Assembly (NCBI GenBank): GCA_028554645.1
Contig: JAQOOI010000036.1
Span: 1-64,000 of the forward strand
Direction: 5' to 3'
Length of the DNA: 64,000 nt
From: Omphalotus guepiniiformis
Taxonomy: Eukaryota > Basidiomycota > Agaricomycetes > Agaricales > Omphalotaceae
The position numbers and the translations under genes are program-made. Below, in pieces: positions 1 to 64,000 of the stretch. The notes beneath the pieces were generated by a model. The model was not told the origin of the DNA. It did not search any database and was given only the letters and a program-made list of their open reading frames with translations. Each line of letters opens with the position of its first letter. The first letter of the stretch is position 1.

Positions 1-2100
1 TTGCGCTACGAAGCCGAAAGTCGTCAACTTGCCACCCGAGAGCCGCGGCTAACAATTCCATCTGGCCTTTAGTCGCTAAGAATTCCGCATCCGGCTCGAG
101 AGAACGAAGAACCGCTGCGAAGCATCTACACACGATTTGCGAAGACGCTGTTGTTCGGGTTTGAATCAAGGAACTCAAACGTTTGGCCGGACTCGCGAGT
201 TTGGATTTGACTGGTCGAACGAGGTTGTCGAACTCAGCGTGAAGTTGTAGTAAATTCGAAATGTTTGTGTTGATCGCTAATAACACGAAATTTATAAGGA
301 AAGAAAAAGATTAAAAATGGACAAGTGACGTACCAGCAGGGTGTTGACGTCCTTCCTGGAAAGCCAGGTCGCGCACCTTCGTTATACCGTCGAGCGAATA
401 TTGAAAGGAACAGGGACGTTTCCATTTCTCGCAGACAGCTACATTTTGTTGTTCCTCATCTGCGCCACAATCCACACGGCTGACTGAGATTGCCAGCTAG
501 GCACCCAGCGCAGATGGGGTTCAAGCTGTAAACTGTGAGTAGCCGCGATTGACGGTGACAAGATCCTTGAACTTGTGTCGTAGGCCGGATAAGGATCAAC
601 GAAATTGAAGGGGATAGTAGCTGCGGAGGTGGCGAGGGCGTGAATCTCGTATAAAGGGATTATCTTGCTGCCAGTTGGCTAAAGAAAACAATTAAGAAAC
701 AAAAAGAATAAAGATATAATGTAGAACTTACGGCGTTGGTAGCGTATGTAATTCCGGAGGGGTTGGCAAGTAACAGTTTCGACTAACTTCGTCGTCTTCG
801 CCAGCGCTATACCTCAACCGTTTCCTAAGAATGGGATTAGTTAGTAAACATAAATGTTAATGAAAGGATCAGAATAAAGAGACCTACCTCGGGTTTGACC
901 TTTTTTGGGACGAACCTCGCCCGCAGTGAAGCACCATAACTAGTCGATGTAGGAATCGAAGTCCGTCGAACCGAGTTTGAATCTGTGACCGAAGTGCTGG
1001 GGAAGGAACACGCTTCACCTTTTTCTTTGGCGGGAGAATCCAACTCCGTCCTCGTTCTCCTCTTCTTCGTCCATGCAAAATTCGTCATCGTCGTCAGAAG
1101 ATTCTTCAACGGGAGGGGCGACTTCTTTGAGTTTTTTTTGGAGAAGCTTTGGATGGAGGTTCAGGAAGCGCCGAGACATCGAATTCCGGAAGAGAGGAGA
1201 AGTCAAACGCGTTCTCCTTTTGAAAACGATAGGATTCCACGGGAGGGAGTTGACGAAGATAAAGGATAAGGCTGAACGAGAGTTGTAAAGTAACGATACA
1301 AAAAGAAATGATATGAGAAAAACGAACACTTGAACTTGAGCGCTTTCAGCTCACGAAGCATTGCCTTGGGAATTACCATAGGTTCGAGAGTTTCGAAGGT
1401 AGTAAAGGCCGGTATCTTGTAGACTCCAAGCTAGATCGAGAGATTGATTCACCAAAACAATCTTGCCGTAGTAGGGGGAAATCGTCGTCAGAAGTCCAGT
1501 CTTCATAAAATTGGTGCGAGAAAGTAAAAAAAAAAAAAAGACCTTAGTAAGGAAATAAATTGATAATAAAAACATAAGGGATCTTACCCAGGCGGTATAC
1601 GCGCTATCCAAGGGCGTGATAAGGTGCGCAACTCGGAAGCTCGGATCATCGTCGTTTTCGAAGAGGCTAATGTACTACCTCTGCACATGGCGCTGGATCC
1701 CAACCATAGCTTCTTGGAGCGCGATGTGTCGCACGCAAGGAAGAGAAATTGGTGACAACAGACGGGGGGAGCTTTCTTACGAGGCGCTGTATGGGACATT
1801 CCTACAGAGGTCCGTTCGCCACCGGGGTCGCGTTTCTTCCTGTTACCTGAGTCGTCTTTCTTGGGCGCCATTGGATCAAACGAAGAAGGGAGAGAATGAA
1901 GCCAACAAAGAAGAAGAATAGAACAATTAAAAGTAGTAGAATACAGGTCAGAAGAGAGAGAACGAAGTTCCGGCTCGCTCTGTAAAGTTTGAGAGTCTGA
2001 GGTAGCGGAATCATAAGAAGAATAGAAAAAGTGAAGTTGAGCCCATATATAATGAAGTGACGGGCGTGAAAAGCAAACAGATTGTGATAAAAAGACATGA
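1..2100 (-). pseudogene. Antisense accessory gene relic of LTR-B element (3' part runs off window)
   Basis: Spliced minus-strand gene related to the antisense gene at 29.8-32.2 kb. Matching blocks in order are a VNRGY segment followed by a CAGC zinc-type motif (near 450-530), and a LLAAALGW segment near 1-60, which correspond to VNRTF, CASC and LLATALGW in the other gene. The intron at 825-887 is convincing: GTAGGT donor, TACTAAC branch site, CTTAG acceptor. An acidic Glu/Asp run lies near 1030-1130. An in-frame TGA at 456-458 interrupts the zinc region, so I call it broken, although an unseen intron could remove it. Exons upstream of about 1350 are uncertain. It lies directly before an LTR, as its homologue does. 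Function unknown; it may bind zinc and nucleic acid. Confidence 0.5.
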
Positions 2101-2453
2101 CAACGTATAAGGTGAATAATGACTCACCTATGATGGGAAACAGCTCGTGTTGAGGGCCGATATTCCAGAAAAACGTTCAAAATGAGCGAGTTAGGAAAAC
2201 ACACTCTCTGAGTTTCGTGGGGGCCAAAGCTGTTTGTTTTCAGTTCCGCCAGTTCGGCAAAACAGTCACACGATCGTGGCCATAGCGGCTTTCGATCCGG
2301 TGTTTGAATAAATGGAATGTTGTGACCAGATGAATAAGTGTTGAAGGAAAACTTTATTGAACTCTTAACAACTGCTGTACTCATAAAATAAAAGTCAGTA
2401 GATTGGCTGAAGAATTGACCGGGGACGGTCAAGATTTATGTTTGTGCGGGAGA

Positions 2454-3874
2454 TGATGCGGCCGATTTTTGGCACCTGCATTAAAAGCCAGGTGATTAAT
2501 CATTTTTAGCATTTGCAGTGAGTAATATAGAGGCGTTGAAAGGTGGCCCGCCTTGTCAATCAAAATGTTTTGTGAATTTGAGTAATAAAGCATGTTCTAT
2601 TCCCTACGGTACAATCATGTGTATCAAGGTTCTAGGCTAGTCAGTACAGTTGTGATGTAGAGAAATTGTTCAATAGCCTCCAACTGTTGAATCAGACTCA
2701 CACCAATCTCGTAACGAGAACTCTGACATCACCAACGTCAATTGCAATCATATAACTATTATGAGGAACATCTGTCCTCCGGTCAATAAAGAATAAAAAC
2801 CCGGCAGAAACTAAACATGGATGGAACGCGAAATAGAGTCGAAATAATGGATCGAGAATAGTTGTGGGGTATTTACTCCTTAATTAATCGCCAGGAACAA
2901 AAGTTGAGCGAGGAAATTTGCTTCGATTAATTGTCCCTGTGAAAATTGCTTGACAAAAAACCGTTTAGGAGGTGTAAAAACTCGATCAGTAAAATTTTCT
3001 CGGTATACTACTGAATTGAAGGAGTTCCTTTAAAACGAAACAATGTGATACTTTGAGGGGTATACTTTTCTATCAGGTTGATTAAATCCTATGGAACACC
3101 GGATGTCCGAGAAATGTCAAGGGAAATCCGTAAAAATGAAATAAAGGGGCTGAATATTGCCTATAATAAAAATAATTGAATTAAAACGCATTTTTGAGTT
3201 TTTGCCTCATAAAATAGATCTATAACAAGTAATAATGGGACATACTTTACACAGATACTTACAACCTACAGACACGGATATATTTACACTATGTAAAACA
3301 GGACAGTTGAGCTATAATTTTTCCCGTTTTGATTAATTTTGGACTGGCAGTAATGTTATAAAAGGGCAGTACTTTGAAGAGAGAAAATCCAGGAGCGTAC
3401 CATAGAGTCAACAGGTCACTGGGGATTGTCTTTATAATGGTGAATCGTGCCTGTGAAGGGCAATCCTACCAAAAACATAAAGTTGCCCCATGGTCTGTTT
3501 ATAGTCACGGTGTTTATTGCGATATTGTCTAAAGATCATTGTTGGTTTAATTGAACTGGTTTGTGTTATTAGGCATTTGTTGTTTGATCTTGTTGTCAAT
3601 TGGGTGTGATTGAGCAGTGAACACCTGTCCCTTGTTCAAAACCGTCTTGTGCTACTTTTTGCCTTAGTGCATTTTAAAAGCACAGCTATAAAGTTCTTGT
3701 GATAAAGATATAAAGTTTCTAATAAAGAAGCCATAGTATTGGTCTTGCGGAACCTTCGCACAACGCCCCCCCAGACTCACACCTTTCGGAGTGACTTTGG
3801 TTGTTTTGGTTGTTTTTGGGTTTTTTGTTCATTAGCCCGTTTAGCAGTTCATTTCTCCCGATTCATTCTCATCA
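2454..3874 (+). repeat. LTR-B copy 1, probably a 3' LTR
   Basis: A 1.42-kb repeat matching 9975-12082 and, inverted, 35846-36994. It begins TGATGCGGCCG and ends CATCA, so it has TG...CA ends. The bases just before it (TTTGTGCGGGAGA) resemble a polypurine tract, and the antisense gene upstream is what precedes the 3' LTR in family A. This therefore looks like the 3' LTR of an element whose body lies off the left edge. No primer-binding site follows it. Confidence 0.75.
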
Positions 3875-4856
3875 AGCGCACTACTCATAAGGCCAGACTT
3901 AGAAACCAGGTAGCATTAACAATCCGTGCACTAGTCATAATCTAATGAGCCACTGTTTGAGCCACAGAATGTCTAGACTTAGCGATGTAACACGAAGTAT
4001 TTCCGACGACGCGGAAGTAGAACACGGTAAGTAGACACAGTGTTAGTGCATCTACCGCAATGACTTTCTAAAAGCGGCAAGATTATAACCCGGTATAGGA
4101 TACCCTGTTACCGCGTACTATACTCAAAAAATTCATCCCTACCTTACGCGGCGCACCATATGCACCATATATCTCATAACGTCAAGTATCGGCGACCATG
4201 TTGTTTGTACTATGTAAATAGAAATACTTTATATAAGAAATAGAACCTGGGCAAGGAAGGACCGGTTCCCGAGATCCCCCATAGAGCTAATAGCATTTTG
4301 GTGGTGTGGCAAAAGCTTAAGTCCCTCTGAGTGTTTAGAAGTTTTAAAAGTGTTAACCAGTCGTGTTAGTTCATACGTCATGTGGGGTCCCTTAAGTGTT
4401 TACAAGCGGGATCGGTCGTGTACCGCGGAGCCCTGTGTGTGTAGTGTGAATAAGAGTTGGACTCGTCTGGTCCACTCGTTGAACTCGTCGGCTGTCAGTT
4501 CGGAAATCTTCCTATACCCAACTCCCACTAAGTGGAGAAGTTGATCTGGCATCTCCCAACAATCTTCTGGTTGTTGTTTTCGTTTGTAGTCACTGGTCTC
4601 GGTGATTTGTTAAAGTTACGCCTTATTTCGTTTGAGTGGTGGTGTAGCATAAAAGTTTATCTGTGCCGCGTCAGTTTTGACTTTTGTCTCCGCTCTCCTC
4701 TTAACAACAACCTTACTCGCTTCACAGAGTTTTTTAGTTCCCCCACCCCAACGAACTTAAAAGTCTTTATGTGTGTTTGTGTGTGTTTTTTGAGTGCTTG
4801 AATAGATTCATTCGCGTTAGTTTAGCACTTCTTCTCATTCAATACCCCATACCAAG
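3875..4856. other. Unassigned spacer between two Gypsy relics
   Basis: About 1 kb with no ORF I recognise. It sits between the LTR-B end and the point where family-A pol homology begins. Two short plus-strand ORFs (4350-4544, 4532-4801) show no motif and are probably chance reading frames. A short GT-rich run lies near 4770-4785. Confidence 0.4.
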
Positions 4857-7320
4857 CACCTCACCGTCCTATTGACTATGATTTAAGTTTCTGGAATCAC
4901 CCTTTCATTAAATACTTCATGGATGGCAGTTGTTTTTTCAATTGTACCAAACAGATCCTCTGGATCCTAAGAAGACATACTAACATTGGATGGGTTCTAT
5001 TAACTTATAAATTAGAGAGACGCAAGGTTTTTCCCAACCTAAGAGAGAACTTTATGGCTTGATGTTGGCCTTACACCAAACATACTACCAGACATTATGG
5101 ATGTAGGGAACTTACTGTGGAAACAATTGCAAGCTCCATTAAAGTCATGCTTGACAAATCCCAGCCTGGTCCCAATGCAACTATAAACAGGTGGATTGAA
5201 AAAATAAGGAAGTTTCACTTCATCTTAGTAGCACATCAAAGGTACTGAACACCAAAGGACCTGATGGTTTATCAAAACCAACCCTAGGGTCACCATACCA
5301 ACTGAAAGGGCTGCGTTCTAGAGATACCTGATTCATTTATTGATGACGATGAACGGTCCTGCCCTGAGTGGAAATTCGAAGGATGGGAGATGGTGAAACT
5401 GGAGTCACCCTTTTGAGTTTGAGTCCTTTTAAAGATGAAATAGCTACTAGATGAGGTTACTTGCAGGATGTTGCCAAGTCAATTGATGACCTTTTAAGAC
5501 AATTTGCAAGAAGCCATTGAAAGACGAACGCCATCTGAATTCCATTAGAGCGTTTGTTGCTAACTCAATACCCAGTATCTAACTCCGGGTTGCAGTTGGC
5601 TCAAACTCTTGTTTGTGCCTGAAGGAGGTACTGAATGTGACACAAGAAGTGTATGAACACCCTTAAACCGTGAAAGATCATAGATCTGCATCTACAAAAG
5701 AGCTCTGATGATCTACTTGATTTAATTAGCGACTGGTATCTGCACGGAAACCAGTATCTAACTCAATTGAGTGGGACACTCCAGAAAAAGTTCTTATCCA
5801 GAGCTGTAAAGTTTCTTTGTAGACAGAGATGGTCGTCTCTATATGGAGAAATGATGAATACAGCCAGCATAGAGCTGGTTTTTGTGCCTAAAGAGAAAAT
5901 GATGTAAATGCTTCATCACTGCTCATGATCATCTGGGACATAAAGAATGTTTTGCAACAAAAGCTCCTTTAGAAAAGCGTTTTTGGTGGCCAGACTTGAA
6001 ATGGTGATGTCAATTGGTTTGTCAAATCCTTCCAAGTCTGCCAGATACCGCAAAATGGACTTGTTGAAAATTCCTCCCACTCTTACCCACCAGGACGACT
6101 CCCTCTCTGTTTCAGGAGATTCATGTTTGATGTTTTCAAAGTATATCACCTGCAACCAATGGTTGCAAAGTTATGTTTGTACATGGCATGTGTGCACTAT
6201 CATCTTGGCCTGAAGGACGAGCTTTTTAAGATCTTGACAATGCGAGGTCCTTGGGAGAATGTTTCTTTGATGATATTATATGCAGATGGGGTTGTCCTGA
6301 TGAAGTTTGTAACTCCAATGCACCCCAAATTCGAGCTATGCTTAAAATGGCGGCAGAAGAGAAATATGGAATTAAAGGTATTAACATATCTCCTTACAAT
6401 TCACAATCCAATGGCAAGATTGAGAGAGCCCCCTTTGACATTAGAACTGCCCTTGGCAAAAGCTACAGGGCGGAGATTTAAAAAGATGGTGGTTTGTTTT
6501 CTCAAGCATGTCTTCTGGGCAGATAGAATTAACAGCTAGAAAGGGACTTGGATTGTTCACCATACTTTGTCCTTGTTACCCAGTGCTAAACCTATTTTAC
6601 CCTTAGATATTGTTGAGTTCACTTGGTTGGTAAAACTACCAGATGGAATTCTGACATATGAAAGGAACTTATTGGCTTACAGAGCTCAAGCTCTAGCTAA
6701 AACAGAACCCATGTTTCAAGAAATGATATCCGAGGATAGATACTATACCAAGAGGGAGACGCTAAGACAATCTGAAAGAAGAATAAAAAAAACAGAAATG
6801 TTATCAGAGCCTTTGATTTCAAACCTGGTACATTAGTACAAGTCAAGAAATACACAAGTTGAGAAGAACTTGGATAGGGAACATGTTATCCTAGATACTT
6901 GGGACCCATGATTGTAATAAGGCGAACCAAAGAGGGATCCCTAAATTGTGGCCCAAATGGATGGTACTGGTACTCAGAGAAAAGGTTGCTGCCGTCAGAG
7001 TACTGCCCCATGTTGCTAGATATGAACCAATTGAACTGGGCCTGAGAACATTCCATGAACTTATAGACTTGACTAGTGAAACAGCTAGAAGCCAGTGTTT
7101 TTCATGAAAACACGGAGTTTAGATAGTGAACTTGAAAGGGATTATATTTTTGACAGTATTCCTCAGTTGAGGAATCTCTGTTGATGATGAAGATCTTAGA
7201 AGAGTTCACTGATGAAGAAGCTGCATCTGACAATGAGGTAGGTGAAGAAGAACCTGATTGGGATTCTCCAATGTATACCAGGGCTCGTTCTTCAAAAGAG
7301 ATAGAAGAATAAAACACACT
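4857..7320 (+). pseudogene. Gypsy family-A pol relic (RNase H to integrase C-terminus)
   Basis: Matches the intact pol at about 24,995-27,345 along its whole length. Recognisable parts are the RNase H segment with the EL-YGLML region near 5050, the integrase core near 6250-6480 (GCPDEV and the NGKIERA glutamate motif), the GPM C-terminal module near 6890-6960 and the acidic tail ending at 7310. It is riddled with single-base insertions and deletions, so no frame stays open beyond about 140 codons. The 5' end (LTR, gag, protease, RT) is missing. It is either an old decayed copy or a stretch with uncorrected sequencing errors. Confidence 0.85.
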
Positions 7321-7439
7321 GTAATTTGGAAAAGGTACATACTAGCTAGATACTCGAGAGAGTACTATCTAGCTCAATTGAAAAATATAATAACAGTTCG
7401 TAAAAAGTAGTTTCTAAACTACTAAGATGGAACAAAAAG

Positions 7440-9000
7440 GATGTTCGAAAATCTCTAGGATGTCCTATGTGATGTACCATTGACGAGTGTATACTACCTA
7501 TACATTGAAACTAAGGTGCTAAAAAGTAACATCTATTTCAGTGTTAAGTCTGGCATAAGGCGAAATTCATGGAATGGAGCTGGGTTTCTGAAGCTACTGC
7601 TGGACCTGCCTGCAAGGGATCCTGAGATGGCACGATTGGCCTTCTCTTTTGCCTTCCTGAGCTGCTCCAACTTGGAATATTCCTGGTGGCCAAACCTGTA
7701 CTGAGAATGGTGATACTGAGACTGGATAGCATGTTGGTGAACACTGAGTTCCCGTCCTCAGAAAGTTGGAAATAGAATGAATGACTTCTGGTTAGACGGT
7801 GTCAAGGTCCATGAACGGAAATAAAGCCGTAGTGCGATTGACTATGCTCTTCTCCACTTTCCCTGACGTTGCGGTCATTCTTGAAAATATAGAGTTAGAT
7901 AATTCGATGTTACACCAGATTGAGTTAGATACTCAATAAAGCTGCAGATTGAGTGGATACTCACGCTCTGTTCTCGTCACTAAGGTTTGCAAAGGGCTTC
8001 TCAATGCGAGGACTTCTTCATGACTACCAGCCTTGGGATTTTCGGGGAACCGTCTCAGGCTATAGGAGCAAGAAACAGTCAGTCATGCTGTACTTATGCA
8101 AAACTCAGAGTAAAAGGGAGCACTTACCCACTTTGGACTGAACTGGGTTGGCCTAGATAGTCCAAAGGAGGTTCAAAGTAAAGTAAAAGAGATGAAATAA
8201 TAAGGCTGAGAAAGGATCCCTACCACTGGAGGTAGTAGGTACTACTTTGTCCTTAGCAGTCTTAGCAGCTGCACTAGGGGTGTTGGTAACCTTGCCTGAG
8301 TCCTTGCTGTCCTTCTTGGGAGCATGTATGGACACAGAGAGTCCCAGGGATAGTCCATTCCAGCCATCTGAAAAATGAAGGGAAAGAAAAATTAGAAATT
8401 AGTCAGGCCACTATGGAGTTAGAATACTCAACAGTAACGTCTCCGGTCGCCTGTCAATAACTTCGATTTTCCGCATCCTCATCATCGTCGTTCATCAACA
8501 AGCTCGGGATTTTTTCGCTGTGCTGCACGGAGAAAGCATGCAGTATAGTTACTCCAGGTGACGGGTATACTCGAGAAAAATGCTTACTTTGCGCTTTCCC
8601 TGGGTGGAAGATCCCTCTCCCTGCGCTTAACCAAGTCCTCCCTTTGGAAGATCTTTATATGAGCAAAAGTTTGTCAGTGCTCAGGAATGCTTTGAATATT
8701 TCTTGAGGGTGGCCGACACCAAAGGGAAACACCTTTGTCAATATAGACCAAAGGCTTCTTCGGACTTGGCAACTGCAAAAGCAGGAAGGGACTTCTTCTA
8801 TAACAGAGAAACGCGGAGTTAGATACTGGAACATGGCGGTACATCAATTTAGATAGTTTACTCACCAGATGACTAGGGGCTACGTGCAGTGGGATCAAAC
8901 ATGCCCAATAGCTCAGTATCGAAGATCCTTGGCCCTCCAATAGCATCCAGTAGCACGAGAAATATAACGTTGAGTATGTGCTACCTACTCAGTGCGCTCC
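7440..9000 (-). pseudogene. Relic of family-A antisense gene 1
   Basis: Aligns with the antisense gene at 27.5-28.9 kb. The clearest block is 8220-8340, which encodes an SIHAPKKDSKDSGK segment equivalent to SIHAPNKDNKDSSK in the intact copy. The 7540-7740 stretch corresponds to the C-terminal exon. Exon order and spacing are kept but small indels break every exon. Its position directly downstream of the pol relic shows that the antisense gene was already part of the family when this older copy inserted. Confidence 0.75.
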
Positions 9001-9974
9001 AGGCCAACCTTTGGGACCTTTTGGGTGCATAGTAATGAAGTATGAGAAGTATAAGAATTGGGAAGGAGGTAAAATGGGTAAATCCAAGTATCTTATGGTG
9101 CTGAATCGGTGTCAACGATTTTGAGGAACCTTTTATACTAGTTCTATACCTAACTTCTCTCGATTTGGGCTTGGAAAACCCTGGCCCCTTGTTACTAACG
9201 GGGGCTCAAAATTTCTTGACTAGGCCTGTCCATGTCTGTTCAACGTGGACATGAAAATTTATTTTGCTTTGGGGAAGAGCGTAAAGACAAGTTAACAATG
9301 ACTCTAGATCGAAATTTTTGATTTTTCTATAAGATTAAATCCTAGAGATCTGGAACAGCTTTGAACCGTCTGAGGGCTTCATGCCGGCTTAAGATTGCCT
9401 GAGTTCAACTCTGTCTTCACGCGGAAACCTTGGGCAAAATAAATCTTGACTTATCCAGATTAAACCGAGATACTTACCAGAGTTTTATTTGAATATAACC
9501 TGTAATCATGGAGTCTCCCTCTGAAGCTCAACTTAGATACTATATCTGGAGAGGGATACTCGGATTTTTACAACATTTCAACTTAAAGTTCACACTTAAA
9601 GAAGAAAACAAGACAAAATGAAATATATTTGAGCTCTAGAAGCTCATGGTTAATACTATCGAAGACACTCTACATGTACTTACTATACTGAATAGAATAC
9701 AGTGATGTGTCCTGAATCACAAGATATATATATAAGGGCAACTCAGTGTGTTGAACACTTGAGTCCACACCGCATGAGATGCAACACAGTTTCACTGATA
9801 AAGTAAACGACCAGTCCAACGCTGCGTAGAGGATCACCGTAATGTTGCGGAAGATATGCTAGAAGGGCCGGAGGAACCTTGTGTGCGAGTCACTCTGAAG
9901 GGATATGATCCCTCTTCAGGTAGTGGACTGGCCTCGTGGGACGCAAGAAAGAACCTTCTCGGTGTCCAATTCGT
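9001..9974. repeat. Family-A relic: spacer between the two antisense genes
   Basis: Corresponds to about 29,020-29,855 of the intact element and ends where the LTR-B insertion begins. It contains no coding sequence. A GGGG-rich tract near 9180-9270 resembles the polypurine-like tract at about 29,150 in the intact copy. Confidence 0.6.
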
Positions 9975-10186
9975 TGATGATGCGCCAATTTTTGTGCACC
10001 TGCATTAAAAGCCAGGTGATTAATCATTTTAAGGCATTTGCCAGTAAGGGATATAGAGGGTTGAAAGGTGCCCGCCTGGTTCAATACAAATGTGTTGTGA
10101 TTTGAGTAATAAAGCATGTTCTATTTAACCTACTGTACAACATGTGTATCAGGGTTCGTAGCCTAGTCCAGTAACATTTGTGATGT

Positions 10187-10824
10187 TTGTCAGCGACTCG
10201 AGTTATAAACTCAAATAACCGCTAGTACACAATGATCTTAGTTTCACACGAGTGAAGAGAAAAGCAGAAAGTGGAATTGAGAACAAAGACGATACAAGGA
10301 AGTATGCTAAGTAACCAAGTCTAAACTCCGAGGATGTTATTGACAAGATCGAAGCTAAATTAAAATATCTACCTAAGCGGACTTGTTATATACGCGTAAA
10401 TAAAACCCTAAACCCTGGGCTATAACCCTTGACTAATCCACCGTGTGTCTCATAAAAAAAAAAAAAAAAAGACAAAAAAAAAAATTTTTAATTTTAAAAA
10501 AAAAAACCCCAAAACCCACACAAAAAACACAAAAAAAAAAAACCAAAAAAAAAAAAACACAAAAAAAAAATAAAAAAAAAACAAAAACAAGAAAAAAAAA
10601 AAAAAAAATAAAAACCATGATTTCGATCACCTCAAGTGTTTCATTAATGATCGTGATCGCCTTGAGGTCTACATGCTTGATCTCGATCATCATGTTTCAT
10701 GCTACCTTACATGTGTAATTTAATATAAGCCTAGATCTATAGCCGTAAGATGCTATCTACTGATAAATAAAGTGTCTATATGTACAAACAATGAGATAAG
10801 ATGAAAAAGCAAACATTCGTAACA
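10187..10824. mobile_element. 638-bp insertion nested inside LTR-B copy 2
   Basis: LTR-B copy 1 is continuous where copy 2 is interrupted. The insert starts TTGTCAGCGAC, ends CGTAACA and is flanked by GATGT on both sides (10182-10186 and 10825-10829), a 5-bp target duplication. With TGT...ACA-like ends it may be a solo LTR of an unidentified family, though the extra T before TGTCAG is imperfect. It contains a near-pure A tract. Confidence 0.55.
10455..10612. repeat. A-rich low-complexity tract
   Basis: About 160 bases that are almost entirely A with scattered C, G and T. The lysine-rich or phenylalanine-rich reading frames across it are composition artefacts. The length and irregularity of the homopolymers make this stretch suspect for assembly error. 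Confidence 0.85.
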
Positions 10825-12082
10825 GATGTGTAGAAGAAATTGTTCAACTAGCCATCCACTGTTGAATCAGACTCCCCCAAATCTCGTAACGAGAACTCTG
10901 ACATCACAACGTCACTTGCATCATATAAGTCTTAGGGGAACATCTTTCCTCTGGTCAATAAAGATTAAAAACCAGCGGAAACTAAAAATGGAGTGGAACG
11001 GTGAAAAGAGAGTCGAAATAATGGATCTAGAATAGTTTTGGGGTATTTACTCCTTACATTAATCGCCAGGAACAAGTGTATTGACTTGAGGAAATTTGCT
11101 TCGATTAATTTGTCTGGTGAAAATTGCTTTGACAAGAAACCGGTTAGGAGGTTGTAAAAACTCGATCAGTTAAATTTCTCAAAATAACTACTGAATTGAA
11201 GTAAAGAGTTGTTCCTTTTGACGAAACAATGTCTACTTTGGAGGGGTATAATTTTCTATTCAGGTGATTAAACCTATGGAATACGGATGCCCTCATAAAT
11301 GTCAAGGAAATATGTAAAAATGAAATAAAGGGGCTGAATATTGCCCACAATAAAAATAATGGAATTAAAACGCATTTTTTGAGGTTTTGCCTAATAAAAT
11401 ATATCTATAACAAGTTATAGATGGACGCTCTACTTGACAACACAGATACTTCCAACCTACATACACGGATATAGGTATATATATAAAACAGGACAGTTTA
11501 GCTATACTTTCCTGTGTTTTATTAATTTTGGGACTGGCCGTATGTATAAAAGGGCAGTAGCCCTGGAGAAAGAAAATCCAGGAGAGTACCATAGAAGTCA
11601 CAGGGTCACTGGGATTGTCTTTATAACGTGAATCGTGCCTGTGAAAGGGAACTCCTCCAAAAACATAAAGTTTGCCCTGGTCTGTTTATAAGTCCGGTGT
11701 TTATTTTGATATTGTATAAAGATCATTGTTTGGTTTGAATTGAAACTGGTTGTGTTATTGGAACATTGTTTGTTTGATCTTGTGGTCAATTGGTTGTGAT
11801 TGTTGCAGTGAACACCTGTCTTTGTTTTCAAAACCGTCTTTGTGCTACTTTTTGCCTTAGTGCATTTTACAAGCTCAACTATAAAGTCCTTGTGAATAAA
11901 GATATAAAGTTCTAATAAAGGAGCCATAGGAGTTTGGGTCTGGTAGCGGAACCTTCGACAACGCCCCCTCAGGACTTGCAACCTTTCAGAGTGTCAACTT
12001 GGTTTGTTTTGGTTGTTTTTGGGTTTTATGTATCATTATCCCCCTGTTAGCAGTATCATTTCCCTGTTTTTCATTCTCATCA

Positions 12083-14270
12083 TCGTCCTCATAATCCCTC
12101 GACTTCCGGACCGTTGTGAGAAGCATCCAGTCGCTGAACGCAGCTCTTCGGTGTTCTTAGGCAATAGATTCAGCTCGAGATGTGGAGTGGATGAGATGGG
12201 CCAGCCTCTGCTTTATCCTCCTCAGTATCTGACCACGATGAAGTTTGCCAGCGATGTTCTTCGAGATATAGACTGGCGCGAGAAACGATGTTGACGGGTC
12301 CCAACTAATCGTGGTAACAGAGAAGTCCGCTCTCTTCTGCTTGTTTGGTGTATTCCGAAGATGTGGGTCACCAGTCTTAAGCTGATGAAGTACGAGTCGA
12401 GGGTCCCTGCACGTGGCCTTGATATGCGCCTGACGTTCGATGATCTCCCCAGCATGAAGCTGCTCCATTGCGCTGCCTCTGCGGCGACAACCCCTTCCTG
12501 CATCTTCTCGTTAGGAGTTGATAAGAAGTTGGAGTGAACCCGCCTCTTGTGCAATGACTAGATAAACGAGAAATTCAGTTTAGAAATTGAATTAAATCCA
12601 CAGAGCATCGAGCAATAAAACACACCAGCGCTACTGCTGCGAGCTAAGGGTGTATGAAAGGCAGCGCATCTAGATCGGTACCTTTGAGGCTGTATGTCCA
12701 ACTGCAAACGCATGATTGTTTCTTCTTGGCAAAGGTACTCCATCTCCCAAGTGTCGAACGAGTTCTCCTTGATTTGAGGGCGACACTTGCGATCCGTCGG
12801 AATGGGTACTGCCAACGCAAGCTGCGCAGATGGAATCATCACCGAAGAAACTGTAAAAAGTATCAGATAAAAGTGCTACAATAAGAAAAATTGAGTTTTT
12901 ACTTACGCGGTCGAACAAGCGATTAATAGAGACGAGCTGTTGAAGAGTAACAGGGCTACTGTAAGGCCACCGGCGAAGACATGGTACGATCTAGACAGAT
13001 TGGTTAGTTCTAACAAGCTATAGTTAAAAGAAAAACGAAATGACATACCGGGAACGTCGGTATCCTCCTCCTTGTTCCGGTGTTGAAAGGTGCGACCATC
13101 GACACGCTAGGATAAAGCAAGGAAAGGTTCGTAGACCATACTGAGAAATGAAAAAGAAGACCTACTTGAAGATGAAGGGGTTCGTCAGTGAACGCCGGGC
13201 CGCCTTCGCAGCACGGATGTGGTTGAGAAACCCTTGCAATTCGGCCAAAGGGGAGCTAGAGAGATCGACTTGGGACTCCTTAGCACCCCTACGGCTCCTC
13301 ATTCTTCCTTCTTGGGCTTGTCTTCCTCATCCTCCTACTTCCTCCTCGTCACTGGATTCAAGGGTAGAGTCCGTTTTGTTCAAAGTGGAAGCGGCCTTGG
13401 ATCGAAGTTTGACGCGCCCGCGGTTCCCTCCAACAGGTTCCCCTCCACACGCAAATAGATTCGAGTCTTCTTCGGGCAAGGCTTCAACCATTTGCTTACC
13501 CTTGCCCTGTAAAGACCCATGAGAAACAATACCCCTAAAAAGAGAAAAATGAAACGTGCCTTAGAAAAAAAAAAGGGGAATTTTGGGAGCCTCAGGCTTC
13601 TTTCTTGGTCAATGAGGTCCGGGTTTTCTTTCTCGTAGGCTCGGAATCAGGAACCTCCGTGTCGTCATCATCAGAGTTGTCGGTGAAACGGGGCGGCAGA
13701 GGTCCTCCGGAATCCAGAGACTTGCGTTTCGACTAGAAAATAAATGAACAAGTCAGGAGGGATCCACTGCGAGGAAACCTCAAAACTTACCACAGATCGA
13801 CCCGGCATCGTCGTCCAGGGCAGGTATAGGTTTCGTTCTTTGTAGCCGGAGCATTCCAGTCTTGGCGGAACGAGTCGATTTTTGGCAGCTGAAGCAACGG
13901 ATTCAATAGGGATGAAGGCGAATCTCGTCATCTTCTTCGGTCCTCTTTTGGTCGTCTTATTGGTCACGGAGTCGCACGATCGAAGTCCCCAAGCAGCTAT
14001 TTTTAGAGCAGACAGTGGAAAGGGCCTGGTATTTGTTGGTCCTGCATCGTATGTACACGCTAAGTGGGACGTGAGAAAAGAGAAGGAAAAGGGAGACTCC
14101 ATGGAACGGGGGCCTCAAATATATAGGACACGACCCGAAACGGTCCGTGAGAGAAAGAAGAATGAATTGACTCACGAAAACTCAATAGAGGCATCACTTC
14201 CTAGAGTAATGGAGTTAGCAAGTTCCCTTGAAAAGTCCGCCATAGGGAGACTCAGTGAGATGTGAAGAAC
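12083..14270 (-). pseudogene. Relic of family-A antisense gene 2
   Basis: Homologous to the antisense gene at 29.77-32.20 kb. Shared blocks are the RQAHIKATCRDPRLVLHQL segment (12,360-12,440, against RQDHIKASCLDPRLVLHQV), the FFGDDSICAACVGSTH zinc-type segment near 12,790-12,850 (against FFGDSICASCVGGTH), and acidic and basic linkers at 13.2-13.7 kb. Frames are broken by indels. The 3' end of the gene was separated by the LTR-B insertion at 9975-12082, with the remainder at about 9,890-9,974. Confidence 0.8.
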
Positions 14271-14552
14271 GAAAGGGTTCTGCCATATTTGGCTGAACTT
14301 CGACGGATTGCAGACATCGGGTTTTTCTCCGAATTGATCATGTGCCGAAGCATGCCGATTGAAAAACGTACTTATCGGTGTTTCAATCGAGAAGTCTGCC
14401 TAGTGGCAGTTCACTGTGATCAAGGTGTCCAACGTGATTGTAAAGCAATTGACTTCCTTCTGTGACTAAGCTACCGTGAAAAAGTATTATCTAACTCGAT
14501 ATTGGCCATCATGGGCGATCGAGGTCCAATCTTATTTTACTTTGGGGGATGA
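14271..14552. repeat. Family-A relic: spacer and decayed polypurine tract
   Basis: Matches the 300 bases before the intact 3' LTR. It ends with TTTACTTTGGGGGATGA, the counterpart of the intact polypurine tract, just before the LTR start at 14553. No gene. Confidence 0.7.
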
Positions 14553-16410
14553 TGTTGCGACTACTAAGGCGGTCTAGGCTTGAAAATCATGCAGATTGAG
14601 AAGGATTTTGGTTGTTCAAACATTGGAAACTGAACAATGAGAATTAGAGTTCACCCAGACTGCTAGTTGAAACATGAGAACACACTCATTTACTCAAGCC
14701 TGAGTGTAGAGTTAGCTACAGTACATGAGGATGGTAACTTAGCACCTGTGACACCAATGGGATCATGGAGAGAGAACCTAGTTTTGCCTCTCACTTTGTA
14801 TTGGAGTAACAATGTTCCATGCTAAGTTGAGTTGGTCAGCCCCACGCCTCGTAAAAAACTATAGACTCTCATGAGTGTTTTGTTTGAATTGTAATCCAAG
14901 GGAATGATGGAAGTTACAATTCAATCTGAAGGAAACATCTAAGTCCAACTGGACTAATCTAACTCCAGCTGGTCTTGCTAAACTCAGGTTGGCTGTAAAA
15001 GGACTGAATGCTGAGAGTGCAGACAATCTTGTATTATTCTGACCAGAGAAATATGTTGTACATGGTTGTACTATGCTTAGGATGGTGTTACAAACTTGTG
15101 AACCACCTTTGTCTGTTGGTCTGAAGAAGCAAAAATCCTCTAAGGTCATTTCTGAAGAATGGAGTTTAGATACTCAAGTTATCCTACCATGGAACTAGAT
15201 GGTGATTCTGGAGTATCACCCTCTGAAATGTAACATCTAACTGAGTGATACCCTGAACCCAGACATACCCAAATAGGGAAGAATAAAACGATTATTGGGA
15301 CATAATACTGTGCCATCAGCTTGTTTGCTAGAACCAGCCTAAAAGGAGAAGGTACCTCCTGGAGACAAATCAAGATGCAAGATCTGGCCAGATAGACACA
15401 TGTGCTAACTGTACAGCTTGTGGATGATAGTAACAACGGATTAGGGTCTAGATGACCTCTGAAACAGAAGAAATAACCACTGGATATGTCTAGGAACCTC
15501 ACCAGCAGCCCCCAGGTTTAGGAAAATCAAAAGAAGTTGCAAATTTCAAAATCACTAAAAGGATGTTTGTTCATATGGCACCATTCTGGACATGATAAAT
15601 TGGCGTGCTGTTCACTCCTGGTTAGATACCCCTGGACTTGATTGCCAAGCCACTATATGTACAAAGCGATTTTTATAACATTTTTATACCCAAGATACCT
15701 ATACATGACAGTATCTAACTAAAAAATACCTACAAAAATACCTAAAAAGACACCAATCCCTGCTCAATTAGTCTTTCTGTTATCTATTCTATTTACTCTG
15801 CTCAGATTCCCTTACATTTTCGAGATTTACTATATTTATTTTCTGACCTGTATATAAGAACTACCTACTTGTAGATATTTTTCCTTAAGTTAGGACTGCC
15901 TAGGCTCACTACCAAAGCAGAACTTCTTCTAGACAAATTTGCCTGGCTCTTAGGAGTTCAGTTATAGAGAAATATACCAGTTGTGCAAACTTCTGTAAAG
16001 TCCCTTGTGGCAAACCTTGAGAGAGATACTGAAACTGTTGCTGTCCCTGCTGTTCTGTCTGTGCTGTTCTGCCTGCTGAAACTGTTGCTGCTACTGTTCT
16101 GATTGATACTGTCACTGTTTGGACCATTGGATCGAGTTGCCCCACTCTGATTTGTTGCCCTGAACCATCCCCCTGAACCCCTGAGAAACTAGTTGACCTC
16201 TGTCTTGAACCTGTGTTTTTGAGTTACCCTGTCACTTATACCCTGTTCAGAGCAGACTGCAGACACTTGCTAGCTCAGTATTGAGTTCGATTGTTGAGTT
16301 TAACTGTGCGGAACCTTTGACAACGCCAGCCACACCTCCACAAACCCCCCTAGAATTGAGTTAGAGGTTGTTTCTTGAGACTCCCTCGCTGTCTAATTCT
16401 TGCACATTAC
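14553..16410 (+). repeat. Decayed 3' LTR of family-A relic
   Basis: About 1,858 bases aligning end to end with the 1,843-bp family-A LTR, from TGTTGCG to about CACATTAC. Substitutions and small indels are frequent. The sequence directly after it is LINE reverse transcriptase coding sequence, so this older copy is also embedded in the LINE. Confidence 0.85.
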
Positions 16411-17919
16411 CGAAACAAACAAACCATCTATGCCATCAAGCGCGACCAAATGAAGGAATTCGACTACTTGGCTCCTGAAGGCTTTTACGACGCAATCACT
16501 GCATATGGTCTTCCCCAACAAATCATTGAACTAGACAAGGCAGCGCAATCGAACACAAAATGCGCGATTTGAACAGCTTACGGTAACACGGACCAAATCA
16601 CCATCAATGGTGTCACTAAACAAGGCGGCCCACTCTCTCTGTTGAAACCGACCCTCACGACCAGCCTCGGACAATCACTATCTAAACGACCTCCTTTCGA
16701 CAAGACATAGATTGCCGTGATAATCACCACCGAGTCATTCATGAAAGGAGACCCGCACACGCCAACGGACAACACCACCATAATAGTTGGAATGACTGAA
16801 AGCAACTGACGACTCATACCTCTTCTCTAGATACCTTGCATCACTCATATGCAATACCCTTCATATGGAACGGTTCCAGTTCGTCTATGGCTGGCTCACA
16901 GACAATGGTCCAAAACCAGAGCATACATTTTGAACCCAGACACCCAAGTTCAACCCCAAACTGTACAGTTTCACTCAGTCACCAACAAGAAGGAAGTGGA
17001 TCCATTAATCATAACAGTTCAGGATATGCCACTGATCGTTGATGAACTAGAGTTCCTACATGCCAAAGTCGATGACCCGAGCGCTAGGCATCAAGAACTC
17101 CGGACCTTCATAAACAACTTTGCCTTTCCCCGACTAAGTCGACGAGCCCCAATTACACTCATCAGGAAAATAATAACCCAAACATAATCTCTCGATGCCG
17201 ATCACTACTGTCACTTTCAACCCATCAAACAAGCAGACGACTCTCGAGAATCTAGATTGGCTGATAATGCAAAAAGCCCATGATCAGCTAGGCTCCCTGT
17301 TTAATCCCAACTCGAACATACTCACCCTCCCCATTCATATGAATGGTCTAGGTTTCCCCTCCATAGCTCGAATAAACGCTGGCCTCGCAGTAGATGGCAT
17401 TAGAAGAGACCTCAATCATCACATACGGACATATTGAGACATGGCACACATCACCATGGCCGACTGGACCTGCTCACTGAACAGTTGCATACAACCGACA
17501 AATGGTCTAGGTCTCAACACACCAACTCACGCGACCAGACTACGAAAAATCCCTGCCTCGTGGATAGTGGCCCACAACACTATGTGTGCACATAAGAACG
17601 ATCTCTCACTCAACCAAACAGACAAGTCAGAAATCCTCAGCGGAAATATCTCCATCTACCACTATATCGCAATCTACAATCGCTGCACCACCGACACACA
17701 CGAACGGCCTGACGGCAACACTATCAGGTCCCTGCGAGCAAAAGGCATACTCAAATTCTCAGACATCGGACATTGGAGCTGGGATCTAGCGGATGGTTGA
17801 TATACATTCAACAAGAGGGTGATATCAGACTTCACGGGATGGTCCCAAGCTGCCAGAAAGAATCTTGAAAAACTATACACCATGCTGAGTCGTTTTGATC
17901 TACAATGGATCCACAACGG
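16411..17919 (+). pseudogene. LINE reverse transcriptase fragment (RT and linker)
   Basis: Plus-strand coding relic. The 16,411-16,570 segment encodes IKRDQMKEFDYLAPEGFYDA, an RT palm motif with the first catalytic aspartate. GGPLS at about 16,625 is the next RT motif, and ATDDSYLF near 16,800 carries the catalytic Asp pair. The thumb and linker follow to 17,919 (FQFVYGWLT, then LDWL...FGFPS-like segments). Several stops and frame changes break it. One TGA near 17,438 occupies a position where this LINE family, as I recall it, has arginine. The frame runs straight into the family-A insertion point and resumes at 34,351. Confidence 0.8.
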
Positions 17920-19762
17920 TGTTGCGTCAAAAAGCCTTTCAGTGCTGAAATCCATCAGATTGAAGTAAATATGGAATGTTCAAGCATTGGAAACTGAACA
18001 TAAAGGACTAGAGTCACCCCAGACTGCTAGTTAAGACATGAAACATACTTGTACTCACAATGCCTAAGTGTAGTGATTGCTACAGTACTGAATCTGGTAC
18101 TAAGCAACTGTGACCAATGGGTTATACAAAGAGATACTAGTTATGCCTCTCCAGATGTGTTGGAATTCCAATGTTCCATACCAGATTGAGTTGGTCAGAC
18201 CCACCCTCTAATAACTAGAGACTCTACCAAGTGTTGTTGACTGTAATCCAAGGGGTTGATGGATTTTCACTTCAATTGAACAACTATCTAAGTCCTTTGG
18301 ACTGATCAAAAGTTCCAGCTGGTCTTGCTAACTAAGTTGGCACCATAAGATTGAATGCTGAGAATATGGGCAATCTTGCAGATTGTATTACCAGAGAAAT
18401 ATCTGTACATTGAGTACTATGTGAACATAATGTCACTAAGATGAAATGCCAATCTGTGTAATAATGGAAGTAGATTCAAAAGTTACATCTGCACAAATGA
18501 GTTAGCTACTCAATACTCATGATGGAAGGAGTTAGATACTGAAAATGAGTATCTCTCTGGATCTGAGTATCTCTCTGAAATTCAGTAACCCTCTGAACTT
18601 GATGAAAGACAAAGGCACTCTAATTGGAGGTCTTAGACGAAACTATGGGATAGAATACTGTCCTAGGAGAAGCTGAGAGCTATCCTAAACAAGAAATATA
18701 ACCTGAGTACAAATCTGACCAAAAAGAGATGTATAGGGGTAAAACTTGAAATAAACAGTTACTGTACCTTACTGTGGCTGATAGAAACGATGAAGCATGG
18801 TCTAGATAAGCTCTAGAGCTTCTACACAACTCCTAATGCTGCCCTAGTAGAGGAGAATGTGCCAATTTTGGAGAAACTTATAGGGGACCAGATTTGCAAT
18901 GCACTAAGGAGAATGTCACCTGTCAGGATACTGGTTGCTATTTACAGGATCTGGACCTTTATTTAGATACCCTGGGTACGCCCTAACACACCTAGAACGC
19001 GGACAAAGCGATATATTTCTGTTTTTATACCAATCTATACCCACAGTGCCTACTTTTGACTATCTAACTGGAAAATTACCTAGAAAACTACCTAAAAAGA
19101 ATCCAATCTCTGCTCAATTGATACTTACTTACTTTTGACTCATTTACTGTTCAGATTACTCTTTTAATTTTGAGATATATGTTTGATTTTATGATTTAGT
19201 ATATATAGCTTACAGAGTATCTATTTAGATTTTCTTAAGCAAGTACTGCCCAAAGCTACAAGCCAAAGCAGGAAAACCTTCTTAGACGAAATATAGCCTG
19301 GCTCTTTAGAGTTCAGTTCGAGAAATATCCAGTTGTGAAAACTTCTGTAAAGTCCCTTGTGGCAGATAAATTGAAAGAGATACTGAATCTTTGCTGAAAC
19401 TGCTGTTCTGTCTGTGCTGAATCTGCCTGCTGAAACTGTCTGTGCTGCATCTGAAACTGTTCCCTGCATTGTCTGACCATTGGATCGAGTTTAAACATCG
19501 AGATTGATTGTCCTGAATCCCTCCTGAACCCTGAAAACCACCCTTACCTTCTGTCTGAATCTTGTGTTTTGAGATACCCTCTGCCATTTTTCACCCAGAT
19601 TGAGATAAAGACATCTGTAACCCTGCAGATTCAAAGTTCAATTGTTGTGTCTAACTGTGCGGAATCTCTGACAACGCCAGTCACACCTCACCCTACATCA
19701 TTTTGATTTGAGTTGGATTGTGCTCATTTGAGTATCTCTCTCGTTCATTTCATAGTCACTAC
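17920..19762 (+). repeat. 5' LTR of family A
   Basis: 1,843 bases, starting TGTTGCGTC and ending CACTAC (a following A is shared with the target duplication or leader). It is identical by eye to 32,503-34,345 except for T at 19,648 against C at 34,231, a CpG-to-TpG change. A TATATATA-like stretch at about 19,198-19,206 may serve as the core promoter. It carries no convincing ORF; the short frames in it are duplicated in the 3' copy. Confidence 0.95.
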
Positions 19763-19765
19763 ATC

Positions 19766-19784
19766 TGGAGCCCACCGCGAGGGG
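19766..19784 (+). promoter_or_regulatory. Primer-binding site of family A
   Basis: Begins TGGAGCCCACC three bases after the LTR, as expected for a site complementary to a tRNA 3' end (TGG pairs with CCA). The matching tRNA would have a U at the discriminator position and GCCCACC as its 5' acceptor strand. I cannot name the tRNA with confidence. Confidence 0.65.
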
Positions 19785-19936
19785 TGGCTTTAGACTTGAT
19801 AATTGAACTATCTGTGTATTTACACGTGTCTGGAAATAAATCTGGACTTTTCCTGTGTTAAACTTTGCCCTGTTCCTCACTTAGCAACAATTTCCTTGAA
19901 GTTGTTGAACCATCTATAAGTTTTATAACTTAGAGT

Positions 19937-21205
19937 TTGCTTGTCAAAATTAGCAGCTCACAGAGAAACACACGTCCTAGAAAGACTAAGAATTCTGAGA
20001 GAGCTGGAACAGAAGAATTGTCACTGAACCAGTCATCCAGAAGGAAAAGTTCCAAAGGAAAAGAGAAAGAAGCCATATCTGAACCAGATTCAAGTCCACT
20101 TTCGTCTCTTTCATCCCTAAGTACTATTCCTGAACGGAATACACCTCCAGATTTATCTGAACTCTCAGCTAGATACAAGAAAAATAAGAGGAACTTTGTT
20201 AACAGTCCTCAATATTTTGCCTTGACACATAAAAGAATCCCTGTTAAAATAATAAGGAACCCGAGAAACAATATGTCTACTCATGACAATGCTACTGGGA
20301 ATGAAGCTCCCCAACAACAAGGACCTACCCAAGGACCTGTTGAGATGGAAGAGATCTTCATTTTTGGAAATGCAACAGGAATGCAGATTCCTGTTCCTGC
20401 AGCTAAAGAGTTGCAGAATGAGAAGCTACCTAAAGTCTCTAAGCAGGCTCCCATCTTCGATAAGAAACATCCATCTGAATTGGTTGCATGGTTGGCAGAG
20501 CTGGAAGGCATCTTTGTGTCAACCGGAACTAAAACAGATGCGGCTAAAGTAATGTTGGCTCTCAGATACATGGAGTTCCATACCCGTGAAGAGTTTCAAC
20601 AGCTTCAAGCTGTTAAAGATTTGGATTGGGATGCTTTTAAAGAGGCATTAATGAAAAATTTCCCTGAATCTGCAGATAGAGGACTGGGATCTAGACAAAG
20701 ATTGTATGCTATCATTGATGCATATAAGCTCATAGTGCTTGGTGCTATTCAGAAACTGATGGCATTTAAAAGAGAGTATGAGATTGAGTATGAGAAACTA
20801 TCTTCTGGTACTACACCTGTAGTATCAAACTCAGAAGCTGTAGCTGGTTTCTTGAGTGCACTAGATGAACCCTTCAGAAGAAAACTTCTGGACCGCCTAG
20901 AAAACAAAGTGATCAATGGCCACTTACAAGTTCAGAGAGAGGATGACCCTTTTACTCTGAAAGATGTAATGTCTGAGGCTGAAAAACTCTGTTCTGTAAA
21001 AAGAGCAGGGGGATACAACTTTGGTTTATTCTTGAATGGTCCAAATCTGGCAGAAGGATACTCTAGGATACTCCCAACAACTGAGCAGAGTGCTACAAGG
21101 AAGTTATATGATCCTTACCAAGTAGCATCTACTGTGAAGTCAGAACCAGATCAGTGGGCAATGAAATTGTCTGCAACAGTGGATAGTCACCAGAAACCAG
21201 TTTAA
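19937..21205 (+). CDS. gag: Gag capsid polyprotein of family A
   Basis: A 422-codon ORF, first in the element. The N-terminal 100 residues are basic and Ser/Pro-rich. A retrotransposon-Gag-like helical region lies at about residues 170-300, starting FDKKHPSELVAWLAELEGIF. The expected role is assembly of the cytoplasmic virus-like particle. It ends at a stop just as the next frame, carrying the zinc knuckle, opens (overlap about 21,163-21,205). The continuation is therefore +1 shifted, by programmed shift, splicing or mutation. Confidence 0.85.
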   Translation: MLVKISSSQRNTRPRKTKNSERAGTEELSLNQSSRRKSSKGKEKEAISEPDSSPLSSLSSLSTIPERNTPPDLSELSARYKKNKRNFVNSPQYFALTHKRIPVKIIRNPRNNMSTHDNATGNEAPQQQGPTQGPVEMEEIFIFGNATGMQIPVPAAKELQNEKLPKVSKQAPIFDKKHPSELVAWLAELEGIFVSTGTKTDAAKVMLALRYMEFHTREEFQQLQAVKDLDWDAFKEALMKNFPESADRGLGSRQRLYAIIDAYKLIVLGAIQKLMAFKREYEIEYEKLSSGTTPVVSNSEAVAGFLSALDEPFRRKLLDRLENKVINGHLQVQREDDPFTLKDVMSEAEKLCSVKRAGGYNFGLFLNGPNLAEGYSRILPTTEQSATRKLYDPYQVASTVKSEPDQWAMKLSATVDSHQKPV

Positions 21206-21875
21206 CCAGATTAGACAAGCCCAGGAGACGAATCTGGCAGCTCTTGCAAAGCTATCTGAGACAGTTGCTAACTTGGCAAAAATGACCCAAGCAACTTCTA
21301 GCTCAGTTAGGATGAACATGAATGCTCCAAATTCCCAATCTGGACCTGGAATGAACTCTAATGGACACAATAGTGTACAAAGATCGTCCCAGATGTCATC
21401 TGTGAATAACAATACTCATGCTGACTCCAATTGCTATATGTGTGATGAGCCTGGACATAGATCTATGGACTGTCCACATCAACTTAGATTTATCAGGTTG
21501 GGGTGGATGATCAAAAATAGTGCTGGTAAATGGGCATTGAAAGATGGAGTATATTGGCCAAGAGCTGATCCATCTGATACTCGGTCTAAGAAAGAGAAGA
21601 TTGAGGAAATTGCCAAAAGACATGGATGGGAACAACCTTCCTCTCATGTTGACCAGAACTTGTATGCTTTTGAGGATGAGGATTCTGCTATAGCAGGTCC
21701 CTCTCAAAGTAGTTCATTAGATGCTATCAACAGCCTTGTTGCTCAATTCAGTCAGGTTTGCAATACTTTGCAGAATCTGGCACCAGCAGCTAAATCTGAA
21801 ACTAAGCAGATTTTGAAACGAGAGAAAACAACTCTGAGTCGAAAAACTAGAGTTTCCAATGAAGGAGATTGGTGA
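21163..21875 (+). CDS. Nucleocapsid ORF with CCHC zinc knuckle
   Basis: This frame opens after a stop at about 21,160 and has no upstream ATG in the overlap with gag; the first ATG is at 21,273. It encodes CYMCDEPGHRSMDC, a perfect C-x2-C-x4-H-x4-C knuckle that would bind the element RNA, followed by a Ser- and Gln-rich tail. It is normally the C-terminal part of Gag. It ends at 21,873-21,875, overlapping the protease frame by at least 17 bases. Confidence 0.8.
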
Positions 21876-23256
21876 AGAAGCTGTATATACTCAGAATCCT
21901 TCTCACAAAACAGGTCAATCTCCTGAGGAAAGTAAACTTGTAAAGAAAAAGAGAGTTGAAGTGTTACTACCTACACTAAGACCATCTGAAAGGGAGAAAT
22001 ACAGACCCCCTGCTATGAGAAAAGAGCCCGTTCGTTTTGAACTACCCGTTGATTCTGACACTGAGGAGATTGAATCTCCCTCTGGAAATAACAACAATGT
22101 TGCACGGAGAGTATCTAACCGTCTGTTTGATCATGTAAAGGCAATAGATAGGCCACCTATACCAAAGGGAATGCCTGTAGGGAGCCAGAACAAGTCAAAT
22201 GAGACTGAAGGAGCTCAATCTGGAACTAAAGATGGAATGAATATTGACACAAGGAATGCTATTGTATACACAAAGCCTCCACGTAAATCTGAGCCTGATT
22301 TCAAGCTTAGAAACTCATTATTCAAACCGGGTCTAGCAGAAGAAATTGCAGACAAAATCTTTAGATCTGAGATAGATATAAGTAGTGGGGACCTCATTGC
22401 TATATCTCCGGCACTTCAGAAGATTATGCAGAGAAAATTGAAGAACAACAGAGTATATAAGCGTCCTGTAAAGGCTTTTGTTCATGAAATAAGGGATGAA
22501 GATGATCCTGATGGTATTCTACCAGAAGAAGATGTCAATCTGGTACAGGCAAATTATATGGTCTTTATTGAAGATATGGCCTATGAAAGGGAAGATGTGT
22601 TTATTGTCCTAGATGAAGACACAGATGACCTTAAGAAAGGCTCAGTGGTACACAAGGATGTTGTGGACCAGTATCAGAAAGATGTACCTCCAGATGAGAG
22701 GAACAAGATCATTATAGTAGCCAGCCAGACTGACAGCCTAAAGGCAATCTACCCAAAGATTAATCACTCTGATCAACAAGTTGAGACAGTAGTTGATAGT
22801 GGTTCTCAAATCGTGTCCATGGATACAAGAGTAGCTATTGGACTTGGTTTAAGATGGGACCCAGAGACTGTGATCCATATGCAAAGTGCAAATGGTCAAT
22901 TACAGGCTACTAGGGGACTAGCAAGAAATGTACCATTTACCTTTGGAGAAATAACTATCTATATGCAGATCCACATAATAGATAAAGTGCCTTATGATGT
23001 TCTTTTGGGAAGACCATTTGATGTGTTGACAAGCAGTGTAGTCAGAAACTTTGAAACTGGAGAACAAGAGATCACCATTACAGATCCAAACAGTGGAATG
23101 AAGTGTACAATGGGAACATATGACAGAGGTAGAGGAATCAAGGTTAAACCTATTCCTGGTGAACCAAAGCTTGTCCCTGAAACACAGAAATCTGCGAGTG
23201 TCCCGGTGAAAAATGAGGGAGACTCTCAAAATTTTCATCGGACCTCAATGAACTGA
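21859..23256 (+). CDS. Aspartic protease ORF of family A
   Basis: 465 codons. The N-terminal two thirds are charged linker without a recognised domain. Near residues 307-315 is VVDSGSQIV, the catalytic Asp-Ser-Gly of a retropepsin, and YDVLLGRPFD downstream is the second conserved block of that fold. It would cut Gag-Pol into its parts. The frame ends at 23,254-23,256, shortly after a canonical slippery heptamer at 23,229-23,235 that would carry ribosomes by -1 into the RT frame. Confidence 0.85.
   Translation: MKEIGEEAVYTQNPSHKTGQSPEESKLVKKKRVEVLLPTLRPSEREKYRPPAMRKEPVRFELPVDSDTEEIESPSGNNNNVARRVSNRLFDHVKAIDRPPIPKGMPVGSQNKSNETEGAQSGTKDGMNIDTRNAIVYTKPPRKSEPDFKLRNSLFKPGLAEEIADKIFRSEIDISSGDLIAISPALQKIMQRKLKNNRVYKRPVKAFVHEIRDEDDPDGILPEEDVNLVQANYMVFIEDMAYEREDVFIVLDEDTDDLKKGSVVHKDVVDQYQKDVPPDERNKIIIVASQTDSLKAIYPKINHSDQQVETVVDSGSQIVSMDTRVAIGLGLRWDPETVIHMQSANGQLQATRGLARNVPFTFGEITIYMQIHIIDKVPYDVLLGRPFDVLTSSVVRNFETGEQEITITDPNSGMKCTMGTYDRGRGIKVKPIPGEPKLVPETQKSASVPVKNEGDSQNFHRTSMN
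23229..23235 (+). promoter_or_regulatory. Candidate -1 ribosomal frameshift site
   Basis: In the protease frame the codons read CAA AAT TTT, giving the heptamer A AAT TTT, which fits X XXY YYZ. A -1 shift here enters the RT frame, which is open from just upstream (a TGA at about 23,214) through the ATG at 23,292 to the end of pol. The protease frame stops 19 bases later. I did not identify a convincing downstream pseudoknot. Confidence 0.5.
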
Positions 23257-23291
23257 TAAGAGATCAGGGAGAGGTAGCTGTTTGTATTGAA

Positions 23292-26200
23292 ATGGATGAA
23301 GATGGCAATGCCACAATTGCTGGATATAAGCTGCCAGACAATGAATTGTTTTCAGAACCTGAAAAGGCTGAGGCATTTGTGTTTGCAGCTGAATCCATCA
23401 TAAGAGAAAACGATATAGCGGCTGCAGATTCGGTTAGATCGTATTTAAATCGGTCTGTAGACTCAGAAAAGAAACAAGTGTTCTGTACCTGGCGAGAAAA
23501 TTTAAATTTGAATTCAAAAGAGCACTTAGATACTCAGAATTCAGACTTAGATACTTGCACGGTACTTAATCACACTTCGGAACCCGCATCTGGAACTGAA
23601 AAGAGGATGAATAAGGGTAAAACGGTCAAAAGAGAACCGAAACCAGTCCAATCTTCAAGACCCAGATGGAGTAGAGATAAGAATGGCAACAAAATGGCCA
23701 GATTGGTGACTGTTTTGGCTTCTAGAAAGTACAAACCAGTTGCTATTAAGGTCAAACCTGTTAAAGCTACCTTACCTGCAGAATTCCGGATTGAAAGAAA
23801 AATAATTGGAGATCCGTTAAAAGATATGCCTGAGTTACCTACTCATCCTCCAGATTTCACTCCTGGTGAGAGGTACTCTCAAGAAAGAAAAGAAATTGTA
23901 GACAAGAATCATAATGAGGGTTTCTTATGGCCTGAAGAAATGAAACTTGTACACCATCTTATGAAAGTCCAAGAAAAAGCATTTGCATGGGAAGCATCTG
24001 AAGGAGGAACCTTTAATACAGAGTTCTTTCCTCCAGTAAAGTTTCCAGTGTTACCACACACTCCTTGGGTAGAAAGGAATATTCCTATACCTCCAGGGAT
24101 CTATGATCAAGTGTGTAAAATGATTAAGGACAAAATAGATGCTGGTGTATATGAGCCTTCTAGTTCATCCTATAGATCCAGATGGTTCTGTGTCTTAAAG
24201 AAAGATGGAAAAAGCTTAAGATTGGTCCATAGTTTAGAACCACTCAATAAAGTGACTATTCAACATTCGGGAATTCCTCCTGCAACTGCAGATATAGCTA
24301 GAAGCTTCTCTGGAAGAGCATGTTTGGGATTACTGGATATCTTTGTTGGTTATGATGAGAGGCTGGTTGATGAAAGTTCAAGAGATCTTACAACCTTCCA
24401 AACACCTTTTGGCCCACATAGATTAGTGAAGTTACCTATGGGTTGGACAAATTCTGTACCAATCTACCATGATGATGTTACATATATCTTCAGAGATGAA
24501 ATTCCACATGTAACTAAACCTTACATTGATGATGTACCAGTAAAAGGGCCTGTCAGCAGATATGAAACTGCAGATGGAGGTTATGAAACTATCCCTGAAA
24601 ATTCTGGCATCAGAAGATTTGTGTGGGAGCATCTGCAGAATATGAACAGAATTGTGCAAAGAATGAAGCATGCTGGTGGTACCTTTGCAGGTACTAAAGC
24701 TTTTATCTGTGTAGCTGAAGGAGATGTTGTGGGACATCATGTCAGTTATGAAGGAGAAAAGCCAGTTGAAAGGTTAGCTGAAGTTGTTCTGACTTGTGAT
24801 GCATCAAAATGGTCTGAGAAGAAAGATATCCGGTCATTTTTGGGCACTGCTGGTCAGATGAGGATGTTCATAAAGGATTATGCCAAGAAAGCAAAACCTT
24901 TGACAATCTTAACTGGAGATGTGCCTTTTCAAATGGGTCCTGCAGAACTGGAAGCTGTAGAAATGATTAAAGATGGGATTAGGAATGCTCCAGCACTCCG
25001 TCCTATTGACTATGATTTAAGTACTGGAATCACCCTTTCAGTAGATACTTCCTGGATGGCAGTAGGTTTCCAACTATATCAGAGAGACCCTGCAGATTCA
25101 AAGAAAAAGTTCTACAATTGGATGGGTTCTATTACCTTAAATGAGAGAGAAGCAAGGTTTTCTCAACCCAAGAGAGAACTATATGGCTTGATGTTGGCCT
25201 TACAACAAACATACTACCAGACATATGGATGTAGGGATCTTACTGTGGAAACAGATGCAAGCTATATTAAAGGAATGCTTGACAAACCCAGTAGTGGTCC
25301 CAATGCAACTATAAACAGATGGATTGAAGAAATAAGGAAGTTCCACTTCACCTTGGTACACATCAAGGGCACTGAACATAAGGGACCAGATGGACTATCT
25401 AGACTACCTAGAGGAACCATACCAACTGAAAGAGCGGCATCTAGAGATCCGGATTCATTTGTTGATGAAGATGATGGTCTGCCGGTGAAATTCAGAATGG
25501 GAGATGGTGAATCTGAGGTACCCTTTGATTTTGAAGCCTTTAAAGATGAAATAGATACTCGAGGTGGTTACTTGCAGGAAGTTGCAAAGTCAATAGACGA
25601 CTTTGAGGACGATTTGCAAGAAGCTCTTGAAGAAGAACGTCACTTGAATTCCATTAGAGAGCTGTTAGCAACTCAACATCCAGTATCTAACTCGATGTTG
25701 CAGTTTGCACAGACCTTGGTTATACCTGAAGGAGGTACTGAATGGAGACATGAACACCCATATAGAGAGGATCACAGATCTGCATCTACAAAGGAACTGG
25801 ATGAACAACTAGACCTAATCAAAGATTGGTACCTGCAGGGCAATCAGCCTCTAGCTCACCTAGGTGAGACTGCTATGAAAAAGTTCATTTCCAGGGCTGT
25901 AAAGTTCTTTGTAGACAGAGATGGTAGACTCTATAGAAGGAATGATGATACAGGAGGCCAGCATAGACTGGTTATGCCTAAAGAGAAAAGGATGTACATG
26001 ATGCATGCTGCTCATGACCATCTGGGACATAAAGGAATGTTTGCAACAAAAGCTCTCATAGAGAAGCGTTTTTGGTGGCCAGATTTGAATGGAGATGTCA
26101 ATTGGTTTGTCAAATCCTGCCAAATCTGCCAGAACCGAAAATTAGAATTGTTGAAGATTCCTCCCACTCTTACACACACTCCCTCCCTGTTTCAGAAGAT

Positions 26201-27335
26201 TCATGTGGATGTATTCAAAGTATCACCTCCAAGTAATGGTTGCAAGGATGTTGTACATGGCAGATGTGCACTCTCATCCTGGTCTGAAGGAAGAGCCTTA
26301 AGATCTGACAATGCTAGATCATTGGGAGAATGGTTCTTTGATGATATTATATGCAGATGGGGATGTCCTGATGAAGTAGTAACTGATAATGCACCCCAGA
26401 TGCGAGCTATGCTTAAATGGCTAGAAGATAAATATGGAATTAAAGGAATTACTATATCTCCTTACAATTCCCAAGCAAATGGCAAGATTGAGAGAGCCCA
26501 CTTTGACATTAGGACTGCCTTGGCAAAAGCTACAGGTGGAGATCTAAAGAGATGGTGGTGGTTTCTCAAACATGTCTTCTGGGCAGATAGAATTACAGCT
26601 AGAAAAGGACTTGGATGTTCACCATACTTCCTTGTTACTGGAGCTGAACCTATCCTACCCTTGGATATTGTTGAATCTACATGGTTAGTAAAACTTCCAG
26701 ATAGAATCTTGACATATGAGGAACTTATTGGCTATAGGGCACAAGCTCTAGCTAAGCATAGAACCCATGTGCAGGAAATGATATCTAGAATTGATACAAC
26801 CAAGAAAGAGACTCTTAGACAATATGAAGAAGAATACAGAAATGTTATCAGAGACTTTGATTTCAAACCTGGTACACTTATACAAGTCAGAAATACACAA
26901 GTTGAGAAGAACTTGGACAGAAAGATGTATCCTAGATACCTGGGACCCATGATTGTAATAAGGAGAACCAAAGGGGGATCCTACATTGTGGCCCAGATGG
27001 ATGGTACAGTACTCAGAGAAAAGGTTGCGGCCTTCAGAGTGCTACCCCATGTAGCTAGATATGAACCAATTGAACTGCCTGAGAACATTCATGAACTTAT
27101 AGACCTAACTAGTGAACAACTAGAAGAGATGGTCAATGATAACTTTGAGTTAGACCCTGAACTTGAGAGAGATTACATCTTTGACAGTATTCCTCAACTG
27201 AGAATTCCTGCTGAAGATGAAGATCTTGATGAGTCCAGTGATGAAGAACTACAATCTGCAAACGATGCAGATGAAGAAGAACCAGATTGGGACGCTCCAG
27301 TCCAGACCAGGTCTCAATCTTCACAAAATAAATGA
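23292..27335 (+). CDS. pol: Pol polyprotein: reverse transcriptase, RNase H, integrase
   Basis: 1,347 codons from the first ATG, though translation probably enters upstream by frameshift. RT spans residues about 285-420, with LLDIFVGY carrying the first catalytic Asp and PYIDDVPVKG the Y-x-D-D box. RNase H follows at about 580-700: SVDTSW, RELYGLML, TDASY and GPDGLSR supply its acidic and His residues. Integrase has an HHCC finger (HDHLGHKG ... CQIC, about 905-950), a core with HVDVF, VTDNAP and NGKIERA supplying the D, D and E, and a GPM-type C-terminal module. No chromodomain is seen; the tail is acidic. It would copy the RNA and insert the cDNA. Confidence 0.95.
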   Translation: MDEDGNATIAGYKLPDNELFSEPEKAEAFVFAAESIIRENDIAAADSVRSYLNRSVDSEKKQVFCTWRENLNLNSKEHLDTQNSDLDTCTVLNHTSEPASGTEKRMNKGKTVKREPKPVQSSRPRWSRDKNGNKMARLVTVLASRKYKPVAIKVKPVKATLPAEFRIERKIIGDPLKDMPELPTHPPDFTPGERYSQERKEIVDKNHNEGFLWPEEMKLVHHLMKVQEKAFAWEASEGGTFNTEFFPPVKFPVLPHTPWVERNIPIPPGIYDQVCKMIKDKIDAGVYEPSSSSYRSRWFCVLKKDGKSLRLVHSLEPLNKVTIQHSGIPPATADIARSFSGRACLGLLDIFVGYDERLVDESSRDLTTFQTPFGPHRLVKLPMGWTNSVPIYHDDVTYIFRDEIPHVTKPYIDDVPVKGPVSRYETADGGYETIPENSGIRRFVWEHLQNMNRIVQRMKHAGGTFAGTKAFICVAEGDVVGHHVSYEGEKPVERLAEVVLTCDASKWSEKKDIRSFLGTAGQMRMFIKDYAKKAKPLTILTGDVPFQMGPAELEAVEMIKDGIRNAPALRPIDYDLSTGITLSVDTSWMAVGFQLYQRDPADSKKKFYNWMGSITLNEREARFSQPKRELYGLMLALQQTYYQTYGCRDLTVETDASYIKGMLDKPSSGPNATINRWIEEIRKFHFTLVHIKGTEHKGPDGLSRLPRGTIPTERAASRDPDSFVDEDDGLPVKFRMGDGESEVPFDFEAFKDEIDTRGGYLQEVAKSIDDFEDDLQEALEEERHLNSIRELLATQHPVSNSMLQFAQTLVIPEGGTEWRHEHPYREDHRSASTKELDEQLDLIKDWYLQGNQPLAHLGETAMKKFISRAVKFFVDRDGRLYRRNDDTGGQHRLVMPKEKRMYMMHAAHDHLGHKGMFATKALIEKRFWWPDLNGDVNWFVKSCQICQNRKLELLKIPPTLTHTPSLFQKIHVDVFKVSPPSNGCKDVVHGRCALSSWSEGRALRSDNARSLGEWFFDDIICRWGCPDEVVTDNAPQMRAMLKWLEDKYGIKGITISPYNSQANGKIERAHFDIRTALAKATGGDLKRWWWFLKHVFWADRITARKGLGCSPYFLVTGAEPILPLDIVESTWLVKLPDRILTYEELIGYRAQALAKHRTHVQEMISRIDTTKKETLRQYEEEYRNVIRDFDFKPGTLIQVRNTQVEKNLDRKMYPRYLGPMIVIRRTKGGSYIVAQMDGTVLREKVAAFRVLPHVARYEPIELPENIHELIDLTSEQLEEMVNDNFELDPELERDYIFDSIPQLRIPAEDEDLDESSDEELQSANDADEEEPDWDAPVQTRSQSSQNK

Positions 27336-27536
27336 TAAACACACTATATTTGAACAAAGTAAGAGATAGACACTGAAAAGTGACTACCTAACTGCAGATG
27401 AAAGTAAAAAGTGGGTAACAGTAGTATGCACTACTAAGATAAATATAAAGGGTGTCTGAGGATGTCCTATACGATGTACCAATACCGTGTAAACTGCCCA
27501 TAAATGATACTGAGATGTCCAGATGTAACATTAAAG

Positions 27537-28930
27537 TCAGAGAATGTCTGCAGATGGGAAGGCATGGAAAGGAGCTGGATCATCAGCAGTACCTGGACCA
27601 GACTTCAAGGGACTCTGGTTGGCCCTGTAAGCCTTCTCCTTCTGTCTTCGGAGCAATTCCAGACGGGAAAACTCCTTGTAGGCAAATCTGTACTGAGAAT
27701 GATGATACTGAATGGCATGTTGATGAACACTGAGTTCTGTCTTCAAGAAGTTGGAAATTGATTGAAGAACCTCAGGAGAGAAGTGGTCCAAGTCCATGAA
27801 AGGGAACAGAGCAGTGATACGAGTCACAATCTCTTCTCCACTCTCCCGGAGTTTGCGCTCATCTGCAGGATAATTGAGTTAGATACTCGAAAAAGCCGCA
27901 GATTGGGTGACTACTCACGGTCTGTCTCCTCTCTAAGGTTGACGATTGGGTTCTCAATCCGAGGCTTCTTCATGACAATCACCTTGTGGGGCTCAGGAAT
28001 AGGTTCATTCTACATGAACATTTATAGTCAGTACATAAAACTGCATGAATATCTCCAGATGGAACTAAAAACGTACATCTTTGGGTCCAACTGAGGTAGC
28101 CTGCAAAGTTACCATGGTGCATCAGTCTAGAGAAACAAACAAACAGTTCTGGACATAAATTGGCTCACCCTTGGAGAAGTGATTACTACTCTTTCCTTGG
28201 AAGACTTATGAACTGTGGTAGTAGTGGAAGAACCTTTGGTCTTGTCCTTGCTAGAGTCCTTGTTATCCTTATTGGGAGCATGAATCGACGCAGAGAGCCC
28301 AAGAGAAGGTCCATCTGCCATCTAAGAAAAGAAAGACCATGTTGAGATTTGAGTTAGATACTCAGGAGTTTGATACTTACAGTAACGTCTCCGTCACCAG
28401 TAATGACCTCAATCTCTTCATCGTCATCATCGTCATCCTCAATGAGTTCAGGAGTTTTAGCTGGCTACACACCGATAGGCAGTTAGATACTCGAAATGAG
28501 AGGGATGGTCAATAAAAACGTACTTTGCGCTTCTTAGATCCGCTGAGAGTCTCTCTGCGCTTTGCCAAGTCGTCCCGGAAAGCTTTAATGGCGGAGAAAG
28601 TGTCAGGTTCACCTACAGATGGGAACTTTTTGACTGCATCTGCGACCAGATTGACACCTTTGTCGAACAAAGTGAACGCTTCCTCGGACTTAGCAACTGC
28701 ATATGCAGGCAGAGACTTCTTCTGTAATAAGAAATCAAGTTAGATACTGGACCTGGAATCAAAGATTGAACATTTACAAGATGACTAGCAAGGGCTGTAA
28801 TAAGCATCCCAAGCAGTTCAGTATCCGCATCTTTGGCCTCCATGGCTCCAGTAGCTCGAGAAAGATATCGCTGCGTTGTGGCAACCCATTCAGGACGCTC
28901 AGGCCAAGTCTTGGGACCTTTAGGGGCCAT
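27537..28930 (-). CDS. Antisense accessory gene 1 of family A (spliced, unknown function)
   Basis: Minus-strand gene opposite to gag-pol. It starts MAPKGPKTWPERPEW at 28,930; exon 1 has 51 codons. Intron 1 is 28,722-28,777 (56 bp, GTAAAT...TTACAG). Exon 2 encodes KKSLPAYAVAKSEEAFTLF and a basic KKRK end. Later exons encode an acidic stretch (DDDDDDEE), a Ser/Thr/Lys-rich part with SIHAPNKDNKDSS, and a C-terminal exon with FPFMDLDHFSPEVLQSI followed by a charged helix (RLELLRRQKEKAYR). The stop is at 27,537-27,539. I recognise no domain family. A decayed homologue lies at 7.4-9.0 kb in the same position. Exon joins after exon 2 are tentative. Confidence 0.65.
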
Positions 28931-29770
28931 AACTGTAAAATATAGAGATAAAGAAATGATAAAAGTGGAAGGGATGTAGAACCAAGTAATAGATGGTGCT
29001 GAGTCGTTCTGAATCTGCGCTGCACCTTTTATATCTGGTCTACCCCGTCTAAATCTGCACGTTGGTCATTACTCCTATGCTGTTCAAACAGGCACCATGC
29101 GGCCTAGCCAGCGTAGCAGATTGATCAACGGGGACGTTGAAGTTACTTTTACTTGGGGGGAGAGAGCACACAAAGTTGACAAGGCCAAAATTTTGAATTT
29201 TTGAAATTTCAAATATCTCAAATCTGGAGATCTAGACAGCTTTGACCGCAGAGGACTTAGCCGAATAGCATTGCCGAGTAACCGAGAGCTCTCAACCTTG
29301 ACAGAAAGGACTTATTAAATTCAATGTATCCTCAAAAAGAAACGATACTTATTGAAAATTGTGGGCTTAAGTCATTTAAAGAATTGTTTCCCTCTAGAAT
29401 CGAGTTAGATACTCAATTTGAAGGAGACTCTCAATATGATTTCTTATGTTTCACACCAGATTCATGCCAAGAAAAATGAAATATGTATTTTTGAGCATAG
29501 AAGCTCAGGACTATAATAAGAGATACTTCGACCTATACTACTATAAAGTAAGTACAGGGAGTATCTACAGAAAAAGCGATGTATAAAATTTTTATATATT
29601 TGGGCAACCTGGTGTGTTGAACACCAAGGTCACCCGCGACGAAATGCAAACGGATACGGCAGGTCCCAGCCAAGCGAAGAGAACGGCAGATCTGTGAGAT
29701 TGGGACTGAGAGATGGAGAAAGTAAAGGGAAAAGGGGGTACGAACTATGTGCGCACCCGAGCCTTGAAAG
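28931..29770. other. Spacer between antisense genes, likely promoter of gene 1
   Basis: No coding sequence found. It should contain the minus-strand promoter of gene 1. A CTTGGGGGGAGAGAG tract at about 29,151-29,165 resembles the element's own polypurine tract and could be an internal plus-strand priming site. A TATATTT-type stretch lies near 29,590-29,600. Confidence 0.4.
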
Positions 29771-32197
29771 TCACTCTGAGAGGGGATCGTCCCTCCCAGC
29801 TAGTGGACTGCTTTCTGGCACTAAGACCCTGCCCGTCGTCTCCTCCTCCAGCTCGTCCTCCTTGTCCTCATCCTCTTCGACCGTGACTTGCGAGGCACCG
29901 ACCGCCTGAGGCGATTCGTCGATGACTGTAGCAACGGGAGTGGAAGGAACATGGGATGGACCAGCTTGCTGCTCGACCTCTGGATCCACCACGACGAAAC
30001 GACCAGATTCGTTCCTAGCGATATAGCTTGCCCGAGACACCAGGTTGATGTCCCATCCAAGCGCGGTAGCCAGTAGTTTGAGCTGTTCGTCCGAATAGTC
30101 GAATGTCGGGTCGCCAGTCTGAACCTGATGTAAAACGAGACGAGGATCGAGACACGAAGCCTTGATATGATCTTGACGCTGCAAGATCGTCCAGTGTACC
30201 CGTTCCATCGCTCGCATCTGCGCGGAGACGCTGTTCTGCATGTCCTCGTAGGTGTCGATGAGAATCTGCAACTGCTCAGCTTCCTGAGAGACAACTAAGA
30301 AACGAAGAACCTTTAATAAAAGATGTCTAAAGAAATGAAAGGAATACTTACCTGCACTGCCGCTGCGAGCCAACGTGTATGAAAGGCATCGCAACTGATC
30401 GCTGCCTTCCAAACCATACGACCAGCTACAGGTGTGGTTGTCCTTTGCGCAGGTAGCGCAGCGCCACTCGAATGTCTTGCTGTTAAGTTGGGGACGGCAT
30501 TCCCGCCCTTCTGTGTGTGTACCACCTACGCACGAAGCACAGATGGAGTCGCCAAAGAACTGAATAATGATAAAAGGGAATATTAGTGAACATCTATCTC
30601 GAGTCAGAAAGATACTCACCCTGTCGAATGTGCGGTTGACTGAAACGAGCTGTTGCAAAGTAACAGGACGGCCATAAGGCCATCCAAAGACAACACGGCC
30701 TGTAAAAGAACTGTTAAACAAACGCTAGAAAAATGAAAGTGAAGGATACTTACCAGGTACCTGCTCAAAGTCCTCCTTGGCACGATTCTGCGGCGTACGG
30801 CCATCTGAGCGCTAAGGAAGACATTGTCAGTAATAAGAGCTGAAATAAAAGAAATGATGAGACTTACGTTGAGATTGACGGGGGCCTTGGAACCCTCAGT
30901 CTTGACCAATTTCTCCTCTTCCTTCTTATCCTCTTCCTCGTCGCTGGAGGCTGGTACAGTGACTGGAGTCGCTTTCGAGCGAGTCTTTCGAGACGCTGGT
31001 TCATCGGCAGGCTCTTCTACCCGCATCTTCCGAATCTTTGGTCGTGGCTTGACCACCTGTTTACCCTTGCCCTGTGTAAGAAAACATGAGAAAAGAATAA
31101 ATAAATCTATAAAGAAAAACATACCTTTGAAGCTGCAGCTGCAGGCTTCTTACCTTCAGAAACGCGAGACTTCTTGACCGGAGGCTCAGAGCTCTCGGAC
31201 TCGAAGCCAGTGTCATCATCGTCGTCGTCGGTCAGCTCAGTAGATTCGGCAGTGGCTTCGACGTCGGAAATCTTGCGTTTCATCTGAGAATGATAAGACT
31301 AAGAAATGACAATTTTGAACAAAAGAAAAGACTTACTGAACGACCCGGTAAGGGCGTTACACCAGTCTTGGCCTTTGCCTTTGGCTGAGGTTTTGGTTTT
31401 GAAACCGGAGCCGGCGTCTTCGAGGATCCAGCGCGAGCGGCCTTAGCAGAAGAAGCAAGAGTGGCAAGAGGCGGGAGTAAGATCTCATCGTCGTCGTTGT
31501 CCTCCTCGAGCTGCGGAGTTTGCTTAAGCTTAGGAAATGGAGGTAGTGGTTCCCATAAATTGCGAAGCTGTAAAAGGTTAGCAAAAAGAAATGACACGGA
31601 TCTGAAAGATACTTACTGTATATTTGAGACAGAAAGAATCGAGCTTAGCGCGATTTAGGCCCCAAGGCGGCACAATAAATGAAGTTGGTTTTGCTTGGTG
31701 AAGCCATAGCGCGAGGTTGCATACGGAAAGAAAAGAACCTGTGAAATAGTCAGGGAGATGTGTATGTGCTCGCTGGCAGCGATTGAAAGTCAAAGCAACG
31801 CGAGTCTGTAAAGATGAGGTTAGCTATAACAAAGATGAAAAGAAATTGGTGCCTACCAAGGCAAGATTCAAGTCGTCAAAGGCGGAGGTAATGGTTTTCA
31901 ACCTGAGACCCTTGCCGAACTCCTTAAACGATTGGTCGCGTAGACGTCGGTCCAAGTCACCTAGTCTTGAAACGATGGCGGAAAGAGATTTATAGTCTTC
32001 TTCATTCATGTCTGCGAGCTGTGAGGGAGAAAAGGAAAGAAAGAGGCCGTCAATTGAGAACGGTTCTCGAATATATATGTGACACACTGTGAAAAGCAGC
32101 GCGTGAGAGAAAGGAATTAAAAAGGACTTACCGGTACCTCGGAAGGCTCCCTACTGAGAGTAATAGAGGAAGCCAATTGCCTTGAAAAGTCATCCAT
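29771..32197 (-). CDS. Antisense accessory gene 2 of family A (spliced, Cys-rich)
   Basis: Minus strand, start MDDFSRQLASSITLS at 32,197, many exons with short introns. Segments in order: MNEEDYKSLSAIVSRLGDLD; NRCQRAHTHLPDYFTG; an acidic linker with long basic, Ala/Pro-rich parts (KPKPQPKAKAKTG; KKSRVSEGKKPAAAASKGKG); GWPYGRPVTLQQLVSVNRTF; a Cys-rich motif with CASC, then CRP, CATC and a final C; QDHIKASCLDPRLVLHQV; LLATALGWDINLVSRASYIA; and an acidic C-terminus ending at 29,771. The Cys pattern suggests a zinc-binding module and the basic linkers fit nucleic-acid or chromatin binding, but both are inference. Homologues occur at 12.1-14.3 kb and 1-2.1 kb. Exon ends are approximate. Confidence 0.7.
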
Positions 32198-32490
32198 CGG
32201 GGGACGGAGTGAGATGTGAAAAGAAAAACGAGAATCACTGTCTGTTTAAGTTGAAACTTCGACAGAAGCAGATTGCGGGTTTCGCCGAAGTCTGACATTG
32301 CCGTCACATGCCGATGTAAATGTATTGACTGGCGATCAATCGAGAAAAGTTTTGCCTAATGGCAGTCCGTGAAACGTGATATTGTGATATTGAACAGTAT
32401 GAAATGCGCTTCTATGACAAATCTGCTAGTAATAATTGTATCTAACTCGATTTTGGCCAATCTGGTACGATCGGGGACGATCTTATTTTA
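32198..32490. other. Upstream region of antisense gene 2
   Basis: About 290 bases between the gene 2 start and the polypurine tract. It must hold the minus-strand promoter unless transcription starts in the 3' LTR. No ORF and no clear TATA box. Confidence 0.4.
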
Positions 32491-32502
32491 CTTTGGGGGA
32501 GA
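32491..32502 (+). promoter_or_regulatory. Polypurine tract of family A
   Basis: CTTTGGGGGAGA directly abuts the 3' LTR start TGTTGCG, as expected for the plus-strand DNA primer. The relic copy keeps a mutated version before 14,553. Confidence 0.75.
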
Positions 32503-34345
32503 TGTTGCGTCAAAAAGCCTTTCAGTGCTGAAATCCATCAGATTGAAGTAAATATGGAATGTTCAAGCATTGGAAACTGAACATAAAGGACTAGAGTCAC
32601 CCCAGACTGCTAGTTAAGACATGAAACATACTTGTACTCACAATGCCTAAGTGTAGTGATTGCTACAGTACTGAATCTGGTACTAAGCAACTGTGACCAA
32701 TGGGTTATACAAAGAGATACTAGTTATGCCTCTCCAGATGTGTTGGAATTCCAATGTTCCATACCAGATTGAGTTGGTCAGACCCACCCTCTAATAACTA
32801 GAGACTCTACCAAGTGTTGTTGACTGTAATCCAAGGGGTTGATGGATTTTCACTTCAATTGAACAACTATCTAAGTCCTTTGGACTGATCAAAAGTTCCA
32901 GCTGGTCTTGCTAACTAAGTTGGCACCATAAGATTGAATGCTGAGAATATGGGCAATCTTGCAGATTGTATTACCAGAGAAATATCTGTACATTGAGTAC
33001 TATGTGAACATAATGTCACTAAGATGAAATGCCAATCTGTGTAATAATGGAAGTAGATTCAAAAGTTACATCTGCACAAATGAGTTAGCTACTCAATACT
33101 CATGATGGAAGGAGTTAGATACTGAAAATGAGTATCTCTCTGGATCTGAGTATCTCTCTGAAATTCAGTAACCCTCTGAACTTGATGAAAGACAAAGGCA
33201 CTCTAATTGGAGGTCTTAGACGAAACTATGGGATAGAATACTGTCCTAGGAGAAGCTGAGAGCTATCCTAAACAAGAAATATAACCTGAGTACAAATCTG
33301 ACCAAAAAGAGATGTATAGGGGTAAAACTTGAAATAAACAGTTACTGTACCTTACTGTGGCTGATAGAAACGATGAAGCATGGTCTAGATAAGCTCTAGA
33401 GCTTCTACACAACTCCTAATGCTGCCCTAGTAGAGGAGAATGTGCCAATTTTGGAGAAACTTATAGGGGACCAGATTTGCAATGCACTAAGGAGAATGTC
33501 ACCTGTCAGGATACTGGTTGCTATTTACAGGATCTGGACCTTTATTTAGATACCCTGGGTACGCCCTAACACACCTAGAACGCGGACAAAGCGATATATT
33601 TCTGTTTTTATACCAATCTATACCCACAGTGCCTACTTTTGACTATCTAACTGGAAAATTACCTAGAAAACTACCTAAAAAGAATCCAATCTCTGCTCAA
33701 TTGATACTTACTTACTTTTGACTCATTTACTGTTCAGATTACTCTTTTAATTTTGAGATATATGTTTGATTTTATGATTTAGTATATATAGCTTACAGAG
33801 TATCTATTTAGATTTTCTTAAGCAAGTACTGCCCAAAGCTACAAGCCAAAGCAGGAAAACCTTCTTAGACGAAATATAGCCTGGCTCTTTAGAGTTCAGT
33901 TCGAGAAATATCCAGTTGTGAAAACTTCTGTAAAGTCCCTTGTGGCAGATAAATTGAAAGAGATACTGAATCTTTGCTGAAACTGCTGTTCTGTCTGTGC
34001 TGAATCTGCCTGCTGAAACTGTCTGTGCTGCATCTGAAACTGTTCCCTGCATTGTCTGACCATTGGATCGAGTTTAAACATCGAGATTGATTGTCCTGAA
34101 TCCCTCCTGAACCCTGAAAACCACCCTTACCTTCTGTCTGAATCTTGTGTTTTGAGATACCCTCTGCCATTTTTCACCCAGATTGAGATAAAGACATCTG
34201 TAACCCTGCAGATTCAAAGTTCAATTGTTGCGTCTAACTGTGCGGAATCTCTGACAACGCCAGTCACACCTCACCCTACATCATTTTGATTTGAGTTGGA
34301 TTGTGCTCATTTGAGTATCTCTCTCGTTCATTTCATAGTCACTAC
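32503..34345 (+). repeat. 3' LTR of family A
   Basis: Same length (1,843 bp) and sequence as the 5' LTR apart from C at 34,231. It is followed by AACGG, the second copy of the target duplication, and then by LINE coding sequence. Confidence 0.95.
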
Positions 34346-35845
34346 AACGGCATAGTTGATGTTCTCCCAGATTGTGAAACCAGAAGACTGACGGCGGAAC
34401 ATTACCTACGACAGCTAGCAGTGATGACCCCGCTGAGAAAGTCGAGTGTCATACGCGACGACGGACAGATCTGGGGCTCGGATGGCTCTATGATACCGGC
34501 CGCAGCAACCATATTTGACACCCGGACAGTCACAGCAGCAATCACAGGTCTCACGACAATGATGTTAAAACTTAACAGAGTAGCAGCATTTATCACACAC
34601 GGCGAACTCCTAGGACTCATCATCGGCTTGTTACTGGCGGATGACTCGACGACAACACCCTGTCTCTATGCAGACCCACTTAATATCCTTTGCATCATTG
34701 ACAATTGTCAGATCAACCCAACTCACAAAATTTGCCTACGCCACATGAACGGGAGAGCTTACTATCACTGGCTCCTACACACTCTACAAAGCAAGACAGT
34801 CCGCATCGAACACACGAAAGCCCACACAGACAGCTCATCCGTTCCCTCGCTCATTAACGCCGAAGCTGATCACTACGCAACAACTGGTCAAAAATATCTC
34901 GAGATCATGCCATCTGCCCCCGTTCCCACCTTCTTCATAGACGACTACATCATACACTCGATGAAATTAGGCTGGGTTGAATCTAGTACACCATATTACG
35001 TTTAGCAGGTCATGGAACGAAGTATGGCTAAGGCACTAGCACACTCTCACATACTCAGGATGTCACGCTGGATCTACGAGCATCGACCACCTCACGACTT
35101 CCCATACACCAGAGCATACTCCGCTCATTCCGCCACAGTTCAACTGTACACTCGCTCTGGACAGTTAGCCACGGCAGATGTACTGTCCAGAAGAGGGAAA
35201 ATTGAGAACGGCAGCTGCAGGTTTGGCTGTTCAGCCACTGAAGACATGCACCACATCTTCGTGAAATGTGAAAGATACACAAAATGGAGGACTAAGGCTG
35301 CAGAGAAAGTGGAAACGAGAACCCGATGAAAACTAGAGGAGAAGGAAATCAACAGCAGAGAGGCAAAATTGCTGCTGGACGGAGCTAAGTTCCTCTTTTC
35401 CAATCACCCGATTATATGGCCACTCCAGAACACATACTATTATCTAGGGTACACACCCCCCCTCGAGAAATTAATCATCAGGCCACTTATACTCCATCAC
35501 ATATCTGCCAACTGGCACTTACACGCAATACAACTAGCAGAGAGGATATTTGGGGACCATCAAAGGGAGATGGCACGAAGAAATGACACGAAGACAACAC
35601 AACGGAGTAGGGTTTTCCTCGCTCAATGAAGGGAGTTATTAAACCGCCCCGAGAAGAGGTTTTTTACCCCCTCCACTTACTATACCAACTAGATAACTTT
35701 CAATTTTGCACAAAACCAGCATCGTCTGGCATTTTACTATACACTTTTACGATACACATCACTCCATAGTCTGGTTCGTCTAGGTTAACTACCCAACCTT
35801 AGTCCTTAGCTGACGTAGACGAATATCACGTTGTAAACATTGTAA
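34346..35845 (+). pseudogene. LINE fragment: RNase H and C-terminal zinc finger
   Basis: Continuation of the LINE split by the family-A insertion. The frame across the insertion is HNG before and IVDVLPDCETRRLTAEHYL after. RNase H is recognisable as WGSDGSMIPAA (Asp), THGELLGLI (Glu), CIIDNC (Asp) and EHTKAHTDSSSVPS...AEADHYA. After an in-frame TAG at about 35,003-35,005 a CRFGC...HHIFVKC zinc motif follows (35,210-35,290), then further coding to about 35,629. From 35,630 to 35,845 is probable 3' UTR. The stops mark it as dead. Confidence 0.85.
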
Positions 35846-36994
35846 ACAAGACAGGTGTTCACTGCACAATCACAACCAATTGACCACAAGATCAAACAAC
35901 CAATTCCAATAACACAACCAGTTCAATTCAACCAACAATGATCTTTATACAATATCACAATAAACACCAGACTATAAACAGACCAGGGCAACTTTATGTT
36001 TTTGGTAGGATTTCCCTTCACAGGCACAATTCATGTTATAAAGACAATCCCCAGTGACCCTGTGACTCTATGGTACTCTCCTGGATTTTCTCTCTCCAAG
36101 TTACTGCCCTTTTATACATACTGCCAGTCCAAAATAAATACAAATGGAAATTATAGCTAAACTGTTCTGTTTTATATATATACCTATATCCGTGTATGTA
36201 GGTTGTAAGTATCTGTGTCAAGTATGTCCATTATTACTTGTTACAGATCTATTTTATGAGGCAAACCTCAAAAATGTGTTTTAATTCCATTATTTTTATT
36301 GTGAGCAATATTCAGCCCCTTTATTTCATTTTTTACGGATTTCCTTGACATTTCTCAGGCATCTGGGTTTCATAGGATTAATCACCTGATAGAAATTATA
36401 CCCCTCAAAGTATCACATTGTTTTGTCCAAGGAGCTCCTTCAATTCAGTAGTATTCCGAGAAATTTTACTGATCGAGTTTTTACACCTTCTAAACAGTTT
36501 CTTGGCAAGCAATTTTCACCAGGCAATTAATCGAAGCAAATTTCCTCAGTCAACCTTTGTTCCTGGTGATTAATTAAGGAGTAAATCCCCCAGAACTATT
36601 CTAGATCCATTATTTCGACTTTATTTTGTGTTCCATCCATTTTTAGTTTCCGCTGGGTTTTTAATCTTTATTGACCAAAGGAAAATGTTCCCCTAGTAAT
36701 TATATGATGCAATTGACGTTGTGATGTCAGAGTTCTCGTTACGGGATTGGGTGAGTCTGATTCAACAGTGGATGGCCATTGAACAATTTTCTACATCACA
36801 ACTATACTGACTAGCCTAGAACCTTGATACACAGGTTGTACCGTAGGTAATAGAACATGCTTTATTACTCAAATCACAACACATTTTGATTTGACAAGGC
36901 GGGCACCTTTCAACCCTCTATATCCCTTACTGCAAATGCCTAAAATGATTAATCACCTGGCTTTTAATGCAGGTGCCGAAAATCGGCACATTAA
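35846..36994 (-). repeat. LTR-B copy 3, inverted and truncated
   Basis: Reverse complement of LTR-B. It starts (minus strand) near TTAATGTGCCGATTTT at 36,994 and continues to about 35,846, where homology stops, so the last 250-300 bases of the LTR are missing. At its start GTGCCG-ATTTT-CGGCAC is a perfect small inverted repeat. Confidence 0.8.
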
Positions 36995-37763
36995 CATGCT
37001 ACTCAGGCAGCCGCTAGTCCACCTCCGCCATCTAAAGTTCCTCTCCATTCTCGGAACTGCCCTGTGCCTTCATCTTCACACACTGGACCCGCACCATCAA
37101 GCAACGGTCCTCCACCACCACTACCTCGCAAGCTCCACCCCCTGCCTCCCCTGTTCCCGTCTCCCACCTCCTCACACTGGCCCTGGTGCACGAACACAAC
37201 CTTCTCGTGCTGGACCTACTGCACACACTGGACGTACTGGGCCCACCGTGCTGGCACATGACAGTGCACAAATGAGCAGTCAACTGTCTTGTTCTACCCT
37301 CCCACTAGCTTCCTGCACTGTCGGCCAAGCTCCAGCGCATCCAGAGCTTGGTACTGACACCTACAATGATTGGGATTATAATGGGAGTTGGGATACAGGC
37401 TTGACGCCTGTGGTTGAGGAGAGTAACGAACAAGTGGAGGAGGAAGTTGCTGGCTAGGATATTCCTGAGGGGCAAGCACGGTATGAAGACTGCCAGTATA
37501 CAGAGGATGACAAAGAGTATGGTGGATACCAATATCACAACCATTATGCAGGTCGATCACAATTATGAGGGCAGGAGGAATACAGAGACACTTATTATGT
37601 GGCACACTATGGTGATGATGGCGGGTATGAAAGCTCTGAGCATGTTGCAAAGAAGCACAAACGTGTCCCTGCAGACTTGGAAGTGGCAGGCTGCCCAATG
37701 AGAGGCTTACCTCGGGCTTATAACTGCAATGCAGAGGCGGGGCCTTCCCGCCAGCCACGATGA
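36995..37763 (+). pseudogene. Low-complexity ORF with two in-frame stops
   Basis: One plus-strand frame reads from the LTR-B edge to a TGA at 37,761 with only two interruptions: TAG at 37,455-37,457 and TGA at 37,566-37,568. The first part is Pro/Ser/Thr-rich (for example GPGARTQPSRAGPTAHTGRT). The second is acidic and Tyr-rich (DTYNDWDYNGSWDTG; KEYGGYQYHNHYAG) and ends PRAYNCNAEAGPSRQPR. It looks like a disordered tail of a larger protein. I do not recognise the family. The true start is unknown. Confidence 0.45.
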
Positions 37764-39157
37764 AATTACTAATTGAGATCAGAGTGATTGATTAGAAAGT
37801 GCTCAAATGTTACATAGGACCTATAATAAATTATTGATACCTTTAAAAAACACTTATGCCCTAAGGCAAGATGTAGAAATTTTCCAAGACAACTCGGGAT
37901 GTTTCCAGTAGGCCCTGGATGTTTCCTCTGCCCTTTCCATAAACCCTGGTAAATACCTGGGTAAATTTGTGGTGGCATCCAGATGCACCTGGGACTATCC
38001 ACGCCAATTGGTTAAGGCCTGGGAGACCCCGGGAAAGCACTCAGCAGATTGTGGGTATGTTCCAGGCAGCCTCCAGCATGTATGGGTATGCTCCAGGCAG
38101 GTGCTTGGAGTAGTCTCCTAACCCACAGGCAATTACCAGGACACTTGTTGTATGTACCTGGTTGGGAACCATCTGAGTGAAATCACTGGAGGACCAAGCA
38201 AGGGTAATGTATATATAATGTAGATATGTATGTGGAAACATGATAAGAAAATGAGCAAATGGCCAAAAAAAACACAAGCAGCATGCATTAGTGAAATAAG
38301 CATATATAATAGGATTGTAAACAGGATTGGGATTATTTATTATATGCTTCCTGGTTATCTTACTTATATTGCTTTGATTGCTTTGAGATAATTAATGAGT
38401 GTGTCATACATAGACATAGTATGGATGAGACTGTATGGGTAAGAGCAAGACCATTAAGACCATTTGCAATAGTGGAATAAGTAATATATGAAATTTGAGT
38501 TGAGACTTGGAAGAGAATATGTTGATTAAGTATCTCAGCTGACACAACTTCTATTATGCAACAGAGACAGGTACCATTGAGAAATCATGTCTGCTAGCCT
38601 AGCCCTATCATGGCTGTCTGTGTGTGTGTGCAAATCAGTTGATTTGGATGCTGAGTGTTTCAGCATTGGTATTTAATAGATGATGGGTAAATGTAGACTG
38701 GTCATGCTCTCTTGGTAGCCCAAAGTCCTGCATCAAGAGCCAGAGTCCAGTCAGTAGTATTGCTATAGCATATAATACACTCTCAATAATAACCCAGATC
38801 AATGAATACAAGATCACATGTATATACAGACAATGTTTTGTATGAGTGAAGTGCATGAAATACCATGGACAAAGTGTATAAAGTGGCTCAGACACCATTA
38901 CAGGCAAATACAAACAGTATGATGGAGGCATAATGGCATCATGAGGTGGTCATTCTGCAGCTCGAAGTAGAAGTGCAGTTGAATGTGGTGAGATTCTTAT
39001 AAGAGAACTCCCCCTGGGAAAATCCCATGAAAAGGACCCCAGACACTCAAGTCACGTCACACTCAGTCTGGTTTATGCATGGTATAGTCCTACTAAGGTA
39101 CACACCAGGTGATATCCTGGATAAGTCCTGGGTGAGTCCTGGGAAGGTATACTCCAG
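37764..39157. other. Non-coding AT-rich stretch
   Basis: No gene recognised. It contains a short tandem duplication (GGGTATGTTCCAGGCAG at about 38,051 and GGGTATGCTCCAGGCAG at about 38,084), scattered CCTGG-rich segments at 37.88-38.16 kb and 39.1 kb, and a short TG microsatellite near 38,618. Confidence 0.4.
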
Positions 39158-39160
39158 TAA

Positions 39161-39300
39161 CACTGCAAGCAATTCATCATAAATTCCGTGGGAAAATGTT
39201 AAAAATATGGTGAAATAACGTGGAAAATTAAACTATTTCATGTTATTTCACCACATTTTTAACATTTTCCCACGGGATGTATGCTGAATTGTTTGCAGTG
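39161..39300. mobile_element. 140-bp palindromic MITE
   Basis: The two halves are near-perfect inverted repeats: the left arm begins CACTGCAAGCAATTCA and the right arm, read on the minus strand, begins CACTGCAAACAATTCA. Homology continues for about 65 bases, so the whole unit folds into one hairpin. It is flanked by TAA on both sides (39,158-39,160 and 39,301-39,303). A 3-bp duplication with CACTG ends fits a CACTA-type or PIF/Harbinger-type DNA transposon; I cannot decide between them. Confidence 0.8.
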
Positions 39301-39376
39301 TAAGGAAATACCTAGAAATAGACCCAAACCTGCTGGAAAGTCAACCTTCTTAGATGTGTTTGTCCAGTGGATAGAT

Positions 39377-39766
39377 TGTTAGAATCTAAGACAATGTACT
39401 ACCAGTGATACACTGATCAGACACAATGAATAGAATTCAATTACAGTTCACTGAGATCACTAAAGCGTTGTAATAGTAGCTTAATGCACAAGAATTGCTT
39501 TCCAAGTGTCTTAGATTTCTCCAGACATGTAAGGATTTACATATTGTTTGGTCTTGTTGTGTCAGGCCGCGCATGAGGCGTGAAAATGAGTGTCCACATT
39601 TTCGCGCGCGCTCTAAACACTCCAGAATGACCCTACATACATGGTATAACTATCTACAATAGGTATTAAAGTCATTAGTATAGTATTATATGTACTTGAG
39701 GGACTTTCTAATGATATGTACAGTATTTGTATAGTATCTACAAGTGTTCTAGCACTTCATTCAACA
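39377..39766 (-). repeat. LTR-C solo LTR (full length)
   Basis: 390 bp, minus-strand orientation (TGTTGAATGAAG ... TTCTAACA). It is flanked by TAGAT on both sides (39,372-39,376 and 39,767-39,771), a perfect 5-bp target duplication. The family has at least six further full or partial copies in the window. It is probably the LTR of the Copia-type element seen in pieces at 45-48 kb. Confidence 0.9.
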
Positions 39767-40019
39767 TAGATTACACCTAATAAGATATTATCAGGTGGTT
39801 GCCTGAAGTGCATGGCACTCACCAAATCACCTGAAGTGGTGAAGTCTCAGGCAGCGAAACTCTTTGTCAACATCAGGGTGGAAAAAAGTCTTTCCAAGTG
39901 TGAAGGGAGATTATCCTCCACTAGGACATTGGATCTATAAAAGCAACGACATTTGTGGCTGCTGGCAATATCATATAGAACATTGAAAGCAACCAGACAC
40001 TTGTCTAAAGAGGAAACCC

Positions 40020-41016
40020 ATGCTCAAACTAGACCCATCGGAACTTCTGTATGATCTTGCCCCCCATGGAAGCTGCATATTTGTGAATGGCAATACTGGA
40101 CAAATAGAGATGCTGGTCATTCGAGACTTTTGCAGAGTTCCAGAAATTCTTCCTTGGATTAATACAGTTGTTAAGCAAAATATTGCGACACAAAAGAGCA
40201 TTAGGGTGCACTGCTTTCTCATGCTATTAGCTCACTAATTGCTAATCTTATGTGAAGTTGGAGGATGCTGGGAGCCTAATCTTGGCAGGTTGGAGTGCTG
40301 GAGCTTGCTCTAAACCCTGTTTTGGTTGGTGCGGAACTTCACGGAGAAACTTAGTGAATCGGAAGTGCACGATATTCACTATGAAAGTGCCTCTGCATTT
40401 GCACTTTTCTGGAATCTAATGCTATCTAGCATGCCATCTGACATTATCGCCGACTTCCATTCCTTTTGTGATCTGCTAGATGATGTCCATATGGATCATG
40501 GTTTAGCAGTTAATGGTCAACCAGACTAGCAGTACGGTGTGTGCATAGGTGACACGCAGTTAACGTTTAAAGATGCGCACATGGCACCACCCACTAGTGT
40601 TATGGCTAAAAATTATGCCAGGTAACATTTCTTTAGTTGTCACTATGAAAAATTGCACTAATCTTCATATGAACAGAGCCACCCATTTTGAGCAGCAACC
40701 AAACAAGTATGCCGCCTCCTGGACCACTGCCCGAAAAGGTGGTTTTAAAAAAGGAGGCCATTTTTACAATTCCCACTTTTGCATTCACGTTCAAGGTGCT
40801 GCAAACATTTTTGTGTTATGGGCATCAGATCAAACACATGCGATATCTTTGCAGCTTGTTGATCCAGCAGATGAAAACCCCAATTTTTTACAATCTGGCA
40901 TTATGATTGTGACATCATTGTGTCTACCAGCCATATACAATAAGTATCTGAAAGGGCTCATTGATGAAGAACCTGCGTGTGAAGAATGTTTCTCTATTGA
41001 TTACCTTGATGATTAG
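40020..41016 (+). pseudogene. 2-oxoglutarate dioxygenase-like relic
   Basis: Three plus-strand segments form one broken gene: 40,020-40,238 (LDPSELLYDLAPHGSCIFVN), 40,326-40,529 continuing past a TAG through YGVCIGDTQLTFKDAHMAPP, and 40,630-41,016 in another frame with THFEQQPNKYAASWTTAR, GGHFYNSHFCIHV and THAISLQL. The H-x-E, GG-x-F and distal TH spacing resembles basidiomycete 2OG-Fe(II) dioxygenase-like proteins that are abundant near transposons. Frameshifts and stops make it non-functional. The family assignment rests on recalled motif patterns, not on a search. Confidence 0.45.
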
Positions 41017-42181
41017 TCCACTAACATTGGGCATCAGTTTATGTGATAACAATATGAATTTGCAATTTTTTTCCTCTATGTTGTGATATGTTTTAAGTGC
41101 ATGGCAACCATGGTTAGCAAGAGAGAATTGTTTAAGTACTATGAGGGTATCCTCCAAATGGCAGCTGCTTGCTATTGTGCTCATTATATACGAAGGTGTT
41201 TTAAAGCTGTTGCATCTGTGTAATTGCCAGTTTCGCTCTTTGTTCTCGATGTAGCCATCAGATTCAATCCTCAATGTGTTGCTTGTTAGAACATGGAATG
41301 AAACTTCACATACTCAGACTGATGAAGGTGAAATATCTAACCATGACACTCTTTTGTAGGATATAGTGCTGTCTTAGTGCGAGTGTTTCCATTATTATTT
41401 TTTTTCCTCATATCCAGACTCACTGTTTGATGTTTTACTTGGCGTCAATGCAGAGCTTTTATTAGTGATAATGGACTTTATAGCATTGCATTTCTTGCAT
41501 ATATAACTATAATAGCTTGATGAGCATGGTGATCAGACTTCAATTGTATTGCACTCAATTTATTTTCTAGTAAGAGATTGTCTTTAGTCTCAATTTCATC
41601 ATGAAATCATATTCCTTCTTCATTTATAGATCATGAGGTGAAGCAAAAAACCACCATAATATATAATTCAGCATAATTTGAAGTGGTATGAATGCTCAGC
41701 TATATTGACAGTTATATCTCTTTATAGTTTAATATTGTTTCTTTGTGTTAAATGGAAACTTAGGGAAATAGAAATTTGATGAAGTATCAAAGTAGATTGC
41801 ATTTCTTTGTGCATGCAATTGTTGCAGATAGTATTAGATTTATGAAGTGCTATATAGTTCCACCATTCTTGAATAGTGTTAGGTGTTTGATTAGTTGCAT
41901 ACCATTTAGAAACAAAATAAGAGTGCAAAGATATGTTTCTACATATTTTCTCAATTGAATATAGTGGTGAATGATGCTGCTGCAAGACAGTTAACACTTC
42001 ATCTACATCTGTTCCCAAAGCTTTATACCTTGAAAATGCAGCAGAATTTTGAGCATGTAGTTGATCTCTAAAACTGATTTCTTAGTTGTGATAGGCTTAT
42101 TTTATTTTGGCAGTGTTCTTCAAACTTGCCTAATAACCAATTTAGTGATGGTATATCACTGTTACGCCTAGTAGATAACCA
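41017..42181. other. AT-rich stretch with one unassigned minus-strand ORF piece
   Basis: Mostly AT-rich sequence without recognisable genes. A minus-strand frame at about 41,800-42,070 (SAAFSRYKALGTDVDEVLTV) looks protein-like and extends upstream of the first Met, but I do not recognise it. It ends close to the solo TRIM LTR. Confidence 0.3.
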
Positions 42182-42186
42182 CAATA

Positions 42187-42458
42187 TGTTGGATGAGCAA
42201 TAGAAGACCTGGTGCTAACCCCACCATTGAGTGTTAGAGTGTTAACACCACCCATAGCGAGATGGACTAACCTCCATACTCTGCCAACAGCGTGATAGCT
42301 CAGTTGGTTAGAGCACCAGTTACGCGTGCTGGGTGTTGCTGGTTCAATCCCAGCTCATGCCAATACATTCCCCCTGCTTTGTTATGTGGTCACTTGACTG
42401 TAAGCAAGTTGCTGTCATTAATTTGGCCTTGCTTATCTAGAGCTCTTGATTCCCAACA
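42187..42458 (+). repeat. Solo LTR of the tRNA-bearing TRIM family (variant)
   Basis: 272 bp, TGTTGGATGAGC ... GATTCCCAACA, flanked by CAATA on both sides (42,182-42,186 and 42,459-42,463). It differs from the TRIM LTRs at many positions, including a small duplication (GTGTTAGAGTGTTAAC), so it is an older or different subfamily. It carries a full-length tRNA-like module. Confidence 0.9.
42289..42361 (+). tRNA. tRNA-like module in solo TRIM LTR
   Basis: 73 nt fold as a cloverleaf: the acceptor AGCGTGA pairs with TCATGCC except at the first pair, D stem is GCTC/GAGC, anticodon stem CCAGT/GCTGG, T stem GCTGG/CCAGC with loop TTCAATC. The anticodon loop is TACGCGT, so the triplet at 34-36 would be CGC, but the usual U33 is A. 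It is probably tRNA-derived and not a working decoder. Confidence 0.55.
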
Positions 42459-42649
42459 CAATATATATAAGAAAGTAAGCTATATAAGAAAGTAAGCAAA
42501 GAGTCATAGGCACAACTATAATTTATATTATCCCACTCAATACCTCCCACATTATTGTTGGATGAGCAATAGAAGACCTGGTGCTAACCCCACCATTGAG
42601 TGTTAACACCACTCATAGCGAGATGGACTAACCTCCATACTCTACCAAC

Positions 42650-42722
42650 GGCATGATAGCTCAGTTGGTTAGAGCACCAGTTATGTGTGCTGGGAGTCGC
42701 TGGTTCAATCCCAGCTCATGCC
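42650..42722 (+). tRNA. tRNA-like module in TRIM 1 left LTR
   Basis: Perfect 7-bp acceptor stem (GGCATGA/TCATGCC), D stem GCTC/GAGC, anticodon stem CCAGT/GCTGG (one G-U), 5-nt variable loop, T stem GCTGG/CCAGC with loop TTCAATC, and A at the discriminator position. Internal Pol III A box TAGCTCAGTTGG is at 42,657-42,668 and B box GGTTCAATCCC at 42,702-42,712. The anticodon loop is TATGTGT: the triplet at 34-36 would be TGT (Thr) but position 33 is A instead of U. No TTTT terminator follows in the element. Confidence 0.65.
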
Positions 42723-42819
42723 AACATATTTCCCCTACTTTGTTATGTGGTCACTTGACCGTAAGCAAGTTGCTGCCATTAATTTGGCCTTGTTTACATG
42801 GAGCTCTTGATTCCCAACA

Positions 42820-42875
42820 TGGTAGCAGTAATTTGTAATTGAAGTTCCCTGACCCGGTCTTCAATTGGGGGGCTG
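42820..42875 (+). promoter_or_regulatory. TRIM 1 internal domain (PBS and PPT)
   Basis: 56 nt. Primer-binding site TGGTAGCAG at the left end, polypurine tract TTGGGGGGCTG at the right end, and between them an 8-bp inverted repeat AATTGAAG ... CTTCAATT that could form a hairpin in the RNA. The same 56 nt occur in TRIM 2. Confidence 0.8.
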
Positions 42876-42969
42876 TGTTGGATGAGCAATAGAAGACCTG
42901 GTGCTAACCCCACCATTGAGTGTTAACACCACTCATAGCGAGATGGACTAACCTCCATACTCTACCAAC

Positions 42970-43042
42970 GGCATGATAGCTCAGTTGGTTAGAGCACCAG
43001 TTATGTGTGCTGGGAGTCGCTGGTTCAATCCCAGCTCATGCC
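42970..43042 (+). tRNA. tRNA-like module in TRIM 1 right LTR
   Basis: Exact duplicate of 42,650-42,722 at an offset of 320 bases, with the same cloverleaf and A and B boxes. Confidence 0.65.
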
Positions 43043-43144
43043 AACATATTTCCCCTACTTTGTTATGTGGTCACTTGACCGTAAGCAAGTTGCTGCCATT
43101 AATTTGGCCTTGTTTACATGGAGCTCTTGATTCCCAACAATTAT

Positions 43145-44757
43145 TTCTATGATTTGTTTCTAAGTTTTCTTTGTTAAGATATTGTAAAATTTTATTATCC
43201 TTCCAGTGCAAAGCTGGATGAAGATTTATAGGCACACACTCTGATTTTTTTAACTGATGATATTGATACCAACTTTTAATTAAAGAAGTTCTATAAGAAC
43301 CTACTATAGATGCAGGCAATCTTTCCTCAAATTTCAACCTTGTTATCTCATCTAATATTTCTAAATGACAAAATTCTTGGCACAAGAATTCATCTAAACC
43401 TCCTATGAGTTTGGTGACATCCAAATTTCCAATTAAAACTGTGTTTTCTGCAAATGCACTTCTTGAGAGTGATGTGTAATAAGATTGACAAGAATTCAAT
43501 TGAATAAGTTCAACAATGTTTATAGGTCTTGTTTTCCCTTGACTTGCAGGTAAAACTTCAACTTGTTCTCAATTTATGGAAATATAGTAACCACTAGGCA
43601 GCTGATAATAATAATAGATGTGCTCCTTAGATCTTGATATTGACACAACATTTTCAGGCAAACCTGGAATATTTACATTAGTAGCTGGATTGCTAAGTTT
43701 GATAAACAATGTTTGAAGTACAGGTTTGTCGTCTGGATCCATGTGTGATTCCCATCCAACCACAGTACCTTCTTGACCATTGGTTATACTTAGTTCTGTG
43801 GCCACATTATACTAAAATATAACAGGCATATGCAAACAAATATCTAATTTACCTGTTATAAGTTTGTCACAACAAGAAGCAGGTCTATTCCATAATATAA
43901 TTTTCAAATTTATTGTTAACTGATCAGGTTTTAATAGTTTCTGTTTGAAAGTGGATCTGCTCTTAATGACTTCATCAGTATTTCTCCAGTTTCACTTAGA
44001 GTATCAATAGAGTGAGAAGGATGAAGGTTTTGGCCAGTATCAGATGCAAACTGCTTGCAACCTATTTCATTAATGGCATCTTTATAAATATTGAGTCCAG
44101 ATATTATTGATACATTGCGGAATTTCGTGTCTGCTAAGTTAGGTGAGTGTTTACCATTAGTAGCTATTCTAGATTTCAAAAACTTGATATCTTTAGATGT
44201 GCAGCTCTTATAGCTATTTTCCAATGCTCGTCGCAATTGATTATCTGCTACACACTGATGTTTTTGTCTCAGATTCTTTTGCAATATAACAACAGTTGTG
44301 ATCTGATGCCATAATGCTTTACCCAATGCAGATAGCTGATCTTGATAAGTTGTCCCTTTTTTACAATTATATGCATATAGTGGTTTGGAACCCATTACTA
44401 GTAATGGGTTCACTACACCTGGGTCAATCTTTCCAGCTTGAGAAAGTGCTTGAGAAAGAGTAAAAAAAAGAAAAAGAATTTTATTTGGAATAAAACTGAT
44501 ATTTAGATGGGAAAATTGATAGTATTTGTGTTCACATATGTGTTTTTGGTGTGGCAAAGTATAGGTGTTTCCCAGAAATTTTTAAAACCTAACCCTACCT
44601 GTGATACACTAGTAGCATAGTATACAAGAATTGTGTTCCAGGTTAAACTGTCCTTGCCCCATGTATTGATACCAATTTGTGGCCAAATAGGTATCTGCTG
44701 TCCAGCTCTCATTGCACAAACATGGTAGACAAAGAGATTGGCAAAAGCCATAGTTAA
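43145..44757 (-). pseudogene. Helitron helicase C-terminal relic
   Basis: Minus-strand remains of the Pif1-like helicase of a Rep-Hel Helitron protein. In order: a less clear N-terminal piece (44,751-44,600); a probable intron at about 44,454-44,599; GKALWHQITTVVILQKNLRQ; FRNVSIISGLNIYKDAINEIG; an MPVIF-stop-YNVATELSITNGQEGTVVGW block with a TAG near 43,813; SQGKTRPIN; and SCQSYYTSLSRSA with LEILDEITRLKFEERLP to about 43,145. These match helicase motifs of basidiomycete Helitrons as I know them. The Rep domain and walker motifs are absent, so it cannot move itself. The left end abuts TRIM 1. Confidence 0.75.
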
Positions 44758-45189
44758 TGACAGACATCATCATGAAGACGCCAGTTCAGTCTGCACACTT
44801 GATGTAGATGAAATTGATGCTTATATGGCTATAACACCCTATCAATGCTCATCCCACCTGTTTGCTATTGATAAGGGTAAAGGGTGGGCTGAGATAGCAT
44901 CAGTCTCACCTCTTGTATTGCCCCCTCCTTGCTTCTCTAAGGAGGTCATGCCCTCTCCTCTTACCAGCAGCAGTTAAGGGAGGATTACACCCAGTAAGCA
45001 TTTCTGGTTTTTATACTTTAGCAAACTTCTGCTAATTCCATGCTAGATGGTATTGATTATGAGAGACATCCCAAACAAGATTTTGAGCACACCTTATGTT
45101 AGATTGAATTGATATGCACTGTCTCAATGCCAATATAGGCTCTGCTCCTCACCCTTCTACTGCAACTTCTCAGGGCCCTGTAATAGAAG
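44758..45189. other. Unassigned stretch between Helitron and Copia relics
   Basis: A plus-strand frame at 44,738-44,974 (DASSVCTLDVDEIDAYMAI) looks protein-like but is unrecognised; it may be an exon captured from a host gene. The rest shows nothing. Confidence 0.3.
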
Positions 45190-45305
45190 AATTGCTTTCC
45201 AGGTGTCTTAGATTTCTCCAGACATGTAAGAATTTACATATTGCTTGGTCCTGTTGTGTCAGGCTGCGCATGAGGCGTGAAAATGAGTGTCCACATTTCC
45301 GCACG
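45190..45305 (-). repeat. LTR-C fragment at the Copia 3' end
   Basis: Matches the middle of LTR-C. It follows the truncated Copia RT directly and in the same orientation, as a 3' LTR would after an internal deletion. This is the best positional link between LTR-C and the Copia coding pieces. Confidence 0.65.
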
Positions 45306-46450
45306 ATGAGGACCATATTCAAGCTTCATGTCCATTGTTCCCTTCAGATATCTGAATGCTTGCTTTACTGCAACCCAGTGTGCCATGCCAGGATTTGAAT
45401 TGAACCATGCCAATACACTAGCTGTGTATGCAATGTCAGGATGACTGGTGGTAGCAAGATACAACAAGGAGCCAACAGCACTAATATATGGAATTTTGGC
45501 CATCTCTTCCTTTCCCTCAGCAGTCTTTGGACATTGTGCAGTTGACAGAGCAGCTCCTGGATCCATGGGTGTACCAACAGGTCTACAGTCAGACATTCCA
45601 AACTCATTCAGTTTGTTGACAATATATTGTTTCTGACCCATATACAATTTTCTCTCCTTTCTATTTCTTGTGATTTCTATTCCCAGCAGATATGATGTAG
45701 GACCCAGGTCACAGAGTTTGAAGTGCTTTGCTAGCTCTGCCACAAAGTGGTCCAAAGATGCCTCTGACTTGGAAGCAAGAGTGATGTCATCCACAAAGAC
45801 AGGTACAAAAACCTTAATGTCATCTTTCTGATAGACATATAGGTTTGGATCAGACTGGGTGCAACTAAAGCCCATTGATTGTAACACTCCTGCAAGCTTC
45901 TCACCCCAAAGTCTGGGTGACTGCTTTAACCCATACAGGGACTTGTTCAGCCTGCAGACAAATCTAGGACCACACTCCTTGAACCCCTCTGGCTGTGTCA
46001 TGAAGATCTCTGTATCAATGTAACTATTGATGAATGCATGAGAGATATCCACAGAGTGCAAATGCAAGTCTTCAATGGCAGCTAGAGCAAAAATAGTGCG
46101 GATTGTAGTCTGTCTCATAGTAGATGAGAATGTCTCTAGATAGTCAAAGCCAGGTCTTTGGCTGAATCCTTTGGCAACAAGTCTAGCTTTGAACCTTTCA
46201 ATGGATCCATCAGCCTTGTGCTTTATCTTGAATACCCAGTTAGATCCAATTGCTCTCTTATCTGGTGGAAGTTCCACAACATCCCAAGTGCCATTGGTGA
46301 GGTGTGCATTCATCTCCATCATGGCCTCCTGCCATTGTCTGGCATTAGGTCCTTCCATAGCCTGCTTGAATGTCAAAGGCTCTGGACCATTGTCAGTCAT
46401 GATGTGGGCTTCCTCCATATTATCATCATCATCTGGCACATCTGCATTGT
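45306..46450 (-). pseudogene. Copia reverse transcriptase, truncated before RNase H
   Basis: Minus-strand ORF starting near MPDDDDNMEEAHIMTDNGPE. Clear Ty1/Copia RT: EAMMEMNAHLTNGTWDVVEL, KARLVAKGFSQRPGFDYLETF, LHSVDISHAFINSYIDTEIF with a catalytic Asp, LNKSLYGLKQSPRLW, VPVFVDDITL with the catalytic Asp pair, then SHPDIAYTASVLAWFNSNPG. About 380 codons are open. It breaks off after YLKGTMDMKLEYGP into LTR-C sequence, so RNase H is missing. Confidence 0.9.
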
Positions 46451-46504
46451 ATCTGCATTGTTTTGCTTAGGAGCAGGGAGGTTCACTCTCCACCATTCAG
46501 CTGC

Positions 46505-46985
46505 TGCCAGTGCCCCACAGCCTAACTGGGCAAATATTGGGAATTCTCTCAACATGCTAGCTGTCCAGCTACCCAACATGCCCAACACAGTATATCTCCA
46601 AGCCTTTGACACTGCTCATATGATGACAAACCTTTCCACTCAGAACCTGATGGTGGCTATCCTGGCAATTCATGCCAATATCTTGCAGCTTGTTGATGGC
46701 GTGAATGCTATCCAAGGCAATGTGAATGCTATCCAAGACGGGTCGGTGTTTTCCTGATTTGCATTTTTGTTGGTATCTGATTCAACTCATCAAGGCTTCG
46801 GCTTACTCCTATCTGCATTGCCAATGGACATGCCTCAAGTGATGCACCAATTCACTACCCCAGCACCATTTGTCGGTGGTGGCCCTCTACCCACTACACC
46901 TGCGCAGGTGCGCAACCTCACCAGTAATTGATAATCCCTTACTTGGTATACAGTTGCAATGTCTTACTGAATACTCCAAGGTCAA
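46505..46985 (+). other. About 480-bp insertion in Copia linker, with plus-strand exon-like sequence
   Basis: The Copia linker is interrupted between a segment ending ALRAAVQA (46,990) and one starting AAEWWRVN (46,505). The inserted DNA reads on the plus strand as SLNMLAVQLPNMPNTVYLQAF followed by repeats of VNAIQGN, then after a possible intron MPQVMHQFTTPAPFVGGG. It looks like pieces of a coiled-coil protein gene. I do not recognise it and see no clear target duplication. Boundaries are approximate. Confidence 0.4.
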
Positions 46986-48262
46986 GCTTGCACAGCTGCC
47001 CTTAATGCTTTGGCTGGTGCTCCAGGAGCCTGTCTCTTCCGCTCAGACCTACAGGGAGCAATTGGTCTATTATCTACAGGGACATCCTCACGTGGTTCAA
47101 TCTGTTCCTCCTCTTCAGAACTATCATTATCTCATTCTGCTCAGGGCCAGTATTATCTTGTTCTGTAGAGGACTCAGGTTCAGGTAATGCAGGATCATCT
47201 GACTCAGAGTCAGAGTCAGAATGAGGATTATCATAGAGAGGAACATAGGAAGTATTGGGTGGTGTACTAGTTGAAGGTTTGGAAGGTGGTTGTGATGAAC
47301 CAACTTTATAAGTGTACCTCTCATCAAAGTCAGCTCTCTCACTGATCACAACCTTCTTGGTGACAGACAAGGTTCACAAACAGGATCTGGCTTTGCATTA
47401 GAGTCTAGTTTCAAGCCCTCTGCCAAATTATCCCTCAACATGCGCAATATATCATCGTGCCCATGATGACAGAAGCGCCTGTGCCACAGCTTCAGATCCA
47501 GAGGTAGAGTTGTTGTCAAACAGAGGCTTTCAGACTTATCTATAGTATGTCCATTCAAGTATCCCACATTGCTTGCAGTAACACGTGCAGTAAAAAGAAT
47601 AGGACCATTTCTATCAAATTCCATTCTATCAGACCAAATATGTACATGAAAGCCTTTATGTTTTGTTAAGTACAGAACAGAAAGCAGATTATTTTTAAGT
47701 GAAGGTACATGTAGTACTCTACTAAATTCAACATCCCTAGATACTTTTCCATCAATGATTGGTCTAAACACAACATTTCCTACACCTTCAGAATATATAA
47801 TTCTATCATCAGCCAATTTAATAGGTACTCTATAGGGGGTATAATTCCTAATCCAATGGCGATGTGGTGTCATATGAGAAGTGGCCCCCGTGTCTGTATT
47901 CCAATCAAGTATGTCAGAAGATGAAGTATCATTAGAAGAGAATGTACTTGCACTGCCAGCACTTTCAACAACATCTTCCTCTTTCACAGCCTTATTGGCC
48001 TGATATCTCCCATTCCCACTCTTTCCTTCATTCCTTGCTTTCAAGGTGGGACATTCAGCCTTCCAATGCCCTTCCTTCTTGCAATAATAACAGAACCCCT
48101 TCTTCCAATTAGGCTTGATATAGCCTTGTGCTTTGGCAGCAGCATTGTTCACCTGCTCTGCCTGTCTTTTCAGATTTTGTTCTTCAGCAATGAAGTACTG
48201 AAGAATCTTGTCCTTGTCCAATGTGTCCAATAGCAGCAAGTTTGAGGTGAGGTTAGATTCTG
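46986..48262 (-). pseudogene. Copia Gag zinc knuckle, protease and pre-integrase; integrase core deleted
   Basis: Minus strand, read right to left: a helical Gag end (LLLLDTLDKDKILQYFIAEEQ), knuckle CYYCKKEGHWKAEC (C-x2-C-x4-H-x4-C), protease DWNTDTGATSHMTPH with catalytic DTG, and a pre-integrase domain (LWHRRFCHHGHDD ... CEPCL). At about 47,377 it jumps to the linker VVISERADFDERYTYK (to 46,990), so the catalytic integrase core is gone. The Gag end is cut by TRIM 2 and continues at 48,856. Confidence 0.88.
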
Positions 48263-48363
48263 GAGCTGTTGGGAATCAAGAGCTCCATGTAAACAAGGCC
48301 AAATTAATGGCAGCAACTTGCTTACGGTCAAGTGACCACATAACAAAGTAGGGGAAATATGTT

Positions 48364-48436
48364 GGCATGAGCTGGGATTGAACCAGCGACTCCCAGCACA
48401 CATAACTGGTGCTCTAACCAACTGAGCTATCATGCC
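48364..48436 (-). tRNA. tRNA-like module in TRIM 2 (left)
   Basis: Reverse complement of the TRIM 1 module, with the same perfect acceptor, D and T stems, A and B boxes, and A at position 33. Confidence 0.65.
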
Positions 48437-48683
48437 GTTGGTAGAGTATGGAGGTTAGTCCATCTCGCTATGAGTGGTGTTAACACTCAATGGTGGGGTT
48501 AGCACCAGGTCTTCTATTGCTCATCCAACACAGCCCCCCAATTGAAGACCGGGTCAGGGAACTTCAATTACAAATTACTGCTACCATGTTGGGAATCAAG
48601 AGCTCCATGTAAACAAGGCCAAATTAATGGCAGCAACTTGCTTACGGTCAAGTGACCACATAACAAAGTAGGGGAAATATGTT

Positions 48684-48756
48684 GGCATGAGCTGGGATTG
48701 AACCAGCGACTCCCAGCACACATAACTGGTGCTCTAACCAACTGAGCTATCATGCC
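48684..48756 (-). tRNA. tRNA-like module in TRIM 2 (right)
   Basis: Second copy of the module in TRIM 2, 320 bases from the first and identical to it by eye. Confidence 0.65.
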
Positions 48757-48850
48757 GTTGGTAGAGTATGGAGGTTAGTCCATCTCGCTATGAGTGGTGT
48801 TAACACTCAATGGTGGGGTTAGCACCAGGTCTTCTATTGCTCATCCAACA

Positions 48851-48945
48851 GGAGCAATGCACGGGCTAAGTACATTCTGGGCAAATGTATTATTCTCATT
48901 TGAATCATCAGACAATGAAAACAATTTGTTTTATACATAAAAAAG
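48851..48945 (-). pseudogene. Copia gag remnant beyond TRIM 2
   Basis: Minus-strand frame SDDSNENNTFAQNVLSPCIA leads into the Gag sequence on the other side of TRIM 2. A TAA lies just upstream in this frame, so Gag is 5'-truncated here or an intron boundary has been lost. Confidence 0.5.
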
Positions 48946-49128
48946 GCGTGACTGTGATAAAGTAGTGATACATCTTAGTTTGTTGTGCTAGATTGTTCAA
49001 CTGTAAGCAATCATTGGTAAGTCTTATTCAGTCATTATAAGAGAAACCTACTCCCCTGTCATGAAGTACTGCAGTGTAAAATGTGCTATTATTAAAATCA
49101 TCAGGCAGAGAATCACTACTGTATCATT
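48946..49128. other. Spacer without recognisable features
   Basis: AT-rich, no ORF or repeat recognised. Confidence 0.4.
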
Positions 49129-49740
49129 GTGCAATCATTGCATATATTGTATTGTTTTGACTACTTGCAGGTGTATTCAAAAGCTGGGCACCACATCTCT
49201 ATGACAATGATTATCTCACCAAACTTCTTGACCATGGTGACACACTCATTTGAATCTTTGACAACAGTGTCTTTCCCACTGCCACCTTCAACTTTGGTCC
49301 ACAAACAGAGATCCCCCACATCCAACTATGCAAACCTTCCTTTTGGCCTGTGCTTCAGCTAGGTAATTACAACAAGACAGGTGGGCACATCATTCTTTGG
49401 GAGGCCAGGAAAGTCATTGAGTTTTCCCCCAGTGTTGTTTGTGCCATCCTGATGGGTGTGTTGCCATTCCAACACACACATTGCAAAGGGTGAGCAGCGG
49501 TACTCCTTCACACAGTACATGGTAGACAATGGGTTTCAGACCCAGGAAGCACATTTAGCTAAGAGGAGCACCAAGGAGATTAAGAAGGAGGCAGATTGTA
49601 AACGGGGGCGTTGGTCATGCAAAGTATATCAGGTCTCCATTGATGTTGATGTTGAGCAAGACTTAGAACATCATGTCCAATTGGAATCACAATCCCGTGA
49701 TGTGGAGGGTACACTTGAAGGCTCATAGGAGTCACACAAA
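49129..49740 (+). pseudogene. TET/JBP-like 2OG-Fe(II) dioxygenase relic
   Basis: Three frames together give the core of the abundant basidiomycete family: NYANLPFGLC, then LGNYNKTGGHIILWEARKVI, then HSNTHIAKGEQRYSFTQYMV. In that family the last block holds the distal iron-binding His (HSN) and the Arg that binds 2-oxoglutarate (EQRYSFTQY). The first metal-binding His-x-Asp is not intact here. At least two frameshifts and one stop break it. Such genes are known to spread with KDZ-type transposons in mushrooms; no KDZ transposase is visible in this window. Confidence 0.6.
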
Positions 49741-49829
49741 ATAAGGTGAAATTGTACAATTATAATCTTATTGAAGCACGAAAATCTTTAGATGACAAGT
49801 TCAAAAAACAACAGGATGATGAAAGGGTT
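49741..49829. other. Short spacer
   Basis: Nothing recognised between the dioxygenase relic and the minus-strand relic that follows. Confidence 0.3.
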
Positions 49830-50168
49830 TGCGAGGGGATTAGTGAGCTCCGTAGACACTCTGTGTTAACCTGGACCCTTGCTGGTTACCACTTAGATTG
49901 AAGGCATCAGTGACTTCGTCAAGCTGTTTCAAACATTCCTCTTCCTCGATCTCCTGGAGCTCTGCATACAGCCCCCAGGGTCAGCTCATCCAAGCACTGT
50001 TCACATTCACCCTCCACCATCTTAACATAGCTAAAGTCGATAATGCACACATTGAGATTTGAATCAAATGTTGAAGAAGTTGAGGAAAGTGCAGAGGTTG
50101 AGGGATATGTGATGACACACTTCATCAATAGAGCACCTCCATTACACAAGTGTTCTATCAGGGGGCTG

Positions 50169-50505
50169 TGTTGAATGAAGTGCTAGAACACTTGTAGATA
50201 CTACTAATGACTTTAATACCTATTGTAGATAGTTATACCATGTATGTAGGGTCATTCTGGAGTGTTTAGAGCGCGCGCGAAAATGTGGACACTCATTTTC
50301 ACGCCTCATGCGCGGCCTGACACAACAGGGCCAAACAATATGTAAATCCTTACATGTCTGGAGAAATCTAAGACACTTGGAAAGCAATTCTTGTGCATTA
50401 AGCTACTATTACAACGCTTTAGTGATCTCAGTGAACTGTAATTGAACTCTATTCATTGTGTCTGATCAGTGTATCACTGGTAGTGCATTGTCTTAGATTC
50501 TAACA
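50169..50505 (+). repeat. LTR-C copy with internal deletion, no target duplication
   Basis: 337 bp, TGTTGAATGAAG ... TTCTAACA, lacking about 53 bases after position 33. Flanks (GGCTG and AATGT) do not match. The left flank GGGGGCTG is like the polypurine tract of the TRIMs, so this may be the 3' LTR of an element whose body has been replaced. Confidence 0.8.
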
Positions 50506-50619
50506 AATGTGACATTGAGAGGCCAGCAGCATGCATGCACTTGATCAGCTGAATCAATTCTTTGCTACAGACATTAAATAAGTATCAGTATTTGAGCTCA
50601 GACCTGCTAACAGAAAGAC
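50506..50619. other. Short spacer after LTR-C
   Basis: AT-rich sequence between the LTR and the upstream part of the kinase-like relic. Nothing recognised. Confidence 0.3.
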
Positions 50620-51075
50620 TCACATGTTGTGGCTACCCAGTTGACCAAATTGAAGTGCCCCAACATAAGACATCAACAGGAATTTTACATTGTTCTGAAC
50701 AACACTGAAAAGCAGCTGAGGTGTGTGATTGGGTAAAACCTGGTTGGCTAGCCTCAACATCTTGAGCTCCTGCTCAAAATCTTCATCTGTAGTGAGCTTG
50801 CCCACTACCCTAGCTATTATACTGAGTGCCACAATCTTTGAGGCTTCATTGACTACAACAATAGGCAACTGCAGTCTCAGCACAAAAAGAGGCAGCCTGG
50901 TGAAAGCAATTAGAGGGAGTGCAAGGTGCAGAAAATGAAATGTACCCACCAGCTAAGATGAAACAAACAGGGGGACATGTCCTCTTCAACAAGCAGACTG
51001 TGCAGATAGGAGAACAGTCCCTTGTGGCATGTGGGATATTGGAACACATTCACACAGACACATTCATCTTGTTTC

Positions 51076-51253
51076 TGTTGGGAATCAAGAGCTCCATGTA
51101 AACAAGGCCAAATTAATGGCAGCAACTTGCTTACAGTCAAGTGACCACATAACAAAGTAGGGGAAATGTATTGGCATGAGCTGAGATTGAACCAGTGACA
51201 CCCAGCACACATATCATGCTGTTGGTTAGAGTATGGAGATTGCTCATCCAACA
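51076..51253 (-). repeat. TRIM-family solo LTR with deleted tRNA module
   Basis: 178 bp, TGTTGGGAATC ... CTCATCCAACA, flanked by GTTTC on both sides (51,071-51,075 and 51,254-51,258). About 85 bases are missing, including the D arm and A box; the T arm and B box remain in mutated form. Confidence 0.88.
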
Positions 51254-52169
51254 GTTTCTGGGAAAATACTCCATTTGGACATAGTCAGCAGTGTTTGCAG
51301 GGCTCTGTTTGAAGTTGTATGTTGCACAAAATGAAAGTATTGACAGCATGCTGGTACGTTACAGATTTCCTCCATCTCTAATACCATATAATATAGTGGA
51401 GACATCAGCACAGCCAATTACAGTGTCCTTGATCTGCTGCTCTATATGAGATGTTTGTTGCTTGTCAACAGCTGGAGGCTTTGTGGACTGGCAACACCAT
51501 TCATATGTCAAGAATAGAAGTTGTGGAATGGATTATCAAGATAGAGGAAGTGTGAGCAATCAGTTATGTAGTTATGTAATTCATCACACAGTTAACCTGC
51601 ACCAAATGGTGACAACCTCCAAGGACAGATACAATCAAGTTATTGATGATCTGGACTACACAGCCATCCCAGACAGTCAATGGAGGACTTGGGAAACCCA
51701 ACCCCAGTTTTCTTGGCAAGGTATGTGGAAATGCTGAAAACTGGAAGCCTGGAAACTATTTCCCTCTCATATCATTGGCCCAGGCCCTATCTGAGGAGCT
51801 GTTGTAAATCTGTGTCTATGGGGCCATAAAGAGAATACTCAACATGTCCCACTTTCTCTTTTCAGACACCTTTTCTGGGCCTGGAAAGACTGAAATCAAA
51901 AATAAAAGCTAGCCTGGATGGAACCCTTAATTGGCTTAACACAACCTGTTTCAAACAAGGAATTTGAAGACTTGAATGGGTGCAAAAAGAAAGCTTCTAA
52001 ATGTTCCAGTCATTGCAAATGGAAAATGTTGTGCTCACTATGAATTATTTAGAGAGGGGGCACCACCTTTCTATCTTCTCTTGGCCTTACAATGATAATT
52101 AGGCTGGTCTTTTGCAAACCAACAGGCCTGTTACTGTTTGGAAGGGATGCAGCCACAGATTGAAACCCT
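51254..52169. other. Unassigned stretch
   Basis: One plus-strand ORF (51,462-51,734) without recognised motifs; otherwise nothing. Likely degenerate transposon or captured sequence. Confidence 0.3.
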
Positions 52170-52174
52170 ACTGC

Positions 52175-52560
52175 TGTTGAATGAAGTGCTAGAACACTTG
52201 TAGATACTATACAAATACTGTACATATCATTAGAAAGTCCTTCAAGTACATATAATACTATACTAATGACTTTAATACCTATTGTAGATAGTTATACCAT
52301 GTATGTAGGGTCATTCTGGAGTGTTTAGAGCACGCGCAAAAATGTGGACACTCATTTTCACGCCTCATGCGCAGCCTGACACAACAGGACCAAACAATAT
52401 GTAAATCCTTACATGTCTGGAGAAATCTAAGACACTTGGAAAGCAATTCTTGTGCATTAAGCTACTATTACAACGCTTTATCTCAGTGAACTGTAATTGA
52501 ACTCTATTCATTGTGTCTGATCAGTGTATCACTGGTAGTGCATTGTCTTAGATTCTAACA
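52175..52560 (+). repeat. LTR-C solo LTR
   Basis: 386 bp, TGTTGAATGAAG ... TTCTAACA, flanked by ACTGC on both sides (52,170-52,174 and 52,561-52,565). Nearly the same sequence as the copy at 39,377-39,766. Confidence 0.9.
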
Positions 52561-53290
52561 ACTGCTGACTGGCAAACCGTTGTATTCTATTTAGATATCA
52601 CAATCTTGGTAGCCACTAGTCCTATTGAAGTCGCTTCTTCCTTAATCATGTTGAAAAATCAAAGATTTTTTTAGCCTGCAACATCTCTTCTTCCTCCAAT
52701 CTGGAAGATAATTGATTTGATCAATCCTACTTGGAATATAAAAAGGATTTTCAAGAAGGATTGAACTACATTCAGGATCCTTCTTCTTTAGAGCTCTAAA
52801 TTGGATCTTTGAAGAAAAGGTTTCTGATAACTCAGTGTATGATATACGCCTTGGTGGCAGGACTCTACATGTATTTGGGATGTAACTACAAGAGAGGTGA
52901 AGGAATCAAGATAAGTGTAGCAAAAGTGAGGCCAAAACTTGAAAATTCTGGATATTATTGGACTAGCTATTTTGAATGACCTATCTATTGCACTAGTCAC
53001 TTCAGATGATTCACTACCTCACCACCCTGCTAGGATGCTTCTCCTTTGCAGAGGCCTGGCTTTCCATTTTCAAACTTACTGAAAAGCTTCCTCAAAACAT
53101 CCACCATCATTACTACTCAACATTGCCACGTTACAGGTATAGGCTGTGCCAAGATCAGATTCTAAAACCTTCTCTTAACTTAAGCACATGGGAGTAATTT
53201 ATTTGCAGTACCTCAACTTGAGACACTTGCATTCACTTCTCTTTCTGTTGTCAGTCCAGGTCCTTCTAACGTGGCCCATTAGGGGCTTTT
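52561..53290. other. Unassigned stretch between two LTR-C copies
   Basis: No feature recognised. Short ORFs on both strands look like chance frames. Confidence 0.3.
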
Positions 53291-53653
53291 TGTTGAATGA
53301 AGTGCTAAAACACTTGTACATATTATACAAGTACTTGTACAAACCTTTAGAAAGTCCCTCAAGTACATTGAATACCATAGTAATAATACTTCTTGTAAAT
53401 AGTTATACTGTGTTTAGAGCATGTGCAAAAATGTGGACACTCATTTTTGTGCCTCATGTACAGCCTGACACAACAGGACCAAACAATACGTAAATCCTTA
53501 CAAGTCTGGAGAAATCTAAGACACTTGGAAAGCAGTTCTTGTGCATTAAGCTACTATTACAACACTTTAGTGATCTCAGTGAACTGTAATTGAACTCTAT
53601 TCATTGTGTCTGATCAGTGTATCACTGATAGTGCATTGCTTTAGATTCTAACA
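53291..53653 (+). repeat. Diverged LTR-C copy
   Basis: 363 bp with the family ends but more substitutions and a deletion before the GTGTTTAGAGC segment. Flanks CTTTT and GGTTA differ, so the target duplication is lost or was never present. Several CpG sites of other copies read TG or CA here, consistent with age. Confidence 0.8.
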
Positions 53654-53855
53654 GGTTATGGACCAGCAGGTGGCCTCTAAAACTTAAGCAGAACTGATTG
53701 ATCTTGCTCAATTGCTATTTTTGGCTCTGTGACATTTATTGTTTTCCATTGACTGTACAAAATATTGTTGGCTCTATTGGATCTGTGGCATTCACTGTCA
53801 TTCATTGTTGAGCACAATCAATTGGTTTATTGGAACACATTCACACAAACACATT
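53654..53855. other. Short spacer left of the inversion
   Basis: Nothing recognised. Its right end (ATTGGAACACATTCACACA) resembles sequence at about 51,040, just left of another TRIM-family LTR. Confidence 0.3.
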
Positions 53856-54097
53856 CATGTAAGGATTTACATATTGCTTGGTCCTGTTGTGTCAGGCCAT
53901 GCATGAGGCGTGAAAATGAGTGTCCACATTTTTGTGCGCGCTCTAAACACTCCAGAATGACCCTACATACATGGTATAAACTATCTACAATAGGTATTAA
54001 AGTCATTAGTATAGTATTATATGTACTTGAAGGACTTTCTAATGATATGTACAGTATTTGTATAGTATCTACAAGTGTTCTAGCACTTCATTCAACA
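53856..54097 (-). repeat. LTR-C first half, on inverted segment
   Basis: Minus-orientation LTR-C from its TGTTGAATG end to ...CCTTACATG, where it stops abruptly. The adjoining Copia piece carries GAGAC (minus strand) at 54,098-54,102. The missing second half is at 54,962-55,091 in plus orientation, also beside GAGAC. Confidence 0.85.
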
Positions 54098-54790
54098 GTC
54101 TCAAGCCCTCTGCCAGATTATCCCTCATCATGATTGTGCCTATGATGACAGAAGTGCCTGTGCCACAGCATCAGATCCAGAGGTAGAGTTGTTGTCAAAC
54201 AGCGACTTTCAGACTTATCTATAGTATGTCCATTCAAGCCCATTATTTTACAGTGACATGAGCAGTAGAGAGGATAGGACCAGTTCTATCAAATTCCATT
54301 GCATCAGACCAAATATGTACATGAAAGCCTTTATGTTTTGTTAAGTACAGAACAGAAAGCAGATTGTTTTTAAGTGAAGGTACATGCAGTACTCTACTAC
54401 ATTCAACATCCCTAGATGCCCTTTTTTCTCTCCATCAATGATTGGTCTAAACACAACAATTTCTACACCTTCAGAATATATAATTCTATCATCAGCCAAT
54501 TTAATAGGTGTTCTAAAGGGGAATGTGGTCTGTATTCCAATCAAGTATGTCAGAAGATAAAGTATCATTAGAAGAGAATGTACTTGCACTGCCAGCACTT
54601 TCAACAACATCTTGCTCTTTCACTTCAGCATGCCCACTCTTTCCTTCATTCTCATTCTTTGCTTTCACAGTGGAACTGTCCATTCAGCCTTCCAATGCCC
54701 TTCCTTCTTGCAATAATGACAGAACACTTTCTTTCAATTGGTGCACTTTGGCAACATCTTGTTCCAGAGAAAGGTAGATGTCACCAGCAG
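54098..54790 (-). pseudogene. Second Copia relic: Gag end, protease, pre-integrase
   Basis: Decayed duplicate of 47,395-48,200. Equivalent blocks include IKLADDRIIYSEGV and VVFRPIIDG, with the knuckle region near 54,690-54,720 and the pre-integrase end near 54,100-54,200. Many indels. It ends exactly at an LTR-C terminus, and the continuation of the same gene lies at 55,092 on the opposite strand, so this segment has been inverted. Confidence 0.75.
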
Positions 54791-54961
54791 CTTTACTGGC
54801 TTTGATCTCCCAATCGGCAAGAGCTGTGCCTTCAGCAGGCTTTGACTCTGCTAGAGACCAATCTCCAATAGCCCATACACATCAACCAAGCCATCATATC
54901 TCCACTCCATTCAGGACAGTTGCAATTATTGAGGGGAAGAAGACATAATTATCAAGGAAGA
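54791..54961. other. Unassigned end of the inverted segment
   Basis: No homology recognised. It probably represents DNA that lay upstream of the Copia piece before the inversion. Confidence 0.3.
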
Positions 54962-55091
54962 ATGTCTGGAGAATTCTTGTGCATTAAGCTACTGTTACAA
55001 CACTTTAGTGATCTCAGTGAACTGTAATTGAACTCTATTCATTGTGTCTGATCAGTGTATCACTGGTAGTGCATTGTCTTAGATTCTAACA
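54962..55091 (+). repeat. LTR-C second half
   Basis: Plus-orientation LTR-C from ATGTCTGGAGA to TTCTAACA, with a deletion of about 22 bases. It is followed by GAGAC, the second copy of the target duplication seen at the other half. Confidence 0.85.
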
Positions 55092-55640
55092 GAGACTAGA
55101 CTCTAATGTGGCTGGCAAGATGTTGGGAATCAAGAGCTCCATGTAAACAAGGCCAAATTAATGGCAGCAATTTGTTTACAGTCAAGTGACCACATAACAA
55201 AGTAGGGGCATGTATTGGCATGAGCTGGGATTGAACCAGCAACACCCAGCCAACTGAGCTATCATGCCATTGGTAGAGTATGGAGGTTAGTCCATCTCAC
55301 TATGAGTGGTGTTAACACTCAATGGTGGGGTTAGCACCAGGTCTTCTATTGCTCATCCAACACAAGATGCATGCACATCCATTCCATCCCTCACACACCA
55401 GAGCTGAGACTGTGTTGGGCCTTATTCATTCTGATCTCCATGATGTTGGTGTGCATTCTCCTAGTGGATGATACTGGATCACATTTATTGATGACAAGTG
55501 GTGCTTTCATGCAGCACTTCCTCTGAAGAAGAAGAGTGATGCATTTGATGCATTCAAGAAGTACAAAGCTTGGGCTGAAAACAATAGGGAATATAACCCC
55601 TGCTACTACCTTGTTGCAGTGACCTGGCATCTCCTAAGGG
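55092..55640 (+). pseudogene. Copia integrase core fragment
   Basis: Continues the Copia gene of 54,098-54,790 on the plus strand. After removal of the TRIM-family LTR it reads AGKMHAHPFHPSHTRAETV, then LGLIHSDLHDVGVHSPSG with the first catalytic Asp, a TGA stop, YWITFIDDKWCFHAALPL with the second Asp, and KKKSDAFDAFKKYKAWAEN. It ends near 55,620. The third catalytic residue (Glu) is absent. This is the integrase part that the 45-48 kb Copia lacks. Confidence 0.8.
55121..55362 (-). repeat. TRIM-family solo LTR with shortened tRNA module
   Basis: 242 bp, flanked by CAAGA on both sides (55,116-55,120 and 55,363-55,367), inserted in Copia integrase. About 22 bases from the D loop through the anticodon loop are missing; acceptor and T arm remain. 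Confidence 0.9.
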
Positions 55641-56265
55641 GACCTAAGAGTAGCGTAACTAAGTTATACAAAGAACACAAATCAGAATAAAGAATACGAG
55701 AAACTGTAGTGGAAAATGAAAGAATAATGAAAGAAGGAGGATGACAAATGAGTAATAAACCACAAAGTGCTTAACAAAGAAATGATAATGCTAAAAAGAT
55801 GAACAAAAGTTGGAATGATATGAACACTGAAAGATCATATCATAAAGGAACATTATAATAAGAGGAAAGCCGATTAATAATAAACCTTACGAACAATAAT
55901 AACTTGAATCAAGTGACAGAGGGAAATGAATACCTAAAAGGATAAAGTTCTCACACAAAAGATAATATAAAAATGAATTCGAAAGAGAAAAGAAATATCA
56001 CCACTCCTTTAACCGCTACCACTACTATTACATACATCTGACTACTCGAGAGATACAAGCTATCAATGCCTTGAAAAGAACGGTTATAAGACACAAGAGT
56101 AAGCAATTGTTATTAAGACCTTTGATATTGAGCGATAAACATAACTAAAAGACATAATAGAAAGAACAGCTACGAGTAATAAGAACATTGGAGAGAAACA
56201 GTGCAGAAAAAGGAAAGCAATGTGAGCGCAGTATCAGTCTATAAAACTGAAACTAAGAGAATAAG
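55641..56265 (+). other. Probable 5' untranslated region of LINE
   Basis: A-rich, purine-biased sequence without ORFs between the Copia fragment and the LINE ORF1 ATG. The exact 5' end of the LINE cannot be seen. No promoter motif recognised. Confidence 0.5.
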
Positions 56266-58260
56266 ATGTCCGGAAAGTCATTGACCCCTAAGCTTAACAA
56301 GAAACAGTCGACCAAGAGTCTGAAGCAAGAGGCAAAAGCTTCGGGAACAGATGCCCCCAAAGCGAACAAACAGATGAGACAGACTTCCCCTGCCATGAGT
56401 AACTGTTAGAATCTAAGACAATGCACTACCAGTGATACACTGATCAGACACAATGAATAGAGTTCAATTACAGTTCACTGAGATCACTAAAGCGTTGTAA
56501 TAGTAGCTTAATGCACAAGAATTGCTTTCCAAGTGTCTTAGATTTCTCCAGACATATAAGGATTTACATATTGTTTGGTCCTGTTGTGTCAGGCCACGCA
56601 TGAGGCGTGAAAATGAGTGTCCACATTTTCGCGCGCGCTCTAAACACTCCAGAATGACCCTACATACATGGTATAACTATCTACAATAGGTATTAAAGTC
56701 ATTAGTATAGTATTATATGTACTTGAAGGACTTTCTAATGATATGTACAGTATTTGTATAGTATCTACAAGTGTTCTAGCACTTCATTCAACAGTAACAA
56801 CCCTGCAATTCCCCCACAAATCCTGACAACGATTCCACTTCCGTTCACACTGTCGGGGTCTATTGTAGCGAAACAAACCAATACTTTGGTAGATTTGAAG
56901 AAGACGAGCACAGCTGACACGAGTTCTAAGAAAAGGAAAGCGAAGAGTTCCAATGAGCCGTCGGACCCCATTGAACCCGGTTCCGAGAATAGTAGCGAAG
57001 CTAAAGAAGACGAAGAAGATGAGGATGCCGAAGAAGAGAGCTGAATGATAATTGACACAACTGGGAAAAAGTCAGCTAAGTCCTCCGACTCTAGAGGGAA
57101 AGGAAAAGCTATCATGAGTTCTAGTGCGCAGCCGGTCCAAAGTACCCCATCTACCCCGAACACGGCATCTCCTGCCTACTCATTCACGAATCTCATGTTA
57201 AACGCCTTCCCTTCTCAATCCTCGTCTCGAAATGCGTCTACAGCAGATCTAACCGCGATACCTGCCTTTGGCAAAGTAAAGATTTGACCTGATGCTGCCC
57301 CATCCTTCAGAAGTGCCCCATCCCCGATCATGATGTCGTCGATGCTACCTAGCATACCGGAACCCCCGCAGTGGGAAATTGTTCCAGATTACAGTGGCAT
57401 CTACACGAGTCTACGATACATTACTAGACCGTCGTTCAGTTACATGGACCTTTACGAAATGTCAAAAGAGATGACGGGCCCAATTCTTGTAGCCTCCATC
57501 AGTAAGGAGGTTGAGGCGGAGAAGGTTATAGCACAGGCCGAAGCGATCTGTCATTTTGCGGAGATACCTATCGAGGAGAAATTCCAACATGTTTGCATCC
57601 CATCATCCTGGTGGTCTTTAGCTGATGTAGGCACGATGGAAAGAAGAAACCAGCTAATCGAAATTGGGGCAGTATGCCACACGGGCACAGGATTTGCGAT
57701 CTTCTTCCATCAACTTGTTTTCCAATACGAGCTGAAGATCATTGCGATAGGAGGAGTCGATGGAGATAAAGATGGACCGATGGTTGAATGTGCTATAAAG
57801 CAGATGTCACCGGGGATGCGATGTGGAAATCAGATTGACTAACGAGGCGCAAGCGACGAATGTAGAGGACGGTAACAGAATTGTGTAGATCAACTTCAAA
57901 AATGACCTAGAGAGCGCGGAACAAATCTACTGCGTAGATTACATCCGACTCTTAGACAAAAACGGGTACAAAGTACGTCGTTGGCCGATCCGAGATCTCC
58001 TGACGTGTGGGATTTGTCACTCAGACGGACACGACTACTGCACTTGTAAATTCATGTGACAAAGGGACAGTTTCCTGTACAGATTGGAAAGCGAGGGAAG
58101 AAGGATGATGATGATGAGGCAGTTGAGAAGCGATCATGAAGGACAGATGGGAGGTAGATTCGATAACAGAAGCAGAAGCAGGACCGGAGGTAACAGTGGT
58201 CAGGAGAGCGTAGGGATGGAGCGTAACTTCCCGGATTTCAGCCGTGCGGCCCGTTACTAA
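56266..58260 (+). pseudogene. LINE ORF1 (zinc-knuckle protein), interrupted
   Basis: Starts MSGKSLTPKLNKKQSTKSLK. An LTR-C insertion at 56,404-56,793 splits it after PAMSN; beyond the duplicated GTAAC the frame continues NPAIPPQILTTIPLPF. A basic and acidic low-complexity part follows (KKRKAKSSN; EAKEDEEDEDAEEES), then a folded-looking part (SLRYITRPSFSYMDLYEMSK; HVCIPSSWWSLADVGTM). A CCHC knuckle CGICHSDGHDYCTC (C-x2-C-x4-H-x4-C) sits near 58,003-58,046, and an Arg-rich tail ends at 58,260. In-frame TGA codons at 57,042 and 57,285, a +1 shift near 57,820, and TAG and TGA codons further on show it is dead. It would bind LINE RNA. Confidence 0.75.
56404..56793 (-). repeat. LTR-C solo LTR in LINE ORF1
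   Basis: 390 bp, nearly the same as 39,377-39,766, flanked by GTAAC on both sides (56,399-56,403 and 56,794-56,798). It is one of the better-preserved copies. Confidence 0.92.
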
Positions 58261-60800
58261 CGTCTTGTCATGTCACCCGCGTAAATTTTCAAATCATGTG
58301 TACAATAGCTGTAGTAGGTCTGAACAATGTGAACGGGCACCAAAAGGTGCCGATTATGATTTACACATGATCTAGAACCGAAAAACAAAGAAAAGAAACA
58401 AAACAAACTAAAACAAAAAGAAACTGAGGAATATAAAGAAAAATGATTAGAAATGAAAGAAAATGTCAACGTTACAAGTGAATAGAACAAAGAATGGATG
58501 AGCAACGGAAATGAAGTCAAGATTGGACATAAGTCTTAAGAAAGCCGAATAATAAGAGTATGAATGCATAGTAACGCGAGGTAATATAATATGAACGCAA
58601 GGTATTATAATATGAACGCAAGGTATTATAAAGGAAAGGCCAGTACTACAAGAGATTAGAACAAAAGAATAGAAGAGCAATGGAAAAGAAGTCAAGAATT
58701 GAACATAAATCTCAAGAAAATTGAATAGTAAGAGCACGAATGCATAGTAACGCGAGGCAACAAAATGTAAATAACAAACAAACTTAAGTAAGAAAAGAAA
58801 CTAAAGGATATAAAGAAAAATGATTAGAAAAGGAAGGAAAAGCCAACGTCACAAGAGAACTGAACGGAGAATAGATAAGCAATGGAAATGGAATCAAGAA
58901 TGAACATAAGTCCTAAGAAAGTAGAATAGTAAGAGTACGAATGCATGGTAATGCGAGACAATATAATGTGAACGCAAGGTATGATAAAGGAAAAGCCAAC
59001 GCTACAAGAAAATAGAACAAAAGAATAGAAGTGCAATGGAAAAAAAGGCAAGAATGAACATAAATCTTAAGAAAATTGGATAGTAAGAGCACGAATGCAT
59101 AGTAACGCGAGGTAATATAAGAAAAATGATTAGAAATGAAAGGAAAAGTCAATGTTACAAGATGAGCAATGAAAAAGGAGTCAAGAATGAACACAAGCCT
59201 TAAGAAAGTCGAATAGTAAGAGTACAAATGCATAGTAAAGCAAGACAATATAATGTGAACGCAAGGTCCTATAAAGGAAAATCAATGTTACAAGAGAATA
59301 GAACAAAAGAACAGAAGAGCAATGGAAAAGAAGTCAAGAAAGAAAGAAAGCCTTAAGAAAATTGAATAGTAAAAACACGAATATATAATAACGCGAGACA
59401 ATATAATGTGAACACAACATATTATAAGGTAACAAAAGGAATATAAAATACAAAAGAGAAACTAAATGAAAACAAGAATGACATAGACGGAAGGGTAAAG
59501 GAATGAAGCTGTACGAAACCTAAAACAGGTGAAAACGAAAAGCAATGAAAAGAGAAAAAAGAAAACAAATCATAAGAAAAGTAAACAAACAGACAAGTCT
59601 CATACTGGAGTAAAAGAATTGAACAAAGTAAAAGAACTTGAGGGCAGTTATACAGAATAAGAAAAAGAACTTGAGGGCAGCTATAGGAATCCAGAGGAAG
59701 AATAACATGAAAAGAATAACTACAAATTAAAGAAGAACATAGCAAATAAAAATAGAGAACAAAAGGAACAATAAGAAGACAGAAAAGAAAGTAAAGTGTT
59801 AATAAGTAGGAATGTAAGGAAGAGTAGGACAGAGTAAGTAAACCGGAAACATAAAGCTAATAAGAAATCAAGAGAGTAAAGAAGTAAGAAATAATCTACA
59901 AAACAACACAAGAAAGAGCAAAACAAAAATTAAAGCTAAAAGTAAAGCAATGAAAAGAAACAACCCAAAGAATCAACAATAAAACAAGGAGAATAAGAAC
60001 AAGCAACACTCATGAAACAAAACACAAAGAGAAGAAACCGGAAAACTGAAAAAGCAACAATCAAAAAGAAACTAACAAGAAAACCAACAGCGACAAACAA
60101 ACAAGCTATTTCACGGAAAACAACCAACAAAGAAGTGAAATAGAATAGAATAGATAATCAATAGGTTGCAATATACACACTTAATAGGAATAAAAGAACA
60201 AAAGGAACAATAAGAAAACAAAGATGAGAATAGGGTGTAAATAAGTAGAAAGGTAAAGAAGAATAAAATAAAGTATGTAAATTGGAAGTATAAAACTAAT
60301 AAGAAAACAAGAAAAGATCAGATTTAAAGCAAAACATAGAAACAAGTATGAAATAATTTACAAAGTAATAAATAAAGAGCAAAACAACAAATTTAAGACT
60401 AACTAAAGTAATGAACCAAACCAACCTGAAGAACCAACACTAAAACAAGAAGAACAAAAACAAAAACAACACTCAAGAAACAAAACACAGAAAAGAAACC
60501 GGAAAACCAATAAGCAAAAGGAACCAACAAGAAAAATCTAGGGACAAATGAACAACCAAACTAATATATGAATAACAACCAACAAAGTAGTAAAAGAGAA
60601 CAGAATAGACAATCAACAGGGTATAACAAACACAATAAGATAACAAAGGACACCAAATTAGAATAGACTTAGACACACAAATCAAGAAGAAGTGCTAAGG
60701 AAGTAAGAGAGTGAAACCCAATAAAAATCTACCGTTAATGAGCATGTAACGCTAAACTGCTTAAAACAATGAACAAATGCATAACAAACAAATTCAATTC
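58261..60800. other. A-rich spacer between LINE ORF1 and ORF2
   Basis: About 2.5 kb of purine-rich, A-rich plus-strand sequence with no supported gene. The minus-strand frames here are Phe/Leu/Ser-rich artefacts of that composition. The left part is a degenerate tandem repeat. Such a long inter-ORF region is unusual for a LINE. Confidence 0.6.
58440..59410. repeat. Degenerate minisatellite in LINE spacer
   Basis: Imperfect repeats about 135-200 bases long. The marker motif GAATGCATAGTAACGCGAG or a variant recurs near 58,561, 58,738, 58,940, 59,092, 59,227 and 59,379, each preceded by AATAGTAAGAG-like and AAGAAAATTG-like segments and followed by GGTATTATAAAGGAAA-like segments. Confidence 0.7.
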
Positions 60801-60992
60801 ACTGGCTGTCCTGACCTGATAAACAGGCGGGACGGTAACGAGGGGGTAGGCGGCCCTGCTACCATCTGCTCGGAGGGAGGTAGTCTAAACATAAATGAAT
60901 TCCCCGAGGCTTAGCCCTTAGACAAAGCAAGGGCGAGGGCTGGGTACAATTCACAAGCCCCTGCTGCACCCAAAACAATTGAACAAACTGGA
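60801..60992 (+). promoter_or_regulatory. GC-rich structured island before LINE ORF2
   Basis: Sharp change from A-rich sequence to about 170 GC-rich bases. Small hairpins are visible: CCTG-ATAAA-CAGG near 60,814, and GCCCTT (60,914-60,919) pairing with AAGGGC (60,929-60,934). It ends just upstream of the ORF2 start. It may be a conserved untranslated structure of the LINE; this is inference. Confidence 0.4.
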
Positions 60993-63900
60993 ATGTATCC
61001 GAAAATTAAAGAAAGAAAGAGAACAACAAAGTCAGAAAGAAGGAAAAATAATAATAATAACAATTCAACAAGAACAATAATAAGAAGCCTCAACATAAAA
61101 GGAAAGAAGTCCACTGACGGCATATCAAAGTATAGAACAGTACAAACAATAATGAACAAAAAAAAGATACTTTGTCTAGCAATTCAAGAAACCAAACTTA
61201 AACAGAGTGATTTAAAAGACCTAGAAAGATTATTCCCTAACCTAATAATTGAATCTAATAATGCAATCATATCTGAAAAGAACATGCCTAAAGCAGGAGT
61301 GGCATTCATAATAAATAAAAAGCTACTAAGGAATAGGGCATATAAAATATCACATATAATACCGGGAAGAACATCAAGGATACAAATTGACATCTCTGAA
61401 ACCCAAGGATTAGATATAATCAACATATATTCTCCAAATGAAAGCAACCAGAAGATCATTTTCTTTCAAAATGTAGAAAAAGAGCTAGACAAACTAGAAG
61501 ATTGTGAAAGACCAATACTAGCAGCAGATTGGAACTGGGTAGAAGATGCAATAGACAGATACCCTGAACATGGAGATAATATAAAGATACAAAGCACATT
61601 TAATAGAATTCAAAAGAAATGGAACATAGTAGATGGATGGAGATACCACAATAGGGAAGTAAGGAAATACACCTTCAAAGGAACGAACAATGCAATGGCT
61701 AGAATAGATAGAATTTATATGCACAAAGAGATGTTAAAAAATCCCTTTGATTGGAATATAGAATCATTAGGATCAATATTAGATCATGAAATGGTAACAG
61801 CCCAAATAGAAGACCCAGGTCTACCGTTTATAGGAAAAGGATTATGGAGATTAAACCCAGATCTAACAGAATCAAACTCATTTATGAAAGCAACAGAAAC
61901 ACTCATTAAGAAAACTGAGAAACAACTAATATCACAAAGTAATGACCCATTCCAAGTGAAAAGAATACAAACAATATGGGTACAATTTAAAGATAAACTA
62001 AAAAACATAGCAAAATCAGAAGCCAAAAGCAAATTAAGTAAATTAGAAAAAGAGAAAATCAAAATCAAACAGAAAATTAACAAATATGAAAGAAAAATAA
62101 GGAAAGCAAGTAATACAAATGAAAGAGAACAAGCTATGACAAAATTGAATAAGTATAAAGAAGCATTATCCCAAATAATAGATGAGAAAATACAAGAGGC
62201 ACATGAGAATGCAAGAGCAAAATTTGAAGACTTAGGGGAAAAGAATAGTAAATGGTGGTACAACCTAAATAAAGACAGAACACAACCAACTATAATACAT
62301 AAAGACAGAAGATGGAAAAATATCAAAGGATACAATGAAAATGAAAGAAACATTCTATAAATACCATAAGAACTTAATGAGTGAACCAAAACTGCATAAG
62401 GACTGGGAAAAGGATACAGAGGAAGTCTTGAACAATCTAAAAAAGTCATTAGATAATGAACAAAGAGCAGAAATTGACAACTGTATATCATATCAAAATA
62501 TATCAGATGCAATAATGAAAGCTGAATGTAACAAAGCACCAGGAGAAGATGGTATTCCTTTTGAATTTTGGAAAGCTTGGGTTAAAAGAAGAGAAAAGAT
62601 AGAGAAAACCCCAGATATAGTTAGAATGTTACAGATAGTATTTATAGATATTCAAAATAATGAAATAAGAGAAAAGAGAATACTAAATGGAAAAATGTTT
62701 CTACTGTACAAAAACAAAGGAGAGAAAATTGAAACAAAGAACTACAGACCAATAACCTTATTAAATACAGACTACAAAATATTAACAAAAGTACTAGCAA
62801 CAATAATGGGAAAAGTAACAAAAAATATAATACACGAAAATCAAACAGGATTCATCCCAGGCAGAGGATTATTCGACAATATACAACTATCACATTTACT
62901 ACTTCCTTATTGTGAACAAAATAAAATAAACAGAGTAATTATAGCGCTAGACCAAGAAAAAGCATACAATAAAATTGATCATAGATACTTATGGAAAGTA
63001 TTAGAAAAATTTAGATTCCCTATAAAATTTATCAATCTTATTAAGAGTTTGTATAGTTCAGCACAAACAAAAATATCAGTAAATGGAACACTATCAGAAA
63101 TATTTGATGTAGACAGAGGCGTAAGACAAGGAGATCCAATGTCGTGCTCACTCTATATCATAGCAATTGAACCACTAGCACAAATGATAAGAGATTCAAA
63201 GATCAAAGAAATACAAATAGCAGGATATCCATATCCAATCAAAACTTCACTATTTGCTGATGACACAGTAGTAATTATGAGAGAAGAAGACAAGAAATCA
63301 GACTTAGAAGAACCACTCGAGAAATTCTGTCAAGTATCAACGGCAGTATTCAACAAAGAAAAAACTGAATACCTACCATTCGGAACAGAGGAATATAGAA
63401 AAAGAGTAGTAGAGACAAGAAACTTCAATAAAAATGAAGGAATAAATGGAAAAATAAAAGAAACTGCTAAGATAATTCCTGATTATCAATCACTAAGACA
63501 ACTAGGAGGGAGAGTAGGGAATAAATGTAATGAAGACCAACAATGGAAATCAATACTTAAGGAACAACAGGAGAACATAATAATGAAATGGAGCAAAACA
63601 AATTTATCACTTAAAGGAAAAGAATTAATAGCAAAATCATTAATAGCCTCTCTAGCTCAATTTCTAGCAACAGTAAACACAACACCCAAATGGGCTATTG
63701 AAGAATCAGAGAAACTAATAAGGAACTTTGTATAGGATGGGAAGAAAGGCTTATGCGAATGGAATGTAGCAATCCAACCAAGAGAAAAAGGAGGGCTAGG
63801 AATACCATCAATGAAAGCAAGATGTGAAGCAATAGAGTTAATGTGGACCAAGAAATGGCTAGTATATAAAGAAAGACCAATATGGGAATATGTATTAGAT

Positions 63901-64000
63901 GAGCTTCTAAAACAAAACATACCTAGAAACCCAATAGTAGATCCAGAAGGAATTGTACAATGGAGTTTACAGTCATGGAATGAATCAGAAGCAAAATGGT
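60993..64000 (+). pseudogene. LINE ORF2: AP endonuclease and reverse transcriptase
   Basis: The first ORF (60,993-62,360) carries the endonuclease: IIRSLNIKG with the metal-site Asn (about residue 34), LAIQETKL with Glu (about 66), IYSPNES, ADWNWVEDAIDR, ARIDRIYM and LDHEMV. A coiled, Lys-rich linker follows. The second ORF (62,335-63,735, +1 frame) carries RT: NKAPGEDGIPFEFW, NYRPITLLNTDYKI, NQTGFIPGRGLFDNI, ALDQEKAYNKIDHRYLW with catalytic Asp, GVRQGDPMS and SLFADDTVVIM with the Asp pair. A TAG at 63,733-63,735 stands where relatives have Trp, and the frame then continues (DGKKGLCEWNVAIQP) past the window end. The frameshift and stop suggest an inactive copy. Confidence 0.9.

Follow-up and report, generated by a model that had tools for sequence, protein, structure and literature searches.

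Within the window, by which we mean the whole 64,000-nucleotide stretch of Omphalotus guepiniiformis DNA that was analysed, positions 42556-43139 are a miniature LTR retrotransposon (TRIM) of the Helenus kind, with a tRNA-like module in each of its LTRs. We consider it probable that this element is transcribed by Pol III from the module and is copied and inserted by a Copia element with which it has its PPT/LTR edge and its genomic clusters in common.

Structure of the element and its tRNA-like module

The sequence-only reading had proposed a miniature LTR retrotransposon here, and all of its parts were confirmed: two LTRs identical across 264 nt, an interior of 56 nt with a PBS and a PPT, and a 5-bp duplication, the element totalling 584 bp. 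Its features are as follows (basis in brackets).

42551-42555, unstranded: left copy of the TSD, ATTAT (sequence; single ATTAT at the empty site on contig C16)
42556-42819, + strand: 5' LTR, TGTTGG...CCAACA (sequence and repeat comparison)
42650-42723, + strand: tRNA-like module of the 5' LTR, Thr-TGT by ARAGORN, with A33 for U33 (ARAGORN, Rfam, fold)
42657-42668, + strand: box A, TAGCTCAGTTGG, predicted Pol III (sequence)
42702-42712, + strand: box B, GGTTCAATCCC, predicted Pol III (sequence)
42820-42836, + strand: PBS, complement of the initiator tRNA-Met 3' end, 17 nt with two G.U pairs
42867-42875, + strand: PPT, GGGGGG then CTG, abutting the 3' LTR (sequence; edge common to Copia)
42876-43139, + strand: 3' LTR, same sequence as the 5' LTR (repeat comparison)
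42970-43043, + strand: tRNA-like module of the 3' LTR (ARAGORN, Rfam)
43140-43144, unstranded: right copy of the TSD, ATTAT (sequence)

The module measures 74 nt, one more than first given. Its minimum-energy fold is an exact cloverleaf (-29.0 kcal/mol) in which the acceptor, D and T stems are fully paired and the anticodon stem holds one U.G pair, so that the cloverleaf with boxes A and B read earlier from the letters was upheld by both fold and sequence. The covariance-model check agreed: Rfam RF00005 scored each module, in both LTRs, at 58.6 bits, far above the cut-off of 29 (E = 4.4e-10), and scores ranged from 52 to 61 bits across the full TRIM copies examined. Rfam at its gathering cut-offs returned only tRNA within the 64-kb window, and 5S rRNA, the trait of Cassandra, was absent from it. 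In 12 cluster stretches covering 120 kb there were 19 Rfam tRNA matches, all of them within TRIM LTRs by their coordinates.

Capture from a tRNA gene had also been suggested, but no particular gene could be singled out, the best of five nuclear tRNA types (Thr left out) being Ile-AAT with 47/75 alignment columns and the common stretch TAGCTCAGTTGGTTAGAGC. The module was considered as its own primer and rejected by eye, its 3' end CTCATGCCA being mismatched to the PBS, which requires CTGCTACCA. Contigs C50, C64 and C80 of the assembly hold dense sets of tRNAs repeated within and between these contigs, and are probably mitochondrial DNA.

A young family with an empty site

We searched the organism's own genome (42.5 Mb, 80 contigs) with the whole 584-bp unit as query and found at least 46 TRIM matches, a lower bound because 40 of the 55 candidates were scored, with at least nine of full length. 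The module is present in all 18 LTRs of the nine full copies; copies beyond the window thus carry it, and it is no private insertion into a single progenitor. Among 45 aligned LTRs (shorter LTR fragments left out), the module was free of gaps in 40, lacked 21 nt in three and lacked 22 nt in two. The window itself holds four further units.

42187-42458, + strand: older solo LTR with module (Ala-CGC by ARAGORN); the C16 haplotype has the same LTR
48267-48850, - strand: second full TRIM, 100% identical, with a 5-bp TSD of its own
51076-51213, - strand: truncated TRIM LTR
55121-55362, - strand: solo LTR whose module lacks 21 nt and retains boxes A and B

This family is very young and well formed. 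The nine LTR pairs of 264 nt show two differences in total, and an exact 5-bp TSD flanks 24 of the 29 units with both ends readable (20/24 when shared sites are counted once), including eight of the nine full copies; the test covered 29 of the 30 two-ended units, C65:1616439 being left out for its short end. Some TRIM sites appear more than once in the assembly, on two or three contigs whose flanks agree. Such insertions were observed on the contig sets C16/C33, C12/C46 and C35/C49/C51, and the assembly seems to hold alternative haplotypes. Contig C16 is a reversed second version of the window region (23.4 kb matched, colinear, mostly 92-98% identity), and on it the site of TRIM 42556 is uninterrupted, with one ATTAT and 560/595 positions identical. 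While the solo LTR at 42187 is common to both haplotypes, TRIM 42556 occurs in one, and its exact empty site on the other indicates a recent insertion. No clean empty site was found on C16 for the copy at 48267, as the flanks there are rearranged. At another site the LTR is intact on C49 and lacks 22 nt on C35 and C51 with the same flanks, so that this loss probably followed insertion. The full TRIM at C27:70612 abuts the end of a Copia LTR (C27:70611) base to base without a TSD, perhaps as the joint product of both elements or through later recombination.

Promoter or tRNA gene

Elongator tRNAs carry U at position 33. In the TRIM, A33 was found in all 42 aligned LTRs that retain the anticodon loop, which makes the module, as judged from its sequence, likely a Pol III promoter rather than a decoding tRNA. 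Given this substitution we regard it as highly improbable that the TRIM spreads a functional tRNA gene (Thr-TGT) in the form of its module; the perfect cloverleaf and the Rfam scores of 52-61 bits among the full copies examined would suit such a gene, but Rfam and ARAGORN scores reflect fold and not function. In its available part, the published account of Helenus does hold that 15 fungal families could encode tRNA-His or tRNA-Thr (PMC10886601), which also speaks for a tRNA gene.

Letter variation points to the two boxes. It amounted to 0.6% in the columns of box A and 1.0% in those of box B, compared with 1.9% in the LTR upstream of the module and 2.9% downstream, among copies that are related and counts that are small. 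Over the whole module it was 2.05%, not below the upstream part, and therefore only the boxes stand out. The LTRs with the 21-nt deletion have lost the anticodon arm and retained boxes A and B; they occupy two sites with differing flanks, C16:1007235, where the flanks match over 4 bp only, and C16:1008462 (also C33:55121), with an exact 5-bp TSD. Where two young subfamilies differ within the module, they do so in the variable loop alone. Inspection by eye of the 94 nt 5' of the module showed no TATA box. All of this bears on the alternative that Pol II transcribes the same TRIM, as it does ordinary LTR elements, with the tRNA-like module as a passenger, which we think unlikely. An overall variation as high as that of the upstream LTR would agree with a passenger, as would the deletion form at two sites, by which an intact cloverleaf is dispensable; it is the low variation of the boxes and their retention in that same form, the confinement of subfamily differences to the variable loop and the lack of a visible TATA box that argue for Pol III. 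Avoidance of TTTT was tried as further evidence of Pol III transcription and discarded, P being 0.11 when the 320 nt of LTR and interior were dinucleotide-shuffled 2000 times; TTTT and AAAA are both missing from the element, and TTTT has been gained in two of 45 LTR copies.

A Copia family as candidate helper

The window also contains remains of one Copia family, here called the core Copia.

39377-39766, 50202-50505, 53291-53653 and 56404-56793: further core Copia LTRs
45187-48263, - strand: core Copia remains with gag, pre-integrase and RT pieces; candidate helper
52175-52560, + strand: core Copia LTR

Full copies exist elsewhere, for example at C46:264050-269362, with 390-bp LTRs (TGTTGAATGA...CTAACA) and a PPT edge as in the TRIM. 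Two copies that were read have 5-bp TSDs, and in one copy a frame encoding gag, integrase and RT domains is open; a chromodomain in the integrase was not among the six Pfam families found at E <= 0.001. Its protein relatives (120 of 286 listed) included, among those named by organism, a Sparassis crispa sequence at 51% and a Mycena chlorophos sequence at 43%, in keeping with an agaricomycete.

The 18-base PPT/LTR edge GGGGGCTGTGTTGNATGA occurs at 47 sites in the genome with at most one mismatch, nine of them in TRIMs and 38 in core Copia clusters, and its reversed control at none. Past this edge, the TRIM and the core Copia LTRs and interior have at most short matches at chance level. The TRIM interior starts TGGTAGCAGTAATTTGT, and the four initiator tRNA-Met (iMet) genes found end ACAAGTTGCTGCTA; with CCA added to the tRNA, 17 nt pair, two of them as G.U. 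The 17-nt pattern recurs genome-wide (<=1 mismatch) at ten sites, namely in the nine TRIMs and, on the opposite strand, at one iMet gene, where the sole mismatch falls at the point of CCA addition. The core Copia PBS is complementary to 14 nt of the iMet anticodon arm, in the version of three of the four genes. From these complementarities the two elements appear to split one primer tRNA, the TRIM using its 3' end and the Copia its anticodon arm.

The core Copia likely mobilises the TRIM, to judge by the clusters and sequence features that they have in common, among them 5-bp TSDs and a PBS that fits iMet in both, although their LTRs and interior agree no further than the PPT edge and the two PBSs are unlike, one matching the 3' end and the other the anticodon arm. 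The difference in PBS would be explained if the helper were a different Copia primed from the iMet 3' end, in which case the sharing of clusters would reflect common chromatin or loss elsewhere. We hold this to be improbable, since the 17-nt PBS occurs in this genome, with one mismatch allowed, only in the nine TRIMs and opposite the one iMet gene. Four of the 13 sites of AACATGGTAGCAG lie outside TRIMs (C14 twice, C22 and C78), and the closest that a reported Copia RT comes to any of them is 14 kb. The PPT/LTR edge, moreover, was found in the TRIM and the core Copia alone, again in favour of the core Copia.

Clusters of the TRIM and the core Copia

Core Copia RTs were defined by at least 70% identity, with 103 of 247 RT candidates scored and 40 of 152 in the search for Copia LTRs. 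At least 46 such RTs, together with the at least 46 TRIM matches, form about one cluster per contig on 18 contigs, with the TRIM on 16, the contigs here not being chromosomes and some being alternative haplotypes. The longest cluster spans 62 kb. The zone within 30 kb of a core Copia RT makes up 2.6% of the genome; it takes in 42 of the 46 TRIM matches listed, as against 3 of the 60 other Copia RTs and 7 of the 42 matches to a Gypsy repeat. This Gypsy repeat often lies farther out on the cluster contigs and also occurs on contigs without a cluster. Of the four TRIM matches outside the zone, which belong to C35, C49 (two) and C51, three are embedded in core Copia sequence, and the other has a core Copia LTR about 3 kb away.

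A preference of the TRIM for nesting in Copia was considered and dismissed: nine of 30 units lie inside continuing Copia sequence, no more than expected because the regions themselves are 32% Copia. Ty1 and Ty3 provide a precedent for insertion targeted to tRNA genes. The Copia joints in TRIM LTRs fall at LTR positions 42, 155 and about 72-77, and at 195 beside an old LTR piece; the module starts at position 95, and with just one of four joints immediately 5' of it, targeting of Copia to the modules was set aside as the numbers are too small.

Other elements were also observed in the window. Two direct repeats of 1844 bp, 99.9% identical (17920-19763 and 32503-34346), lie around a frame with Gypsy domains (19937-27335), and the whole of 17920-34346, some 16 kb, is probably one large and young Gypsy element. 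At 58401-60634 there are degenerate purine-rich tandem repeats with an AT skew of up to 0.58, followed by two long frames, the second with RVT_1; the region 58401-63735 resembles a non-LTR element.

The clusters may be centromere cores, a guess from their distribution over the contigs. In Ganoderma leucocontextum, according to the available part of the report, the Copia GlCEN427 is confined to one region per chromosome that is called centromeric with Hi-C (PMC10817607). The likeness is one of distribution, an agaricomycete Copia family occupying one region per chromosome there and about one cluster per contig here, but GlCEN427 was placed by Hi-C, whereas the core Copia was placed by contig distribution and has a tRNA-bearing TRIM alongside. 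It is conceivable, if quite unlikely, that a core-targeting Copia delivers a mobile tRNA-like Pol III unit to mushroom centromeres, that the splitting of the primer tRNA avoids competition for the same end and that scattered TFIIIC/Pol III sites shape centromere chromatin.

Relation to known elements

The TRIM belongs to a kind already known, and the family may already be in Repbase. A tRNA module in fungal TRIM LTRs had been put forward in the sequence-only reading as a new parallel to Cassandra; Helenus, however, is already described as a TRIM class with tRNA-like LTR sequence, fungi included, for which the group TRIMp3 was proposed (Kojima, 2024; PMC10886601). In the available sections of that account Helenus elements are 311-1263 bp long without coding capacity, have the boxes TRGCY...YGG and GGTTC in both LTRs and an interior that runs from a PBS to a PPT, have 5-bp TSDs in fungi, and form low-copy families with many solo LTRs (PMC10886601). 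The present TRIM agrees in all of these, at 584 bp and with 5-bp TSDs at 24/29 units. Many Helenus families give inconsistent tRNA predictions and most fungal ones have a PBS for the anticodon loop (PMC10886601), whereas the TRIM has a well-paired cloverleaf and a PBS for the iMet 3' end. Helenus is predicted to depend on Copia (PMC10886601); on this point the present TRIM gives mixed indications, an edge and clusters in common with the core Copia but an unlike PBS. Confinement to the clusters of one Copia is a feature of the present TRIM on which the same sections are silent (PMC10886601), and none of the open-access titles and abstracts dealt with a TRIM that bears a tRNA and is restricted to clusters of Copia or to centromeres. 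New here are the clusters common to a TRIM and one Copia and the apparent split use of one primer tRNA.

Cassandra likewise has a small-RNA gene with an internal Pol III promoter in its TRIM LTRs, but this is 5S rRNA in plants instead of a tRNA-like sequence in a fungus, and its Pol III transcription has been reported (PMC10886601, in part), while that of the present TRIM is predicted from sequence. For Helenus, too, Pol III transcription is a prediction without experimental proof, as Kojima states (PMC10886601). tRNA-derived SINEs are similarly short and non-autonomous with a tRNA-derived internal promoter; unlike them the TRIM has LTRs, a PBS, a PPT and a 5-bp TSD, and its insertion is therefore of the integrase type and not target-primed.

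A proposed cycle

In the cycle that we favour, Pol III would initiate at the 5' LTR's module or immediately ahead of it, continue through the interior and the second LTR, and run on into the flank. The TRIM RNA would be taken up into Copia particles, and there minus-strand DNA would be primed by the 3' end of initiator tRNA-Met and plus-strand DNA by the PPT; Copia integrase would presumably insert the product with a 5-bp duplication. The LTRs, the module, the PBS complementarity, the common edge, the TSDs, the empty site and the common clusters were observed directly, whereas the polymerase, the packaging, the priming and the choice of integrase are inferred. Against the cycle stand the one full copy without a TSD (C27:70612) and the harm that RNase P and RNase Z might do to genomic RNA by cutting a well-paired cloverleaf.

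This very young family, with the exact empty site of one insertion, a candidate helper present alongside it in the genome and a small number of copies in defined clusters, opens two questions to direct test. One is whether a tRNA promoter allows Pol III to produce the genomic RNA of an LTR element, and the other is whether the landing site of such a passenger is set by the integrase of its helper.
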